From: Apostichopus japonicus
Taxonomy: Eukaryota > Echinodermata > Holothuroidea > Aspidochirotida > Stichopodidae
Reading direction: 5' to 3'
NCBI RefSeq assembly: GCF_037975245.1
Contig: NC_092566.1
Span: 17,641,001 to 17,705,000 of the forward strand
DNA length: 64,000 nucleotides
The notes under the pieces were generated by a model. That model saw only the letters and a program-made list of their open reading frames with translations. It was not told where the DNA came from and did not search any database. Positions 1 through 64,000 of this stretch are shown here, piece after piece (positions within the stretch are counted from its first letter, which is position 1; each line of letters opens with the position of its first letter). Both the position numbers and the translations under genes were made by a program.

Positions 1-1173
1 TTTCAATCATAAGGTCCCGAGTCACTCCAAGATTAATGTATGCCGTCCAGTAACAGAGTTGTTGACAATTGACAATTCGTAATCATGGCCGTTAAATATG
101 AATCTAAGAGACTGACTTCGGTCAGCTTGCGGCTTTGATAAGCCAATGATGGCTTCTTCGCGAGTTCCTGCTTGCAGGAGGATCTAAAATACATACATAC
201 ATACGTTGAGACAGAGCCATTGATTTCAATTTTTCATTGTATTCTGTAATTACGGTTAGTTTATTTCTACTTGTAAATACAACAGACGAAAATGTATTCG
301 GGTACTTTACACAAATGTACTTTAGGGCTCGATATGTGATCGTCCCGAAGGGGCGTATACTATCTCTCTATACCATTTTCTTCTGTTTTTTATCTTTCTT
401 TCTCTGTGCACTGATACATATCCAAGCCCGTAACCAGGCCAAGGGACGAAGGGCTTGCCCTCTTCACAGTACAGACTATTTACAGTACTGACTACTACCC
501 CCCCCCCTCCATCCCATGGGTGCCAGTATTATATGTACGAAAACTGTAGCACATGACACAAGGGGTGCGTCTCTCCTTTAAATTGTTGGTGCCCCTCCAT
601 AAATACTGGTGTCCCTCCATCTTAGAATTCCTGGTTATGGGCCTATGCTTACCTTCTTACATTTAATACAATAGTTTCCATTGTTCGTATATTTATGTAG
701 TCAGATTAGTTTATTTTACTTTTATCAAATTATGAATAACATTACCAAGTGTAAAGCGACCGGCTCTGTGCGTTTTTATTGTTTATTTATGTTGATGGTT
801 CAAACAAAAACAAGACCAGAGGTTGACTGGGGCATAACTTGCTACTTGGTCATGTGATCAAACTTGTCATGTGATTAACCATTAGGAGCCTTGCCTTGCA
901 CGGCTCGATCATGAGGTTTCATTCTGACCATGGATCCAACAGGTGATTCTCGGTGTCTCGAAACAAGCAGCGCATTTGACATCTCGGACCAAGCGGCACA
1001 ACGATTATGAGCCGGTATATCAGTAGGACAATATCTCTTTGGTAAAGGCATTGTCTAAAATAGCAACCAAGTTGAATATTTGATCAGGTAATTATGTGAA
1101 GAATGGTGAGACTGTTTTCTTTATTAGATTTGTATTCTAGTGATTTATGGACTTATGGAAGAATATCGTTTGT
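1..1173. other. intergenic, no gene seen
   Basis: AT-rich sequence with a short CATA microsatellite near 191-204 and a poly-C run near 496-507. The open frame at 237-491 has no domain, no recognisable composition and no splice context that I would trust, so I call no gene here. Confidence 0.5.
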
Positions 1174-2620
1174 GTTGTATTTATGTAGACATGCTTGTCA
1201 CAATAACGACTGCATGTCGTATTGCTTGGTATACTAGACACAGGAATGAATCTTAGTTTAGGTATCCTAACATGGTATTTATGTAGACATGCTTGTCACG
1301 CTATAGACTACATGTTGTATTGATTGGTTTAGACACAGGATGGAATCTTAGTTTAGGTATCCTAACATGGTATTTATGTAGACATGCTTGTCACGCTATA
1401 GACTACATGTTGTATTGATTGGTTTAGACACAGGATGGAATCTTAGTTTAGGTATCCTAACATGGTATTTATATAGACATGCTTGTCACGCTATAGACTA
1501 CATGTTGTATTGATTGGTGTAGACACAGGAATGAATCTTAGTTTAGGTATCCTAACATGATATTTATGCAGACATGCTTGTCACGCTATAGACTACGTGT
1601 TGTATTGATTGGTTTAGACACAGGATGGAATCTTAGTTTAGGTATCCTAACATGGTATTTATGTAGACATGCTTGTCACGCTATAGACTGCATGTTGTAT
1701 TGATTGGTGTAGACACAGGAATGAATCTTAGTTTAGGTATCCTAACATGATATTTATGCAGACATGCTTGTCACGCTATAGACTACATGTTGTATTGATT
1801 GGTTTAGACACAGGATGGAATCTTAGTTTAGGTATCCTAACATGGTATTTATGCAGACATGCTTGTCACGCTATAGACTACATGTTGTATTGATTGGTTT
1901 AGACACAGGATGGAATCTTAGTTTAGGTATCCTAACATGGTATTTATGTAGACATGCTTGTCACGCTATAGACTACATGTTGTATTGATTGGTTTAGACA
2001 CAGGATGGAATCTTAGTTTAGGTATCCTAACATGGTATTTATGTAGACATGCTTGTCACGCTATAGACTACATGTTGTATTGATTGGTGTAGACACAGGA
2101 TGGAATCTTAGTTTAGGTATCCTAACATGGTATTTATATAGACATGCTTGTCACGCTATAGACTGCATGTTGTATTGATTGGTGTAGACACAGGAATGAA
2201 TCTTAGTTTAGGTATCCTAACATGGTATTTATGTAGACATGCTTGTCACGCTATAGACTACATGTTGTATTGATTGGTTTAGACACAGGATGGAATCTTA
2301 GTTTAGGTATCCTAACATGGTATTTATGTAGACATGCTTGTCACGCTATAGACTACATGTTGTATTGATTGGTTTAGACACAGGAATGAATCTTAGTTTA
2401 GGTATCCAAACATAGTATTTATGTGGACATGCTTGTCACGATAGCCACTGCATGTTGTATTGCTTGGTACCACAGGAATGAATCTTAGTTTAGGTATCCT
2501 AACATGGTATTTATGTAGACGTACTTTTCACGATAGCGACTGCATGTTGTATTGCTGGTATTGACACGCATGTTGGGTTTAGACACATCAATGAATCTTA
2601 GTTCAGGTAGCTTAACATGG
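1174..2620. repeat. 95-bp satellite array, about 15 copies
   Basis: Tandem units of 95 bp, measured from the recurring CATGGTATTTATGTAGACAT at about 1271, 1366 and 1461. Central copies differ by only a few bases (for example GTAGAC/GCAGAC and ACTACATG/ACTGCATG), whereas the first copy and the last three are diverged. That is the usual pattern of homogenisation in the middle and decay at the edges. There is no long open frame, so this is non-coding satellite DNA. Confidence 0.95.
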
Positions 2621-2877
2621 TATTTAGAGGACATTACAATAACATGCCCCATTTCACTCCGTTACAAAATGTATATATACGTACAAATGGCATAAGATTT
2701 CCATCTGTGGTATGCTAAGTTGTTAACACTTAAAAACATTTCGTTCAGTACTCATGATTAGTTTGCAATCAACGTTTCATATAACTTTATTAATCTATTG
2801 TTACTTTATAAAGAAATAAGAGTACACATCTTTAAAAATGTATTCACTGAGGCACGGTGGAAAAAGCAATTTTTTTT

Positions 2878-4100
2878 TGCCATGCTGTCACTAAAATGAG
2901 AATTCACTCAGTTAGTAAATGCCATACTGTCACTAAAATGAGAATTCACTCAGTTACTACATGCCATACTGTCACTAAACTGAGAATTCACTCAGTAACT
3001 ACATGCCATACTGTCACTAAAATTAGAATTCACTCAGTTACTACATGCCATACTGTCACTAAACTGAGAATCCACTCAGTTACTACATGCCATACTGTCA
3101 CTAAAATGAGAATCCACTCAGTTACTACATGCCATACTGTCACTAAAATGAGAATTCACTCAGTTAGTAAATGCCATACTGTCACTAAAATGAGAATCCA
3201 CTCAGTAACTACATGCCATACTGCCACTGAAATTAGAATTCACTCAGTTACTACATGCCATACTGTCACTAAACTGAGAATTCACTTAGTTAGTAAATGC
3301 CATTCTGTCACTAAAATGAGAATTCACTTAGTTAGTAAATGCCATACTGTCACTAAAATGAGAATCCACTCAGTAACTACATGCCATACTGTCACTAAAA
3401 TTAGAAATCACTCAGTTACTACATGCCATACTGTCACTAAACTGAGAATTCACTCAGTTACTACATGCCATACTGTCACTAAAATGAGAATCCACTCAGT
3501 TACTACATGCCATACTGTCACTAAAATGAGAATTCACTCAGTTAGTAAATGCCACACTGTCACTAAAAATGAAAATCCACTCAATAACTACATGCCATAC
3601 TGTCACTAAATTAGAATTCACTCAGTTACTACATGCCATACTGTCACTAAAATGAGAATCCACTCAGGTCACTAAATGCCATAATGTCACTAAAATGAGT
3701 ATCCACTCAGTTACTACATGCCATACTGTCACTAAAACGAGAATTCACTCAGTTAGTAAATGCCATACTGTCACTAAAATTAGAATCCACTCAGTAACTA
3801 CATGCCATACTGTCACTAAAATTAGAATTCACTCAGTTACTACATGCCATACTGTCACTTAAATGAGAATTCACTCTTTGTAAATGCCATACTGTCTCTA
3901 ATATGAGAATCCACTCAGTTACTACATGTCATACTGTCACTAAAATGAGAATTCACTCAGTTAGTAAATGCCATACTGTCACTAATATGAGAATCCACTC
4001 AGTTTACTACATGTCATACTGCCACTAAAATTAGAATGCTCTCAGTTACTACATGCCATACTGTCACTAAAATGAGAATTCACTCTTTGTAAATGTCCAG
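2878..4100. repeat. 42-bp satellite array, about 29 copies
   Basis: Units of 42 bp built on ATGCCATACTGTCACTAAAA followed by a GAGAATTCACTCAGTTA-like segment. Two main variants alternate (GTTAGTAAATG and GTTACTACATG), suggesting higher-order structure. Because 42 is a multiple of three, one frame stays open for 250 codons (2857-3609) as a 14-residue repeat with Cys, His and Thr. I take this as a by-product of unit length, not a gene: the frame breaks after an indel near 3570 and there is no start context or splice evidence. Confidence 0.93.
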
Positions 4101-4278
4101 GATGATCACTCTTTGAGGAGCAAACCCCTCTCTCCTCAAATGGCAACTCCATGCTAATTTCTCTTTTAAACCCAAAGTGTTTTCACTCGTATAGGACCTA
4201 AACTTGCTTTAATTCAGAAGAGAAAAGTGAAATTATTCATCGTAAGAGTTATTAGTGTGGATAATCTGGGGAAGCCAT

Positions 4279-7200
4279 TAGACCGGCAGCCCAGTGCACT
4301 TTGATCAAACGAACGAGGTACCAATATCTGAGTATTGGAACATTTGTGGAAAAACCCAGTATATCCAAAAGTGGATGTTTGCCGTGGTCGCTCTGCTGCA
4401 TGTGGCCCCTGGGGCCGGTTAAAGGGGGCCCAAAAATGCATCTGATCAAACGAACGAGGTACCACTTGAAACCAATGTCAACTTAATGCATGAATGCCAC
4501 ATAGTACTGAATGGCCCATGCCAGACAAATTTTCTGCTGCAAAGGGCCCGCCAGACGCCCAAGAAGGGCCCCTAAAAAAATGCATTTGATCAAACGAACG
4601 AGGTACCACTTGAAACCAATGTCAACTTAATGCATGAATGCCACAAAGTACTGAATGGCCTATGCCAGACAAATTTTCTGCTGCTAAGGGCCCGCCAGAC
4701 GCCCCCAAATATGGCCCAAATGCCCATTAGCGTAGCATTGACCCAGATTAAATATGCAAGGTACCACTCAAAACCGGTTTGGAATGCTCGGGTTGATCTT
4801 ACAGACTATGGAATTCATCATGCCAGACAAATCTTCTGCTACAAAGGGCCCGCCAGACGCCCCAAAAGGGCCCATAAAAATGCATTTGATCAAACGAACG
4901 AGGTACCACTTGAAACCAATGTCAACTTAATGCATGAATGCCACAAAGTACTGAATGGCCTATGCCAGACAAATTTTCTACTGCTAAGGGCCCGCCAGAC
5001 GCACCCAAATATGGCCCAAAATGCCCATTATCGTAGCATTGACCCAGATTAAATATGCAAGGTACCACTCAAAACCGGTTTGGAACCACACAAAAACAAT
5101 ATTAAATGCAAAGGTACTTTCCACAGAGTAAAGAACTGCCAATGCAAGACAAATTTTCTTCTGCATAGGTCCCACCAGATAGAAAGAATAGGTGGCCCAA
5201 TGTGGCCCTATATATGGGTCTAAAGAATTGGATATACATGACATTTCAAGCTCATGATTATATTGTTTCCAGCATAAATTGGAGTTACTATACACAAGAC
5301 CAGTGTTTTATCTTATTTAGCTATTCGCTGCTCTAAGCAAATAAAGATAACACTTTCACCTAAGCCTCTAAATATTTTGGGATTTGCTGGCCTGGGCAAA
5401 AATTACAGTTCCCCACATTATAATTCTAACACTCTGAGGAAGAGTCTTGCCTGGCTTGGATCCACAGAACTACGGTTGGAAGAGCAAGAATGGGTGCTAC
5501 AGCTCTGACTGGTTTGAGGGACCGGCTCTCCCAGATCATCTATTCCAAGAGGGGGAACTGAGCGAAGATTTTCAAAGTAGCCGACCAGACGTGGCTTCCG
5601 AGTTTGATGCCGATGATTCAAGTACTGAACCATCTTGGAGTGATGACTCCGACAATGAAACATAGATTTGAGCTTCCATTGTCTTTTTAGAATCAAGTTC
5701 ATGGGAATACTTAATTTTCATAAACTTACTAATGATTCTTTTGAGATCTGTCTGAATGGCAAATGCATTGTCTTTTTACAATGCACACACTCCAGTGTTT
5801 AATCACTGTCAAGAGACATGAATTCTCAGTTCTTATACTTCGAACCTAACATGTGTCATGTTCAGAGTAATCACATAGTGATCTTTTGTTACTATCTTTG
5901 CCAATTATGATTTTAGTACATTTTAAACTAGCAAGATGACTTTCTTGAAAGGTAAAAGATTCCATCATAGATGAAAACAAAAACCCTCATCTAGCATTCA
6001 TATTTCTGAAAAATGGATGCCACATCTATTTGTTGGACTTGTTACAAGCTATTCGAATTGAATTAGTGTAATGATGGAAGTTCTAAAAGACCAAGATGGA
6101 GTAATATAGGCCAATTACTCATTTTATATTTTGTATCAAGGAATGGAGTCATACGTGGTGATATCAGTATTTGTTTGTTCAATCTTAGCATTTTAAGTCC
6201 TTTAAAGAGTGTACCTAGCATAAAGGTACATATACATTTCTATGCTTCAATTATGTATCTTTTAAAAACCATATTGGACAGTTTCAACCCAAACCTTTAT
6301 CGTTAAGTACACGTTATAAAGCATTTTCACCATTGTTTGATAATTGTTTCTTTGTCTGAGCTTAAGAAACAAAACAATCTCTTTTGTTCGACTACATGTA
6401 TGTCTTAAGATGACACTTAAGCGTTCTTTCTCAAGATTTTAAACTTTGTAGATTTACAATGCTAACGTAAACACAGTGTTTTAAGATACAAAATGATTTT
6501 GGGTTTCTTATTTACAATACATAAACTGATTTTAATCTGCTCCAGTGTTTCCAGCGAAACAAAGTAACTGCCAAGTTAAACACTGCTCACGATACAAAGT
6601 ACTGACTGGATAAAAGGAAAAAGAATGGATAAAAGGAAAAAGAATGGATTTGAGAATGCATTATAACTGTCAGGATCTCCCTCAAAGACTGAGTTCGCGT
6701 CATTTTTGTTTTGCTCAATGAAATGTTCAGTAATTGATACACCTACTAGTATACTAATCTCATTATTCCATTGGCCTATGTAGCGGGAAGGAATTTGAAT
6801 AATTCAGGATGTTCTTGATTGTTATAGATTGGTTTCTTGTGGTATCTTAACTATTTAAACTGCATAATTTTTTTTACATGTGGTGGGCACTTTGCAGAAG
6901 AAAATTTGTATTGTATTGGCATTTCTTTACTCTGTGGAATGCTACAAATGTCATGTCACAAGGCACATATAATCTGCATCGATATACAATTCATTAGGCC
7001 CATATAGGGCCGCATTGGGCCACCTATACTTTCTATCTGGTGGGACCTATGCAGAAGAAAATTTGTCTTGCATTGGCAGTTCTTTACTCTGTGGAAAGTA
7101 CCTTTGCATTTAATATTAGTTTTGTGTGGTACCAACTATGATTGATCATGGCCCATTTGGGGGCCCTTTTTTAGTGTGTCTGTTAGCCCGTTTGTAGCAG

Positions 7201-7757
7201 AAAATTTGTCTGGCATGATGATTTCCATAGTCTGTAAGATCAACCCGAACATTCCAAACCGATTTTGAGTGGTACCTTGCATATTTAATCTGGGTCAATG
7301 CTACGCTAATGGGCATTTGGGCCATATTTGGGTGCGTCTGGCGGGCCCTTAGCAGCAGAAAATTTGTCTGGCATAGGCCATTCAGTACTTTGTGGCATTC
7401 ATGCATTAAGTTGACATTGGTTTCAAGTGGTACCTCGTTCGTTTGATCAGATGCATTTTTTTAGGGGCCCTTCTTGGGCGTCTGGCGGGCCCTTTGCAGC
7501 AGAAAATTTGTCTGGCATGGGCCATTCAGTATTATGTGGCATTCATGCATTAAGTTGACATTGGTTTCAAGTGGTACCTCGTTCGTTTGATCAGATGCAT
7601 TTTTGGGCCCCCTTTAACCGGCCCCAGGGGCCACATGCAGCAGAGCGACCACGGCAGACATCCACTTTTGGATATACTGGGTTTTTCCACAAATGTTCCA
7701 ATACTCAGATATTGGTACCTCGTTCGTTTGATCAAAGTGCACTGGGCTGCCGGTCTA
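4279..7757. mobile_element. large foldback transposon with long inverted arms
   Basis: The outer ends match in inverted orientation (TAGACCGGCAGCCCAGTGC at 4279 and its complement ending at 7757). The left arm runs to about 5240 and the right arm starts near 6990. The arms contain internal direct repeats: a module beginning TTGATCAAACGAACGAGGTA recurs at about 4310, 4443, 4587 and 4887. Flanking CAT on both sides (4276-4278 and 7758-7760) could be a 3-bp target duplication. The frames in the arms appear twice, once per strand (4301-4486 and 7550-7735 encode the same 61 residues), which is expected of inverted copies and is not evidence for genes. Superfamily not assigned. Confidence 0.85.
5438..5665 (+). 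pseudogene. coding-like fragment inside the foldback element (unrecognised)
   Basis: A 76-codon open stretch ends in TAG at 5663-5665 in the unique spacer between the foldback arms. Its composition looks protein-like: a DPQNYGW segment, an FEGPALPDHLF segment, then a strongly acidic, Ser-rich tail ending SWSDDSDNET. A stop lies just upstream (5435-5437), so if real it would be a 3' exon or a remnant of a longer gene. Position suggests the C-terminal end of the element's own protein, but I do not recognise the family and assign no function. Confidence 0.3.
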
Positions 7758-8904
7758 CATGGATTATCATTCTTTGGAATTAAGGGTAGGCTGTATTCGA
7801 AATGAGTCTATTGTCCGATCGGTAACCAAAGTAGATGTTGATAACCAGAATAAGATTCTGTAATGCCTTAAGTCTATTGAAATCTGTTTTATTGTTCGGA
7901 ATTGAGACCTGACAGAAGACTGTCAGTAATGAGCATTCGACTGGACGCCTTCTGCAACAACAAATGCCAATGTTTGAGAAGAATCCTACGCAGTCATTGA
8001 GTCAAACGGCATATCTAATGCAAACCCACTTGAATGTAGCGACCAACACCAATCAGACATAGATTTCAAATGCGAAGATGGACATGGACTTGAGAACGTC
8101 TTGAAAACGGTTAGAGATAGCCACTGCATGATAGTAACTAACTCTACTGGGCAACCCAAGGGAGGATAAGGGTAGTACGCCCGAAACAAAATGGAGGATC
8201 GCAGTGGAGAAAGAGAGGAGACAATTTGGTGGGAGGTTCTCGAACGATGCAAGGAGGATAACTTGTTACAAATATGATTGCTAATACACCATTGCAGCCT
8301 TTTGGGACACGCCGACCCGGAGAAGATAGGTAAGGTGAGATATCTCTTTCGAAATGTTGAAAACTCAAGAATTTTGGTAGTAATGTTATCAATTCGTGAA
8401 TGCCGCAAAACCGTATGATCGTGCAGATTGTGTTGATTTTATAAGAATAAATACAAAGATAAGTCTAAAGATGGCGTCGACACAGCTATATCCATGCATG
8501 CTTTAATTTGTGTACTTCACTGAAAATGCAGAAACATGAACTAGACTGAGTATAGGTCAACAGAAATATAGATAAGACTTAAATTCTGACACAAATAGCA
8601 ACGTTGGATTTGAAATTGTTAGGGCAAGTCGGGTTATGATTTCAACATTAGAGGGCTCTCTTTTTTATGCGAAGTTAAAAAGACGATGTTTGGTATAGAC
8701 TTACGTAATTGCAAATAAATCTTATCAATTGGGCACCAGACTGAGAAGGTGATCAACATACAGTTTGTGCGTAGTATATCATTGCGGACATTTAACATAT
8801 CATGGAATTTCATGGAATCATGGAATGGGTGGAATTCATGGAATTCATGGAATTCATGGAATCATGAAATCATGGAATTAACATATCATGGAATCCGGAA
8901 TAAA

Positions 8905-8935
<31 letters not shown>

Positions 8936-9195
8936 GACCTGCATTTTAAATATTTGTTTTGACACTCCCCTAAGTAAAAGACAAAGTTCATCCCAAAAAC
9001 TTGGTATCCACAGTTAAAAGTGAAAACATTGGTCAATTGCTACTTTTGCAACATGCTGGTTTAATTTGTCTGACGAAATCATTCTGTTTCAGTTTATTCA
9101 AGAAACAGTACAGTTGTATTATGTTGTATACTATACCAATGAACAAATGGAGGAGGTAAACGCAATACACTAACTACAAAATCGTATGAAGAATA
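7758..9195. other. intergenic; simple repeats
   Basis: Contains an interrupted TGGAAT/CATGGAATT microsatellite at about 8799-8893 and an (AT)n run at about 8908-8934. The frames at 7986-8408 and 8144-8392 (minus) overlap in different phases, have no recognisable domain and lack splice or start context. I see nothing functional here. Confidence 0.5.
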
Positions 9196-9201
9196 TTTAT
9201 T
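9196..9201 (-). terminator. possible polyadenylation signal of the CLCA gene
   Basis: AATAAA on the minus strand (TTTATT on plus), about 420 bases beyond the stop codon at 9617-9619. It is the candidate I noted for the 3' end. The hexamer is common in AT-rich DNA, so this is a weak call. Confidence 0.35.
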
Positions 9202-9616
9202 TCTAGTTACGGCTAAACTCTTTTAACATTTGTCTCGTTATTTCGAAGGTTTGTGCTTGAAACTAAAAATTTATAATATGCAAATACTAATATCCTTCTA
9301 AATTCCCCGTCAAACTTAATTTAATCTACCAGTCGTTTCTTTCGTCCATTTTTGAAAATGTATCACGTACAGTTTTCATTGTTCATTTCATTCCTATTTT
9401 CTTCTTCGTTATGCAAACTTTTTTGCGCATTTTAGTTGCGTGATCTGACCTAATGAATTGTAGTATAACTTCAAGCAGCTGCTCACTGAATTAAAGAAAG
9501 GAGACTAAATCTGGTTGGTTATCTTAAACCCAGCCAGCAGGAAAAAAGAAATTGAATGCTTAGGTCATAGTCAAGTTTTCATGTTTAGTTCCATTTCGTT
9601 AACTGTGGGCTATTCG

Positions 9617-12600
9617 TTATCCCAATGACTTCCCATCACTTGACTTCTTACGAAGGTAAACCCCCGTCATCAGTAAGGTGACTACCCCCAACACGACTAT
9701 TATCACACCGACAACGATCAGCGCCAGCACCACGATACCGACACCACCGGAAGTCGGTGCATCGAGGTCAGCTGGTGCAGCTGGTGCAGCAGGGATTTGC
9801 TGTCTAAGTGTAGCTTGGACGACGTTTGAAAGTTCGCCAGTTTGTCCGGAATCGTCAACCGCGTGGACAGCGAAAGCGAACGGTATAGCTTGAATGTCGT
9901 TGTTCACTGGAACCTTCAACAGGAAACCCTCACGAGTACCAAAAGACCTCGGTGACTCCAAGTTACCCGTTAAAACATCCTCGGCTGTGATTAAAGTACC
10001 AGCTGAAAAATCAGTTGTCAGTCGAGAAGCTGAATCCGAGTAACGCATCACGTAGTAGGATGCTGTCAGAAGAGAAAAAAAGTTATGTAGAAATATATAG
10101 TATCTGTGTGTCACGGGGAGGAAGTAGAGGGTGCTGGGGGGGGGGGGTTGGCTGGAAGGGGGTGAAGAATGTGCCTCCTCCTTTATTAAAGCATTTTCTA
10201 TGTACTCTGTACTGTCAGAAGTGGGCCCTGCATAGGTAATTTCTTCAACTGTGTAATCCCTTCGAAGTTTGAAGGGTCACTTAAGTTTATTATTCTACGA
10301 AGGATTAAGGCTACAAAATTATAACCCTATGAATAAACATTCAACTCCTGAGACACAAGTAAATAAATGTTAATAACTCTTTGGCAGTTTGTCCATTTTG
10401 GAGAAAGGCGTCATTTGAAAGATCTCGTCGTGTAGAACTAAATCAGCTAGTTATAAAAAAAATAAAAAAATGCTTGTATCGTACTGCGGAAGCCAACCTT
10501 AAAGCCAAAATAGCAAATGACAGCTCAAATTTGAATACTTGCATAAATAATTGCCATATAATAATATACAAATTTGTATCCCCATTGTTACCATTATGTA
10601 TTTATAAAGTTGTAATAGAAACAATTACTCTATTTATTTCAAAATGCAATTATTTTATGAATAACCCCAAAAATGTATTATTTCCTCTTCATCATATTTA
10701 ACATACTGACGTCATTTACAATATTTAATCATTAAATACTCAATACAACATCACAATAACGTAAGCAGAAAATCGACATTCCTCACCATTTGTGATCGCT
10801 TGGCTGGTGCCTGTATCGTTTATGGCCCTGATCCCCCCCCCTCCCCAACCCCCTCTCGCGTCTGATGTCCCCTCCCTGAACGCATCCGTCATGAATTATT
10901 TGTACAATTCCATTTCCTCCCTGCTACGATGTTTTGGTTTTATGTTCACACTCGATAATCAACCGAACCGAATTAAGTCAAGATTTAAACACATTTAATT
11001 GCTGATCCTACCTGTTCCTTGGTCGAGATCGTCACCGGGTGCCGTGAAACTCAATGCGACTGTTCCATTTTGGTAAGACGTTGCTGTGACAGTTAAATCC
11101 GTTATTTTTATTGGAGGTAAAATGTCGTCACCAGGTTGCCAGTTTTCAGGGGTTTCGCTTACACGACTTGACCCACCTCCAACAGTTCTTGAGAAACTTG
11201 GTGCTGCCTCATAAGACGGCTCGGGTAACGGCATACCAGGTAAAAGAACCGTTTGGTCCCCTAAAACCAAAAGTATCGAAGAAGAAGGAGAAAAATGATA
11301 TTCAGAAGTATGTTATTAACGGTGGAAGTCAGTTGGGATATTCAAGATCCTATGCAGAAACTTCTAAACAGAGAACCGGTTAATACGGATCGATTTACAA
11401 TCTAGGGCAGCTCAAGAATCGTCAGTTACAAGAAAGGCTATTGATATCATATAGGGCCTTTCATCAGAGCACAAAACCAAAATGACTGATGACGTAAATG
11501 TTAATTAACAACGACCCTGCAAATCGAATAGCAAAGCACGCATGCGCATTAATTATTCATTTTAAATATTACCAAAATCCTTCTCCGCCATTAAGCTATT
11601 TCTGCATAAACGATCATAAAAAACCACACGAACCGAAACTCAAAATTTCAATAATCGCAAATCTCACCAATTTGTGGCAGATGACCCTTCAAAAGTTCCT
11701 CTGGATCAACCGAAGCATGGGCGTGAGAATACGGGGCGTTACCGTTACCGGGTTTCAAGATTAATGCTAAACCATCGTTATTGTCGATCTTGAGTTTGAG
11801 CCCGTAGTATCCAACACCAGTGAAATTGGTAAAGTAGCGGGAATAAATACCGTCGTCTCTGGTAATATCAGCACCTGAATATTTAGAAGGAGTGACAAAT
11901 ATAGACGAAAATACAAAACACTCACGAACTCGACCCAGGGGTGTCATGCATGATGTAGTCAATATTTAATGTCATAATGAGGACACTTTTCTTTTAATTT
12001 TATTTCTTATTCATATATTTATAGTAAAAGTAGCCAATGATGCGATGCGATGGAAAACAATGTTAATATCAGGTAATTTAAAAAAAAATCAAACATTTTG
12101 GCCGAGTGTATCCAACTTAGACCGTCTCTAAGCAAAGAATCAAAGTATTGCAGATGACATATAATTTTTTAAAGAATTGGGATTGTATGTATTTTGTATA
12201 TTGTATATTTGTATATTGCATGTATTACCTGCACCATTGTCAAACAATTGCATCTCGACGGATGGGTAGTTATTGCCCTGATCGTCTGGTGGTCTTTCAA
12301 TTATAGCCGTTACCCTTGCATTCACCACCGGGTTGAACCCCTGTCGAACCTCGACGAATGCCGTTAACGGTTGCCCATTAGAAAAGTCGGTAATGGAACC
12401 ACTAAGCTCAGATGTCGCTATGATTGGAATGACATCTTCACTTCTAGCAAAGGAGGAAGCTGCCATGAAGATCTCTTGACTTCTGCTGTAGGTATTATGG
12501 ATTTCTATATTCCAAAAACCGCGCTGTTTTTGTGAGAAGATAGGGGGAAAGAAAAAAAACAATAAATTTTGAAAACATCTCTTTTGCGACCACACACAAA

Positions 12601-15600
12601 AAAAAACATTGTAAACGGTTTACATTATATTCCTAAATGTTATGCAATTCATATGATGAATATTCATTTCAAATCATGACATGTTATGACGTCACGTATC
12701 CGTATACTACTCTCACTCATTGTTTATGATCGAGTGCATAATTGGACTATTCCCACCCCCGCCACCGCCCCCGCCCCCACCCTTTACTTACTTCGGCTTC
12801 TGCTACGAGGATATGAATCATTTTAAAGGTTAACTCTGTTCCGTATCCACTGTAGGAATTGTCAAATATTTCACCAGAGGGGCTGGTCAGCGTGACTTCG
12901 AGAGCTAAAATTCAATACAAAGAAGAGACATAATTAAAGACAAAGTACTGAAAATGTGTTATTATTAGGCAGGAAACATTCACGATTCGGTTGTTGCAAA
13001 CTCACACGGACAGACAGACAGACACGATCACAGAGGTATAATAACTTGCCTTTAACTGTACAATAGTATAATTTCCCACGCGAAGGTGATTTTCTATAAT
13101 TCTGATATATTTACCGTTTATTATCTGTGGGAGGATCGATTTAATCACATAGAAATGTGGGTTTGACATTTGAGACAATTATTTCCGTTTATTTATATCC
13201 GTTAGACAAAATATTACCATGTTCCGAACTTAAATAAAATGTTAACTCCATTGTAGTTGTTCCTATTGACCCAGGGGAGAAACCATCCAGCTTTTGTAGG
13301 GGAGAGGGGGAGGAGGCCACGGTGTGAAGTCGTCAACGGGAGGAGTCTTTCAGAAGTTTTAGGCCGGGTCAGAAAGACACACCTGCACCTCCCTCTCACT
13401 TTGAAAAGTGGGGGGCGCAACTTCTACTTCTGCCACTCTGTTCCTACACTTATGTCCTTTAATTATTATACAGAAAAGGGAACAGGCATTTACGTGCGTA
13501 ATCGGTGTTGACGTAATAAGCGAAGTCAAAGGATGTCTTTCGGCCAATTGTTGAATCAATAAAGATCCCGTATGTTCGTATTTCTCCCTCTTGAAACTCT
13601 CTTGAGGTAGAAATGAGCTACAAAAAAATTGAAAATATACAAAATCACCCGCCCTCGATTTCGGTTTTATTAAACAACTGCAAAGATCATATAGTACAGA
13701 TTAAGTGATTTCAAGCGCAGAAACTGATATCATTAATGCGGAATAAGCTGTCAAACCCTGAAACTAAAATCCTTCCTTTTTTTTCAATTCTGCGTTTTAT
13801 TTTGTCACGTTGACGTCACGATGCCGTCATAAGCGTATATCAGAGATTTTAGAAATCCTTGACTTTCATATACTGCCGAGTGACATTTCAGGTAACGTCA
13901 AAACAAATGTAAATGGTTATATATTTTCATCATATCTGCAACTTGACATTTCGGGAATAAGAGTAATTGCAAAAAAAGTAATTCTTATATTACGCCTAAA
14001 CTTTAAAATTTCAAACAAGAAGTACAAATGATGGATTACCAAATGGTTAAACGGCTAAATGGCAAAAACGGTTAAACTAAAAAATAATGTATTTATATAA
14101 TTATTACTTGTAAAATGTCAGTTCCTTTTAATTGGGCGAAATGGAGATTTCTATTATTAAGTAACTACCCTTTACGTCCACGCCACTCTCCGCCTACCAT
14201 TTTGCAAAGACCGCGTGAAAGATACGGTAATTCTGTTAAATTTACTCGAAATAGCAAAGACACCGAAATCTTGTGATCTCACCTCGATACGCTGCTCGTA
14301 GTCTTGTGCCCCAGACTGGATGGTAGCCATGAAGGCATCATACAGCCCGGTGGACTCGGGGTCGTCTGTCTGGAACCATAGTTTACCCCCTTCATTGAAA
14401 GACAGAAGGCGATTAAGGTGTTTTCTAATATGCTTCACATTATCTCAGTATTGGCAACGTGTTTTTGTTTACTTCACTTTGACGTATGACGATGTTTTCT
14501 TTCGATTGCGCTACTCGAAACCAAATTGCTTCTTTCTTTTTATTTCTGAGTCAACGTTTTTTTTTTCTAATTTGATTAATTATTTTCATTCAACGTCTTA
14601 CTTGTTTAACGTGAGTGTCTACCATAGTGCAGATTTGGTGAGGAACATAGACCATTAATAATAGGGAGGTCCTACGTGCACCCTCTTTTAGGTCACCGCA
14701 TATACCTTCGCTAACTATTACATACAACAGCTTTTCATAAAAGGCATGAGTCAGTCTCACTTTGAAATTTGCTTGTAAATTATAATTTCAATTATTTTCG
14801 TATTCGACCAATTTAGAGCGAGGTATTTTTTCATAAATTTAGTTTTACAGAACCAGGCAAAATATAGTTATAAATGTTGGCCTATATCTAATTCAATACA
14901 TTTGAAGATATTTGGCAAACTATTTGGAAATTACGAGCACCCTATCGACGGGTTAGTTTCTGAAGCTGACATAAATTAGCTCATTTAAAACTTTATCCAT
15001 GTAATAATCGTGGATGAACTTACCGGCTAATATCGAGCCTTCTTTATATTTGATGAGTTTTCAGAGAATTGCGAGGCAGATGTGTAACACTTGCAATCAT
15101 TTCAGTCGCTCCCAGGACTACCATCCGTGGGACGACAGTTTATACCTCAATATACCTAATATACATAATCTGACCACTTTCTCAAGTACTGAGAGAGGTG
15201 AAATTACGCACTCCATGCTTCACCAATGCAGGGCAGCAATGATCGACGAAATCTCTTTTTTTGTCTTAACTAAACCCACGGAAGGCCAATAGCATAAACC
15301 GTAATCAAATCCGATCTAGTCAATATCAGACACCCCTCCCACCCCCCCACCCCCACCCCCTACTCCGCGTCCCGCCGTCCTACGAAATAGTTTGAAGTAT
15401 TCACGGAGCTGATATTAAATTAATTCTCTCATTCAATAATTTATCACAACACTCACCTGTAGCCTTCTGAATATTGATAATATTCTTCTCTGCTGTGTTA
15501 GAGAATGCGACTGCATTGACCGTGACGGAGAATTCAACTAATTGATTTTTCATTTCTTCTGTTGTAGCCGGGTACGTATCTATCCCATCAGTAATTAAGA

Positions 15601-18600
15601 GTATTTCACCTCCCGATGGACTAGCACCTCCTTCCGAGAGAACCTTGTAAAGAAACGTATCAGACACTGCTTCAATTTGTCGTGACATTTTGTCGAAATT
15701 TTGTTGAAATTTGTCGAAAAAACACTTTGTCGAAATTTTGTCGTGACAATTTGTCGTGATACTACATAAGATGACAGGACACATTATGTCATGTAATAAT
15801 AAACCATGAAGAGTGGCGTGAACATATTTGGGACCGTGGGGATGGCACCGCCCCCACCCCCCCGTACCCCAGTTCGGTCGGGGAATTGTTTAAAAATTAA
15901 ATTCTGTATTTACCAGCACAATCTTGTGTTATGGACTTCATTAAAATTTATATTCTTGGACCCCTCTAAAAGGGAGCCGCGTTCAATGGTCCAATAGTCA
16001 CACCGTCATTCGGGGAGGGGGGGTGCATGGCGTCCTTAAAGGTTGTGCTCTTACCAAAATCAATCGGGGGGGGGGGGAGGGGCAGTGTGGGGTTCGAGAT
16101 TTGAAATTCTGTGTACGTTACTGAACATGATATGTCAATAGATGTGATGACAAAGCGTGACATGAATAATTTTCATATAAATTGACATTACTGGACATTA
16201 GATAACATAACATGACCTAAAATGACTTTAAGAAATCATGACATAACGTTACATAATATAACATAGCATAGCGTAACATAACAAATCATAACACTAGTAT
16301 TGATAACTATTATAAATAACGTTTATTGTTCGTATTGGTTTTGTCGATATTATTGGTATACGTCACAAAGAAGATAAGACACCTCAATGGCTTTTTCCAG
16401 TCCGCAACCAATACACGTCCCACGGGAAGTTTCCTCGGGAATCAAAGTGGCCAAGTCTCTCTTGATATCATCGCTGTTGACTTCCACCATGGGGCTGATA
16501 ATTCTACCCTCATTGTGGAATTCAACAATACCGATCGAGTTTCCATGGGTAAGTAATGACGTCAGATAGTTCCGGGCTGCCGATGCTAATTTAGTAATTC
16601 GTCTATTCTACAGCCAAATAGAAAGAAAAAAAACCTTTACGTAAAAAATACGAAATATACAGTACATCTGAAATGTCTTAGACTAGTTCGAGACCTTTGA
16701 ACCTTGGCAGAAGGAAACGGCATTATATACATTTTCTTTCGCATTGCCGATTTTCCATTTTTCCCTGTAATTTGTAACTAGAGATTAAGTAAGAAATTAG
16801 TCAAAAATGGTTGAGTTGCTATGTAACGCTAAACTTGACAACCATTTGAAAATTTCATACATGTTTGGTCCAAGTGTTAATAAGTTGTACTAACTTGGAT
16901 GTCTGACACGAAATGTCAAATTGTTACGTTTAGCTTGAGAACACGTCTAAAACATAAAAATAATAAAAATAATAATAATAATAATAATAATATCATGATG
17001 GAAGGATGAACTATTATACTAAGTTCGTGACAAAACGACAGATCACGTCACATTACTTCGTTGTTGTTTTACATACGTATCATGAACACGTTTATAAGAC
17101 AAAATTTTTAACTGTGATATCGTGTTATTAACAAAGCAGCTCTGTATCTCGTATGTCCCTCCAGGACCACCATAGATTAGTAAAACAATATAGATGTTTA
17201 TTATACAGAAAAATCTCATATATAGCAACAGCATTTACCTTATGAAATTATAAGATTTTTCATATCAGATGATTTTAAAGGTGTCAATCCAAATGTGGTT
17301 CCAAATGTTGAATCTTTGTAAAATGTTCAAAACTAGGTGAAAAACGAAACATTTTCCATTTTGATCAAATTAACAAATTTATCCCAAAAAATGACCTTCA
17401 TACTGGAAGATGTGTCCAGCACTAGGACTGTGCGCCGAGGACGTGCTCTCGCCAGGATAATTGTTGGAGTCACGTCATCAATTTTACGTGCAGGATTATT
17501 GCCGCCTTTAATAGGAGAGAAGAATTAAACAAGTATAACAAAACTTGTAAACGTACCATAACAAACCATAGTTTAACGTAAGGTAGTGTAACGAGATAAA
17601 ACATAACATAACATAACACATTTTGAAGTTATACAATTTTCTATCTCCTTTCACATGAGGTAAATTACAAATTATTAGTATCTGAGCGACAAAACGTTGC
17701 GTATATCAGATCATAATTACTGCTTAATGATTAGCTTAGCGGCTAATTGGTAGAAACATGCATCTACTTAATGATGTCTTGTGTTTTGTCATCATATTTC
17801 GATTACAGCTGGGAGGGGTGGGGTGGAGGGGGGCGGGTCGCAAAACGGCCTACGATATGCAAACATTCTGTTTTAGGAAAGATGCTAACATTTACAAACC
17901 TTTGAAATCATCGTGTTCCAGCATCACCTCCCAGCTACTTTTCGAATTACAGATGCGATTGTGTTTGTTAGGCACCTCTGCAATATGCTTCGCTGTTGTT
18001 AAATTCGCGCTAGCACAAAAATCGACGAGCTTCATGAGAGAAAAAAAAATCAAAATATGTTTTATTTTCAATTGTTTTTCAAGTGTACATAAAAACAAAG
18101 AATATTTGAAGCCGCGTTCTTTACTATACACCAGTTGACCTTCAGAAATAGAAGAGTCGAGCAGTTCACCTTTTAGTGAATACTCAATATCTTCAAGCAT
18201 GGCAGCGTACTGGAATGTAATCCAGTGAAATATAATGTAATGTAGTTTAGTTTAAAAGTGCAATGCAATACAATACAATGCCCATGCAGTGTAATGTAAT
18301 GCTATACGATATATCGTAATGCAGTATAGTATAATGTAATATCATGCAATGCGATGCAATGTTTTATTATATCATGTTACAAATCGAGAGTATGTGGACA
18401 TTTACGATTGTCTATTGTTCTGCACTCCTTGTACTTAGTAGACTGTCAAAAAAATTCCATTTCTTCCTCGGGTAACATATTGTTCATTTATTAAACTTAA
18501 ATGTCGCCCTCTAATATCTTATTTTAGTTGATTGTGTTATTACAATAATAATGATAACAAAAATAGGTCTGACAAAATAATACGAACTCAACAATATATG

Positions 18601-21600
18601 ACGCTCAACTTTGCATTAAATGGAAAATAATCCAGGTATTTTAAAATAACATTTATTGAAATGGTGAAGAACTTGAGAAACAAAATAGTTAAAGACAAAT
18701 AAACATCAAACTTCATTTGCTTCAATTTCAGAAATGGTAGAATATATATATATATATATATATATAGATATATATATAGATATATACATACATACATATG
18801 CATTTAACATTTGTACTATGTAATATGTACTATGTAGACCTAATGACTTCCAAAACAAATACATTAAATATCAAAATATAGAAATTCCATACGTTTTCTA
18901 TGCTTGTGTATCCATACATGATAGAGCCAGTTACGTAATCTTGTTGGGCAGACGGAATGCTGACGCAGCCGGCTTCATAACCTTTACTCTCGTCTCCCGC
19001 GCAATATCGATAATTTCGACGTCTCTCGTCGAACACGAGGTTATACGAAGTCCATCTTCCATCGCTACATCTGAGATGAGAACGGAAAAAATTCTTTTCC
19101 CGTTTGCGTCAAATAAAGTTCTTAAAGGGATAGCCTGGCATGTGAAAATTTACTTTTAACTGCTGGAAGAGGATCGTTTTGTAAGTATCCTAGTGAAATT
19201 GGTATTCAGTTATCAATATTTCAAAAAATGCTTTGAACTGGCAATCGCGTTTGTTTTAACTATGATGTTTAAAACTTTTTCCTCATCATTATTCGAAAAT
19301 AAATTTCCCTTGAACTACACATTTAAGGCAATTTCTCCATTTGCTATTTTATAAAACTTATAGATGCAATTATGGATTAAAGCCTCGTGGAAAAGGAGTT
19401 CATTGTCGTTTTTAATTAGATGATTAATGGTGTTTCAACAGTCTGTGAGGGGAAACATAAGTCTGATTTAAATTGATCAAGAAAAAAATTATTCTCTTGA
19501 CATTCCTAATTTTAAGATAAGTAACCCAAGATATTAACCGGTTGTTCAAGAAAATCAAAACTTTAAATTTTAAATTGCAATGCAGGCAATACTCTCATCC
19601 CCAGTCCCCCAACATTGCGAATGTGACAATGTTAGGTTAAGTACATAATCATGACTCTCATGAAAAGAAATTGCGGATTATATATCTGCTTGTATGTCTG
19701 TAACCATCACATGACTCTACCAAGGATCTGTGTTATAAATAGGTTGAACAATAAGAATTAAAAGAACCCTACCTTGTCGGAACCCACTTATTTTTGGATG
19801 GTGAAAAATAGAACTCTTGAGAATGATCGGGATCCGCAATCTCATCTGCATATTCATTAAACAGACCCCAACGGAAATGACCCCATTCGTGGATCAATAT
19901 TCGTCCTGTTGAATATTCAATGAGCAGATCAATCCAATGAACCATGGGTGGAAAGTCATCATAAAAAGTCTCTATTGAGACCTTAAAACAACTTTAATGT
20001 TCTCCCTTGTCAAGTTATACACATGGGATAATCAGAGGTATAAAAACATAACTGCTGCCCGCCATTTTACAAATTATAGAACATTCCAAGAGTCAAATTG
20101 AATCGAAAATTACAAAATGCTTATTGAGCAAGCAAAGAATTATTGTAGCCTGGCCCAGAATTTGATTCAAACCAGTGATTTCAGGAATATCGCCCTATCG
20201 ATTTGTATATTAAAAGAAGTCTATATACAGCTTTGAAATTATGAATATAATGTCACCTAAACTTTATATCAATTGGAAATATGTATTTCTAGAAGATATT
20301 GAATTGAAAACTGTTGATCGTGTATATGACGTATTCGTGGATACATAGGATGTGCGTGTCAGAAAAAATCATACCGATAACAGCTAGATTGAAGCATTTA
20401 TTTGATTTTTGAGAGACTAAATCGTTTCATAAATCATTTCAAATCCTCGTGATGCTTAAACTCAGGCTACCAGGATCTATAGTACGCTATAACTATCCTG
20501 GTGTAAGTTCCTGGAATAAGACAGTTAAACACACAGGGGCATTGGAGTCTTCGATGGGAAGGGGAGGATGCCAACTCCGGGCTTGTGAAATACCTCAAAA
20601 GTGACCCATTTCATAAGTAAAAGTACCCGATATCCATTTTGGTAATATAAAAAGTTCCCTTTTGTATTGAAAATATTGAGTTATGTTTTGGTTATATTTT
20701 GTTACTTTAAAAGTTTAAATAAAATTGTAAATAAACAAGGGCGTGTTGTTGTAAAATTTTAAAAATAATGTAATTAATATAATTCTTGTAAAAAAAAAAA
20801 TTAAATAATGGAATTGGTAGGATGGAAAATTTAGAGGATCCATTTTCAAAAGCAACCACTCCCCCCCCCCCCACCCCCACATTCCAAAACAAACAAATTG
20901 TACCCTCTTTCGCCAACCATGCAATATAGGAATTTCGAGATAAATTGCAGAGTTTTTTGCTTTAAAATGAAATTTTTATCAAGGCCAAATTCCTTTTCAA
21001 GCCCTATAAGGTACGGTAACCTTTTCTTTGAATTTTTGTGGTTTCTTCTGAACATAGAATTATATAAATGTAAGCAGAGAAAGTTAACCAGATAATATAC
21101 AAGAAAAACCGATCATCTTAATATAAAAGTAAACTTTACCTTTGTTTCCAAAGAGTAGTTCTGTGTATGCACTCATTAAGAAGTCGGTAGTAAAATGTAT
21201 ATAGGCCGATTGTTTACCGCATCCCTCGAAGTGTTTGCAGTAAGGGCTTGAAGGGAACTGGGACTCCAGATGGAAGCGAGGATTCTTGCCGGCTATTATC
21301 ACATCGGCCTTTTGGAAGGTAGCATTCTTGGGGTCTTCGTAAATTGGTTTATCTACCCACGTTTGTGGTATGAGGATAGTCACTGTTTTGAAGAAGGCTC
21401 GATTCTTTGTAGCTCGATAGAGATACGAAGATGCGTCTATTATCATGCTCTGTAAAGTGAAAATGAAGTAAGTAGATTTACTTAATTTCATCATCAAATT
21501 TGAAGGATTGGTTCAGGTGTCTGACATGTCTATCTTGTACGAAAGAGCTCAAAAAGGCAAACAAGAGTGAAGAAACTACCATGATAGCATGCTCTGTTTA

Positions 21601-24600
21601 GGAGATATCACGCTTTGAAGATATAAAAATTTCTTTGAAAATGACTGGTGTAGAAAGACTAACTGTGAGGGTGTGATATCACATCCTCACTTTCTTAACA
21701 TGTGTGAATATATTTCAATAAAAATTAATTACATTTTTTTCACAAATATGATCAAAAATTCTTCAGATGGGTTAGGGTTAGGGGTTAGGGTTAGGGTTAG
21801 CCTAACCCTAACCCTCTGATACTTCCCTTGACAAATATGAGATCCACATGACATATCTTTTGGTTGTAAGTCATAACATCTCACAAAACATTTTCATAAA
21901 ATAACAAAGACTTTTCAGAAATGTGAAGATGTGACATCACAGCTAGTCTGATTTCAGCAGTTTCTACACAATCAGATAGAACTTTAAACTTGAATATCTC
22001 CATAACGGAATAAGATATTTGAACAGTTTCTTCATCATTGTGTTTCTTCTATTGTCTTCTTTCATATAAGATAAACATGTATGACACCTGAACTAATCCT
22101 TTAAAGAAACAAAGAGGTCAAGTGTAAAATGACAATAAGCAATATACGGTATGATAGAGAGCTAGAAAAGGAAAACACAATGGTGCAACTCCAATCATGA
22201 TAGTTTTCGGTTCCGTTGTTGAAATAAAATTGATTCATATTCTTTTCCTGATATTTATTTACACATTGTGCAAACGTTTGTGATGCCATCCATCGGCAAC
22301 ACATCAATTGTTCTTTGTTTTAGTTGTTTTTTCATTGATGCAATTTAGGAAACCCCATTAGTGCAAATGACTGCTTTAATCGTGACGCAAATTACTTTAT
22401 CACACCTTACTAATATACAACACCATCTCGTCACACCTTCAATTTTTTATCAAACATTGTACAGTTTATTTCAATTTTAAAGAGAATTAATGGAGGAAGA
22501 ACAGCTATTGTTGTAGCTCATGTATGACGTCACAGATTATTCTTCTTCTTATTATTATTGCGTAATGAAGTTATCAGGACCAAAAAAAAGAGAACATTAA
22601 ACTACAGTAGTGTATACCTCTACAAAACAACAGGCTGCAAATGGATTAATTATTTTCTACTTTTCAGCAGGAACATATCCCCCCCCCCCCCAATTTCTTT
22701 ATTTCAAAATTTAAAGCTTAATAAATAAAAAAGGGTTAAGGTTGTAAACAGGGATAAAACTCCAATCCATTTATAACAATAAACTACCAAACCTACCGCT
22801 CTGTTTTTATTAGGTTTATGGGCCTAGGCCTTCTATAGACTAATTGTTTTATTTTAAAAGATAAATTTCCGTTCTGGCACTTAAAATTTCACAGTTTGTG
22901 ATCAATCTGGTTATTAAGGAGTATGGACCGACCTAATCAATATTCCATGTTTTTTTTTTCTTTTATTCCATTCAAATTTTAGAAGTGACTAGTTTTTATT
23001 ACAAGAAAACAAGAAAAAATGGAATACAAAAGTAAGGCAAAAAGATAGGAAAGATTGCATCACTTGCCATTAAAGCCCCCTGATATAAAGCAAGCATGTC
23101 TCCCATCACTTACACCCCTCCCCCATGCCGGCGATCCTCCTGCGTTAACGTGACCCCCCCCCCCCCCCCAACAAAGAAAAATTGTTTACTCTGACTATAC
23201 GAGAGCTCTGTATTACAATATGTTGCATGTCAGCCTCAACACGTCACCCCTTGGAAAACAGCTTTTTTTTTTAACAACTTATACCACAGGGTTGAACTAC
23301 CGCTTTTGTGCCGGTGGGTGGGGGGGGGGGGGGATTATATGTTGTATCGTCCTTGAGAGGGGTGTAATTGAACATTTTGGGTAAATTGGAGGCCTGGCTT
23401 AGCTGCAAAATGATGCATTATGTTGCAACTTTATTTGAAACTGTATTAATATTTTCTACTGTTTTGCTTGTACATCACATAAATGTTACATATTTATGTA
23501 ATGTGCACTAGAATATTTTACGTGATATTCTATTTTATTCCAAAGCAGCCCCCCCCCTCCATTCCCCTCCACCCCAGAAGAATACGTGGATCCCCGTTAA
23601 ACCACAATGTACCAACGGTGCGTTATGATAATAGATAACTTTTACCGGTCATCCATGCGTATACTTTCACGTGATAATTCCATATTGAGTAATTGTGTTT
23701 TTAATTTTTTTTTACTTTTGATGTTATCATTTTAACCAATTTTAAACATATTAACGGTATATTTTAATACATCAAACCCTATACCCTATAGCCTCCTATA
23801 TACAGGATAACTTAATTTTTTTCACCGTGAGACCCTGTAGTACGGTATAGTGAATATGGCATGTCTGAATGCATATAGCGACAGCAACGATTATTAGTCT
23901 AATATATTCCTTCCGAAGTATAGGCCTATTACTTCCTGAAAGCCTACGTATATAGAATATGATCCTGTTAGCCTATCAGTCATACACAATACATAACCTA
24001 CAACTTTGCCATATATATATGCTCCTTTGACTTACCGCACTGCGTTTCATTTTACCGACTCCGGAAATTCCATTGTGTTTGTTTATTATCGTCTATAGGC
24101 TTACGTGTATTATCATTCATATTCATTTTTTATCAGCTCTCAGTTCTGTACTTAGGTGACCAAAACGTTATCACATTAAAAAACAAATTTCGTACAGGCT
24201 ATAGCAAAAGTGAAAACCTTAACGTAGACATCAAACATTATGCCAGGACACTCCCCATCCCCCCCCCCAATTTCCCCCTCCCTGCCGCCAAAGAAAGCAA
24301 TTGAAAGTTTTGTCCTATATAAGAACCTGTTTTTACCTACGTTAAATGTAATAATTGTAACCTAGTTTCCCTCTCTTTCTGCTAATTTAGCATGGTCCTG
24401 TCTTCTGGTAAAATTAGTTACAATAACGGTCCTAACTCCCTAGCCCACCTCACCCCCAGTACCCGAGATAGTTGCGCATATTACTTACTTTTAGCTCTTC
24501 GATAAGCTGAGGATCTTCGGGTACGTCAGGGTGAATGGCAAACAGAACGCCCGTGTATTCATTGTCTATTAGCTTGATAGAACTCGGTTTGGTAAGGGCC

Positions 24601-24653
24601 AGGCATTGGCCAGCCACCATGGCTAGTAGTAAGGTTTGTACCACAAGCCTCAT
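9617..24653 (-). CDS. CLCA: calcium-activated chloride channel regulator (CLCA) family protein, 15 coding exons
   Basis: Coding exons, plus-strand coordinates in transcript order: 24489-24653, 21140-21449, 19773-19905, 18893-19070, 17900-18029, 17396-17505, 16383-16607, 15457-15643, 14283-14389, 13494-13617, 12792-12904, 12229-12523, 11668-11874, 11012-11260, 9617-10062. All joins keep phase and total 2979 bases (992 codons plus stop). Start: ATG at 24651-24653 opens a signal peptide (MRLVVQTLLLAMVAGQCLA). Exons 2-5 form the N-terminal CLCA domain, with GCGKQSAYIHFTTDF and the zinc metalloprotease motif HEWGHFRWGLFNEY. Exons 6-9 form a VWA domain with MIDAS DTSSS and LLITDGIDTYP. Exons 10-14 give the beta-sandwich and FN3-like part (STIGRKTSF, DDGIYSRYF, APGDDLDQG). 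The last exon ends in one hydrophobic helix and a short RKKSSDGKSLG tail, so it is type I membrane-anchored. Family members are secreted, self-cleaving proteases that modulate calcium-activated chloride channels; length fits. Exon edges are inferred. Confidence 0.93.
15665..15765. repeat. TTGTCG-rich minisatellite in CLCA intron 7
   Basis: Short degenerate repeats of TTTGTCGAAATTTTG and TTGTCGTGACA lie just upstream (in transcript sense) of CLCA exon 8. They directly abut the inferred acceptor at 15644-15645 and so form part of its 3' splice context. Confidence 0.6.
16195..16300. repeat. degenerate ACATA/ACATAAC repeat
   Basis: Low-complexity stretch of imperfect ACATAACAT units in CLCA intron 7. 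It is a decayed microsatellite with no coding potential. Confidence 0.6.
16960..16992. repeat. (AAT)n microsatellite in CLCA intron 6
   Basis: About ten AAT triplets with one interruption. Confidence 0.9.
18220..18365. repeat. degenerate AATGT/AATGC pentamer repeat
   Basis: Imperfect pentamers (TAATG, CAATG, CAATA) run for about 145 bases in CLCA intron 4. Confidence 0.6.
18741..18785. repeat. (TA)n microsatellite in CLCA intron 4
   Basis: Nearly pure TA dinucleotides with two GA interruptions, about 110 bases from the exon 4 donor. Confidence 0.9.
21503..22101. mobile_element. palindromic foldback MITE with telomere-like centre
   Basis: Inverted termini: left end AAGGATTGGTTCAGGTGTC, and the right end reads AAGGATTAGTTCAGGTGTC on the complement. 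Similarity continues into the arms (ACATGTCTATCTTGTA against ACATGTTTATCTTATA) for over 100 bases. The centre at 21769-21815 is TTAGGG repeats followed by CCCTAA repeats. No transposase frame is present, so it is non-autonomous. I could not settle a target-site duplication. Confidence 0.75.
21769..21815. repeat. interstitial telomere-type repeat, head-to-head
   Basis: About five TTAGGG units (one with an extra G) are followed immediately by about two and a half CCCTAA units. This is the animal telomere motif in the inverted order that two fused chromosome ends would give. Here it sits at the loop of the palindromic MITE, so element structure explains it better than chromosome fusion. Confidence 0.85.
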
Positions 24654-27468
24654 GATAGCTATAGCATTATCAACTGTCGCTGGCGAGAAACGAAATGACT
24701 TTCGATTTTGGTACAAGTTTAGGATATAGGGATCCCCCGTCAAATAATGTCATTTGTTAGGGTTGAAGTATAGGCACACACCTGCAGTTATGAAATAGTA
24801 CTAGATTTGCATAATACCATTCTTCACATAAGTATAACCAAACTTGAGTGCGCACTTCTCTTTTTTGTAATCCTTCACATGTCAGACGTCAGAGCGACAG
24901 GTGTTTTCTTTGATGAAGTCCCTGTCATGTCGATCAATGATCGACAATTTCATATCAGTCAGTAAAATATATTTCCATGTATTTAGTAACGTATACTAAC
25001 AACATCACATAATAACTTATATACGGTCATGCATTGGCAATAGCTTTAGCTTCGCAAACAGAACCAATTTCCATTACGGGTGTAACACAGAGTATACGTG
25101 TTAATTCAAATCTGGTGAGAGGATTTGCCGGGGGTGGGGGGGGGGGTATAAGTTATAGCCTGAACCGTATTAGAGACGAATATATCAGAGGCATATGCAA
25201 AGTTAATAACAGTGGTTGGGTGACAGCGGTCTTCCAAAGCAGGCTTCCCCCCCCCCCCCCACCTTCCCTCATCCCTTCTTGTTACGATGGGTTGGTGGCG
25301 ATGTTTTAGAAATACTTTTTAGAGGGAGACATTTCATATCAGATTACATGCTGTAATGTAATATAAAAAGAAAGTGCATACTTTCTCACAAAAAAAAAAT
25401 GCCAGACGTGTTTTTCGCATCAGTAGATATCAAGATATGAGCTTCAAAACGTCAAAACTTCAAAACGTCGAAATATAAAGACAAACTTTCAAGACACACT
25501 GCAGTTGAAACATCGAGAAAAGACTGTAGAAAGGTTAAGATAACACGTAGAAATATTTCGGCAGAGAGTTGTGAAAATCGACTCACACAGCATGCCAATG
25601 ATCTAGTTCATGTTCAATGTCCCTTCTAGGCTTCCGTATCAATCTTCTGGGGGATTTGAAGGAATTACTCCTAACTACACGTCAGGCGTAAATCCAGGAA
25701 TATGGAGACTTGGGTGTTTACACGTGAACGTCCCCCTTATTCAACCCCCATTGAGTAGCTAATTAGCACAAACCTTACAGACATATTTATAGACATTAAT
25801 ATATAGCCTAAATATGCCTCAGAATGCAGCAACGTCTAAAGATATCATTTTCTTTGAAGGGGCGAGAGGGAGGGGGGGGGGGGGAGTACCACAGATCCCC
25901 TTGTGACTGTACTAATTAACGTACAATTGTTTCCTTGGGCAGGACCCCCATATTTCCATGGCACTTTATACCTTTGTTTGGGCATCATTATGCTTCCAGC
26001 TAATTTCTAGTACCAACGTAACAGCCCCTCTCTGGAACCGCCCCTCTTTAAAGGAAACACAAACCACCATCATTGATCATTGTGAAGAACAACTCCTCCA
26101 ACATAGCTGAAAAATACATCTTGTTTCGTTTGGGGGAGATGGTCCTAGCTTAAAAGTCGGATCTGGGGCTGTCATTTTGTAAATATGTGCTCTGAAGACT
26201 TTACTGACGCTTTTATATTTCATATTTTCATATATTTATATTTCATATTTTCTTATTTCATATTTTCTTATTTCATATTTTCATATATTTATATTTCATA
26301 TTTTCATATATTTATATTTCATATTTTCTTATTTCATATTTTCTTATTTCATATTTTCTTATTTCATATTTTCATATATTTATATTTCATATTTTCATAT
26401 ATTTATATTTCATATTTTCTTATTTCATATTTTCTTATTTCATATTTTCATATTTTCAAGGTAGAATGCAAACAGTGTAGACACTGAAACAAATGCCAAC
26501 GTTTGGTCATGAAGAAAAAAATAAACAATTAAAGTAAACTTGGCTGGATGATGTCATGATTAGACTTGATCAAGCCTTCAGCCTTATGTTAGTGTTAAAG
26601 AAGCCTAAGTCTTATCATGTGATAGGTATTTTTCTTAGCTGTCTTGGGAAATTGTTTAGAGACACTTATTTCTACCACATGCATAGATCAATAATGTTGG
26701 TTTGGCTTGTGTCTCATTTTAGCCCATGGTAGTGCAACAGTCCAAATGCAGCGTCAACTGCATGTCCACTGCCAACTGTTCACCGTCCACCTTCAACCGT
26801 CCACCGTCCACTATCCACTGGCGGGTTGGTAAGTCCACCATTTTATCACTCCGGTCGTTAATAACCATTTTAGACTACGAACAATATATGTTGTTGTGCA
26901 GAAAGTTAACATGTTTCGCCCAGCCGTCCTTGCCATATTTTTTAAAAATTTCAAGCAAGTGTGGCTATAAAATAAAAGTGGCTAAAATATCAAATATTTC
27001 ATAGAGAATAAATGTTTTCAATAATGATGTATACTCGGTGACTTTCAATATATTTGTTCGCACTTCACTTTAACAGCTAAACCTCTCGTTTCTGATTGCA
27101 CTCACTGGAAATGATGATTGAGTGTTTGACATGTGGATAAGGGTCTCTCATTCCGAGTTGGATCCTTTAGAGAGTTTGTCGTGAAAAACAAAAAGCTTTC
27201 AACATTTTAGCAAGTAAACATGATAAGCACGCAAACCTTTCGGGAACTTCAGAAGATAGGGCACGGTTAAATATCATTACATTTCACATACCTCAGTGTC
27301 GTTCATAGCAGCAATTATAAATTTCGCTACACATTTACGAGCCCTTTTAGGGACCATATCATGTTTGATGTTCAACTTTTCATTTTTAGCCACCATTGAC
27401 TTGCCTTCATTAACAACACGCCTACTGTAATGACCCGCAGTGGGGCAACCCTCGAATCCTTTTCTAAC
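24654..27468. other. intergenic upstream of CLCA
   Basis: Would contain the CLCA promoter and any 5' UTR. I see no clear TATA box or initiator. It carries poly-G/poly-C runs (about 25133-25146, 25247-25260, 25871-25884), an A/T minisatellite at 26211-26458 and a short run of CCACCGTCCAC-like units near 26770-26820. No gene supported. Confidence 0.5.
26211..26458. repeat. A/T-rich minisatellite
   Basis: Mixed units TTTCATATTTTC, ATATATTTATA and TTATTTCATATTTTC alternate for about 250 bases. One frame reads through as an Ile/Phe/Tyr-rich 100-codon string, which is translated repeat and not a protein gene. Confidence 0.9.
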
Positions 27469-27476
27469 TGAATACA

Positions 27477-27857
27477 CAGTGGCGGAGCTAGGGGTATTGG
27501 TCAGGGGGCGAGAATGGTCTGTAGGGGCGCTTTCGACACTATCTAAGCGGAGCGCCACCACAGGTTGGCGCGGAGCGTACAGAAATATTTTGAGTAAAGA
27601 TACACCCTAGATCGCCGGATATGACCCTTTCCGGGCCTTGCTAATTTGCAGATAAACGAAGAATAAATAGATGTCATCGCCAAATTACACCAACAAACTG
27701 TGACAAATGTGCATAGGTAGATGAGAGCGCAATAAAAAAGTCAATAATCAAGAATAAGTAAAAAGTGGTAAAAAGCTGAAAAGGGCGCCAGCAGTCCATT
27801 TGAGTCCGTCAGGGGGGGGGGGCATCCGCCCCTGACTGTATGGACGCTCCGCCACTG
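27477..27857. mobile_element. hAT-like MITE with 8-bp target duplication
   Basis: Perfect terminal inverted repeats CAGTGGCGGAGC and GCTCCGCCACTG are flanked on both sides by TGAATACA (27469-27476 and 27858-27865). An 8-bp duplication with CAGTGG termini is typical of hAT elements. At 381 bp and with no transposase it is non-autonomous. It is alignable in inverted orientation to the element at 32665-33068, including the conserved GCGGAGCGCCACCA core. Confidence 0.9.
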
Positions 27858-27865
27858 TGAATACA

Positions 27866-29282
27866 TATCACCCCCTCCCGCCCCCTCCCCTCCCTCCGCA
27901 TCCCCTCTCATCGAGATGTTAGACCAAGCTCAATGTCTCATCATTTTGAATGCATTTATAATAAAAGCTCTAATTTTGATATATGGCAAGAAGACATTTT
28001 TCTAACACAAAAGAGTGTTTTCTATATTAGGCACGGGCAAACTTACTTATGAAACCGTATGATATTCATATCCCTATAGACTTTGATTCATTAAATGCTC
28101 GTTGTAAAACGATTTTCTTTAAAAGTAAATGTTACTGACAGTTGCCCCAGTCAGTCGTAATATCAGTTTGCCGCTTTTTTTATATGAGTAACTCTTTCTT
28201 GCTCCTCCGGTAAAATTAAGTTGATGAATTATTCATATCAGTTCTTGTTTTAAGTCCGTTCTCAAACAGTATATAGATGGTGAAGGGATGGTGGGGGGGG
28301 GGGTGATACTTAATACTATCTATTAACGTCAACCTCTGAATGAGCGCTTTGTCAGTAAATTTATTAATCTCACTCTGTCAATCAAAGAAATGATATCGAC
28401 CAATTATACAGCCCCAACCCATTCTCTGCCCTCCACTATTTTTTTTCTCTAAATTCTCAATGTCACTGTTTAATTTAATTTTCATCACAAGCATTTTTTG
28501 GTACAGAAAAATAGGGCAACAGATCTTCTGCAAACTTTGACGATATTGATTGTTGCCCTAATTAGTGCATTCACACCAAAGTAGGCAATCTTTCAAAATT
28601 CTTTCCTTTTTTTAAAATAATTTTAGTATGTATATTTAACAAATTGATACCTGCAATACAAGCCGTGAAAAACAAATATTCCTGTTCTGTATGACACCTA
28701 AAGTACTCGAAATGTAATACGGTACCGACCAAAAATTAATATTTTACATTAGAACAGGTGTATTGGATAATAAATTACCGGTAACGTAGCAAAATCTCAG
28801 CTTGTTTATACACCTTTTAAGATAATTGATGACCTCTTCAATCTTAACAGGACAGGTATAGTCAAACCTATAATTATATAAGCACAGAGTATAAGCACAC
28901 CTATATTTACAATAAATATCCGTAACGTAACTATGTACTCTGGTTTTACATATTCTATTCCCAGTGGTATAGACATTTAACCTATATGAATATTTATGAC
29001 TTAATTTAAATATACTAGAGTGTTTTCATTACTTCAATTAAGTTTGGAATTTTCATCGATCTCTAGATAAACCATCCTTCTTTCTGTTTTATTTTTTATT
29101 TTTTTTATCTCAGTTGCGCAAATTTCAATGTTTTCAATGTTAAACCTATACGGCTTCTTTTGACTAATAGATCAGTTATTTATTTCCATGTTATTATAAC
29201 TTACGTATAACACTGTCTATAACACTGGTTAAATTTCCAACGTAATATATAGAACTGCATGGGGCAAAGAATGTATCAGTAG
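27866..29282. other. intergenic, no gene seen
   Basis: AT-rich sequence with a poly-G run near 28291-28303. The last part would contain promoter elements if the U2-like sequence at 29283 were expressed, but I cannot point to a proximal sequence element with confidence. Confidence 0.45.
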
Positions 29283-29480
29283 ATCGCTTCTCGGCCTTTT
29301 GGCTAAGATCAAGTGTAGTATCTGTTCCCTTTCGAGGGGAATAGTGATACACACCCGACGATTATCACACAGTCACAGTATCGACGCAAGGGGACTGGGG
29401 TTGAGAGCGAATCAGTCGTTCGGCAGTTGGTTTTCGTGCCCATTTGTTTCGGCGGTGCCTGCATGGGCATGTGAATGTGA
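29283..29480 (+). ncRNA. U2 snRNA-like 5' head on an unrelated body (chimeric U2, pseudogene or U2-headed SINE)
   Basis: The first 45 bases (29283-29327) match the start of metazoan U2 snRNA as I know it, from ATCGCTTCTCGGCC through the branch-site-recognition GTAGTA (29315-29320) to TCTGTTC. After that the U2 sequence stops: no U2 Sm site and no stem-loop III/IV sequence follows. Instead there are short hairpin-capable pieces: TTCCC (29325-29329) with GGGAA (29337-29341), GTGATA with TATCAC, and TGCCCAT with ATGGGCA near 29438-29470. It cannot be a working canonical U2. The right boundary given is where the last hairpin ends and is arbitrary. Confidence 0.55.
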
Positions 29481-29594
29481 TGGGTAACTTATTCCTCACG
29501 AAGTAGAAATATCTTCCTACCATCTTAGTGACAGTCAATGTTCCGTTAACAGATATAACACCAAAAATGCACAGTGTAAGTTCAATTTATATCC

Positions 29595-29953
29595 TTAAAG
29601 ACATTGAAGACGCGCCCCAAACCGCGTGCCGCCATCTGAAATAGTTAACTTCCCGTTGCTTGCAAGTGAAGATATTTTCGTGTCGCTACAAAATGCAGAA
29701 AGTAAAGAAACGTGATACCTGTTATCTTTTATCTAGACCTAAGATGTCCATCGCTGCTATGTACACTGTGCTGTGGGTATTGACCGTAGCTGCATGTATT
29801 GACTGTGCACTACTGTCTTATTACCGACGGTAGCAAACTATGTGTGTATTTTCTGGGATCGATGGTGGTGTCTAACACTTCTCTTACACCTCATTCGAAA
29901 CTAGGTCAGATTACCGGCATGAGATGATTCTTTGTGCGCAAGTCTTCAATGCC
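29595..29953. mobile_element. MITE, copy 1 of a family also at 54.7 kb
   Basis: Starts TTAAAGACATTGAAGAC and ends GTCTTCAATGCC, an inverted pair of about 12 bases. The whole interior aligns with 54706-55046 (shared CCAAACCGCGTGC, GTGTCGCTACAAAATGCAG, TGTGCTGTGGGTATTGACC, GGTGTCTAACACTTCT), apart from an extra stretch of roughly 20 bases here near 29800-29830. No open frame worth calling. Confidence 0.8.
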
Positions 29954-31304
29954 TCGAGAAACAGTTAACTGAATGTGATTTAGTTTGGCTGGCTAAACTT
30001 TCCATCACTCCAGGAAATAGACCAACTTGAGCATGTTGTCTGTTATATGTCATCATAACAGAGGTTGTATAAAGGCAAGTGGTACTTTCTTACTATACTA
30101 TTCTTGTTGATTATCTTTGAAAATAAATGCAACTTTTGTACTACATTGAAATTATCTATATGAATAAAAGATAGAAAAAATAAATTTACAACTCAATTAC
30201 ATGATTTAATGGCTTCAATCACTCTCATTGTTGCCAGGTGCATTAATAAAATATCACCAACTTTTCGAAAATCTTCATGCACAACATATACGAAATGCTA
30301 TAGCCAAATGTGGTTGTGATATTAGGTTGCAGAAATCTTTACGCGCTATTGTTAAGCTTAGCCACCGGAATATATAACTTTAAAGACACAAACGGTCCAA
30401 TTATATCATTATTTAACTGCAGTCTTCAGTTCTATTTATGAGGAATTGGACTGTCTCTTTTGAGCAAATAGTTTGAGTAAAACTCATCCCACTTGCACTT
30501 TTTCCATCTAGAAATGCACTAACAGGAAACAGCTATTGTGCAAACCTATTATTAATATATTAGGTCTACTTGGATCATATTCTGCTAATGAGCAAGTTAG
30601 ATAACACGATGTTTCTGTTAATCACCCGAGTCAATGTCGTCTTCTTCATCAGCTCTCCCTGAGCAAATATGCTTTGATGACGTCAACCCGCGATTATTAG
30701 AAATTTGAGTTACATGTCTCTGGGAATAACGCTTTTCATTGACATGTACTTGTAATTCTAAGATGAATCCTGTGTCTATGTTTTGTCTACATTTGTGTTT
30801 CTGTTTTGGCTTCCTATTGTTGTGTTCCTCTCTTCTTGTTAACAACCAGAGTTTCTTCTGCGTTTTGTGTACAGACTGTCTATTGCATTTACATTGCATT
30901 GAAAGATATACGCAAACACTGCAATGTATATGAAGAAACACAATGAAAAACTGCGTGGAAATGTACTAAAATATTTACCCTTTTAGCGTTCCATGTTCTT
31001 GCAAACGAGTCTGCGAATAGTGACGTAAACGGCTAGCATACTTGACATTACGCAATGTAAGATCCGAGGCGCACTCACGTGGCATTTAAATGCACAACCG
31101 CATGTAGTGAGTGTGTGTGTGTACTCACTGTACTAAAGGGAATCGTCTACGGGCCATGTGGTATTCTTCAACGTGATAACACTCTTCTCTGTCGTTGTCA
31201 TACATCTAAGAAGTGCGGAAGCGATCATTGCTCGTGTGACTTAATTTTTCAGTTCTGTAAATTAGTGAATTTGTCGATTAGAAGCAGTCCAACCTTAGGC
31301 ACAA
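29954..31304. other. intergenic upstream of DDX21
   Basis: Unique AT-rich sequence. The last 300 bases before the DDX21 start codon should hold its promoter and 5' UTR; a short GTGTGTGTGTG run lies near 31110. The frames at 30618-30941 and 31079-31327 have no recognisable content. I saw no TATA box. Confidence 0.45.
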
Positions 31305-34300
31305 ATGGAGGAAGTAAAGCTGAGTAAAGAAGCAAGAAGAATGAAGAAGGTTTGTTCACGAGTTAAAATTATGTACTCCTAAGTAACGTTTAGGCCTAGG
31401 CTAAGTAAGGCCTAGCTCTAGTGATGGTATTGATACATCATTTGGCCGCATGTTAGCGTAGGTTGGGTTAGGCTATTGAGTGCATGTGCACGCATGGTTT
31501 GAATAGTTTTGGATATAATACGCTCAATATTGATACCTGAAGCCAACAAATTAGTACAATTAAGTTAGTAAACAATAAAGAATAATGTTGGATTTCCTTG
31601 TAGGTGATCTATGAAATATTTGTGCTTCTCTCTCGATTGAAGCCCATTGCACGCTTACCAGTCAAAACGTCCCTTTACCAAAACGTCCCCGTACCAAAAC
31701 GTCCCCGCTTTTGGTCAAAACGTCCCCGTTGGTCAAAACGTCCCCGTAAGTCAAAACGTCCCCGTCTATCACATTCATTCACAGTTGTGAATATATATCA
31801 ATTTTAAGTTATAATTTGGCTAAGTTATCGGCATGCAAGTTGGATTACAAGCGCTAAATAAATCATGAAGGACTATATCGTTTAGGGCAGAGACGGGAAA
31901 GGGGGCTGGGGGCTTTAGCTGTAGTCCTTCTTCTAGACCATCAAAAATATAAGAAGGCAGAATAAATTCTGGAAAAGGGTAGAAAAATAGGCAAACAATC
32001 ACGAAAATCCAAAATATAAAGTGTCTACAGAAAAAAAAATAAACGTATGTGCTGAAGGAAAATATATATCACTTTTATCCAGCCTGTCTCGCATATTCAA
32101 AAAGTAACTTGTTGTACATAAACAAAACAAAAATCTTTTTTATTCCCTTCCCTCAATATCGTATATATTCATTTAGAAACCAACTCGTGTTTAAAAAAAA
32201 TCCTATTACCCTACAACCCTCTTGCATTCCCTTTTCTATTCATATTATCTTACCTCAGAAAATTATACTCAAAAATGTTTCCGCCAGTGGCGGCTGAACG
32301 GTCCTGAACCGGGGGGGCTTGGGGGGCTCAGCCCCCCCAATGAAAAAGTTGAAGGGGCAAATGCATGATAAGCCCCCCCAATATTTACCAAGGCTCCGAA
32401 ACGTGCATCTGCCCATTTTTCAATGCATACTTGTCGATCTGTCCGATGCACACGTAGCCTATACTATATAGGTGTAATAATTTTAGTAATTGCTGGGGAC
32501 CCTCGGCCTGTCCCCTGGCTATAGACCACCTTGTCACCCCAACCACGTCTTCACGCCCCGTGAAAAGTGGAAGAAGTTAGTGTGAGTACCGGTAAGCGTA
32601 ACACAACTTCGTCTTAGGCCAATGACTTGCCTCATTTCAGCCAGTTCTCCAACATCCCCTTACTTAGTGGCGTAGCGTCCATATATACAGTCAGGGGCGG
32701 ATGCCCCCCCCCCCTCCCTGACGGACTCAAATGGACTGCTGGCGCTCTTTTCAGCTTTTCACTACTTTTTACTTATTCGCGATTATTGACTATTTTATTG
32801 CGCTCTCATATACCTATTGACATTTGTCATATTCTGTTGGTGTAATTTTCCGACAAAATGGCGACGACACCTATTTATTCTCCGTTTATCTGCAAATTAG
32901 TAAGGCCCGGAAAGGGTGATTTCCTGCAATCTAGGGAGTATCTTTACTCAAAAATTTTCTGACCGCTCCGCGTCAACCTGTGGTGGCGCTCCGCTTAGAT
33001 AGTGTCGAAAGCGCCCCTACAGACTATTCTTGCCCCCCCCCTGACCAATACCCCTAGCTCCGCCACTGCCCTTACTACACTCAAAAACGTCTTTGCGAGT
33101 ACACTACGAGTAATAGCTACTCTCTTAAAACAAATTACAATGTTTTTACAGACTTTTACGTGCAATCTGAGAAATTGCAGGCTTGAGACCCATATTCTAG
33201 GGCTAGGTATTCGCAGCATAAAACACTCGGGAAGTGCCGTTTCCGGCCATCTGGGGATTTGAAAAAACCCAAAATTTTCTTGTACGCTCCGCGCCAACCG
33301 ATAGTGGCGCTCCGCTTAAATAGTCTCCACACATTAGCCCCCCCAATAATTTTTCCATTCCGCCGCGCCTGGTTTCCGCCCTCATAGCCAGCACTTCCCA
33401 CTCTTAAAAACTGTGTTTTCAACCTAAACTACTGTATACTTATCCTTACTGTTTGATTTGAACTAAAAACATCCACACTTGCATTCCAACTAATTATAAA
33501 AGCTGGGACGTTTTGACTCACGGGGACGTTTTGACTGCGGGGACGTTTTGGTAAAAAACGGGGACGTTTTGGTCTTAAAAAAGCGGGGACGTTTTGGTCT
33601 TAAAAAAGCGGGGACGTTTTGGTAAAGGGACGTTTTGACTGGATACCCATTGCACAGTCTTTTGTGAATTGTTCTAAACCTTGTTAAGACTTTGATGTTT
33701 GTTTCTCATTGATCATCTTTGTAGAAGTTGGCTAAAAAGAACTCTTTGACTAACGGGGGAGTTGAACTGCCAGAAGTTAATGGATTCCACGAAGAAACAG
33801 ATGCATTGGAAAGTGGCCAGGTTATCAAGAGGAAACTTGATGATGCTGAAACACCCATCAAGAGAAAGAAGAAGAGAAAAAGTAAAGAGGTTGCTGTGAT
33901 TAAAGAAACCAATGGACAAGAATTGGAACCTCAAATAACCGAGTTGCTGAAGGAAGATAAACTTGCCGAAAATGGGTCGGTGGACTCTGGTACCGACAGT
34001 CCTAAGAAGAAAAAAGATAAGAAAAACAAGAAAGTTAAGTTTGGAGAGAACGAGACTGTGGATGGAGTCAACGGAACTAACGATGAGGAACCAGAAAAAG
34101 CTCTTCAACAGAATGGAAAGTTTGACAGCAGCGAGGAATCTGATGACGAAATTGACCTGATGAAGAAAACCTTCAGTAGTAGACTGGATGCAAAAACTAA
34201 GGAAGCAGAACAGGGGAAGAAAGTGGTGAGTGCATGTGGTGTGTAATTTCTGGAAATGCAAGCAAAAATCGTTGAAACTGGGGTTAAATCAAATCAAAAA

Positions 34301-37300
34301 TTAACAAACAAATAGAAAATAGAAGCAGCATTTACAGTAATTGTCTGGCCTGAGCTGGGACATAAAATTGACTTTAGTGGTTTACACAGTTTGCCTTTCA
34401 ATTAAACAATTAGTAGCAACCTGTTGGAATTGTATTCCAAAAAGTAGCTTCATTGAGATCATATCCATGAATTTATGTTTGCACATTTTCAGGACTTGGT
34501 TGATATTTCGATATTTTTGACGAGTATCATTCATAACAATTTGTTCACTTTCAACTGAGTCTTGGATTGTCGCTCTAAAAGTTTTCCACCAATGCCTCGT
34601 CCCAAATTTTATTTAGTGAATAAAATGTTTTACTGTAGTGTTGAAAGGCAAGTTTAAAAGTCCTGATAAGGGTATGGAGTGCTGTTCCTTTTGCAATCGT
34701 CACCGATAAATTCGGTTAAATTACACATTGTTATAACCCATGTCTTATCTCAGATTTGCTTGATATCGGCACTTGAAAGTGGGGAGCAAGACATCTCTTC
34801 ATAAGCTAGATAAATTGTTGAGTTCATTAAAGAGAATGAGAGGTGTTCCCAGAAAGACACCATGTTATCTGTTCTCCTACTTTTTTAATTTCCTCCAAAA
34901 AGTCAGTCGAGATGATGTCAAAGGAATTGCCGTCTGAAACTTTCATGACGAGGATTAACAAATACTGATCTTCTGACTTATATGTTAGGCTACATTGTTT
35001 ACTGTGCAAGAGTATGGTGGATATAAAAACTAGCTAAGAAAGCCTTTCATCAGATGAAGGTTAATATCTAAAAACGAAATTCACAATAAAAAATGGTATG
35101 TTACCAATCAAAATGTTTTGATCATAAAACAGTATTTTACAGAGGATCTCAATCCCAGCCGTGCTAGCTACAATTCTTCTCTGGCGCCAAAGTGCCGTAG
35201 CACTGTAGATGAGACTCTAATGACCCAAAAATACTCTCTGTGTATGGTATGGTGATGTAAGGTGTAGACATAAGCACTGCATGGAAGATAACAAGTAATA
35301 TACAGCACTTGAAAAGACAATTTTTTGTAAAACATGTATGACAGTATGCAATTTCTCTCTTTACTCTTTTTTCTCAGACAACTATTGACCCGGAGAAGAT
35401 CAAACAGGAGGGTGCCTTTGAAAACTTTGAATTGTCTGCAGAGACTATCGCACAACTTAAAGGTATGTAGCTACAGTACTTACTGGATATAAGCTGTAAA
35501 TGTTGTTCAAATTTATTTAGAATTCTTGTTTCAAAAATTCTTGTTATGAGCTGATCCATTTGTTCTGTGTACACCAGGTGTTAAAATGGCAACGAAGAGG
35601 CAATTTATCAAGTTAAAGTAATAAATGGTCTCATTCTGTCAGACTTAGCACCAACCCCCCGGTCTCATTCTGTCAGTTTTAACACCCCCCCCCGCAGTGA
35701 ATACAGCGTCAAGCGAGTTAACTCAAGAAACCTACCCCTAATTGCCCATATTTTGTTGTATTTCCTTGATTTATAAATAACTTTCCTGCCCAATCATTTA
35801 GGAATGCCACCAAGTCCACAGTGTGCAGTGCAAATCTGCAGTACTTTTTGTCTAAATCTATCTGTTGTTCTGTTTTACAGCTTCTGGAGTCAATTATCTG
35901 TTTCAAGTCCAATCCAAAACATTCACAGATGTCTTCAGTGGCATTGATGTTATTGTGAAAGCAAGTAAGTGTACATTTATCCATTCTGGGGGTATGGGGA
36001 AAGGGGGGGTGGGGGAAGAGGGGGTGGAGGAAGGGAGAATAGCAGAGGACGAAGGGAGGGGTGGAGGAAGGGGAGGGGGTGGAGGAAGGGGAATGGTGGA
36101 GGAGGGGGAGAGGCGGAGTAAGGGGATGTTGGATGAAGAATGTTATCTTTGATGATGTATTTTGGTATCAAATATTTCCAACCTAGGGCATGAGCAACTA
36201 GGAACAAACTTTCAGCACCAAACCTTTTGATCCTCTTCCTCCATTACAGGAACTGGTACCGGCAAGACGCTGGCGTTTGTGTTACCTCTTATTGAGAAAC
36301 TGAAACATCACAACAAGAAAGTTGGGAGAGCCCCAGCTGTTTTGACACTTCTACCAACCAGGGAGTTGGCAATTCAGGTTGGTTGACTGTGAAAAGATTA
36401 CATCATGTGATTGTCAGAGATAAATTAAATGTGGAAAAACTTAAATCTATCAAGTTGTAGTAAATGACTAAACCTAGGGTAATGCTATGTATACAGTATA
36501 TCTGTGGGGAGCAAGACATCTGCATAAGCTAGATAATTTTTTTTAGTTCATTATGGGGAATGAGAGGTGTGTAGAGTACGACACTGTGTTATCTATTCTG
36601 CCTACTATATGTTCAATTTTCTCCAAAAAGTCAGTCGAGATGATGTCAAAGGAATTGCCGTCTGAAACTTTCATGACGAGGATTAACAAATACTGATCTT
36701 CTGACAGGAGTAGAAATAAACGGATCTGTTAACAGGCCACCAGTTTTCATGGAAATGAGCTTTTTCCTGTAGCGTGTCCATACCATGACCAAATGCTGCT
36801 ACTGTCTATTTCCCATTATTCAACCATTTCATTAGATGTTTATTCTTAACTGTGTACTGAAACTTAAATTGCAACGGCTTTATAACGTAGAAACCAACAA
36901 ATTCTACCTTTGACGCTCCACATCAATATTTTCCCATTCTCGAAATGATCACTGACATTCTTCACACTGTAGATTTGCACTGACAAAACCTGAATAGGTT
37001 TCTCCTTGACTGTACTATGTATATGTTAGGCTACATTGTTTACTGTGCAAGAATATGGTGGATATCAAAACTAGCTAAGAAAGCCTTTCATCAGATGAAG
37101 GTTAATGTCTAAAAACGAAATTCACAATAAAAAATGGTATGTTACCAATCAAAATGTTTTGATCAAAACACAGTATTTTACAGAGGATCTCAATCCCAGC
37201 CGTGCTAGCTTAGTTTTTTCTCTGGGGCCTAAGTACCAGAGCACTGTAGATGAGACTCTAATGACCCCCAAATACTTTCTGTGTATGGGATGGTGATGTA

Positions 37301-40300
37301 AGGTGCAGACATAAGCACTGCATAGAAGATTACAAGTAATATACAGTAGTTCAAACTGTATAATACACCACCTTTCATCTTGTATTGAACTCTTCCTCAT
37401 CTAGGTGTTCAAATGTTACCAGTCAATGGATCCTCAACTCCATTGCCTCTGTGTATACGGTGGTGTCAGCTACAATCAACAGACAAACGCCCTGCGAAGA
37501 GGAGTCGACATAGTCGTGGGAACCCCGGGCCGTATCGGCGATCTCGTCCAACGGCAAGCTCTCGACCTGTCCCAGTTGCAGTTTGTGGTGTTGGACGAAG
37601 TAGACCGCATGTTGGACATGGGTTTTGCTGCTGATGTAGAGAATTTAATTACTCCTTCCTACTCCAGGGGTAAGTGGTGGACCTTTAAAGGGTAGTGCCA
37701 CCTTCTTCCGCACAACCCATTGACATAGACATATTACATGACAAAGTTCATACCCCTCCCCTCCCTCCCTCCCTCCCTCCCTCCCTCCCCTCTTTGAAAT
37801 TTATTGTAAAAGTTTCAATACATAGCAATGTCTGCTAAATATGTTGAATTCATGTCAAATTAAGTATGTGACTGACTCAAGTGTGATTTTTAAGTATGGC
37901 TGGGTAGATGGCTAATGACTAATAGGACAGGGAAATGAATGCCAACTTTGTATATTGTGATAATCATATGCTGACTGAACTGTGATGGTAAATATGCTGA
38001 CGGGGGTATGATGTTGTAAGGGGTCTGACCTACTGTATTAGGGCAGTGGGGTCTGGCAAAAATTACTCTAACCTCTCAGCTTTGTGTCCAATGAAAACGT
38101 TCATTGAAGTCCATTTGGCTCATAGGATGATGGCCTTGTGTTACTGGTCTCGATTGGCTGTGTGCAATTTGCAGCCGTTGAAAACGTCAGTATGTTCTGT
38201 ATTTGAGTAAACATTGACTGAACTGACTAAACATTGTTCTGTATTTGAGTAGTTAAGATGTATCCATCATTGTTCATGACTGATATTTAATGATCTTCTG
38301 AATAAACATTGTTCGGAATGACCAAATTTCCCTTGGAAGTCATGTGACAGATGCGTAGCTACTGTACCAAAAAATCACAACTAGAGAGCTTTGACAAACC
38401 ATTAATATGCAGATACTTACCAATATGTTGAATTTTCTCCAAAAAGTCAGTCGAAATGATGTCAAAGGAATTGCCGTCTGAAACTTTCATGACGAGGATT
38501 ATCAAATACTGATCTACTGACTAGAGGAAAAATAAACTGATTTGTTCATTTAATTGTCAGTGTGACATGCCTGAAGATACTTATTGATGAGCAACATGCC
38601 AAGAATATTCACAATTTAAGCCCAAACTACTGCAAGTGTATAAAACACAAAACTACTGGCTAACATCAAGTTTTCACTGGCATTTCCCTGAATTGCAACA
38701 CACGTCAGTAACTGTTCAATGTTAAAGGAGCAGTCCAATGATATTTGCTGATAATAAACAACTACAGGGCATATGTGAGGTACGAAATATCATGCAAAGT
38801 GTTGACTGACGATTAGACCCAACTGATTTTTGATGTTAATTGGTAGAATGTAGGACAGCCTTTTCTTTTCTACTGGCATGAAAAGCATCCTGATGTAGGA
38901 ATCCTTGAAAATCAGTCCTGGACTGTTGTCAGATAGTTGAAAAATGACCGTTAGTAACTCTTTGTAAACTGTCGTCTTTGTTTTACAGAAAGTCAGTCAA
39001 ATCCGCAGACGTTACTGTTTTCGGCGACGATGCCTCCATGGGTGTTGAAGATAGCTAACAAATACCTGAACAATAGTTACAAAACAATAGATCTTGTTGG
39101 GAAAGAAGGACTGCAAACTGCAACAACTGTCACGGTATGTCTTGACTTTTTTCTCTCTTTATTTTTGGTGGGGGAAGGATGGATGGATGTGGGTGGGTGG
39201 GAGGGTAGGATGGGAAGAATGGAATGGATGTGTAGAGAGTCATTGAACATTGTCACTGATCATACAAAAGCTAGAGGCGGTTACAAACGTATCTATAACG
39301 CACTAACAGCTTAAAAATGTATTTTGAAAACTGTTGTTCTGAAGCATTAATGTACTGTGCTATTTATTGCACATATGACAAGAAGATAAACATTTATTAC
39401 ATAACTTTCCTTTCAGTTGCCCTTCTTGGTTGTGTTTCCTCTATGAACTTGTATTGTTCCCCTAGATTAGCATGTTTCTGTTTGAAGAAGAAAAAAAAAA
39501 AAAATCTTCTAGAGTAGGATAACTGCTGCATTTGTTTCTGTCCTCTGAGAGTTCATATGAAGACCATAATCAGAGATGCCAGAATTCCGGCAATAGCCAG
39601 AATTCCAGCTTTTTCCCGATTTTGAAATTTGATTCAGGCTCCACACGATCTTTCGGTCCCAGTTGAAACAGACATCAGCTTTTTCCGCGAATTTCTAACT
39701 ATTATCCTAGCACACTGTAGCATACGCAAATTGGAGCCAATACCGCAATTTTTTCCCTGGATTTTCATAACGTCCCAACATTAGCTTAGATAGTCTTTGG
39801 GACATCCAAGTCTCCACAACTTTCAGGCCCTAGGGGTAAACCCTGCTGGCATCCCTGCATAATGCTGTCCGATAGTCAATTATGCTAGATTCTTTTTGGC
39901 ATCACAGATTGACAAAATATAAGTTTTGTTAGCTTTTTGCTGAGTGTTAACTGCTTACATTTTAAGGTTTTAAAGATCAGTTGTGATAATAATACAAGAT
40001 GCTATATTGACAAACTTCTGTTATCATGAAAGAACAACCACCGTTTAAACTCACTTGGCATTCTCATGTCACTCCCTCTGGTATCTTGCCAGACACCATC
40101 TATATCATCGTGAAAATCAATCATATTCATTAGTCATGCAAAAACAAAATTGTGCTTTCTTAAAAATATAGCTTGATGTAACTGTGTTGCCATGGAAAGT
40201 TTATCCAGATTTGACCATTTCAATTGATGTGGACAGGTTTGTTCAAGATTGATGTCCTGTTCTATGTCCAGTACTGTCATATTCTTCAGTAGTAAATACC

Positions 40301-43300
40301 ACGTTGACCCTGTTTCTCTCCGCCCGTTATCCTTTATGCAGCATTTAGCTATACGTTGCAAACCTGGTCTGGAACCAGGCCTCATCACTGACATTTTCCA
40401 AAGGTATGCTGGGAAATCCGGCCAAGGTATTGTATTCTGTCAGACCAAAAACCAAGTGAATTCCATGCTGGGAGACGATAATTTTGGGCTCCATGCCATG
40501 CTTCTACACGGTGACATCGAACAGGCAAGGAGGGAATTGACGCTTAATGTAAGTTTAATGCTTGTTTGCGTTCAAATTAACTGATTGAAAGTCTTTTTTC
40601 TTCCTAGTTTTTTGTTTTCAATTCCTTTGGATGACAGTCTTATTCCACTGTAAGATAGTCAGGAGGGGGGGGGGGGGGTTGGGACGCGTGCAGGGAATAA
40701 TTTCTAGTTTGCAACTCTACTTGTGTAGAAATACTGCTATACAAACTTCTAACTTGTATACACTTAGCAATTTTACATTATGTAACATTTTGCTCAGGTA
40801 TACTGGATGTATTTGTCCCTGGTGTGGATGTCAACTTAACTGGCTCTGAAGATTTTGGTGTACATTCAGACAAATTTAGGCAAAGCAGTTCAAATGTCTA
40901 CTATCAAAAATACAAGGAAAGAATAGGGACTGGTATAGTTGTGATGCATAGATGGGTTACAGTGTTAAGAAGTATAAACAATTCCACTCCCAGTGTTTCA
41001 ATCAACTTCATAAGGATTGGGCTTCTTCAACAGGGCTTACCTTAACCTTTGCAATGGTGTTAACAAGACAGTGGTCGTACATTCTTCGAGTAAAAGCCAA
41101 TAGCCTCTTAATCTGTACTTTGTTATGAGCATCGGTTAGCAGTACGACTGAAACACAGCAATCTATCGTCACTATCAATGTTGCTTTTGTGTGTGTGGTT
41201 TCTGTGCATTGTTGTGACATTTGTTTTTTAATCATTAAACTGAGGTGTACAGGTACCACCAATGATTTAATATTCAAATGAGTGGTCGTATTTGGCGAAT
41301 ATCAATTAGTTGAGCAGGTGCTATATTACCATGTATAGTATGTGTGTCTTTTGTCTGTGTGCTTGTGTGTTGTGGTAGATGGATTCCGAAACAATTCACC
41401 ATGGACAATTCTGAGCCAGATAAGTGATACATGAGTGACAAATAAGTGTACACATGCACAAACAGAGGCAATTGGTAAACAAGACCGATTCACCGAAGTC
41501 TTGTTGCATTTCCATTTTCCTCACAAAGTCGGTGGAAATGATGTCAAAGGAATTGCCGTCTGAAACTTTCATGACGAGGATTATCAAATACTGATCTACT
41601 GACTGGAGGAAAAATAAACTGATTTTTTTTTAAGTTTGATTGATAATCTGCAAACACTCCAAATATGCTGTGGATTTTACTGGATGCAGAATCTGAATTA
41701 TTATTGGCAAAACAAACGCGATCTATGATCAATGTGGTAGTGATAACGTTAGCGCACAATGTCGCCAAACAGCTACTGAATATCTTACAGACTTAAAAAG
41801 TCCATTCGGGAAAGTGTTTTGTTGGTCTTTCACACCCAAGAGTGGAGACAAGTACATCTATTGGCTAACTGAGATGAGTTTTGAGAATGCTGTGTCTGAA
41901 AATCTTTTAAGATGATAACCTTCTATGAAAGCTGAGCATTGTCAATATGACTGCTTACATTCACCTTGGCAACATGAAAGGAAACAACAAAGTGAGGGAA
42001 ATTAAGGTCTCTTTTTATCCTCCAATGGGCATCACAGATTGACCAAATATAAGTTTTGTTAGCGTGTTGCTGAGTGTTACTGGTTGGACTTTGTTGAGGT
42101 TTCAAAACATCAGTTGTGGCAATACAGGATGAGACTTTGAACATTGTATTGTTGGCTTATTCATTTTACTATGGAAAAACGACCAGCTCTTTAAATACCA
42201 CCACTAAGAGAAATCTATTAGGTTGCATGATGCATGCATAGTAAAAGGTATCCCATTTCGAGTACTGTTTTAGACTTTTAGAGGATGGCTTAGGGCGCAA
42301 AGTTTATTTTCATATTTTGTAGATTATTAAAAAAAAAGTACACTGACCCTTTTAAACAGAGCCTAGGCTCATCAGTAAAAAGACTACAGCAGACTATATA
42401 GTCTAATGCACAGATCAAATATAGGTCGGTTCTCAGGTACAACAGGAAACCCAACAGGATCTAGAACATGAGAATTTAACACCTCTCAAATGACTTGTTT
42501 ATGATATTTTGCAATTTATGTCAAGGACGAATTGCATTGAGTGGCATTCAAGTGGTTAATAAGGTAAATGACTAGGTGTTAGTTGAGTGTTTGGATTAAT
42601 GAAGCAATGAATTAACAAAACCATTAAAGGCATACAACTCAGTTTGCCATTCTTCTTTATTAATTTAGGTTTAAAGGAGCACTTCTGAGATATAGTATAT
42701 TGTAAGGTACCAGAACAACTGTAGACATTTTACTATTGCTCACAATTTATCCATTTTTATCTCAATACATTACATGTATAGAGATATTGTAACAGTAAGT
42801 GGGACTTTCTCTTCTCTTAAAAATTTTTCAGCGTCTTCAAACAAAGTTCTTTTTCTCTGGAATTTCCAGAGCAAGAATATATCATATAGACCAACAAAAG
42901 TTACTATTTTTTATTCCAGAATTGTATCTCATTCTGTGACTTTTTCACCGATTTATGTCCAAATCGGGCCAATTTGGACTGAAAACACACTTTGACAGAC
43001 CTGTTTTGCACACGCTCCAAAACTTATGTTTTATGAAAGAGAATAGAATAGAACTGTCTTTCAACAGTGGTATCGTCTAAGATAGGGTCCTATGTATTAT
43101 ATATTTTATTAAAATTTTAAACTTTCATTTGTTGTTTACAGGTAGGTATTAATAAGAATTTTACTACTTGTATATGACATTTAATGGCTTTTATTTGCTT
43201 GATTTGATGTTTAAATGATTTTTCTTTCTTAAAACAACACTGAGCTGCCGCCCCTACTTTTAGTAAAAAGGTCCGTTTTTGATGATTAAGCCCCGCCCCC

Positions 43301-46300
43301 AAGTCTGTTTTGTAGCAGATTGGCTATGACTCATAACAGCTACATGTTAGATATACGAAAATGGCTACCCTCGCGAACAATTTTCTGTTCTGTAGTTAGG
43401 TACGCGGAAAAACGTGGGTTGTTTCGATATCTAGAAGTGGACACAGTTTTGATGGTAGTCACCACTACAGTCTACAGTAACATACAGTAGGTCAATAGGC
43501 CTAGCTCTCAAGGCAGGCATCAAGAATATGGTCGAGTTGTTCGCCTCTTCTAATTTGGCTGTTGTCAATGACGTCAAACTATATGACCAAAAAGTCCAAC
43601 TGAGACTGACCTACAGGGATGTAAGTCTTCCGTATTTTTACGGAAATCCGTTTTTTTTTTATTCCAATAAAGTTCCACAAAATTGTTCGAATATCAAAGA
43701 CACAACGCGGCAAAAATGCCTGGCCCGTTGCAGCAAGCTAACTTCAACTTTCACTCATCGATCAATCAAAATACCATTCCTGTTTCGCATCATCGCATTG
43801 CACTGTACAACATTGTGCCATGTGAATATCGTTGCGTACGTGCGAACTTCAAATCGCCATAACTCATTTCTGTTCTTTGAAAAACCTTGCCTAATTCACG
43901 TTGATTGGACTGCTAATTAATATCTTCGTAACTGCTGGTGCTCGACATAACTTTCGGAATTAACGCTTGTGATATTTGTGAGCGGCGGAAATCTACGGGA
44001 TACGCATATGAAAGTCGATATTTGTGATCGCATTCGAATGTGAGACTGTTTTTTATTCCGTAGTTCGCTGCGACGTATTCGTAACTTTGAGGTAGCCTAA
44101 CATAACGATAGTGTGTAAGTAGTAAGAACTAGGGGTAAGATGTGTTAGCGCTAATACTTCTGAGCTAGCCTAACATAACGATAGTGTGTAAGTAGTCAGA
44201 GCTAGGAGTAGGATGTGTTAGGACGGCATTCACCCGGGGTCTCCGAATAGTTTTCCGGTTTTTTTTTTTGGCTGCACTTACATCCCTGGACCTAAGATGA
44301 AGGATACCACATAAAAAACAAGTTCTTAAATATTCTATGACATTACTAAACCTTGCAACGTCGTTCTTTCGACTAACAGGCAATGAGCGCTAAAGGCAAG
44401 ACTAGCAGGATAAAGTGTAACCTGCAGAGACTATTCGTGGCAAAAATGCAAGTTATATATTTGTTGTACCATGATTGATATTGATAATTGTAGAGACAGA
44501 GCAAAGATTTGAAATTAGGAATAAAAATTAAAACTTCCAGTATTGAGATACTGCATCATTGATGCTCTTGTTGGACTACCACATATCGAGACTAGAATTT
44601 TGGCTTAATGCCATCCTTTAATCTTCATCCTCTCCTTAGCAAATTTTGATGAAGTCTAGTGATTAAGCCTCAATAAAACAATTGGATTAAATGACTCTGG
44701 TGGACTGGATTAAACCGATGGCTTTAGTTCACACTGATGGCTTCAATTTGTACACTTGATGGTCTCAGTTCAACACTGATGGCTCCAGTGCACACTAATC
44801 CTCTAACTAAAGAGCTTCAGAAATGCTTCAAGATCTGAAGCTGTGTGGAAGACTGATTAATCAATGAAAAAACAAATTATTGTATTTAACTTTGTAATTA
44901 TTTATCGTTTGTCAAACATCTCTTCTACAGAAATTTCGTCAGGGTCTATTCAAGGTCTTAGTGACCACAGATGTGGCTTCAAGGGGATTAGATATACCAG
45001 AAGTGGACTTAGTTCTGCAGTGTCAGCCACCCAATGTAAGTTATGGATGGAATTCATGGACTAGGGAATGTCGTGCCGAATGGCAGGCAATTAATTTGGA
45101 AGGAATATAATTTGCAACCAGGGCTTTGCTCTGTTTTCATCAGGTTTTGCATGATCAGCGATGTTCAGGATTTGCCATCTTGAATATATTCTATAGATGT
45201 GAATCCTGCTGACTAATTATTACTCGTCTGCATGTTGCTGGATATTAAAACAGAAAGTCCTTTGCCAAAAAAAATTTAGGATGAGTGGGGACTGATTTGA
45301 ATGATCTCACAAAACACTTTGTAATGTTTAAATGAGGAAAACGGACTAAACAAAGCTTCATTCATACCTAGTAAAGATTCCTAAATCCTATTGGTCCATT
45401 CAGGTCAGCTGACCGTGGTTAATCCTGTGAGTAACGCACGGTAAAATTACAGGGCATCACTTTAATAAATCTTTGGTTATATGTAACCAAAAATGTTTTG
45501 TTTTTTGATTTTTCCCCCACACAAATGGTAGCGTATGAATGAACGGGGTTAATCAACGGTCTAGCGTGCGTTACTCACATGATTAATGCACTCCGGGTGT
45601 TAATGCTATCGCTGGATGCACTCGGCTCCGCCCTCGTGCATCGCTTGCACTATCCCCGGATCGTGCATTAATCCTGTGAGTAACGCACGCTAGACCGTTG
45701 ATTAACCCCTTATTCAATCAAGTGAAGAGTTTTGAAGTAAAAGTGTTGTGGGGCCTCAAAATATATTCTAGGAATCCCTCCCCCCCCCAAACACACCTCA
45801 CAAACACCCTTTTTTCTTCCCAGTTGTTTCAGAGTTTGACTGCAGTTGACTACATTGGTGATCGAATTGAAATGCTTGTTTAAGTTGTAGAATTGGTGAC
45901 CTTCAAAGTAAATTGATTCCAATCACGTCAGTCAGATGTAAACACAAAATTAACTTTGTTATTCTCGATAGCAATACTTTTTAGATTTAAAGATAAATTT
46001 TAATTGTTACACCATTCTTGATTTCTGTCTCTTCTAGGATGTAGACAGTTATATTCACAGATCAGGGAGGACGGGGCGTGCGGGCAGACCTGGTGTAAGT
46101 ATATGTCTCTACATGCCAGGATGCGAGCAGGAACTACAGAACGTTGAAAGAAGAGCAGTGAGTAACATTATGATTATTGATACAGCACTAACAACATGTG
46201 CACAGTAACTACATCTGAACAGGAACAACATATGAATAGGAACAACATGTGAATAGGAATAACATGTGAACAGTAACAACGTGCACAGGAACAACATGTG

Positions 46301-49300
46301 AATACTAATAACATGTGCACAGTAACTACATGTGAACAGGAACAACATATGAACAGGAACAACATGTGAATAGGAACAACATGTGAATAGGAATAACATG
46401 TGAACAGTAACTACATGTGCACAGGAACAACATGTGAATAGGAATAACATGTGAACAGTAACAACGTGCACAGGAACAACATGTGAATACTAATAACATG
46501 TGCACAGTAACTACATGTGAACAGGAACAACATATGAACAGGAACAACATGTGAATAGGAACAACATGTGAATAGGAATAACATGTGAACAGTAACTACA
46601 TGTGCACAGGAACAACATGTGAACAGGAACAACATGTGAACAGTAACTACATGTGAACAGGAACAACATGTGAACAGGAACAACATGTGAATAGGAACAG
46701 CATGTGAATAGGAATAACATGTGAACAGTAACTACATGTGCACAGGAACAACATGTGAACAGGAACAACATGTGAACAGTAACTACATGTGAACAGGAAC
46801 AACATGTGAACAGGAACAACATGTGAATAGGAACAACATGTGAATAGGAATAACATGTGCACAGTAACTACATCTGAACAGGAACAACATGTGAATAGGA
46901 ACAACATGTGGACAGTAACAACATGTGAACAGTAACTACATGTGAACAGGAACAACATGTGAACAGGAACAACATGTGAACAGTAACTACATGTGAACAG
47001 GAACAACATGTGAACAGGAACAACATGTGAATAGGAACAACATGTGAATAGGAATAACATGTGCACAGTAACTACATCTGAACAGGAACAACATGTGAAT
47101 AGGAACAACATGTGGACAGTAACAACATGTGAACAGTAACTACATGTGAACAGGAACAACATGTGGACAGTAACAACATGTGAACAGTAACTACATGTGA
47201 ACAGGAACAACATATGAACAGTAACTACATGTAAACAGGAACTACTTGGGTCCAGTAACAAAATGTGCACAGGAACAAAATGTGCACAGGAACATGTGCA
47301 CAGTAACTACATGTGAACAGGAACAACATATGAACAGTAACTACATGTGAATAGGAACAACATGTGCACAGTTACTACATGTGAACAGGAACAACATATG
47401 AACAGTAACTACATGTGAACAGGAACAACATGTGCACAGTAACTATGTGTGAACAGGAACAACATATGAACAGTAACTACATGTGCACAGAAACAATATA
47501 TGGACAGGAACAACATGTGAGCAGTAACTACATGTGAACAGGAACATGTGAACAGGAACAACATATGAACAGGAACAACATGTGCACAGGAACAATATGT
47601 GCACAAGAACAACATGTGAACATTAACTACATGTCAACAGGAACAACATGTCAACAGTAACTACATGTCAACAGTAACTACATGTCAACAGGAACAACAT
47701 GTGTCCAGTCACTACATGTGAACAGGAACAACATGTGCACAGGAACAATATGTGCACAGTAACTACATATGCACAGGAAAAACATGTGAACAGTAAAGTT
47801 GCACAGGAACAACATGTGAATAGTAACTACATGTGAACAGGAACAACATGTGTCCAGTAACTACATGTGAACAGGAACAACATGTGAACAGTAACTATAT
47901 GTGAACAGGAACAACATGTATCCAGTAACTACATGTGAACAGGAACAACATATGCATCGTGTTTACGGTAACAGCACATGTATAGTCACATGTGCACAGT
48001 AACAAAATGTACACAGAACAACATTAGCACTTCGAACATAACTGTACAGAGATGGCATGCTTGGTTTAACATCATGCGTACAAAACAACACCTGTACAGT
48101 AACATGTGTACAGTAATGACATGAACACAGAAAACTCTGTTTCGTTTCAACATGGGTACAGTACGTAATTTGTCTAGCAGAGCTGTTTGTTTATCTCTCC
48201 TCGTGGTAACGGCTGAGATGACATGGGCATCTTGAACTTCACACTGTGAGTGCCCGTGGATGAGTATGTTCGCAGAACTAACAAGATTTTTGCCCGTTCC
48301 CATGGTTTTGCTGTAGTTGTCCGTAGGGATGAATAATTTAGCACGAGTTGTTTCTCTTTGGAGGAGTTTGTTTCTCTTTGATGGGTTCTCCTCTTCTCTT
48401 TGAAGGGTCTCCTTTTTGTAACTATTTTTATTGTACTTTGGGCTATATCCTTTATAGGTGTCTGCTGGGAATGAAGAGTTGTAATATTGTATTTGACAAA
48501 TTCCTATGGTTAACTCAAATTGGAGTAGTTGTTACCATACATTGTGTTTGACCCATGTAGGAGTGATATAAATGATCTTTTTATTGAATATTCATATCAC
48601 TTCAGATACATTCTATTGCATCAGATGGATTTGACTTACTTTATTGAGATTATTTCTCTCGATACTGAGCTAATTGTGAAATTGAAATGTATGATAAGTC
48701 TCTACATATTCATCTCTATATTCCTCACAAGTTGCAAATATGATGAAATGACTTTAATGTCTCATGTGCTTTCATCCCACAGCAACTTAAGTTTAAGCAA
48801 GTACCCCCACCCCAGCCAGAAGAACTCTACACAAGCAAACTTGAAAACCTGGAAAAGTAAGTTGTTGTGTTTGGAATGTTACTCTGCAACGTTCCAACTG
48901 CTGTCATTTAAGTGTTAATCCCAAATCACAGGGGGAAAACAATCCATGTGTGATGCATAGAAAATTCTCTCTTCAAATGCTTTGAGATGACATCCAAATG
49001 GATGGATCAGAAAGAGATTGATTATACTGTCTGCTGGCATCTTCATTCTAGCACTCTATATGCAATGTGTTAATTGGTTAAAACATACCTGGTCAGCCAT
49101 GAATGAAGTTAAAGTAGAGCCGTCCTCTCTCATCTGGGAGAGATTGTTGGATTAACCGATGGGGGACTACAAAAACTGGGCACTCGTGGTGTTCTCTGTG
49201 CAAATGAAGTACTTCTGTCGTACAGTACAATAGTACATGCACTCCACAACCAACCCTAAAAGCAGCAGACCAGATGAACAGCCAGTGAATCAGTGGAATA

Positions 49301-52300
49301 CTCTGCATATTTCCAGATACACACAAATCATTATCTGAAATTAATATCATAATATGATCTACCACCAGTGGATGTATTTTTGGTTGAATTTCTTCTTTCT
49401 TCCGTTATTTCGATTCTAGTTCCTTTGAGAAAGTCCCGCAGCAGTCCAAGGAGATGCTCGAGAGTAGGGCACAGTCTCTTCTGGATAAATATGGCCCATT
49501 GGAAACGGTCACATCTCTTCTTGCCCACGTAGCAGGCCTGCAGGATATGTGCAGAAGGTCAAGCTTGACTTGTCTACCGGTGAGTGTTACAATGGGGTAC
49601 AAAATAACCATTCTGTCTGACAGTGCATTGTGAGGGGGAGGGGGATCTACCGGTGAGTGTTACAAGGGGTACAAAATAACCTTTCTGTCTGACATTGCAT
49701 TGTGGAGGGGAGGGGGAGGGGGGTCTACCGGCGAGTGTTACAAGGGGGTACAAAATAACCATTCTGTCTGACAGTGCATTGTGGGGGGGAGGGGGAGGGG
49801 GAGGGGGGTCTACCGGCGAGTGTTACAAGGGGGTACAAAATAACCTTTCTGTCTGACATTGCATTGTGGAGGGGGGAAGGGGGTTAATATTGATGCAGCC
49901 TTGCTGCAGGTGAGCTTGCAGCTGCTGCAGCTTGCCTTTCTTTCTCTGTTAAGATAATCAGATAAAAACAATCCTAACATGTTCATGGAGATAAAGAAGT
50001 CCATTTGCATTCATTTCATGTGCAATTTGGTTTGAATTTACCACACATAGTAGTGGCTATCTTGTCCAGATGTATTTAAAAACCAGCTATACATGTAAAT
50101 ATTAAAAGCGGGTAGAGTTAATCCAGTTGAAACTGTATCAGGAAAGTTGAAAGTGTGTCATGGAATGTCGGTTGTTTGTAACTATGGTATGGCTGGGTCA
50201 TAGTATCACTGACAGTTCAAAGCTTGAATCAATAATGTCAAGGTGAGTGTTCTCATCAATCCTATCAGATGTGGGGAAGACTTTTGTTAACCGTGTGCAG
50301 TTAAACAGGTGCTGGTTATACTCTGTGTGTGTGTGTTTGTATGTGCAACTCACCACAGACACAATCTAAAAATCACTTTCAAAGTGACACGAGTGTCAGT
50401 TTTGTATGCAAATGTCAAATAGATGTGAAGTAGATGAGTCTAAAGTTCAAGGTACATTCACTCCCTCGGTAACTACAGTAGTTCAGGCAGATGTTGCAAT
50501 TTGTATGCAACTTTCTCTCCAAAAAGTCGGTCGAGATGATGTCAAAGGAATTGCCGTCTGAAACTTTCATGACGAGGATTAACAAATACTGATCTTCTGA
50601 CTGGAGTAGAAATAAATGGATCTGTTAGTTAATAACATTTGATGGTCTGTGCTGCCATTTGTTATTAAAGACAAGTGAACAGTTTTTTTTTTTTTGGTTG
50701 GCAACAGATATATGCTGGAACTGATTCAGTTTGTAATTGTACATCCCCCCCCCCAACCTGTAAAGGCAGAAGCAGAAAATATTTCTTAGTTTAATGCAAA
50801 AAATGTAGATTTCCCCAGAATATTGACTAAGTTTACCCCAGTATTGCTATTTTTACAGTACACTTCCTGAAATATGATTCAACTCAATCGATGTGTGACC
50901 AAATATTGTACAAATTGGTAGTGTGATGTAAAAGGAAAGATAATAAAAAACCAAATAAAGTAAAGTCAAAGTCAAAAAGCAATTTATTAAAGCTGCCGCT
51001 CAAAATGTTTCCTTCTTAGAATCATGTCTCATAAATTGAGGAAGCTTTCCCTACGAAATTCTCTTCCCCTTATTCAGAGAAAAACTACCTTCAAAATAAC
51101 GAGTGAACTCTCCATTGGTAACCGTGACGAGCTATCTGACATCCTCCAACGAAAGCTCGGAGATGACGCTTTTAAGATGCAGAAGAATTCGGTCCTGCTC
51201 AGTAAAGACCGGAAGACCGCCCTCTTTGATACTGAATTTGAGATAGAAAAGCAAGTTCTGGTAAGTACCATCTTCAAGTGGTTTAAAAGTGTCCTTGAAT
51301 ATTCCCCATGACCCCACTTCCCACCCCTTAGTGTGAACGCAAAGTGATTTCTAGTCGAAAAATTTGGAAAGTTGCTCAAAGATCTATAACAAATTATGCA
51401 CGATTATTTCCACAAAAAAAGTTTGGCCTTACACTCTTTGAAGGGGACTTGAAGCTACGAGCTGAACGGATAAATTTGTCAAAAGTCGGTTTAATGCATC
51501 AATTACTGTGTAACCTTCTATCATTGGTTTAATAAAGCATGGCTGGTACGTATTTCTGTCGTCAGTTGTGTAAACAAGCTTATGGTAGAAACGTTTTGCA
51601 CAAAGTAATTCGTTCTGTTGATACATTCATGACGATACATTGGTTGGTTAAGGGAGTAGTTTTTGAGGCCTAATGCCAGTTCTATTTCTTGTCCTGAAGA
51701 ACCAAAAGGCGAGAAGTGATAAGGTGGAAATGATGTAACAGGAATTGCCGTCTGATAGCCAAGTGCTAATTGATGGTAGAAATCTAACTACTGATCCACC
51801 AGAGAGACAGTGAAATGTCTGACGTACAAAAGAAATTGTCAACCACAGAGGAGTTGCTAAGTTACGAGATAATGTGAAATACTGGGAAAACACTCGCAGA
51901 TTATTGTATCAGATACAACAAATGAAAAGACTGTGCAAAATTTTGCTTTTAAGTTTCTACACAATTTCAAGAATGCAAAAGAGACGTTAAGATATCACAA
52001 GAAAAACAGTGGGGAACCATCTCTGATATAGCAAGCAACAATGGACAGCTATTCTAAGCACCTTTGTCCAAGCACCATATCAGAATGACGTCACAGAGCC
52101 TCTAGTGCAATTGAAGGCCAACTCGCTTTAATTTAATCAGCTTTGTGGGTTGTTGTTCTTATGTAATAGCATTAATGCCACAGAGATGTCGGTGCCCCCT
52201 AGCAAGCTGGCCGCCATGACCCTCAGAGAGCAACAGATTCTGCAGCATAGAAACCGCAGGATATATTTGCTGCTCCAAAGTGCCGTAGTATATTTGAGGC

Positions 52301-53112
52301 CCTCTATCGCTCTTCCTCGGAAGGTGTCCCCCTCCTTCGTCGTTTTGAAAGTTTTTTTATCTCTTCTTTTTCAGGATGCTTTTGCCGATGACGAACAGAC
52401 TCAGGTGGAGACTTTGGACGAATTTCCGGATAATTTCTTCACAGACTTCTATCATGGTAACTCGTTTGGAAGGAGTCGAGGATTCGGAGGCGGCAGAGGA
52501 TATGGCGGGAGAGGCAGAGGGAGAGGTGGTTTCCGTGGTGGTAGAGGAGGGTTTGGTAGGGGAGGTGGATTTGGTAGGGGAGGTGGCAGAGGAAGAGGAG
52601 GAGGGGGTCGTGGTGGTGGCAGAGGCAGAGGGGGTTTCAGAGGAGGCAGGGGTGATGGAGCGGGATTTAAATCTGGAAGAGGAAACTTCCGAGGTGGGTT
52701 CAACAGGGGAGGCCCCAAGACTGGTGGTGGTGAGTAATTTTCCTCACAAAATCCCAGAGGTCTTTTATGGTCTGACAGAGAGCCAAGACTACTTGCCTCT
52801 CAGCCGGGAAGTGATGGAATTTTTCATCGTTCCTGGAAACGGTGTGCCCGGAAACCCGAGAATTCTTCTTGGTATATGGCGAAGATTGACCCGTTTGAAA
52901 ATACTAGCGGTGCCTGCAGCTGCACATGTGACCGTGGGGTGGGTGTAGTGTCATTGGAAATATGACCACATTGCCAAGCACCATTGGGCAATGCTATCCC
53001 TATGTGGATGATGGGTAGTCGAGCATACAAGGATTACCCTGCTAAATGTGAAAAGGAAGTTGCATGACGACCTTCCCCCACAGGATCTGGTAAAAATCCA
53101 TTCCCAATTTAG
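31305..53112 (+). CDS. DDX21: DDX21-type nucleolar DEVD-box RNA helicase, about 15 coding exons
   Basis: Coding exons: 31305-31349, 33725-34225, 35378-35462, 35881-35964, 36250-36377, 37405-37669, 38989-39134, 40342-40548, 44931-45035, 46038-46157, 48783-48856, 49420-49579, 51078-51260, 52141 (or 52186)-52729, 53084-53112. Phases agree. The N-terminus is Lys/Glu-rich and disordered ([19 protein letters not shown]). Then come the Q-motif region ([10 protein letters not shown]), Walker [24 protein letters not shown] in [37 protein letters not shown] and [11 protein letters not shown]. After the core is a GUCT-like region (exons 12-13), then an FRGGRGG/RGG tail in exon 14. DEVD in place of DEAD, GUCT and RGG together mark DDX21/DDX50 (Gu). 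Known role: unwinds RNA in the nucleolus, needed for rRNA transcription and processing and for snoRNA release. A GTGAGT at the end of the RGG exon and a phase-matched acceptor at 53083 suggest a short last exon ending GKNPFPI. Uncertain: the start of exon 14, and a possible small in-frame intron ending at 52375. Confidence 0.95.
32285..33371. mobile_element. hAT-like element nested in the previous one (middle layer)
   Basis: Begins CAGTGGCGGCTG and ends GCCGCGCCTG, flanked by GTTTCCGC on both sides (32277-32284 and 33372-33379), an 8-bp duplication. A GGGGGGCTTGGGGGGC segment near the left end and AGCCCCCCCAATAAT near the right are imperfect inverted partners. Interrupted by the element at 32665-33068. 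No transposase. Confidence 0.85.
32665..33068. mobile_element. hAT-like MITE nested in the middle layer (inner layer)
   Basis: Starts TAGTGGCGTAGC (first base changed from the family CAGTGG) and ends GCTCCGCCACTG. CCCTTACT flanks both sides (32657-32664 and 33069-33076). It is an inverted relative of 27477-27857: both contain the poly-G/C stretch, AATGGACTGCTGGCGC or its complement, and the conserved core with GCGCTCCGCTTAGATAG. Confidence 0.9.
34780..35310 (+). repeat. intronic duplication, unit A (partner 36507-37350)
   Basis: About 530 bases in intron 2 (from GTGGGGAGCAAGACATCT, through snoRNA copy 1, to ATACAGCACTT near 35306) align with intron 5. The partner has roughly 300 more bases just after its snoRNA, so one copy was interrupted or trimmed after duplication. 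Confidence 0.85.
34900..34979 (+). ncRNA. box C/D snoRNA-like RNA, copy 1 (DDX21 intron 2)
   Basis: C box ATGATGT (34912-34918), D' box CTGA (34934-34937), C' box ATGACGA (34945-34951), D box CTGA at 34965-34968 or 34973-34976. The ends AAGTCAG and CTGACTT pair as a 7-bp terminal stem. Guides would be the bases before D' (AAAGGAATTGCCGT) and before D (AGGATTAACAAATA). Box C/D snoRNAs direct 2'-O-methylation, mostly of rRNA, and in animals are usually released from introns of nucleolar or translation genes. I could not name a target. Confidence 0.72.
35985..36126 (+). repeat. purine-only G-rich tract in DDX21 intron 4
   Basis: About 140 bases almost wholly G and A on the coding strand, starting 20 bases after the exon 4 donor, with many runs of three or more G. 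The intron is only 285 bases long. Such a tract can form G-quadruplex or triplex structures; any effect on splicing is inference. Confidence 0.8.
36507..37350 (+). repeat. intronic duplication, unit B (partner 34780-35310)
   Basis: Second copy, in intron 5, including snoRNA copy 2. Shared stretches include TGTTAGGCTACATTGTTTAC, AGCCTTTCATCAGATGAAGG and CAGAGGATCTCAATCCCAGC. The extra ~300 bases between about 36707 and 37018 are absent from unit A. Confidence 0.85.
36629..36706 (+). ncRNA. box C/D snoRNA-like RNA, copy 2 (DDX21 intron 5)
   Basis: Identical to copy 1 from the C box through the D box. The terminal stem shortens to about GTCAG with CTGAC, because AGG follows instead of TT. The downstream AGTAGAAATAAACGGATCTG is shared with copy 5, showing that the duplicated unit is larger than the RNA. 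Confidence 0.7.
37752..37792. repeat. (CCCT)n microsatellite in DDX21 intron 6
   Basis: About nine CCCT tetramers, 80 bases after the exon 6 donor. Confidence 0.9.
38444..38523 (+). ncRNA. box C/D snoRNA-like RNA, copy 3 (DDX21 intron 6)
   Basis: Same boxes as copy 1 with ATGATGT after TCGAA. The D guide reads GATTATCAAATA instead of GATTAACAAATA. The terminal stem AGTCAGT pairs fully with ACTGACT; here TACTGACT replaces TTCTGACT and lengthens the stem. Confidence 0.7.
39575..39780 (+). repeat. dispersed repeat (related copy at 53385-53540)
   Basis: Contains AGCTTTTTCCGCGAATT, ACTATTATCCTAGCACACTG and TAGCATACGCAAATTGGAGC. Close versions occur downstream of DDX21 at 53385-53540. It lies in intron 7; boundaries and class are unknown. 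Confidence 0.65.
39890..40010 (+). repeat. intronic repeat A (partner 42020-42135)
   Basis: About 120 bases of intron 7 align with intron 8: GGCATCACAGATTGAC, AATATAAGTTTTGTTAGC, TTGCTGAGTGTTA, ATCAGTTGTG. Length and an internal ATATAA followed later by an ACA would be compatible with an H/ACA RNA, but pairing is poor in this copy, so I call only a repeat. Confidence 0.6.
41526..41604 (+). ncRNA. box C/D snoRNA-like RNA, copy 4 (DDX21 intron 8)
   Basis: C, D', C' and D boxes unchanged; D guide with ATCA as in copy 3. The stem is AGTCGGT with ACTGACT: the A-to-G change relative to copy 3 is tolerated as a G-U pair. This copy is 3.3 kb from the next exon. Confidence 0.7.
42020..42135 (+). repeat. 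intronic repeat B (partner 39890-40010)
   Basis: The better-preserved copy. An H-box-like ATATAA is followed by GTTTTG, which can pair with CAAAAC just before an ACA-containing end. An H/ACA interpretation is possible but weak, because the partner copy does not keep the pairing. Confidence 0.5.
44093..44230. repeat. 73-bp direct duplication in intron 8
   Basis: TAGCCTAACATAACGATAG followed by TGTGTAAGTAGT occurs at 44093 and again at 44166 with a few substitutions. Simple two-copy tandem duplication. Confidence 0.8.
45545..45709. mobile_element. short foldback MITE in DDX21 intron 9
   Basis: Inverted arms of about 47 bases, GGGGTTAATCAACGGTCTAG to the matching end at 45709, with few mismatches. 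The spacer is about 70 bases and CG-rich. A fragment of the same sequence (TTAATCCTGTGAGTAACGCA) lies at about 45419-45438. No clear target duplication. Confidence 0.8.
46190..47950. repeat. 17-bp satellite array, about 100 units (DDX21 intron 10)
   Basis: Units such as AACAACATGTGAACAGG and AACTACATGTGAACAGT, 17 bp each, with larger patterns built from combinations of variants. It begins about 35 bases after the exon 10 donor. Since 17 is not a multiple of three, three units make a 51-base, 17-residue repeat, and the minus strand stays open in several frames (up to 207 codons). These are translated satellite, not genes. Confidence 0.95.
49570..49870 (+). repeat. minisatellite derived from the exon 12 splice donor, 4 copies
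   Basis: The unit of about 75-85 bases begins with the last bases of exon 12 and its donor: TCTACCGGTGAGTGTTACAA, then GGGGTACAAAATAACC, TTCTGTCTGACA and a GGGGAGGGGG stretch. Copy 1 is the real exon-intron junction (49580). Copy 2 near 49650 keeps GTGAGT; copies 3 and 4 near 49725 and 49812 read GCGAGT. Confidence 0.9.
50524..50602 (+). ncRNA. box C/D snoRNA-like RNA, copy 5 (DDX21 intron 12)
   Basis: Matches copies 1 and 2 across both guides (D guide GATTAACAAATA). Stem AGTCGG with CTGACT uses one G-U pair. It lies 476 bases upstream of exon 13. Confidence 0.7.
51717..51803 (+). ncRNA. box C/D snoRNA-like RNA, copy 6, diverged (DDX21 intron 13)
   Basis: Keeps the C box (ATGATGT) and the D' guide (GGAATTGCCGT followed by CTGA) but has a different 3' half: C'-like TTGATGG and a new D guide (AGAAATCTAACTA) before CTGA. 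The terminal stem GGTGGA pairs perfectly with TCCACC directly after the D box, close to the textbook kink-turn layout. Stem and second guide changed while the boxes and first guide stayed, which supports a functional RNA over a decaying repeat. Confidence 0.7.
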
Positions 53113-54705
53113 GTAACCTCATTGGCAGTGTCAACCCTCAAAGCAAATTGTCTACTCAGTCACTTTTCTTCTTTTTAAATCATTTCCTTTGTTTTTTTTT
53201 TGTTTTTATTATTTTTTGATTTTCATGTTATTGCAAGATTTGTAGGGCAATAAGGTACCAACCACACTGTTTCATACTTTTGAGGTCTCACCGTCTTGGT
53301 GAATCGATTTGTTGAAGTTTAGGGTGCATTCTGTATTTTAGGGTGCATTCTGCAATTTAGGGTCCATTATACATTTTACAGACATGAGCTTTTTCTGCGA
53401 ATTCGCGGAATATCTGTGTTATCTTTTCTACCTCGGGACAAAAACTATTATCCTAACACACTGTAACATACGCAAACTGGAGCCTATACCGCAATTTTTG
53501 CAAAGTTCTGTACTTTGTTTTGTATCCCAAGCTCATCCCTGATTTTAGGGTACATTATGCATGTTAGGGTGCATTCTGTAAGTGGACAATTAGTGAATGA
53601 AGTGAAGGATCAGATTTTCATTTGAACATATATTTGAGTGTTGGAATGATCTTGAATATTACTAACTCTTAGAAATGAGTGCAGCATTAGAATGGACACC
53701 ATCAGATGAAAGAATTCATTTATGTAAGTTAGTTTTGGCATCTTCATACTTTTTTTTTTTTTTTTAAACAAATGTCCAATTGGAAGGATGTTCTGTATCC
53801 GTATTTATTAATTAACGCTGTATGGACTCGAGTAATATTACGAGTCCTTGCATTTAATAAATTGTACTTGGGAAGTATATATATTATATAGATATTAACC
53901 AAATTCTTACTTCCTATTCTGCAAAAAGTACAATAACAGACCATGATTTTTTGGATGTTAGCACTGCAACTTCCCCCTCCCCCAAACACACTCTTCAGTA
54001 ATCATTCGGAGTGACAAACGGATGAGTTCAGGGGTGAGCTGTGTTGGACTATGGTAGCATTATTTTTTTAGAAGATCAGTAACTGTACTTCACAATGGTA
54101 GATGTCTTCGCTCGATCATTAATTAATAGCTCTTAATGTTTTACCCTAAATGTTACCATTAAAGCTATATATTAGATAAGAGTAATGTTTGTAGAGAAGG
54201 AGACTGTTACCTAAAGAAATGGTGAAAAATAGATTGAAAGATCTTAAATAATTGTACTTTTATTATCTTTGTATTAGATTTACAACATGCACCTGTCATT
54301 CGAGTCGCAAAATATTACTTACTGATTTCACAAGACCTCTATATACCACCCCCCCTTCCCCCACCCCTATATGTGTTGCAGCTCTATATACAACCCCCTT
54401 GTCAAATAAATCTTTGTTGACTAACCAATACTGGGAGCAAGGCACATTCCTTCCGGCTAAATGTTGATAATCTGTCACTTTTTCCCTTTTCCTGTTTGGA
54501 CTCCCATTCCCCCAACCCTGTCAGCCTCCCGCCCCCCCCTCCACCTTACCCTTTTGTCTTTGACTATTAGCCTTTAACAAAGAAAATTGTTTCACATTAA
54601 TAACAAGATGTCTTTGAATAACCACATGAACTTTTTAAAAGCCAGGACATTCTACTTCATTTAGTAACCTAAAGCACAGCTGTTGATGCGAACGATAAGT
54701 TAACG
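53113..54705. other. DDX21 3' region and intergenic
   Basis: Holds the dispersed repeat at 53385-53540 and several degenerate TTAGGGTGCATTCTG units between 53320 and 53580. A possible DDX21 polyadenylation signal AATAAA is at 53856-53861, about 740 bases past the stop; another is at about 54404-54410. No gene seen. Confidence 0.45.
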
Positions 54706-55046
54706 TTAAAGGCATTGAAGACTTGCCCCAAACCGCGTGCGGCCATCTGAAAAAGTTAACTTTCTGTTGCTTGCAAGTGACGTTTTGTTCGTGTCGCTAC
54801 AAAATGCAGACAGTAATGAAACGTGATACCCTGTTATCTTTAAGGCTGGACCTGAGATGTCCATGGCTGTATCGTTTATACACTGTGCTGTGGGTATTGA
54901 CCGCAGCTGTATGTACGGTAGCAAATTGTGTGTGTATTTTCGGGGATCGACGGTGGTGTCTAACACTTCTGTAACACCTCATTCGAATCTAGGTCAAATT
55001 ACCGGCATTAGACGTTTCTTTTTGCGCGAGTCTTCACACCCTTTAA
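54706..55046. mobile_element. MITE, copy 2 (sister at 29595-29953), TTAA-flanked
   Basis: TTAA at 54706-54709 and 55043-55046 enclose termini AGGCATTGAAGAC and (on the complement) AGGGTGTGAAGAC. Duplication of TTAA is characteristic of piggyBac-type insertion, but the terminal bases are not the usual CCY, so the class is tentative. The frames inside (54723-54974 and its antisense) are incidental. Confidence 0.75.
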
Positions 55047-55224
55047 TCTAAATGCCAACAAGAGGGCCACCCATGGAGCTGCAGATCTCATGTTCAGGAC
55101 AATACTCTTGGCATCCTAAGTTCGCTAGAAAGTATGCCATTTGTTCACACAGTTTGAACTTGAACGAACTTCCGGTGTAGCAGGAGTTTGCGACACTTTT
55201 TCGTATGGAACGCCAAAAGGACCA

Positions 55225-55795
55225 CGGTGACATGTACTACTACTAATTTGACACGTACTACTACTAATTTGAAGTGTACTACATCTAAAATGTCACGTAC
55301 TACTACTAATTTGACATGTACTACTACTAATTCGAAGTGCACTACATCTAAAATGTCGCGTACTACCACTAATTCGACGTGTACTACATCTAAAATGTCG
55401 CGTACTACTACTAATTCGAAGTGTACTACATCTAAAATGTCACGTACTACTACTAATTTAACATGTACTACTACTAATTCGAAGTGTACTACATCTAAAA
55501 TGTCGCGTACTACTACTAATTCGGAGTGTATTACATCTAAAATGTCGCGTACTACTACTAACTCGAAGTGTACTACATCTAAACTGTCACGTACTACTAC
55601 TAATTCGAAGTGTACTACTACTAATTCGGAGTGTACTACATCTAAAATGTCGCGTACTACTACTAATTCGAAGTGTACTACATCTAAAATGTCGCGTACT
55701 ACTACTAACTCGAAGTGTATTACATCTAAAATGTCACGTACTACTACTAATTTGACATGTACTACTACTAAATCCACGTACTACTACTGATGTCA
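55225..55795. repeat. 21/42-bp satellite, open on both strands
   Basis: The basic unit is about 21 bp (TACTACTACTAATTTGACATG); most of the array uses a 42-bp dimer that adds TACTACATCTAAAATGTCGCG. Both strands read through without stops: plus for 200 codons (TTTNSKCTTSKMSR type) and minus for 210 codons (VVVRDILDVVHFEL type). It ends about 155 bases before the integrase-like gene, so it may lie in its 5' region. Confidence 0.93.
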
Positions 55796-55948
55796 ATACC
55801 ACTACCTCTAAAACGGGAGCTACTACTACTAAATTGGAGAGATGGCGCTATGCTCAATCTGTGTGCCGAAGTACGCAAACTTTTCGACGACTTTGACCCA
55901 ATGACTACACGCGAGAAATACACCTGCATAAGATCATAACGCAATTAA

Positions 55949-58900
55949 ATGTTCAAAATGTCATATGAAATAGATGAAAAAGTGGAGGAATATGTGAAGA
56001 TGGGTTTCACAAATCGACAAATGGCAGAAATGTTGAGTGTCAGTGAAAATACTGTGAAGAGGAGAAGACGTGATTTACAGCTGAGAAAGAAAGACTTAAA
56101 TTCAGAAAAGACCGGTGAGGTGCTACTGTTAATGTGGTAAAGTTAGGCTTTCTAGGCTATTTCTACATGCTAGGCCAGGCTTCGGCTAGGCCTATTCTCT
56201 AATTTAAATGATATTCCAAAACTGTTACTTGTTTAAATTATATACAGGTTTAGTAACGTATGCATTTTAGGTGTTCTGCAAATGGCCTGGATATAGGCGT
56301 AATAAAGTACTAGGTCATGGATTAATTCCGAGCATAACTTAAGAACCCAAACATAAGTTACCGTTTTAATTTAGATTTGGCACAGTTATGTGTGTATGCA
56401 GAGCTTAGTATGCGTAGGACTAGGAGTATCAGGCTTCCTGTAGAAATGTTCCCGTTCTCCTTGCCTATACATTACTAATACTTTAGACACCATTGTCTGT
56501 GACCATTGGGCATCACAAAAATAAAATCCAGTGGTGGCAAAGCAACAAAATTTCGAAGCCCCAGCAGGTGGAACCATCGATCCCCAAGAATGTGCTTAAT
56601 ATAGCTTCAGTTTTTAACTCTTGATATTGTTATACACACTATTATTCACAAGCAGCAATTCCCCGTCATTGAAATGTCAAGAATGCTTTTGATTCCCCAG
56701 CTGTGCCTTACTATATGCTACTTTCTTTTTGCCACAGACCTTAAAGGTATAAACTGTAAAATAGTAATTTGAATCAACAGAGTATTGAAGAATATGTTTC
56801 TTCATCATTATTTTAATGCAGATGCACAACTAGATGACATGGTATCGGAAATACTACTACAGAGTCCAACGCATGGGGAAAAAATGGTGTCAGGTGCATT
56901 GGAAAGCAAAGGAATTTGTATTCCCAGAGAAAGGATTCGTCAGGCAATCAGAAGAGTAGACCCTGAAGGTTTGTTTAATTGATTTTATTAGAATTTGGAA
57001 AGAGGTTATACACCGATAAAGGCTTAAATAAGACGTAAGATGATTAAATTGAAGGTTTGATGAAGGAACCTCATGCACACCAATCCTACAGGCCCCTCAA
57101 ACAATGCAAAAAAATCCTGCAAACAAATTATGAAAAGGCTAGGAGAAACAAATTAGTTTATTTCATATCATATCATGCTTTAATATCACCAAATACAGTG
57201 AACATAGACCTATATGTCATAGAATGAATGTAAATATGTTAAAAAGCAGAACTGAGTGAAAGGGATTGCTCTTTTAAGCAATGTGACTTAACAGAGTAAA
57301 CAAAAGGGAAAAAAATGGTCACAGGGCTGGACATATGATGTCCTAAAGCTCACCTCCCTCTAGATGGGGTCTGCTGCTAGATGAATATATAACAATGACA
57401 GAATGAATGTGTCATATATCCTATATTTTTTTTCTGATAATGTACTGCCAGGGCTTGACATAACTGGTGGCACCGATGGCAAAAAGCCACTGTGCTCTCC
57501 ATGTTTGCCACGATGCCCCTGAAAAAGACACCCAACCGCTGGCTAAAATTTGCCACCATGCCCTTTGCAATTGGTGCCCCATAACACTTTTTCTTTAGAC
57601 GAAAAATGCCATCTTGCCCTTTCTCCGATTCTTTTTTGCCACCATACCCCCATACCCTTCCCATTTGCCATGATGCCCTTCTCCACTAGAAACTACCGAT
57701 TTTTGCCATGCCCTTTTTGAGGCTTATTTCAAGGCCTGTCAAATGTCAATATCAATAATATAGTACTGTGGAATATCTGTTCATATTGTGGCATTATTAT
57801 CTACCATTTTAAACTTCTCTCCAGGTGTTGAAATGCGGAAGAAAACTGCACTGAAAAGGAGGGAATATAGTGTAGCAGGGCCAAATGCACTATGGCATAT
57901 TGATGGCAATCATAAGCTTATAAGGTTGGTTTACATTGAAAGTAAGGTGGTATAAAGAGGATTCTCGCAGCACACCCTTTCCCCACACTGTCCCAAAGTA
58001 CTTGTGTCTATCACATTTTGAACTAAATGCAAATTAGGCACCTTTGTTAAGTCACAAAAGTTTGAGTGATCCCTTGTCATTATCAATAAGGTGAAGTAGA
58101 ACCACCCTTTCAATAAGTAACCCCATTTGACCTCAATTGTTAAATGAAATAAATTGATTTGAATTTTCAGTGCTTGGCACTCAAAACAACAAATGTCATC
58201 TTCTCACTGTTTTACCTAAGTATTTAGTGTGACATTAATCCCAAGACTACTGACAGGACATTCATGTAGCCCTGTTTCACCTGTACTTTCCTTTAATTAA
58301 CATAATCCTTACCATAAAGGTATCAATAATCATATATGCAGTATATAGAAAATGTATGTACCTGGTATGGGACTATTGCACCTAATAAGCACTGATGATG
58401 TAACATGGTAATGGTTTTCATTCCAGTGATTTAGCTCTGCCAACCTTTACAAAATAAATATTGGTAATACATATTCATCACAGCCAATCCAAAGTATTAT
58501 ACCAAGCAGGACATCAAGTATATTCATGTACAATATGCACTGCTAAAATAACATGTTGCAATCATCTGGGTTACACATTCATGTATATGCACACAATATA
58601 CTGCAAAAAATGTTACTGCATTATTCAATTTTCCAAATTACATGCCTGTAGAAATTGCAGTATTAACCAAGTCTAAACATTTAATTTATGCTTCAATTTG
58701 ATTAAATTACAGGTGGCGATTTGTCATTCATGGTGGTATAGATGGGTACAGCCGAATACCTGTTTTTTTAGTGTGTTCAACCGACAACAAAGCTTCTACT
58801 GTCTTGAAAGCTTTTCACGACGCTGTAGATGAGTATGGTTTGCCTGAGAGAGTCCGGTCTGACAAGGGTGGTGAAAACATTAAAGTCTGCGATTTCATGT

Positions 58901-61561
58901 TAGCACATCCTCTCAGAGGCCCAGGGAGGGGAAGCTTTATTGTTGGAAAGTCAGTTCACAACCAGAGGATTGAACGACTTTGGCGAGATGTTTTCAAGGT
59001 GAATGCGATGTCAATTAATAGAACTAAGATTGTTTTATTTGTCTGAACAATACTTAGAGATACCTGCTGGCAGTTACCTACTCCAGCCGTGGTCTTTTCA
59101 AATTTGCATGGGTAGATAAATTCTGCAGAAGAATTAAAATGTCTCGCACGTTGCAGGAAATGGCATTTCCAACGCGTCAAAGGTATGCTGTATTGGCCCC
59201 AAATATGCCAGATTTTAAAATATGGTCACCTTTGGTTAAAATTCTTAAACTGTTTTTCTTACCACCTTGGAGGAAATTGTACTAGATTGCAACAATACAA
59301 TAAGCTCTACTGTTGAAATAATTCATGTAATATGAGATGTATTGTAAATTTGACAACATTAATATGTGTGCAGTTTATAACCAATTCCGAATACCTTTTC
59401 TTTGTACAGTCATGCTTGAGTGTCTACTATGACTTGTTTCATAACATGGAGGATGAAGGGATGTTGGATTGCTGCAGCGATGTCGACCTATTCTCCCTGC
59501 ACTATGTGTTCCAGCCAATTATAAATAAACACCTTAAGGCTTTTAGAGAAAGTTACATCCATCACAAAATCAGAACTGCTGGAAACCAAACACCACTGCA
59601 GTTGTGGACGAGTGCTTCCAATAATGGCTATCCAATCGATTATCTTAACGATGTGAGTCAGAGTTGATTGCTTCATTAATTTGTACAATTAGGTAACATC
59701 AAGTTCAATATAAATTGAGTTGGCATATCAATATGTGTGAAAACATCAAGATTGATATATACGCAGTTTTGCACATGTAACAAATACAAAACCAGTACGT
59801 ATTTCCAATGCACTGGATCTCCCATGCAACCTTTTTCTTGTGGTGTATCAATTTCAGAAACCAGCATAAGAGTGCAACCAGTTAAATATTATCATTCACA
59901 CTTATTTACCTTTCATTAAAACTAGCATTATTTAAAACATATATGTTTAGTTTAGGCTAGCTGTGACCAAGAAAAAATTGCATCCAATTGCGGTCACAAG
60001 AACAAGGTTGAAAACCATACATGCAGCTAATGTTTATGACCCACAACATATACTGCCAGTGTTACAACATATTTGGTCCAACTGTGCAGACCGTCACCCC
60101 ACACAACCTTGCTTGAGCTGTGCAAGGTTTCTGGCTGGACTAAATCTGCTACGTTTCGTATTTAACGTCTGACTGGACAAAGTTTGCCAGGGGCTTTCGT
60201 CTGCATAGATTTCATACCATATTAGTTTTCCAGACAAGATGCTAATGTGACAATTCTGACTGAGTGAATTTATGTGCAGGACTGATGGGAGTGCAAACTG
60301 GTTAGAAAGGTCTGTGGACACCTAAAAACAACATTTCAGTAAACGACGCAGTGTAAAATGACCGAACCATGTAGCCCTTCCCGGTTCAGAGAGTGCTACT
60401 AGCACATCACACAAAAGGCATATAACTTCAGCCTATACGACAAGGACTGACACCTGCTCAGTACGTATTCATACTACCACACAGTAAAAGGTATTGAAAA
60501 TGAAAGTGAAGTGATCGTACTGGCATTTTGCGTTCAAGAATGAAATAGATGTACCATGCACTTGCGATTCAAAACGAAGTGATGATCAAAACAAAAATAA
60601 ATGTTGTTTTCCACTTTTTGTCCTAGCTATATAAGCGAATACAATTATCACACAGTGCTACAAACTAGCAACAGCTGCAATGTGTTGGTATTAGCAAGGA
60701 GCTGCAACTGTCACATTTTATCGATTGAGTGTACTCTGAACTTTTATAATGCATCTTCTTAAGAGTTTCACAAACGCCTGCATGGACAACATCTCTTCAA
60801 TCAATCTTGTAGCAGCCTGCAAAGTTGTGTTTAAATATATGCTAATAACATTAAATTGGATTAAGTTACATTGCATACATACTTCTGAGTGAAAGACAGG
60901 ATTATTGTCCATTTCATGTTAACTTCAAAGAGCATAGTTTAGCCTGCAGCTCCTTCTCAATCCATGGTATTAACAGGGAGGTGTTATTTAAATAACACCT
61001 CCCTGGTATTAGTAACCCACGTTTCGATATACAACTTTCCACGTCACATATCTCCTTTAAGTCTAAGCTCCTTTGTTTCATATATTGTTCATTCCAATGC
61101 ATTTATTGTCAATACAATGTTTTTTCACTTGATAGGGCAGGAGTTTGTTCTTTTACACTTGATTTTCATTTTCAAGAGTTTGAGATGAATCTGTTACATG
61201 TCCACAAACCTTTAATCCAGTGCAATTTTTGAATAGCAATATATGATATGAAAACATGTTAATATGGTTACTGCATGGTTACTGAACAAACCCATAATTG
61301 GACTTTCAGCATATCGGGTGATCAGATAAGATTTAATTCTTTTCTTTTATACAGGATGAGACTGTTCAATATGGAGTTGAAGATATTGAGGGTGGTGAAC
61401 ATGAAGACCACCAGGTGAATGTTCCACAGACAATTCACCTTTCAGCTGAACAGAGCAGAGAACTTGAAGGACAGTTCAACAGATTTGAAAATCTCGAAAA
61501 CAAGAGTGAAAGAATGGCATATTTTAGGGCTGTTAGAGACTTTGTGGTATCTCTGTTTTAG
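55949..61561 (+). CDS. integrase core (DDE) domain protein, six coding exons
   Basis: Exons: 55949-56114, 56822-56968, 57825-57924, 58713-58998, 59410-59652, 61355-61561. All joins are GT-AG with matching phase and total 1149 bases (382 aa). N-terminus: helix-turn-helix-like [20 protein letters not shown] (residues about 19-38). Then a domain with [15 protein letters not shown]. The integrase core begins at [10 protein letters not shown] (first D), continues IDGYSRIP and VRSDKGGEN (second D), and ends [14 protein letters not shown] (E, 36 residues between D and E). The C-terminal part ([21 protein letters not shown]) is followed by an acidic tail. DDE enzymes cut and join DNA. Animal genomes carry families of such spliced genes, usually annotated only as integrase core domain-containing. 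I see no flanking terminal repeats, so a host-resident gene is plausible; a TE origin is inferred from the fold. The last exon could be extended by unseen splicing. Confidence 0.88.
57440..57720. repeat. degenerate TTTGCCACCATGCCC-type repeat (intron 2 of the integrase gene)
   Basis: TTGCCAC or TTTGCCA followed by an ATGCCC variant recurs about seven times with uneven spacing. No clear unit length, so probably a decayed minisatellite. Confidence 0.5.
60974..61005. repeat. 32-bp perfect palindrome (integrase gene intron 5)
   Basis: CAGGGAGGTGTTATTT is followed at once by its reverse complement, with TTTAAA at the centre. It is the only strong secondary structure I noticed in this 1.7-kb intron. 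Confidence 0.9.
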
Positions 61562-62810
61562 AAATCTATTGTCAGTGAACATCATCAGATTTGTTCCACA
61601 TGTATCAAATAGGTAACAATTTATAGTGTAAACATTTTGCTATCAGCCATGCTGAATCTGGCCACAAAAAAACTAGTGATATTGAAGTTATTATTAGTGT
61701 TTGGTACTGATCATGTATGCATGGTGTTATGCAAAAGTGTGTCTAGTTTTATAACACAGTGCGGATCTCTTGCTCTTTAATTTCCAGGTCCCTCAGAATG
61801 CCCTTTATAAATTCTTTGATTTACTTCGCAAGGCAGGAAGTTTCTCATGCCAATTTTTTATTGTATTTATAGTATTTTACTATCTTGTCTTGTTTCTTGC
61901 ACTGTAAATTTCGCAGAATAACACATGCTAACAACTGGTTCTGGTCTTAGTTGTGAATGTCACTAGACACATATTTGTTTATAGCTCTCATTTGTCACTT
62001 TTAGCAGTGAGGTCATCGCCATGCATGCAAGTGTTGATTTGTCATTAGATTCCTTCCCCTTTGACCAATCAATTCCCTCTTCATGACGTAGCAGTGTTTT
62101 GTTTATAAATTGGACCTATGGTGTGGAAGCACAAAAAGATTGTGTGAGTTTGTGCGGCTCTAACAGGACTTATGTTTTAACCTTTTAAGTGATCAATCAC
62201 TTTGTAGGCATATATTAATGTTCTTGTGCCTTCGAACCTAATCTCTGAAATCTTAATCGGAATTTGTCACTGTTTGATTTTCATATACACAAGTCCATCA
62301 ACAAATAATTCATCTGGAACCATGTGGAAAATAAGAAAGAACTGTTTTTTATGTCTATGAATGTTCTCTTTTTAATCAATATTCCCCTTCCGATGAACAC
62401 CCCCCCCCCCCCCAAAAAAAAAAAAATTGGTACAGCAGCACTGTATTGAAATAAACATGTTTATTTATACAAGGAAGATGGTGATATGCATCTGTAGGTA
62501 AGGAATAGTGGTATTTCATGGACATTTCCAAGATAAAAAGGAATTACTTTACCGTTAATACTTTCATCATATTCTTTGTTTGCACACCAAAAAAAATTGT
62601 AAACTTGCACCCTTAGATGCACAGGAAGAAATTTTCCTATACACCTATCACATTTTCAGGATATTCTATGTGGGAGGGCACAACATTTCTGAAAGTGGAC
62701 CTCAGCAGGTTAGCACCACATGTGTACAATACAGGACACAGGAGTGTGTCTAAAGTCATATGTGCCCCAGCACAATCTTGAGAAGTTACCAAAATGATGA
62801 CCCCTCATCA
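61562..62810. other. 3' region of the integrase gene and intergenic
   Basis: AT-rich. A possible polyadenylation signal AATAAA is at 62450-62455, about 890 bases beyond the stop; a poly-C run then poly-A lies at about 62399-62426. No further exon or gene seen. Confidence 0.4.
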
Positions 62811-63000
62811 TAGGCGTACGGGACCATTTCAGTTTGGGGGGGCAGAACTTTTTGTGCCCGAAAGTTCCTGTGACACTATCTAAGCGGAGCACCACCATCG
62901 GTTGGTGCGTAGCATACAAGAAATTTTTTGGCAAACAATGCCTCTCAGATTGCCGGAAACAGCACTTCTCAGGCCTTGCAAGTTGCATCTAAACATTCTT
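62811..63000. mobile_element. hAT-like repeat fragment with conserved core
   Basis: From AGGCGTACGGGACC through TTTGGGGGGGCAG to the family core (CTAAGCGGAGCACCACCATC, GGTTGGTGCGTAGC) near 62880-62915. The left end resembles the other elements in having a G-run close to the terminus. I could not find a matching right end, so boundaries are approximate. Confidence 0.6.
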
Positions 63001-63303
63001 TATTTTATTATCTCACGTTTTAGAAATTTACACTTCCCCAAAAATTAGAGGAAGAAAAAATGGTAACATCACTTTGAAGGGGAAAAATGGGACAGTATAT
63101 TTTTTAAGCTCCTATTTAGTTACCTTATTTATTATTTTAACACAGAACTCAGCTACCTCCAGAAAAACATACATTGTTCAACGATTTGTAGGTGGGATAA
63201 TGTCGCTGTGTCTAGGCTTGTAGACACTCCCCCCCCCCCCCCCACCGCCATCCATGAAAAAGAAAATGTTTCTAATATACACTCATGTTGGGGGATGTCC
63301 AGG

Positions 63304-63931
63304 GCGGCTGAAGCACTTTTAATCTGGGGGGGCACCGACATCAAAGGACACTTTGCAGAAATTCGATTGGACTGATGCAGCCTTATATTTAGTACCCTTT
63401 ATAACTCTTATTGTATTATCTTATTTGCGTATACACATCACTCCATCAACGCCCCCCCCCCACCCCTAAATATGCATACCAGCACTGCAATATCCAATGT
63501 GCAAATTGGGAAACAAGGAACAAGTTTTCTTTTGAGACAAAATGAGGTGAAATCATGCTAGTTGCTAATGTAGGAATCTTCCGAATAAGAGTTTTTTTCT
63601 TGTTAATATCTTAACAAATTTTTTCCATACGAAATAGCTTTGAGTTTGACCAACAGAATTTCATTAAAAGTCACAGGCTTAGCCAGGATTTGCAAAGTTG
63701 TATGCACGACTATCTGAGCGGAGCATCACCATCGGTTGGCGCGGAGCGTACTAGAAAATTTTTGGTTTTTCAAACCTCTCAGATGGCCCGAAACGGCCCT
63801 TCCCAAGTGTTCATTCTGGTTCCCTGGCCTCTTGCTAACCTGAGGCACCTCAATTTTTATGTAGAAAAAAGGCACATTTTTAACCTGAGGAAAATTGGGG
63901 GGCACGTGCCCCCCCGGTTCCGCCGGCCTTG
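63304..63931. mobile_element. hAT-like element with GTCCAGG flanks
   Basis: Starts GCGGCTGAAGC with a GGGGGGGC stretch soon after and ends CGCCGGCCTTG; GTCCAGG flanks both sides (63297-63303 and 63932-63938; the eighth base differs). It contains the shared core at 63717-63755 (GCGGAGCATCACCATCGG, TTGGCGCGGAGCGTAC). The left end resembles the middle-layer element at 32285. No transposase. Confidence 0.7.
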
Positions 63932-64000
63932 GTCCAGGTATACAATTGACTAGTTAGAAAAAAAATTGATCGTGCAAAAAGCGTGGTAGCTGCCCAGATG

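Follow-up and report, generated by a model that had tools for sequence, protein, structure and literature searches.

Six intronic box C/D snoRNA copies in a DDX21/DDX50-type helicase gene carry a D' guide complementary to a conserved 18S rRNA methylation site

One uridine of 18S rRNA is listed as methylated in yeast (Um578, snR77), human (Um627, HBII-135), plant (Um580, AtsnoR77Y) and Dictyostelium (Um571, CD21) in a passage of one source (PMC8817022), and a passage of another assigns the U578/U627 methylation to the A site of the decoding centre (PMC8307265). The entry for the chicken counterpart has it guide through the element before box D' (PMC2653536). In Arabidopsis, at least nine consecutive pairs are reported at 100 of 104 assigned sites, with G-U pairs possible in the terminal regions (a passage of PMC8053127), and duplication inside one host gene is described, in excerpts of the literature, as the usual route by which box C/D families expand.

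In the 64-kb window (the whole stretch of DNA that was analysed), we found six snoRNA copies on the sense strand of a gene coding for a DDX21/DDX50-type DEAD-box helicase (Table 1). They occupy six of its 12 definable introns, at most one per intron, and no copy was found in introns 3, 4, 7, 9, 10 and 11 of the spliced model, whose numbering presumes one upstream exon of unlocated position. Copies 1-5 have in common an identical 40-nt core with no mismatch, which was matched in none of 100 shuffles, and the mutual homology of copies 2-5 spans 115-137 bp, reaching past the snoRNA ends. A profile search of the window returned the same six copies (E 4.4e-28 to 1.4e-18), values that are little informative because those six built the profile; the informative result is that the rest of the window holds no further copy, the next best match having E = 2.9. 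The earlier note had placed the copies on the sense strand, one per intron and in these same introns, and the profile and the spliced model bear this out; its start positions hold to within 1 nt for copies 1-5, while that of copy 6 had to be shifted by 6 nt.

Table 1. Coordinates in the window of the host gene and of the six snoRNA copies, the latter given from terminal stem to terminal stem.
Feature	Position	Strand	Intron	D' guide	Remarks
Host gene, DDX21/DDX50-type DEAD-box helicase	33725..52738	+			13 exons modelled (E2-E14), first exon not located
Copy 1	34901-34978	+	2	34923-34933	D' box 34934-34937; outer stem gone on 3' side
Copy 2	36629-36705	+	5	36651-36661	Outer stem TTTTCTCC/GGAGTAGAAA
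Copy 3	38445-38522	+	6	38467-38477	Outer stem TTTTCTC/GAGGAAAA
Copy 4	41527-41604	+	8	41549-41559	Outer stem TTTTCCTC/GAGGAAAA; most stable fold, z -4.01
Copy 5	50525-50602	+	12	50547-50557	Outer stem TTTCTCTCC/GGAGTAGAAA
Copy 6 (divergent)	51723-51800	+	13	51741-51751 (unchanged)	Terminal stem GGTGGA/TCCACC; 3' half dissimilar to remaining copies

The spliced host frame is open, with GT/AG at all 12 internal junctions, and codes for a protein with an acidic/lysine-rich N-terminus, DEAD and Helicase_C domains (Pfam, 2.8e-41 and 9.8e-30), a putative GUCT-like domain (E 5.7e-05, 23.7 bits, below the cut-off of 27) and a glycine/arginine-rich C-terminus. The best match among PDB chains, a comparison from which DDX50 was absent, is 6l5m_A, 'Nucleolar RNA helicase 2' (1.4e-126), which we take to be human DDX21. 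In the spliced model, a distance of 399-3324 nt separates the copies from the 3' splice site; all six are farther from it than the mammalian optimum of roughly 70 nt, which counts against the reading preferred below. The titles and abstract openings of the literature matches listed contain no description of DDX21 as an intronic snoRNA host and nothing useful on invertebrate snoRNA surveys.

Inspection of all six sequences confirmed the C, D', C' and D boxes described in the earlier note. Box C is ATGATGT throughout, six of the seven letters of the consensus RTGATGA, and both D and D' are CTGA; the C' box is ATGACGA in copies 1-5 and TTGATGG in copy 6. Two CTGA motifs could serve as box D in copies 1-5. 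We took the one nearer to box C, at 53 nt, and rejected the farther one, at 61 nt, which has no stem and no better guide. The terminal stem is present in all six minimum free energy folds and, as had been claimed, stays paired despite sequence change, near-continuously in copies 3, 4 and 6 and with a 2-nt internal mismatch in copies 1, 2 and 5. Its outer part is a fully paired 7-bp AGTCAGT/ACTGACT in copy 3 and a 7-bp AGTCGGT/ACTGACT with one G-U in copy 4. None of 200 shuffles was as stable as the fold of copy 4 and four were as stable as that of copy 5, while copies 1 and 2 do not fold better than shuffles (39/200 and 25/200 as stable). Boxes, a terminal stem and a guide of at least 9 bp with an N+5 target, the sequence and structural features of the box C/D class, are all found. 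A generic scan of both strands for C/D boxes plus guide gave eight candidates, three of which are family copies, including the two top-ranked; it missed copies 1, 2 and 5 (its stem rule allows one mismatch). Another candidate, at 44659 in intron 8, was inspected and set aside as probable chance.

The guides had been thought to match no rRNA site, which suggested an undescribed family. We found instead that the D' guide pairs over 11 bp, including two G-U, with 18S rRNA at a conserved methylation site, so that a family earlier taken as orphan now has an assigned target: by the N+5 rule the guide, with its fifth nucleotide counted from the box, faces position 578 of the 1800-nt 18S (yeast U578). 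Its orphan status is further weakened by the Rfam snoR77Y model, which bears the name of the plant guide for this site and weakly matches the same guide (24.3 bits for copy 1, below the gathering threshold of 52), pointing to the same predicted function and not to membership of that Rfam family. The rRNAs scanned came from contigs in prokaryotic assemblies, another source than this species, and were retrieved with a pattern containing the 578 site, so their concordance is by construction.

The duplex scores 10.0, which within the 1800-nt 18S is attained at 578 only, and the runner-up rRNA duplex scores 9.0. However, somewhere in rRNA an equally good duplex is formed by 102 of 1000 shuffled guides, and the remaining five of the eight generic-scan candidates reach 9.5-10.5, so the assignment rests on the identity of the site and not on duplex strength: when the comparison is confined to 15 known 18S Nm sites, only five of 20,000 shuffled guides equal the D' guide, two of them at 578. 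On this complementarity, we consider it likely that the six copies direct methylation of the conserved decoding-centre uridine (yeast U578/human U627). All six copies have a G-U wobble at the methylated U, where the snoR77Y consensus has A-U. The passages of literature found on such pairs contain no direct test of G-U at the modified nucleotide, for which the six copies offer a natural test of how strict N+5 pairing is.

Concerning the D-box guide, which varies between copies, the best match to the rRNAs scanned is a 13-bp duplex with two G-U pairs, which copies 3 and 4 form at position 122 of the 1800-nt 18S. We took this as chance, since 8 bp form at that place in the L003 18S, the site is not listed for the guides of the other four copies, and 122 is absent from the 15 yeast sites; human 18S Um sites 116 and 121 presumably lie near this region. 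The D-box guide is probably without a conserved target.

Rfam at the gathering threshold returned no snoRNA and no family for any copy, with U2 as its sole match; lowering the threshold brought up, in addition to snoR77Y and SNORD49, a bacterial sRNA and snoR38 (the latter for copy 4, E 4.9, with 24.7 bits against a gathering score of 45), these two being taken as chance. ARAGORN found no tRNA, and exact patterns of eukaryotic 18S, 28S and the snoRNA guide each had 0 matches in IMG/VR.

The family might be the counterpart of SNORD49, its D' guide targeting a conserved 28S C in UCGGCUCUUCCUAUC, which we take to be human C4426, and the 18S match being incidental. Ranked by E-value, SNORD49 is indeed the best Rfam match (copy 5, E 0.065 and 24.2 bits), although all six copies, at 17.9-24.2 bits, remain below the gathering threshold of 37; within the 11-nt core, a single position separates the D' guide from that of SNORD49, and its N+5 pair on 28S would be a Watson-Crick G-C. 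Nevertheless, on 28S the D' guide is mismatched at positions 1, 6 and 7, one more than the SNORD49 consensus (1 and 6), and its duplex is weaker there than on 18S (-13.9 vs -17.5 kcal/mol), while the SNORD49 consensus has the opposite preference (-19.2 on 28S, -13.6 on 18S). We therefore regard this reading as improbable. In sequence, the D' guide GGAAUUGCC stands between the guide of SNORD49, GGAAGUGCC (28S), and that of snoR77/SNORD65, GGAAUUACC (18S), and this position, like the G-U at the methylated nucleotide, makes the family unusual. One hybrid guide could conceivably serve both sites, a single six-copy family making both methylations in this lineage; the wobble on 18S and the mismatches on 28S would then be tolerated, with copy number offsetting weak pairing. 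We hold this to be equally improbable.

All six copies carry the same D' guide, GGAATTGCCGT. Copy 6 too retains it, together with box C and D', with a 3' half that aligns to copy 5 to no greater degree than shuffled sequence does (157/500 as good). Copies 1 and 2 differ at 0/78 core positions, against 19/118 in the upstream flank and 25/336 in the downstream repeat. Nearly identical cores in mostly unrelated flanks, six of them in one gene, could also be left by a mobile repeat or by retroposed snoRNA pseudogenes without function. Yet the copies lie on a single strand, one per intron and nowhere else in the window, the duplicated block includes the outer-stem sequence, whose pairing is preserved in copies 2, 3, 4 and 5, no poly(A) tail was seen on inspection of the copies, and the flanks of copies 1 and 2 diverged by 7-16 percent around an unchanged core, which makes this origin very unlikely. 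Boxes, stems and conservation pattern together support the earlier proposal that this gene holds an intronic box C/D family, which is structured and shows signs of constraint. Least likely of all is an action mainly in cis, on how the introns of the helicase itself are spliced or retained. The presence of a copy in six of the 12 modelled introns of one gene and the cis roles of snoRNAs that a review treats (PMC11028025) could speak for it, but nothing in the sequence demands it and the D' guide matches 18S.

In the reading we prefer, each of the six introns would hold one box C/D snoRNA gene, whose product, if expressed, would most likely be freed from the helicase pre-mRNA with the aid of its terminal stem, joined in four copies by the outer stem, and would assemble with fibrillarin and partners. 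The element before box D' would base-pair with GCGGUAAUUCC, the decoding-centre loop of 18S, and direct 2'-O-methylation of yeast U578/human U627, as do snR77, SNORD65 (presumably the same as HBII-135) and snoR77Y. Duplication inside the host gene would have produced the copies, and selection on boxes, stem pairing and D' guide may maintain them. As the likely target is a long-known conserved site, the snoRNA, though well formed, would be an ordinary representative of a known class, and the family is probably a new multi-copy addition to a known kind of guide, arisen by duplication within one host gene. This suggests that a helicase gene of ribosome biogenesis can harbour, in six copies, the guide for a methylation documented in yeast and human as well as in plant and Dictyostelium.

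By complementarity and the N+5 rule, the family has the same target nucleotide as snR77, SNORD65, snoR77Y and CD21. It has GGAAUUxCCGUCUGA in common with the snoR77Y consensus, but places a G opposite the methylated U, where snoR77Y has an A, and thus forms no Watson-Crick pair there. In chicken, the table row for GGgCD16 gives the element before D', as in our family, but a single copy, in intron 4 of mRNA CR391615 (PMC2653536), and the human host is SNHG29, whereas the six copies described here lie in a DDX21/DDX50-type gene. SNORD49A/B (chicken GGgCD65, 28S-C-3911), which according to the entries available has the same host gene as the U627 guide in both chicken and human, is identical to the family at 10 of 11 guide core positions and has the C' box UGACGA in common with it. 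Several copies within one host gene are also known from human SNORD58 in RPL17 and from the chicken HBII-251/U103 homologue, whose entry places paralogues with conserved guide regions in PUM1 introns 9, 12 and 21 (PMC2653536); these differ from our family in target and host, and the family has six copies.

We found a 77-78-nt element, in single copy and on the sense strand every time, in six of the 12 modelled introns of a predicted helicase gene (copies 1-6 in introns 2, 5, 6, 8, 12 and 13, respectively, if one upstream exon is assumed). The spliced model bears out the family of one sense-strand copy per intron proposed in the earlier note, whose start positions hold within 1 nt for copies 1-5 and are off by 6 nt for copy 6. 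A 40-nt core is identical across copies 1-5; copy 6 has diverged, but its relationship to the others is clear (E 1.4e-18 against a profile built with copy 6 among its members), and the next best match of this profile in the 64-kb window reaches only E 2.9. Boxes C (ATGATGT), D' (CTGA), C' and D (CTGA) are present in every copy and the arms beyond boxes C and D remain base-paired from copy to copy despite sequence change, both as first described, and on these grounds we assign the elements to box C/D snoRNAs.

All 12 internal junctions of the host model are GT/AG, and its first exon was not found in the window. The encoded protein combines DEAD and Helicase_C domains with a glycine/arginine-rich tail and a sub-threshold GUCT match (23.7 bits vs a cut-off of 27); among solved structures, the nearest chain carries the name nucleolar RNA helicase 2, which we take to be human DDX21. 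From its sequence the host is of DDX21/DDX50 type, the two alternatives being kept together. No snoRNA hosted in a DDX21 intron appeared in the listed titles and opening lines of abstracts when the literature was searched. By eye, most of intron 10 consists of a long run of tandem-like AACATGTGAACAGGAAC-type units (about 46190-47960).

Features of the window and stability of the snoRNA folds against shuffles
Feature	Coordinates	Strand	Observation
ORF	24450-24749	-	Below-threshold hit to the N-terminal part of CLCA (calcium-activated chloride channel proteins); E 0.00019, 21.4 bits vs 25.6
U2 snRNA match	29283-29359	+	56.5 bits, gathering 46; first ~45 nt of U2 near perfect, remainder mostly absent; predicted truncated U2 copy or U2-derived short element
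DDX21/DDX50-type helicase gene	33725-52738	+	13 joined exons, one open frame
Neighbouring ORFs	57764-59667	+	Presumably integrase-type transposase core
Copy 3 fold			z -1.57; 14/200 equally stable
Copy 4 fold			z -4.01; 0/200 equally stable, far more stable
Copy 5 fold			z -2.48; 4/200 equally stable
Copy 6 fold			z -1.89; 9/200 equally stable

The terminal stem pairs at 10/10 positions in copy 4 (two being G-U) and has one mismatch in ten positions in copy 3, a 2-nt mismatch interrupting it in copies 1, 2 and 5, and six pairs of a sequence unlike the other copies in copy 6. No clear excess stability was seen for the folds of copy 1 (z -0.78, 39/200 shuffles equally stable) and copy 2 (z -1.16, 25/200). 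Predicted folds keep an outer stem beyond the terminal stem in copies 2-5, with cores CTCC/GGAG (copies 2 and 5), CTC/GAG (copy 3) and CCTC/GAGG (copy 4). Outer stems aid the release of intronic snoRNAs far from the 3' splice site, which would be in keeping with the 399-3324 nt that separate the copies from that site here.

Introns 2 and 5 have longer similar segments in common: a direct repeat lies 3' of copies 1 and 2 (34979-35314 and 37020-37355, 92.6 percent identity) and upstream similarity begins at 34779 and 36504, which suggests a larger duplicated segment. Copies 1 and 2 differ at 0/78 positions of the snoRNA core, 19/118 aligned positions of the upstream flank and 25/336 of the downstream repeat, and flanks and core were possibly duplicated at different times. 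Pairwise comparison of copies 1-5 over 79 positions gives 0 to 5 differences, which fall in both arms of the stem, at the base just before box C and at one D-guide position. Copy 6 retains the first half with the guide and D' (25/32 letters from box C onward), and its second half aligns to copy 5 at chance level (157/500 shuffles as good). Gene conversion could lie behind the sameness of copies 1-5, but it does not account for the guide retained in copy 6; the simplest account of D' guide conservation is selection on that guide.

The D' guide, preceding box D', is predicted to pair with GCGGUAAUUCC in 18S over 11 bp that include two G-U. Its fifth nucleotide from box D' (N+5) faces position 578 of an 1800-nt 18S, the sole position there at that score (10.0; next best in rRNA 9.0). 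The eukaryotic rDNA came from contigs within prokaryotic assemblies, fetched by a pattern containing the target stretch, and the three 18S sequences thus agree by construction. Seven contigs of prokaryotic GTDB assemblies (L001-L007) carry eukaryotic 18S-type rDNA, probably as contamination; L006 has just a 149-nt stretch, for which the score came from the microsporidian model. To our knowledge the target stretch is near-universal in eukaryotes. An equally good duplex anywhere in rRNA is not rare (102/1000 shuffled guides), and a generic window scan gave five unrelated candidates with duplex scores of 9.5-10.5; shuffled guides as good at any of 15 known 18S methylation sites are rare (5/20,000), and at 578 rarer still (2/20,000). 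In PMC8817022, the position is Um578/snR77 in yeast, Um627/HBII-135 in human, Um580/AtsnoR77Y in Arabidopsis and Um571/CD21 in Dictyostelium, and PMC8307265 labels the nucleotide the DC-A site.

The main weakness of this assignment is a G-U pair at the modified nucleotide, where a G of the guide lies opposite U. In an Arabidopsis survey, G-U pairs are described in terminal regions of guide duplexes (PMC8053127). Methylation at the 18S site might be expected to be fractional. This wobble and the copy number are the mildly interesting points of the family, box C/D paralogues arising by duplication inside one host gene being described in PMC8178906 and PMC2653536.

None of the six copies reached the gathering score of any Rfam family: snoR77Y scored 24.3 with copy 1 (gathering 52, E 1.3), snoR38 24.7 with copy 4 (gathering 45, E 4.9) and SNORD49, a 28S guide family, 17.9-24.2 across the six (gathering 37, E 0.065-3.2). 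Since all scores are below gathering, we regard the family as a predicted functional counterpart of the snR77/SNORD65 guides, outside any Rfam family. Side by side, its guide (GGAAUUGCC) is intermediate in sequence between those of SNORD49 (GGAAGUGCC) and snoR77Y (GGAAUUACC). By predicted duplex energy it prefers 18S (-17.5 kcal/mol) to the SNORD49-type 28S site (-13.9), whereas the SNORD49 consensus is reversed (18S -13.6, 28S -19.2). Guides of both types have been reported within one host gene, in introns 4 (18S U627-type) and 2 (SNORD49-type) of chicken CR391615 (PMC2653536) and in human SNHG29, which hosts SNORD65 alongside the SNORD49 pair, the latter printed in one paper as SNORA49A/B.
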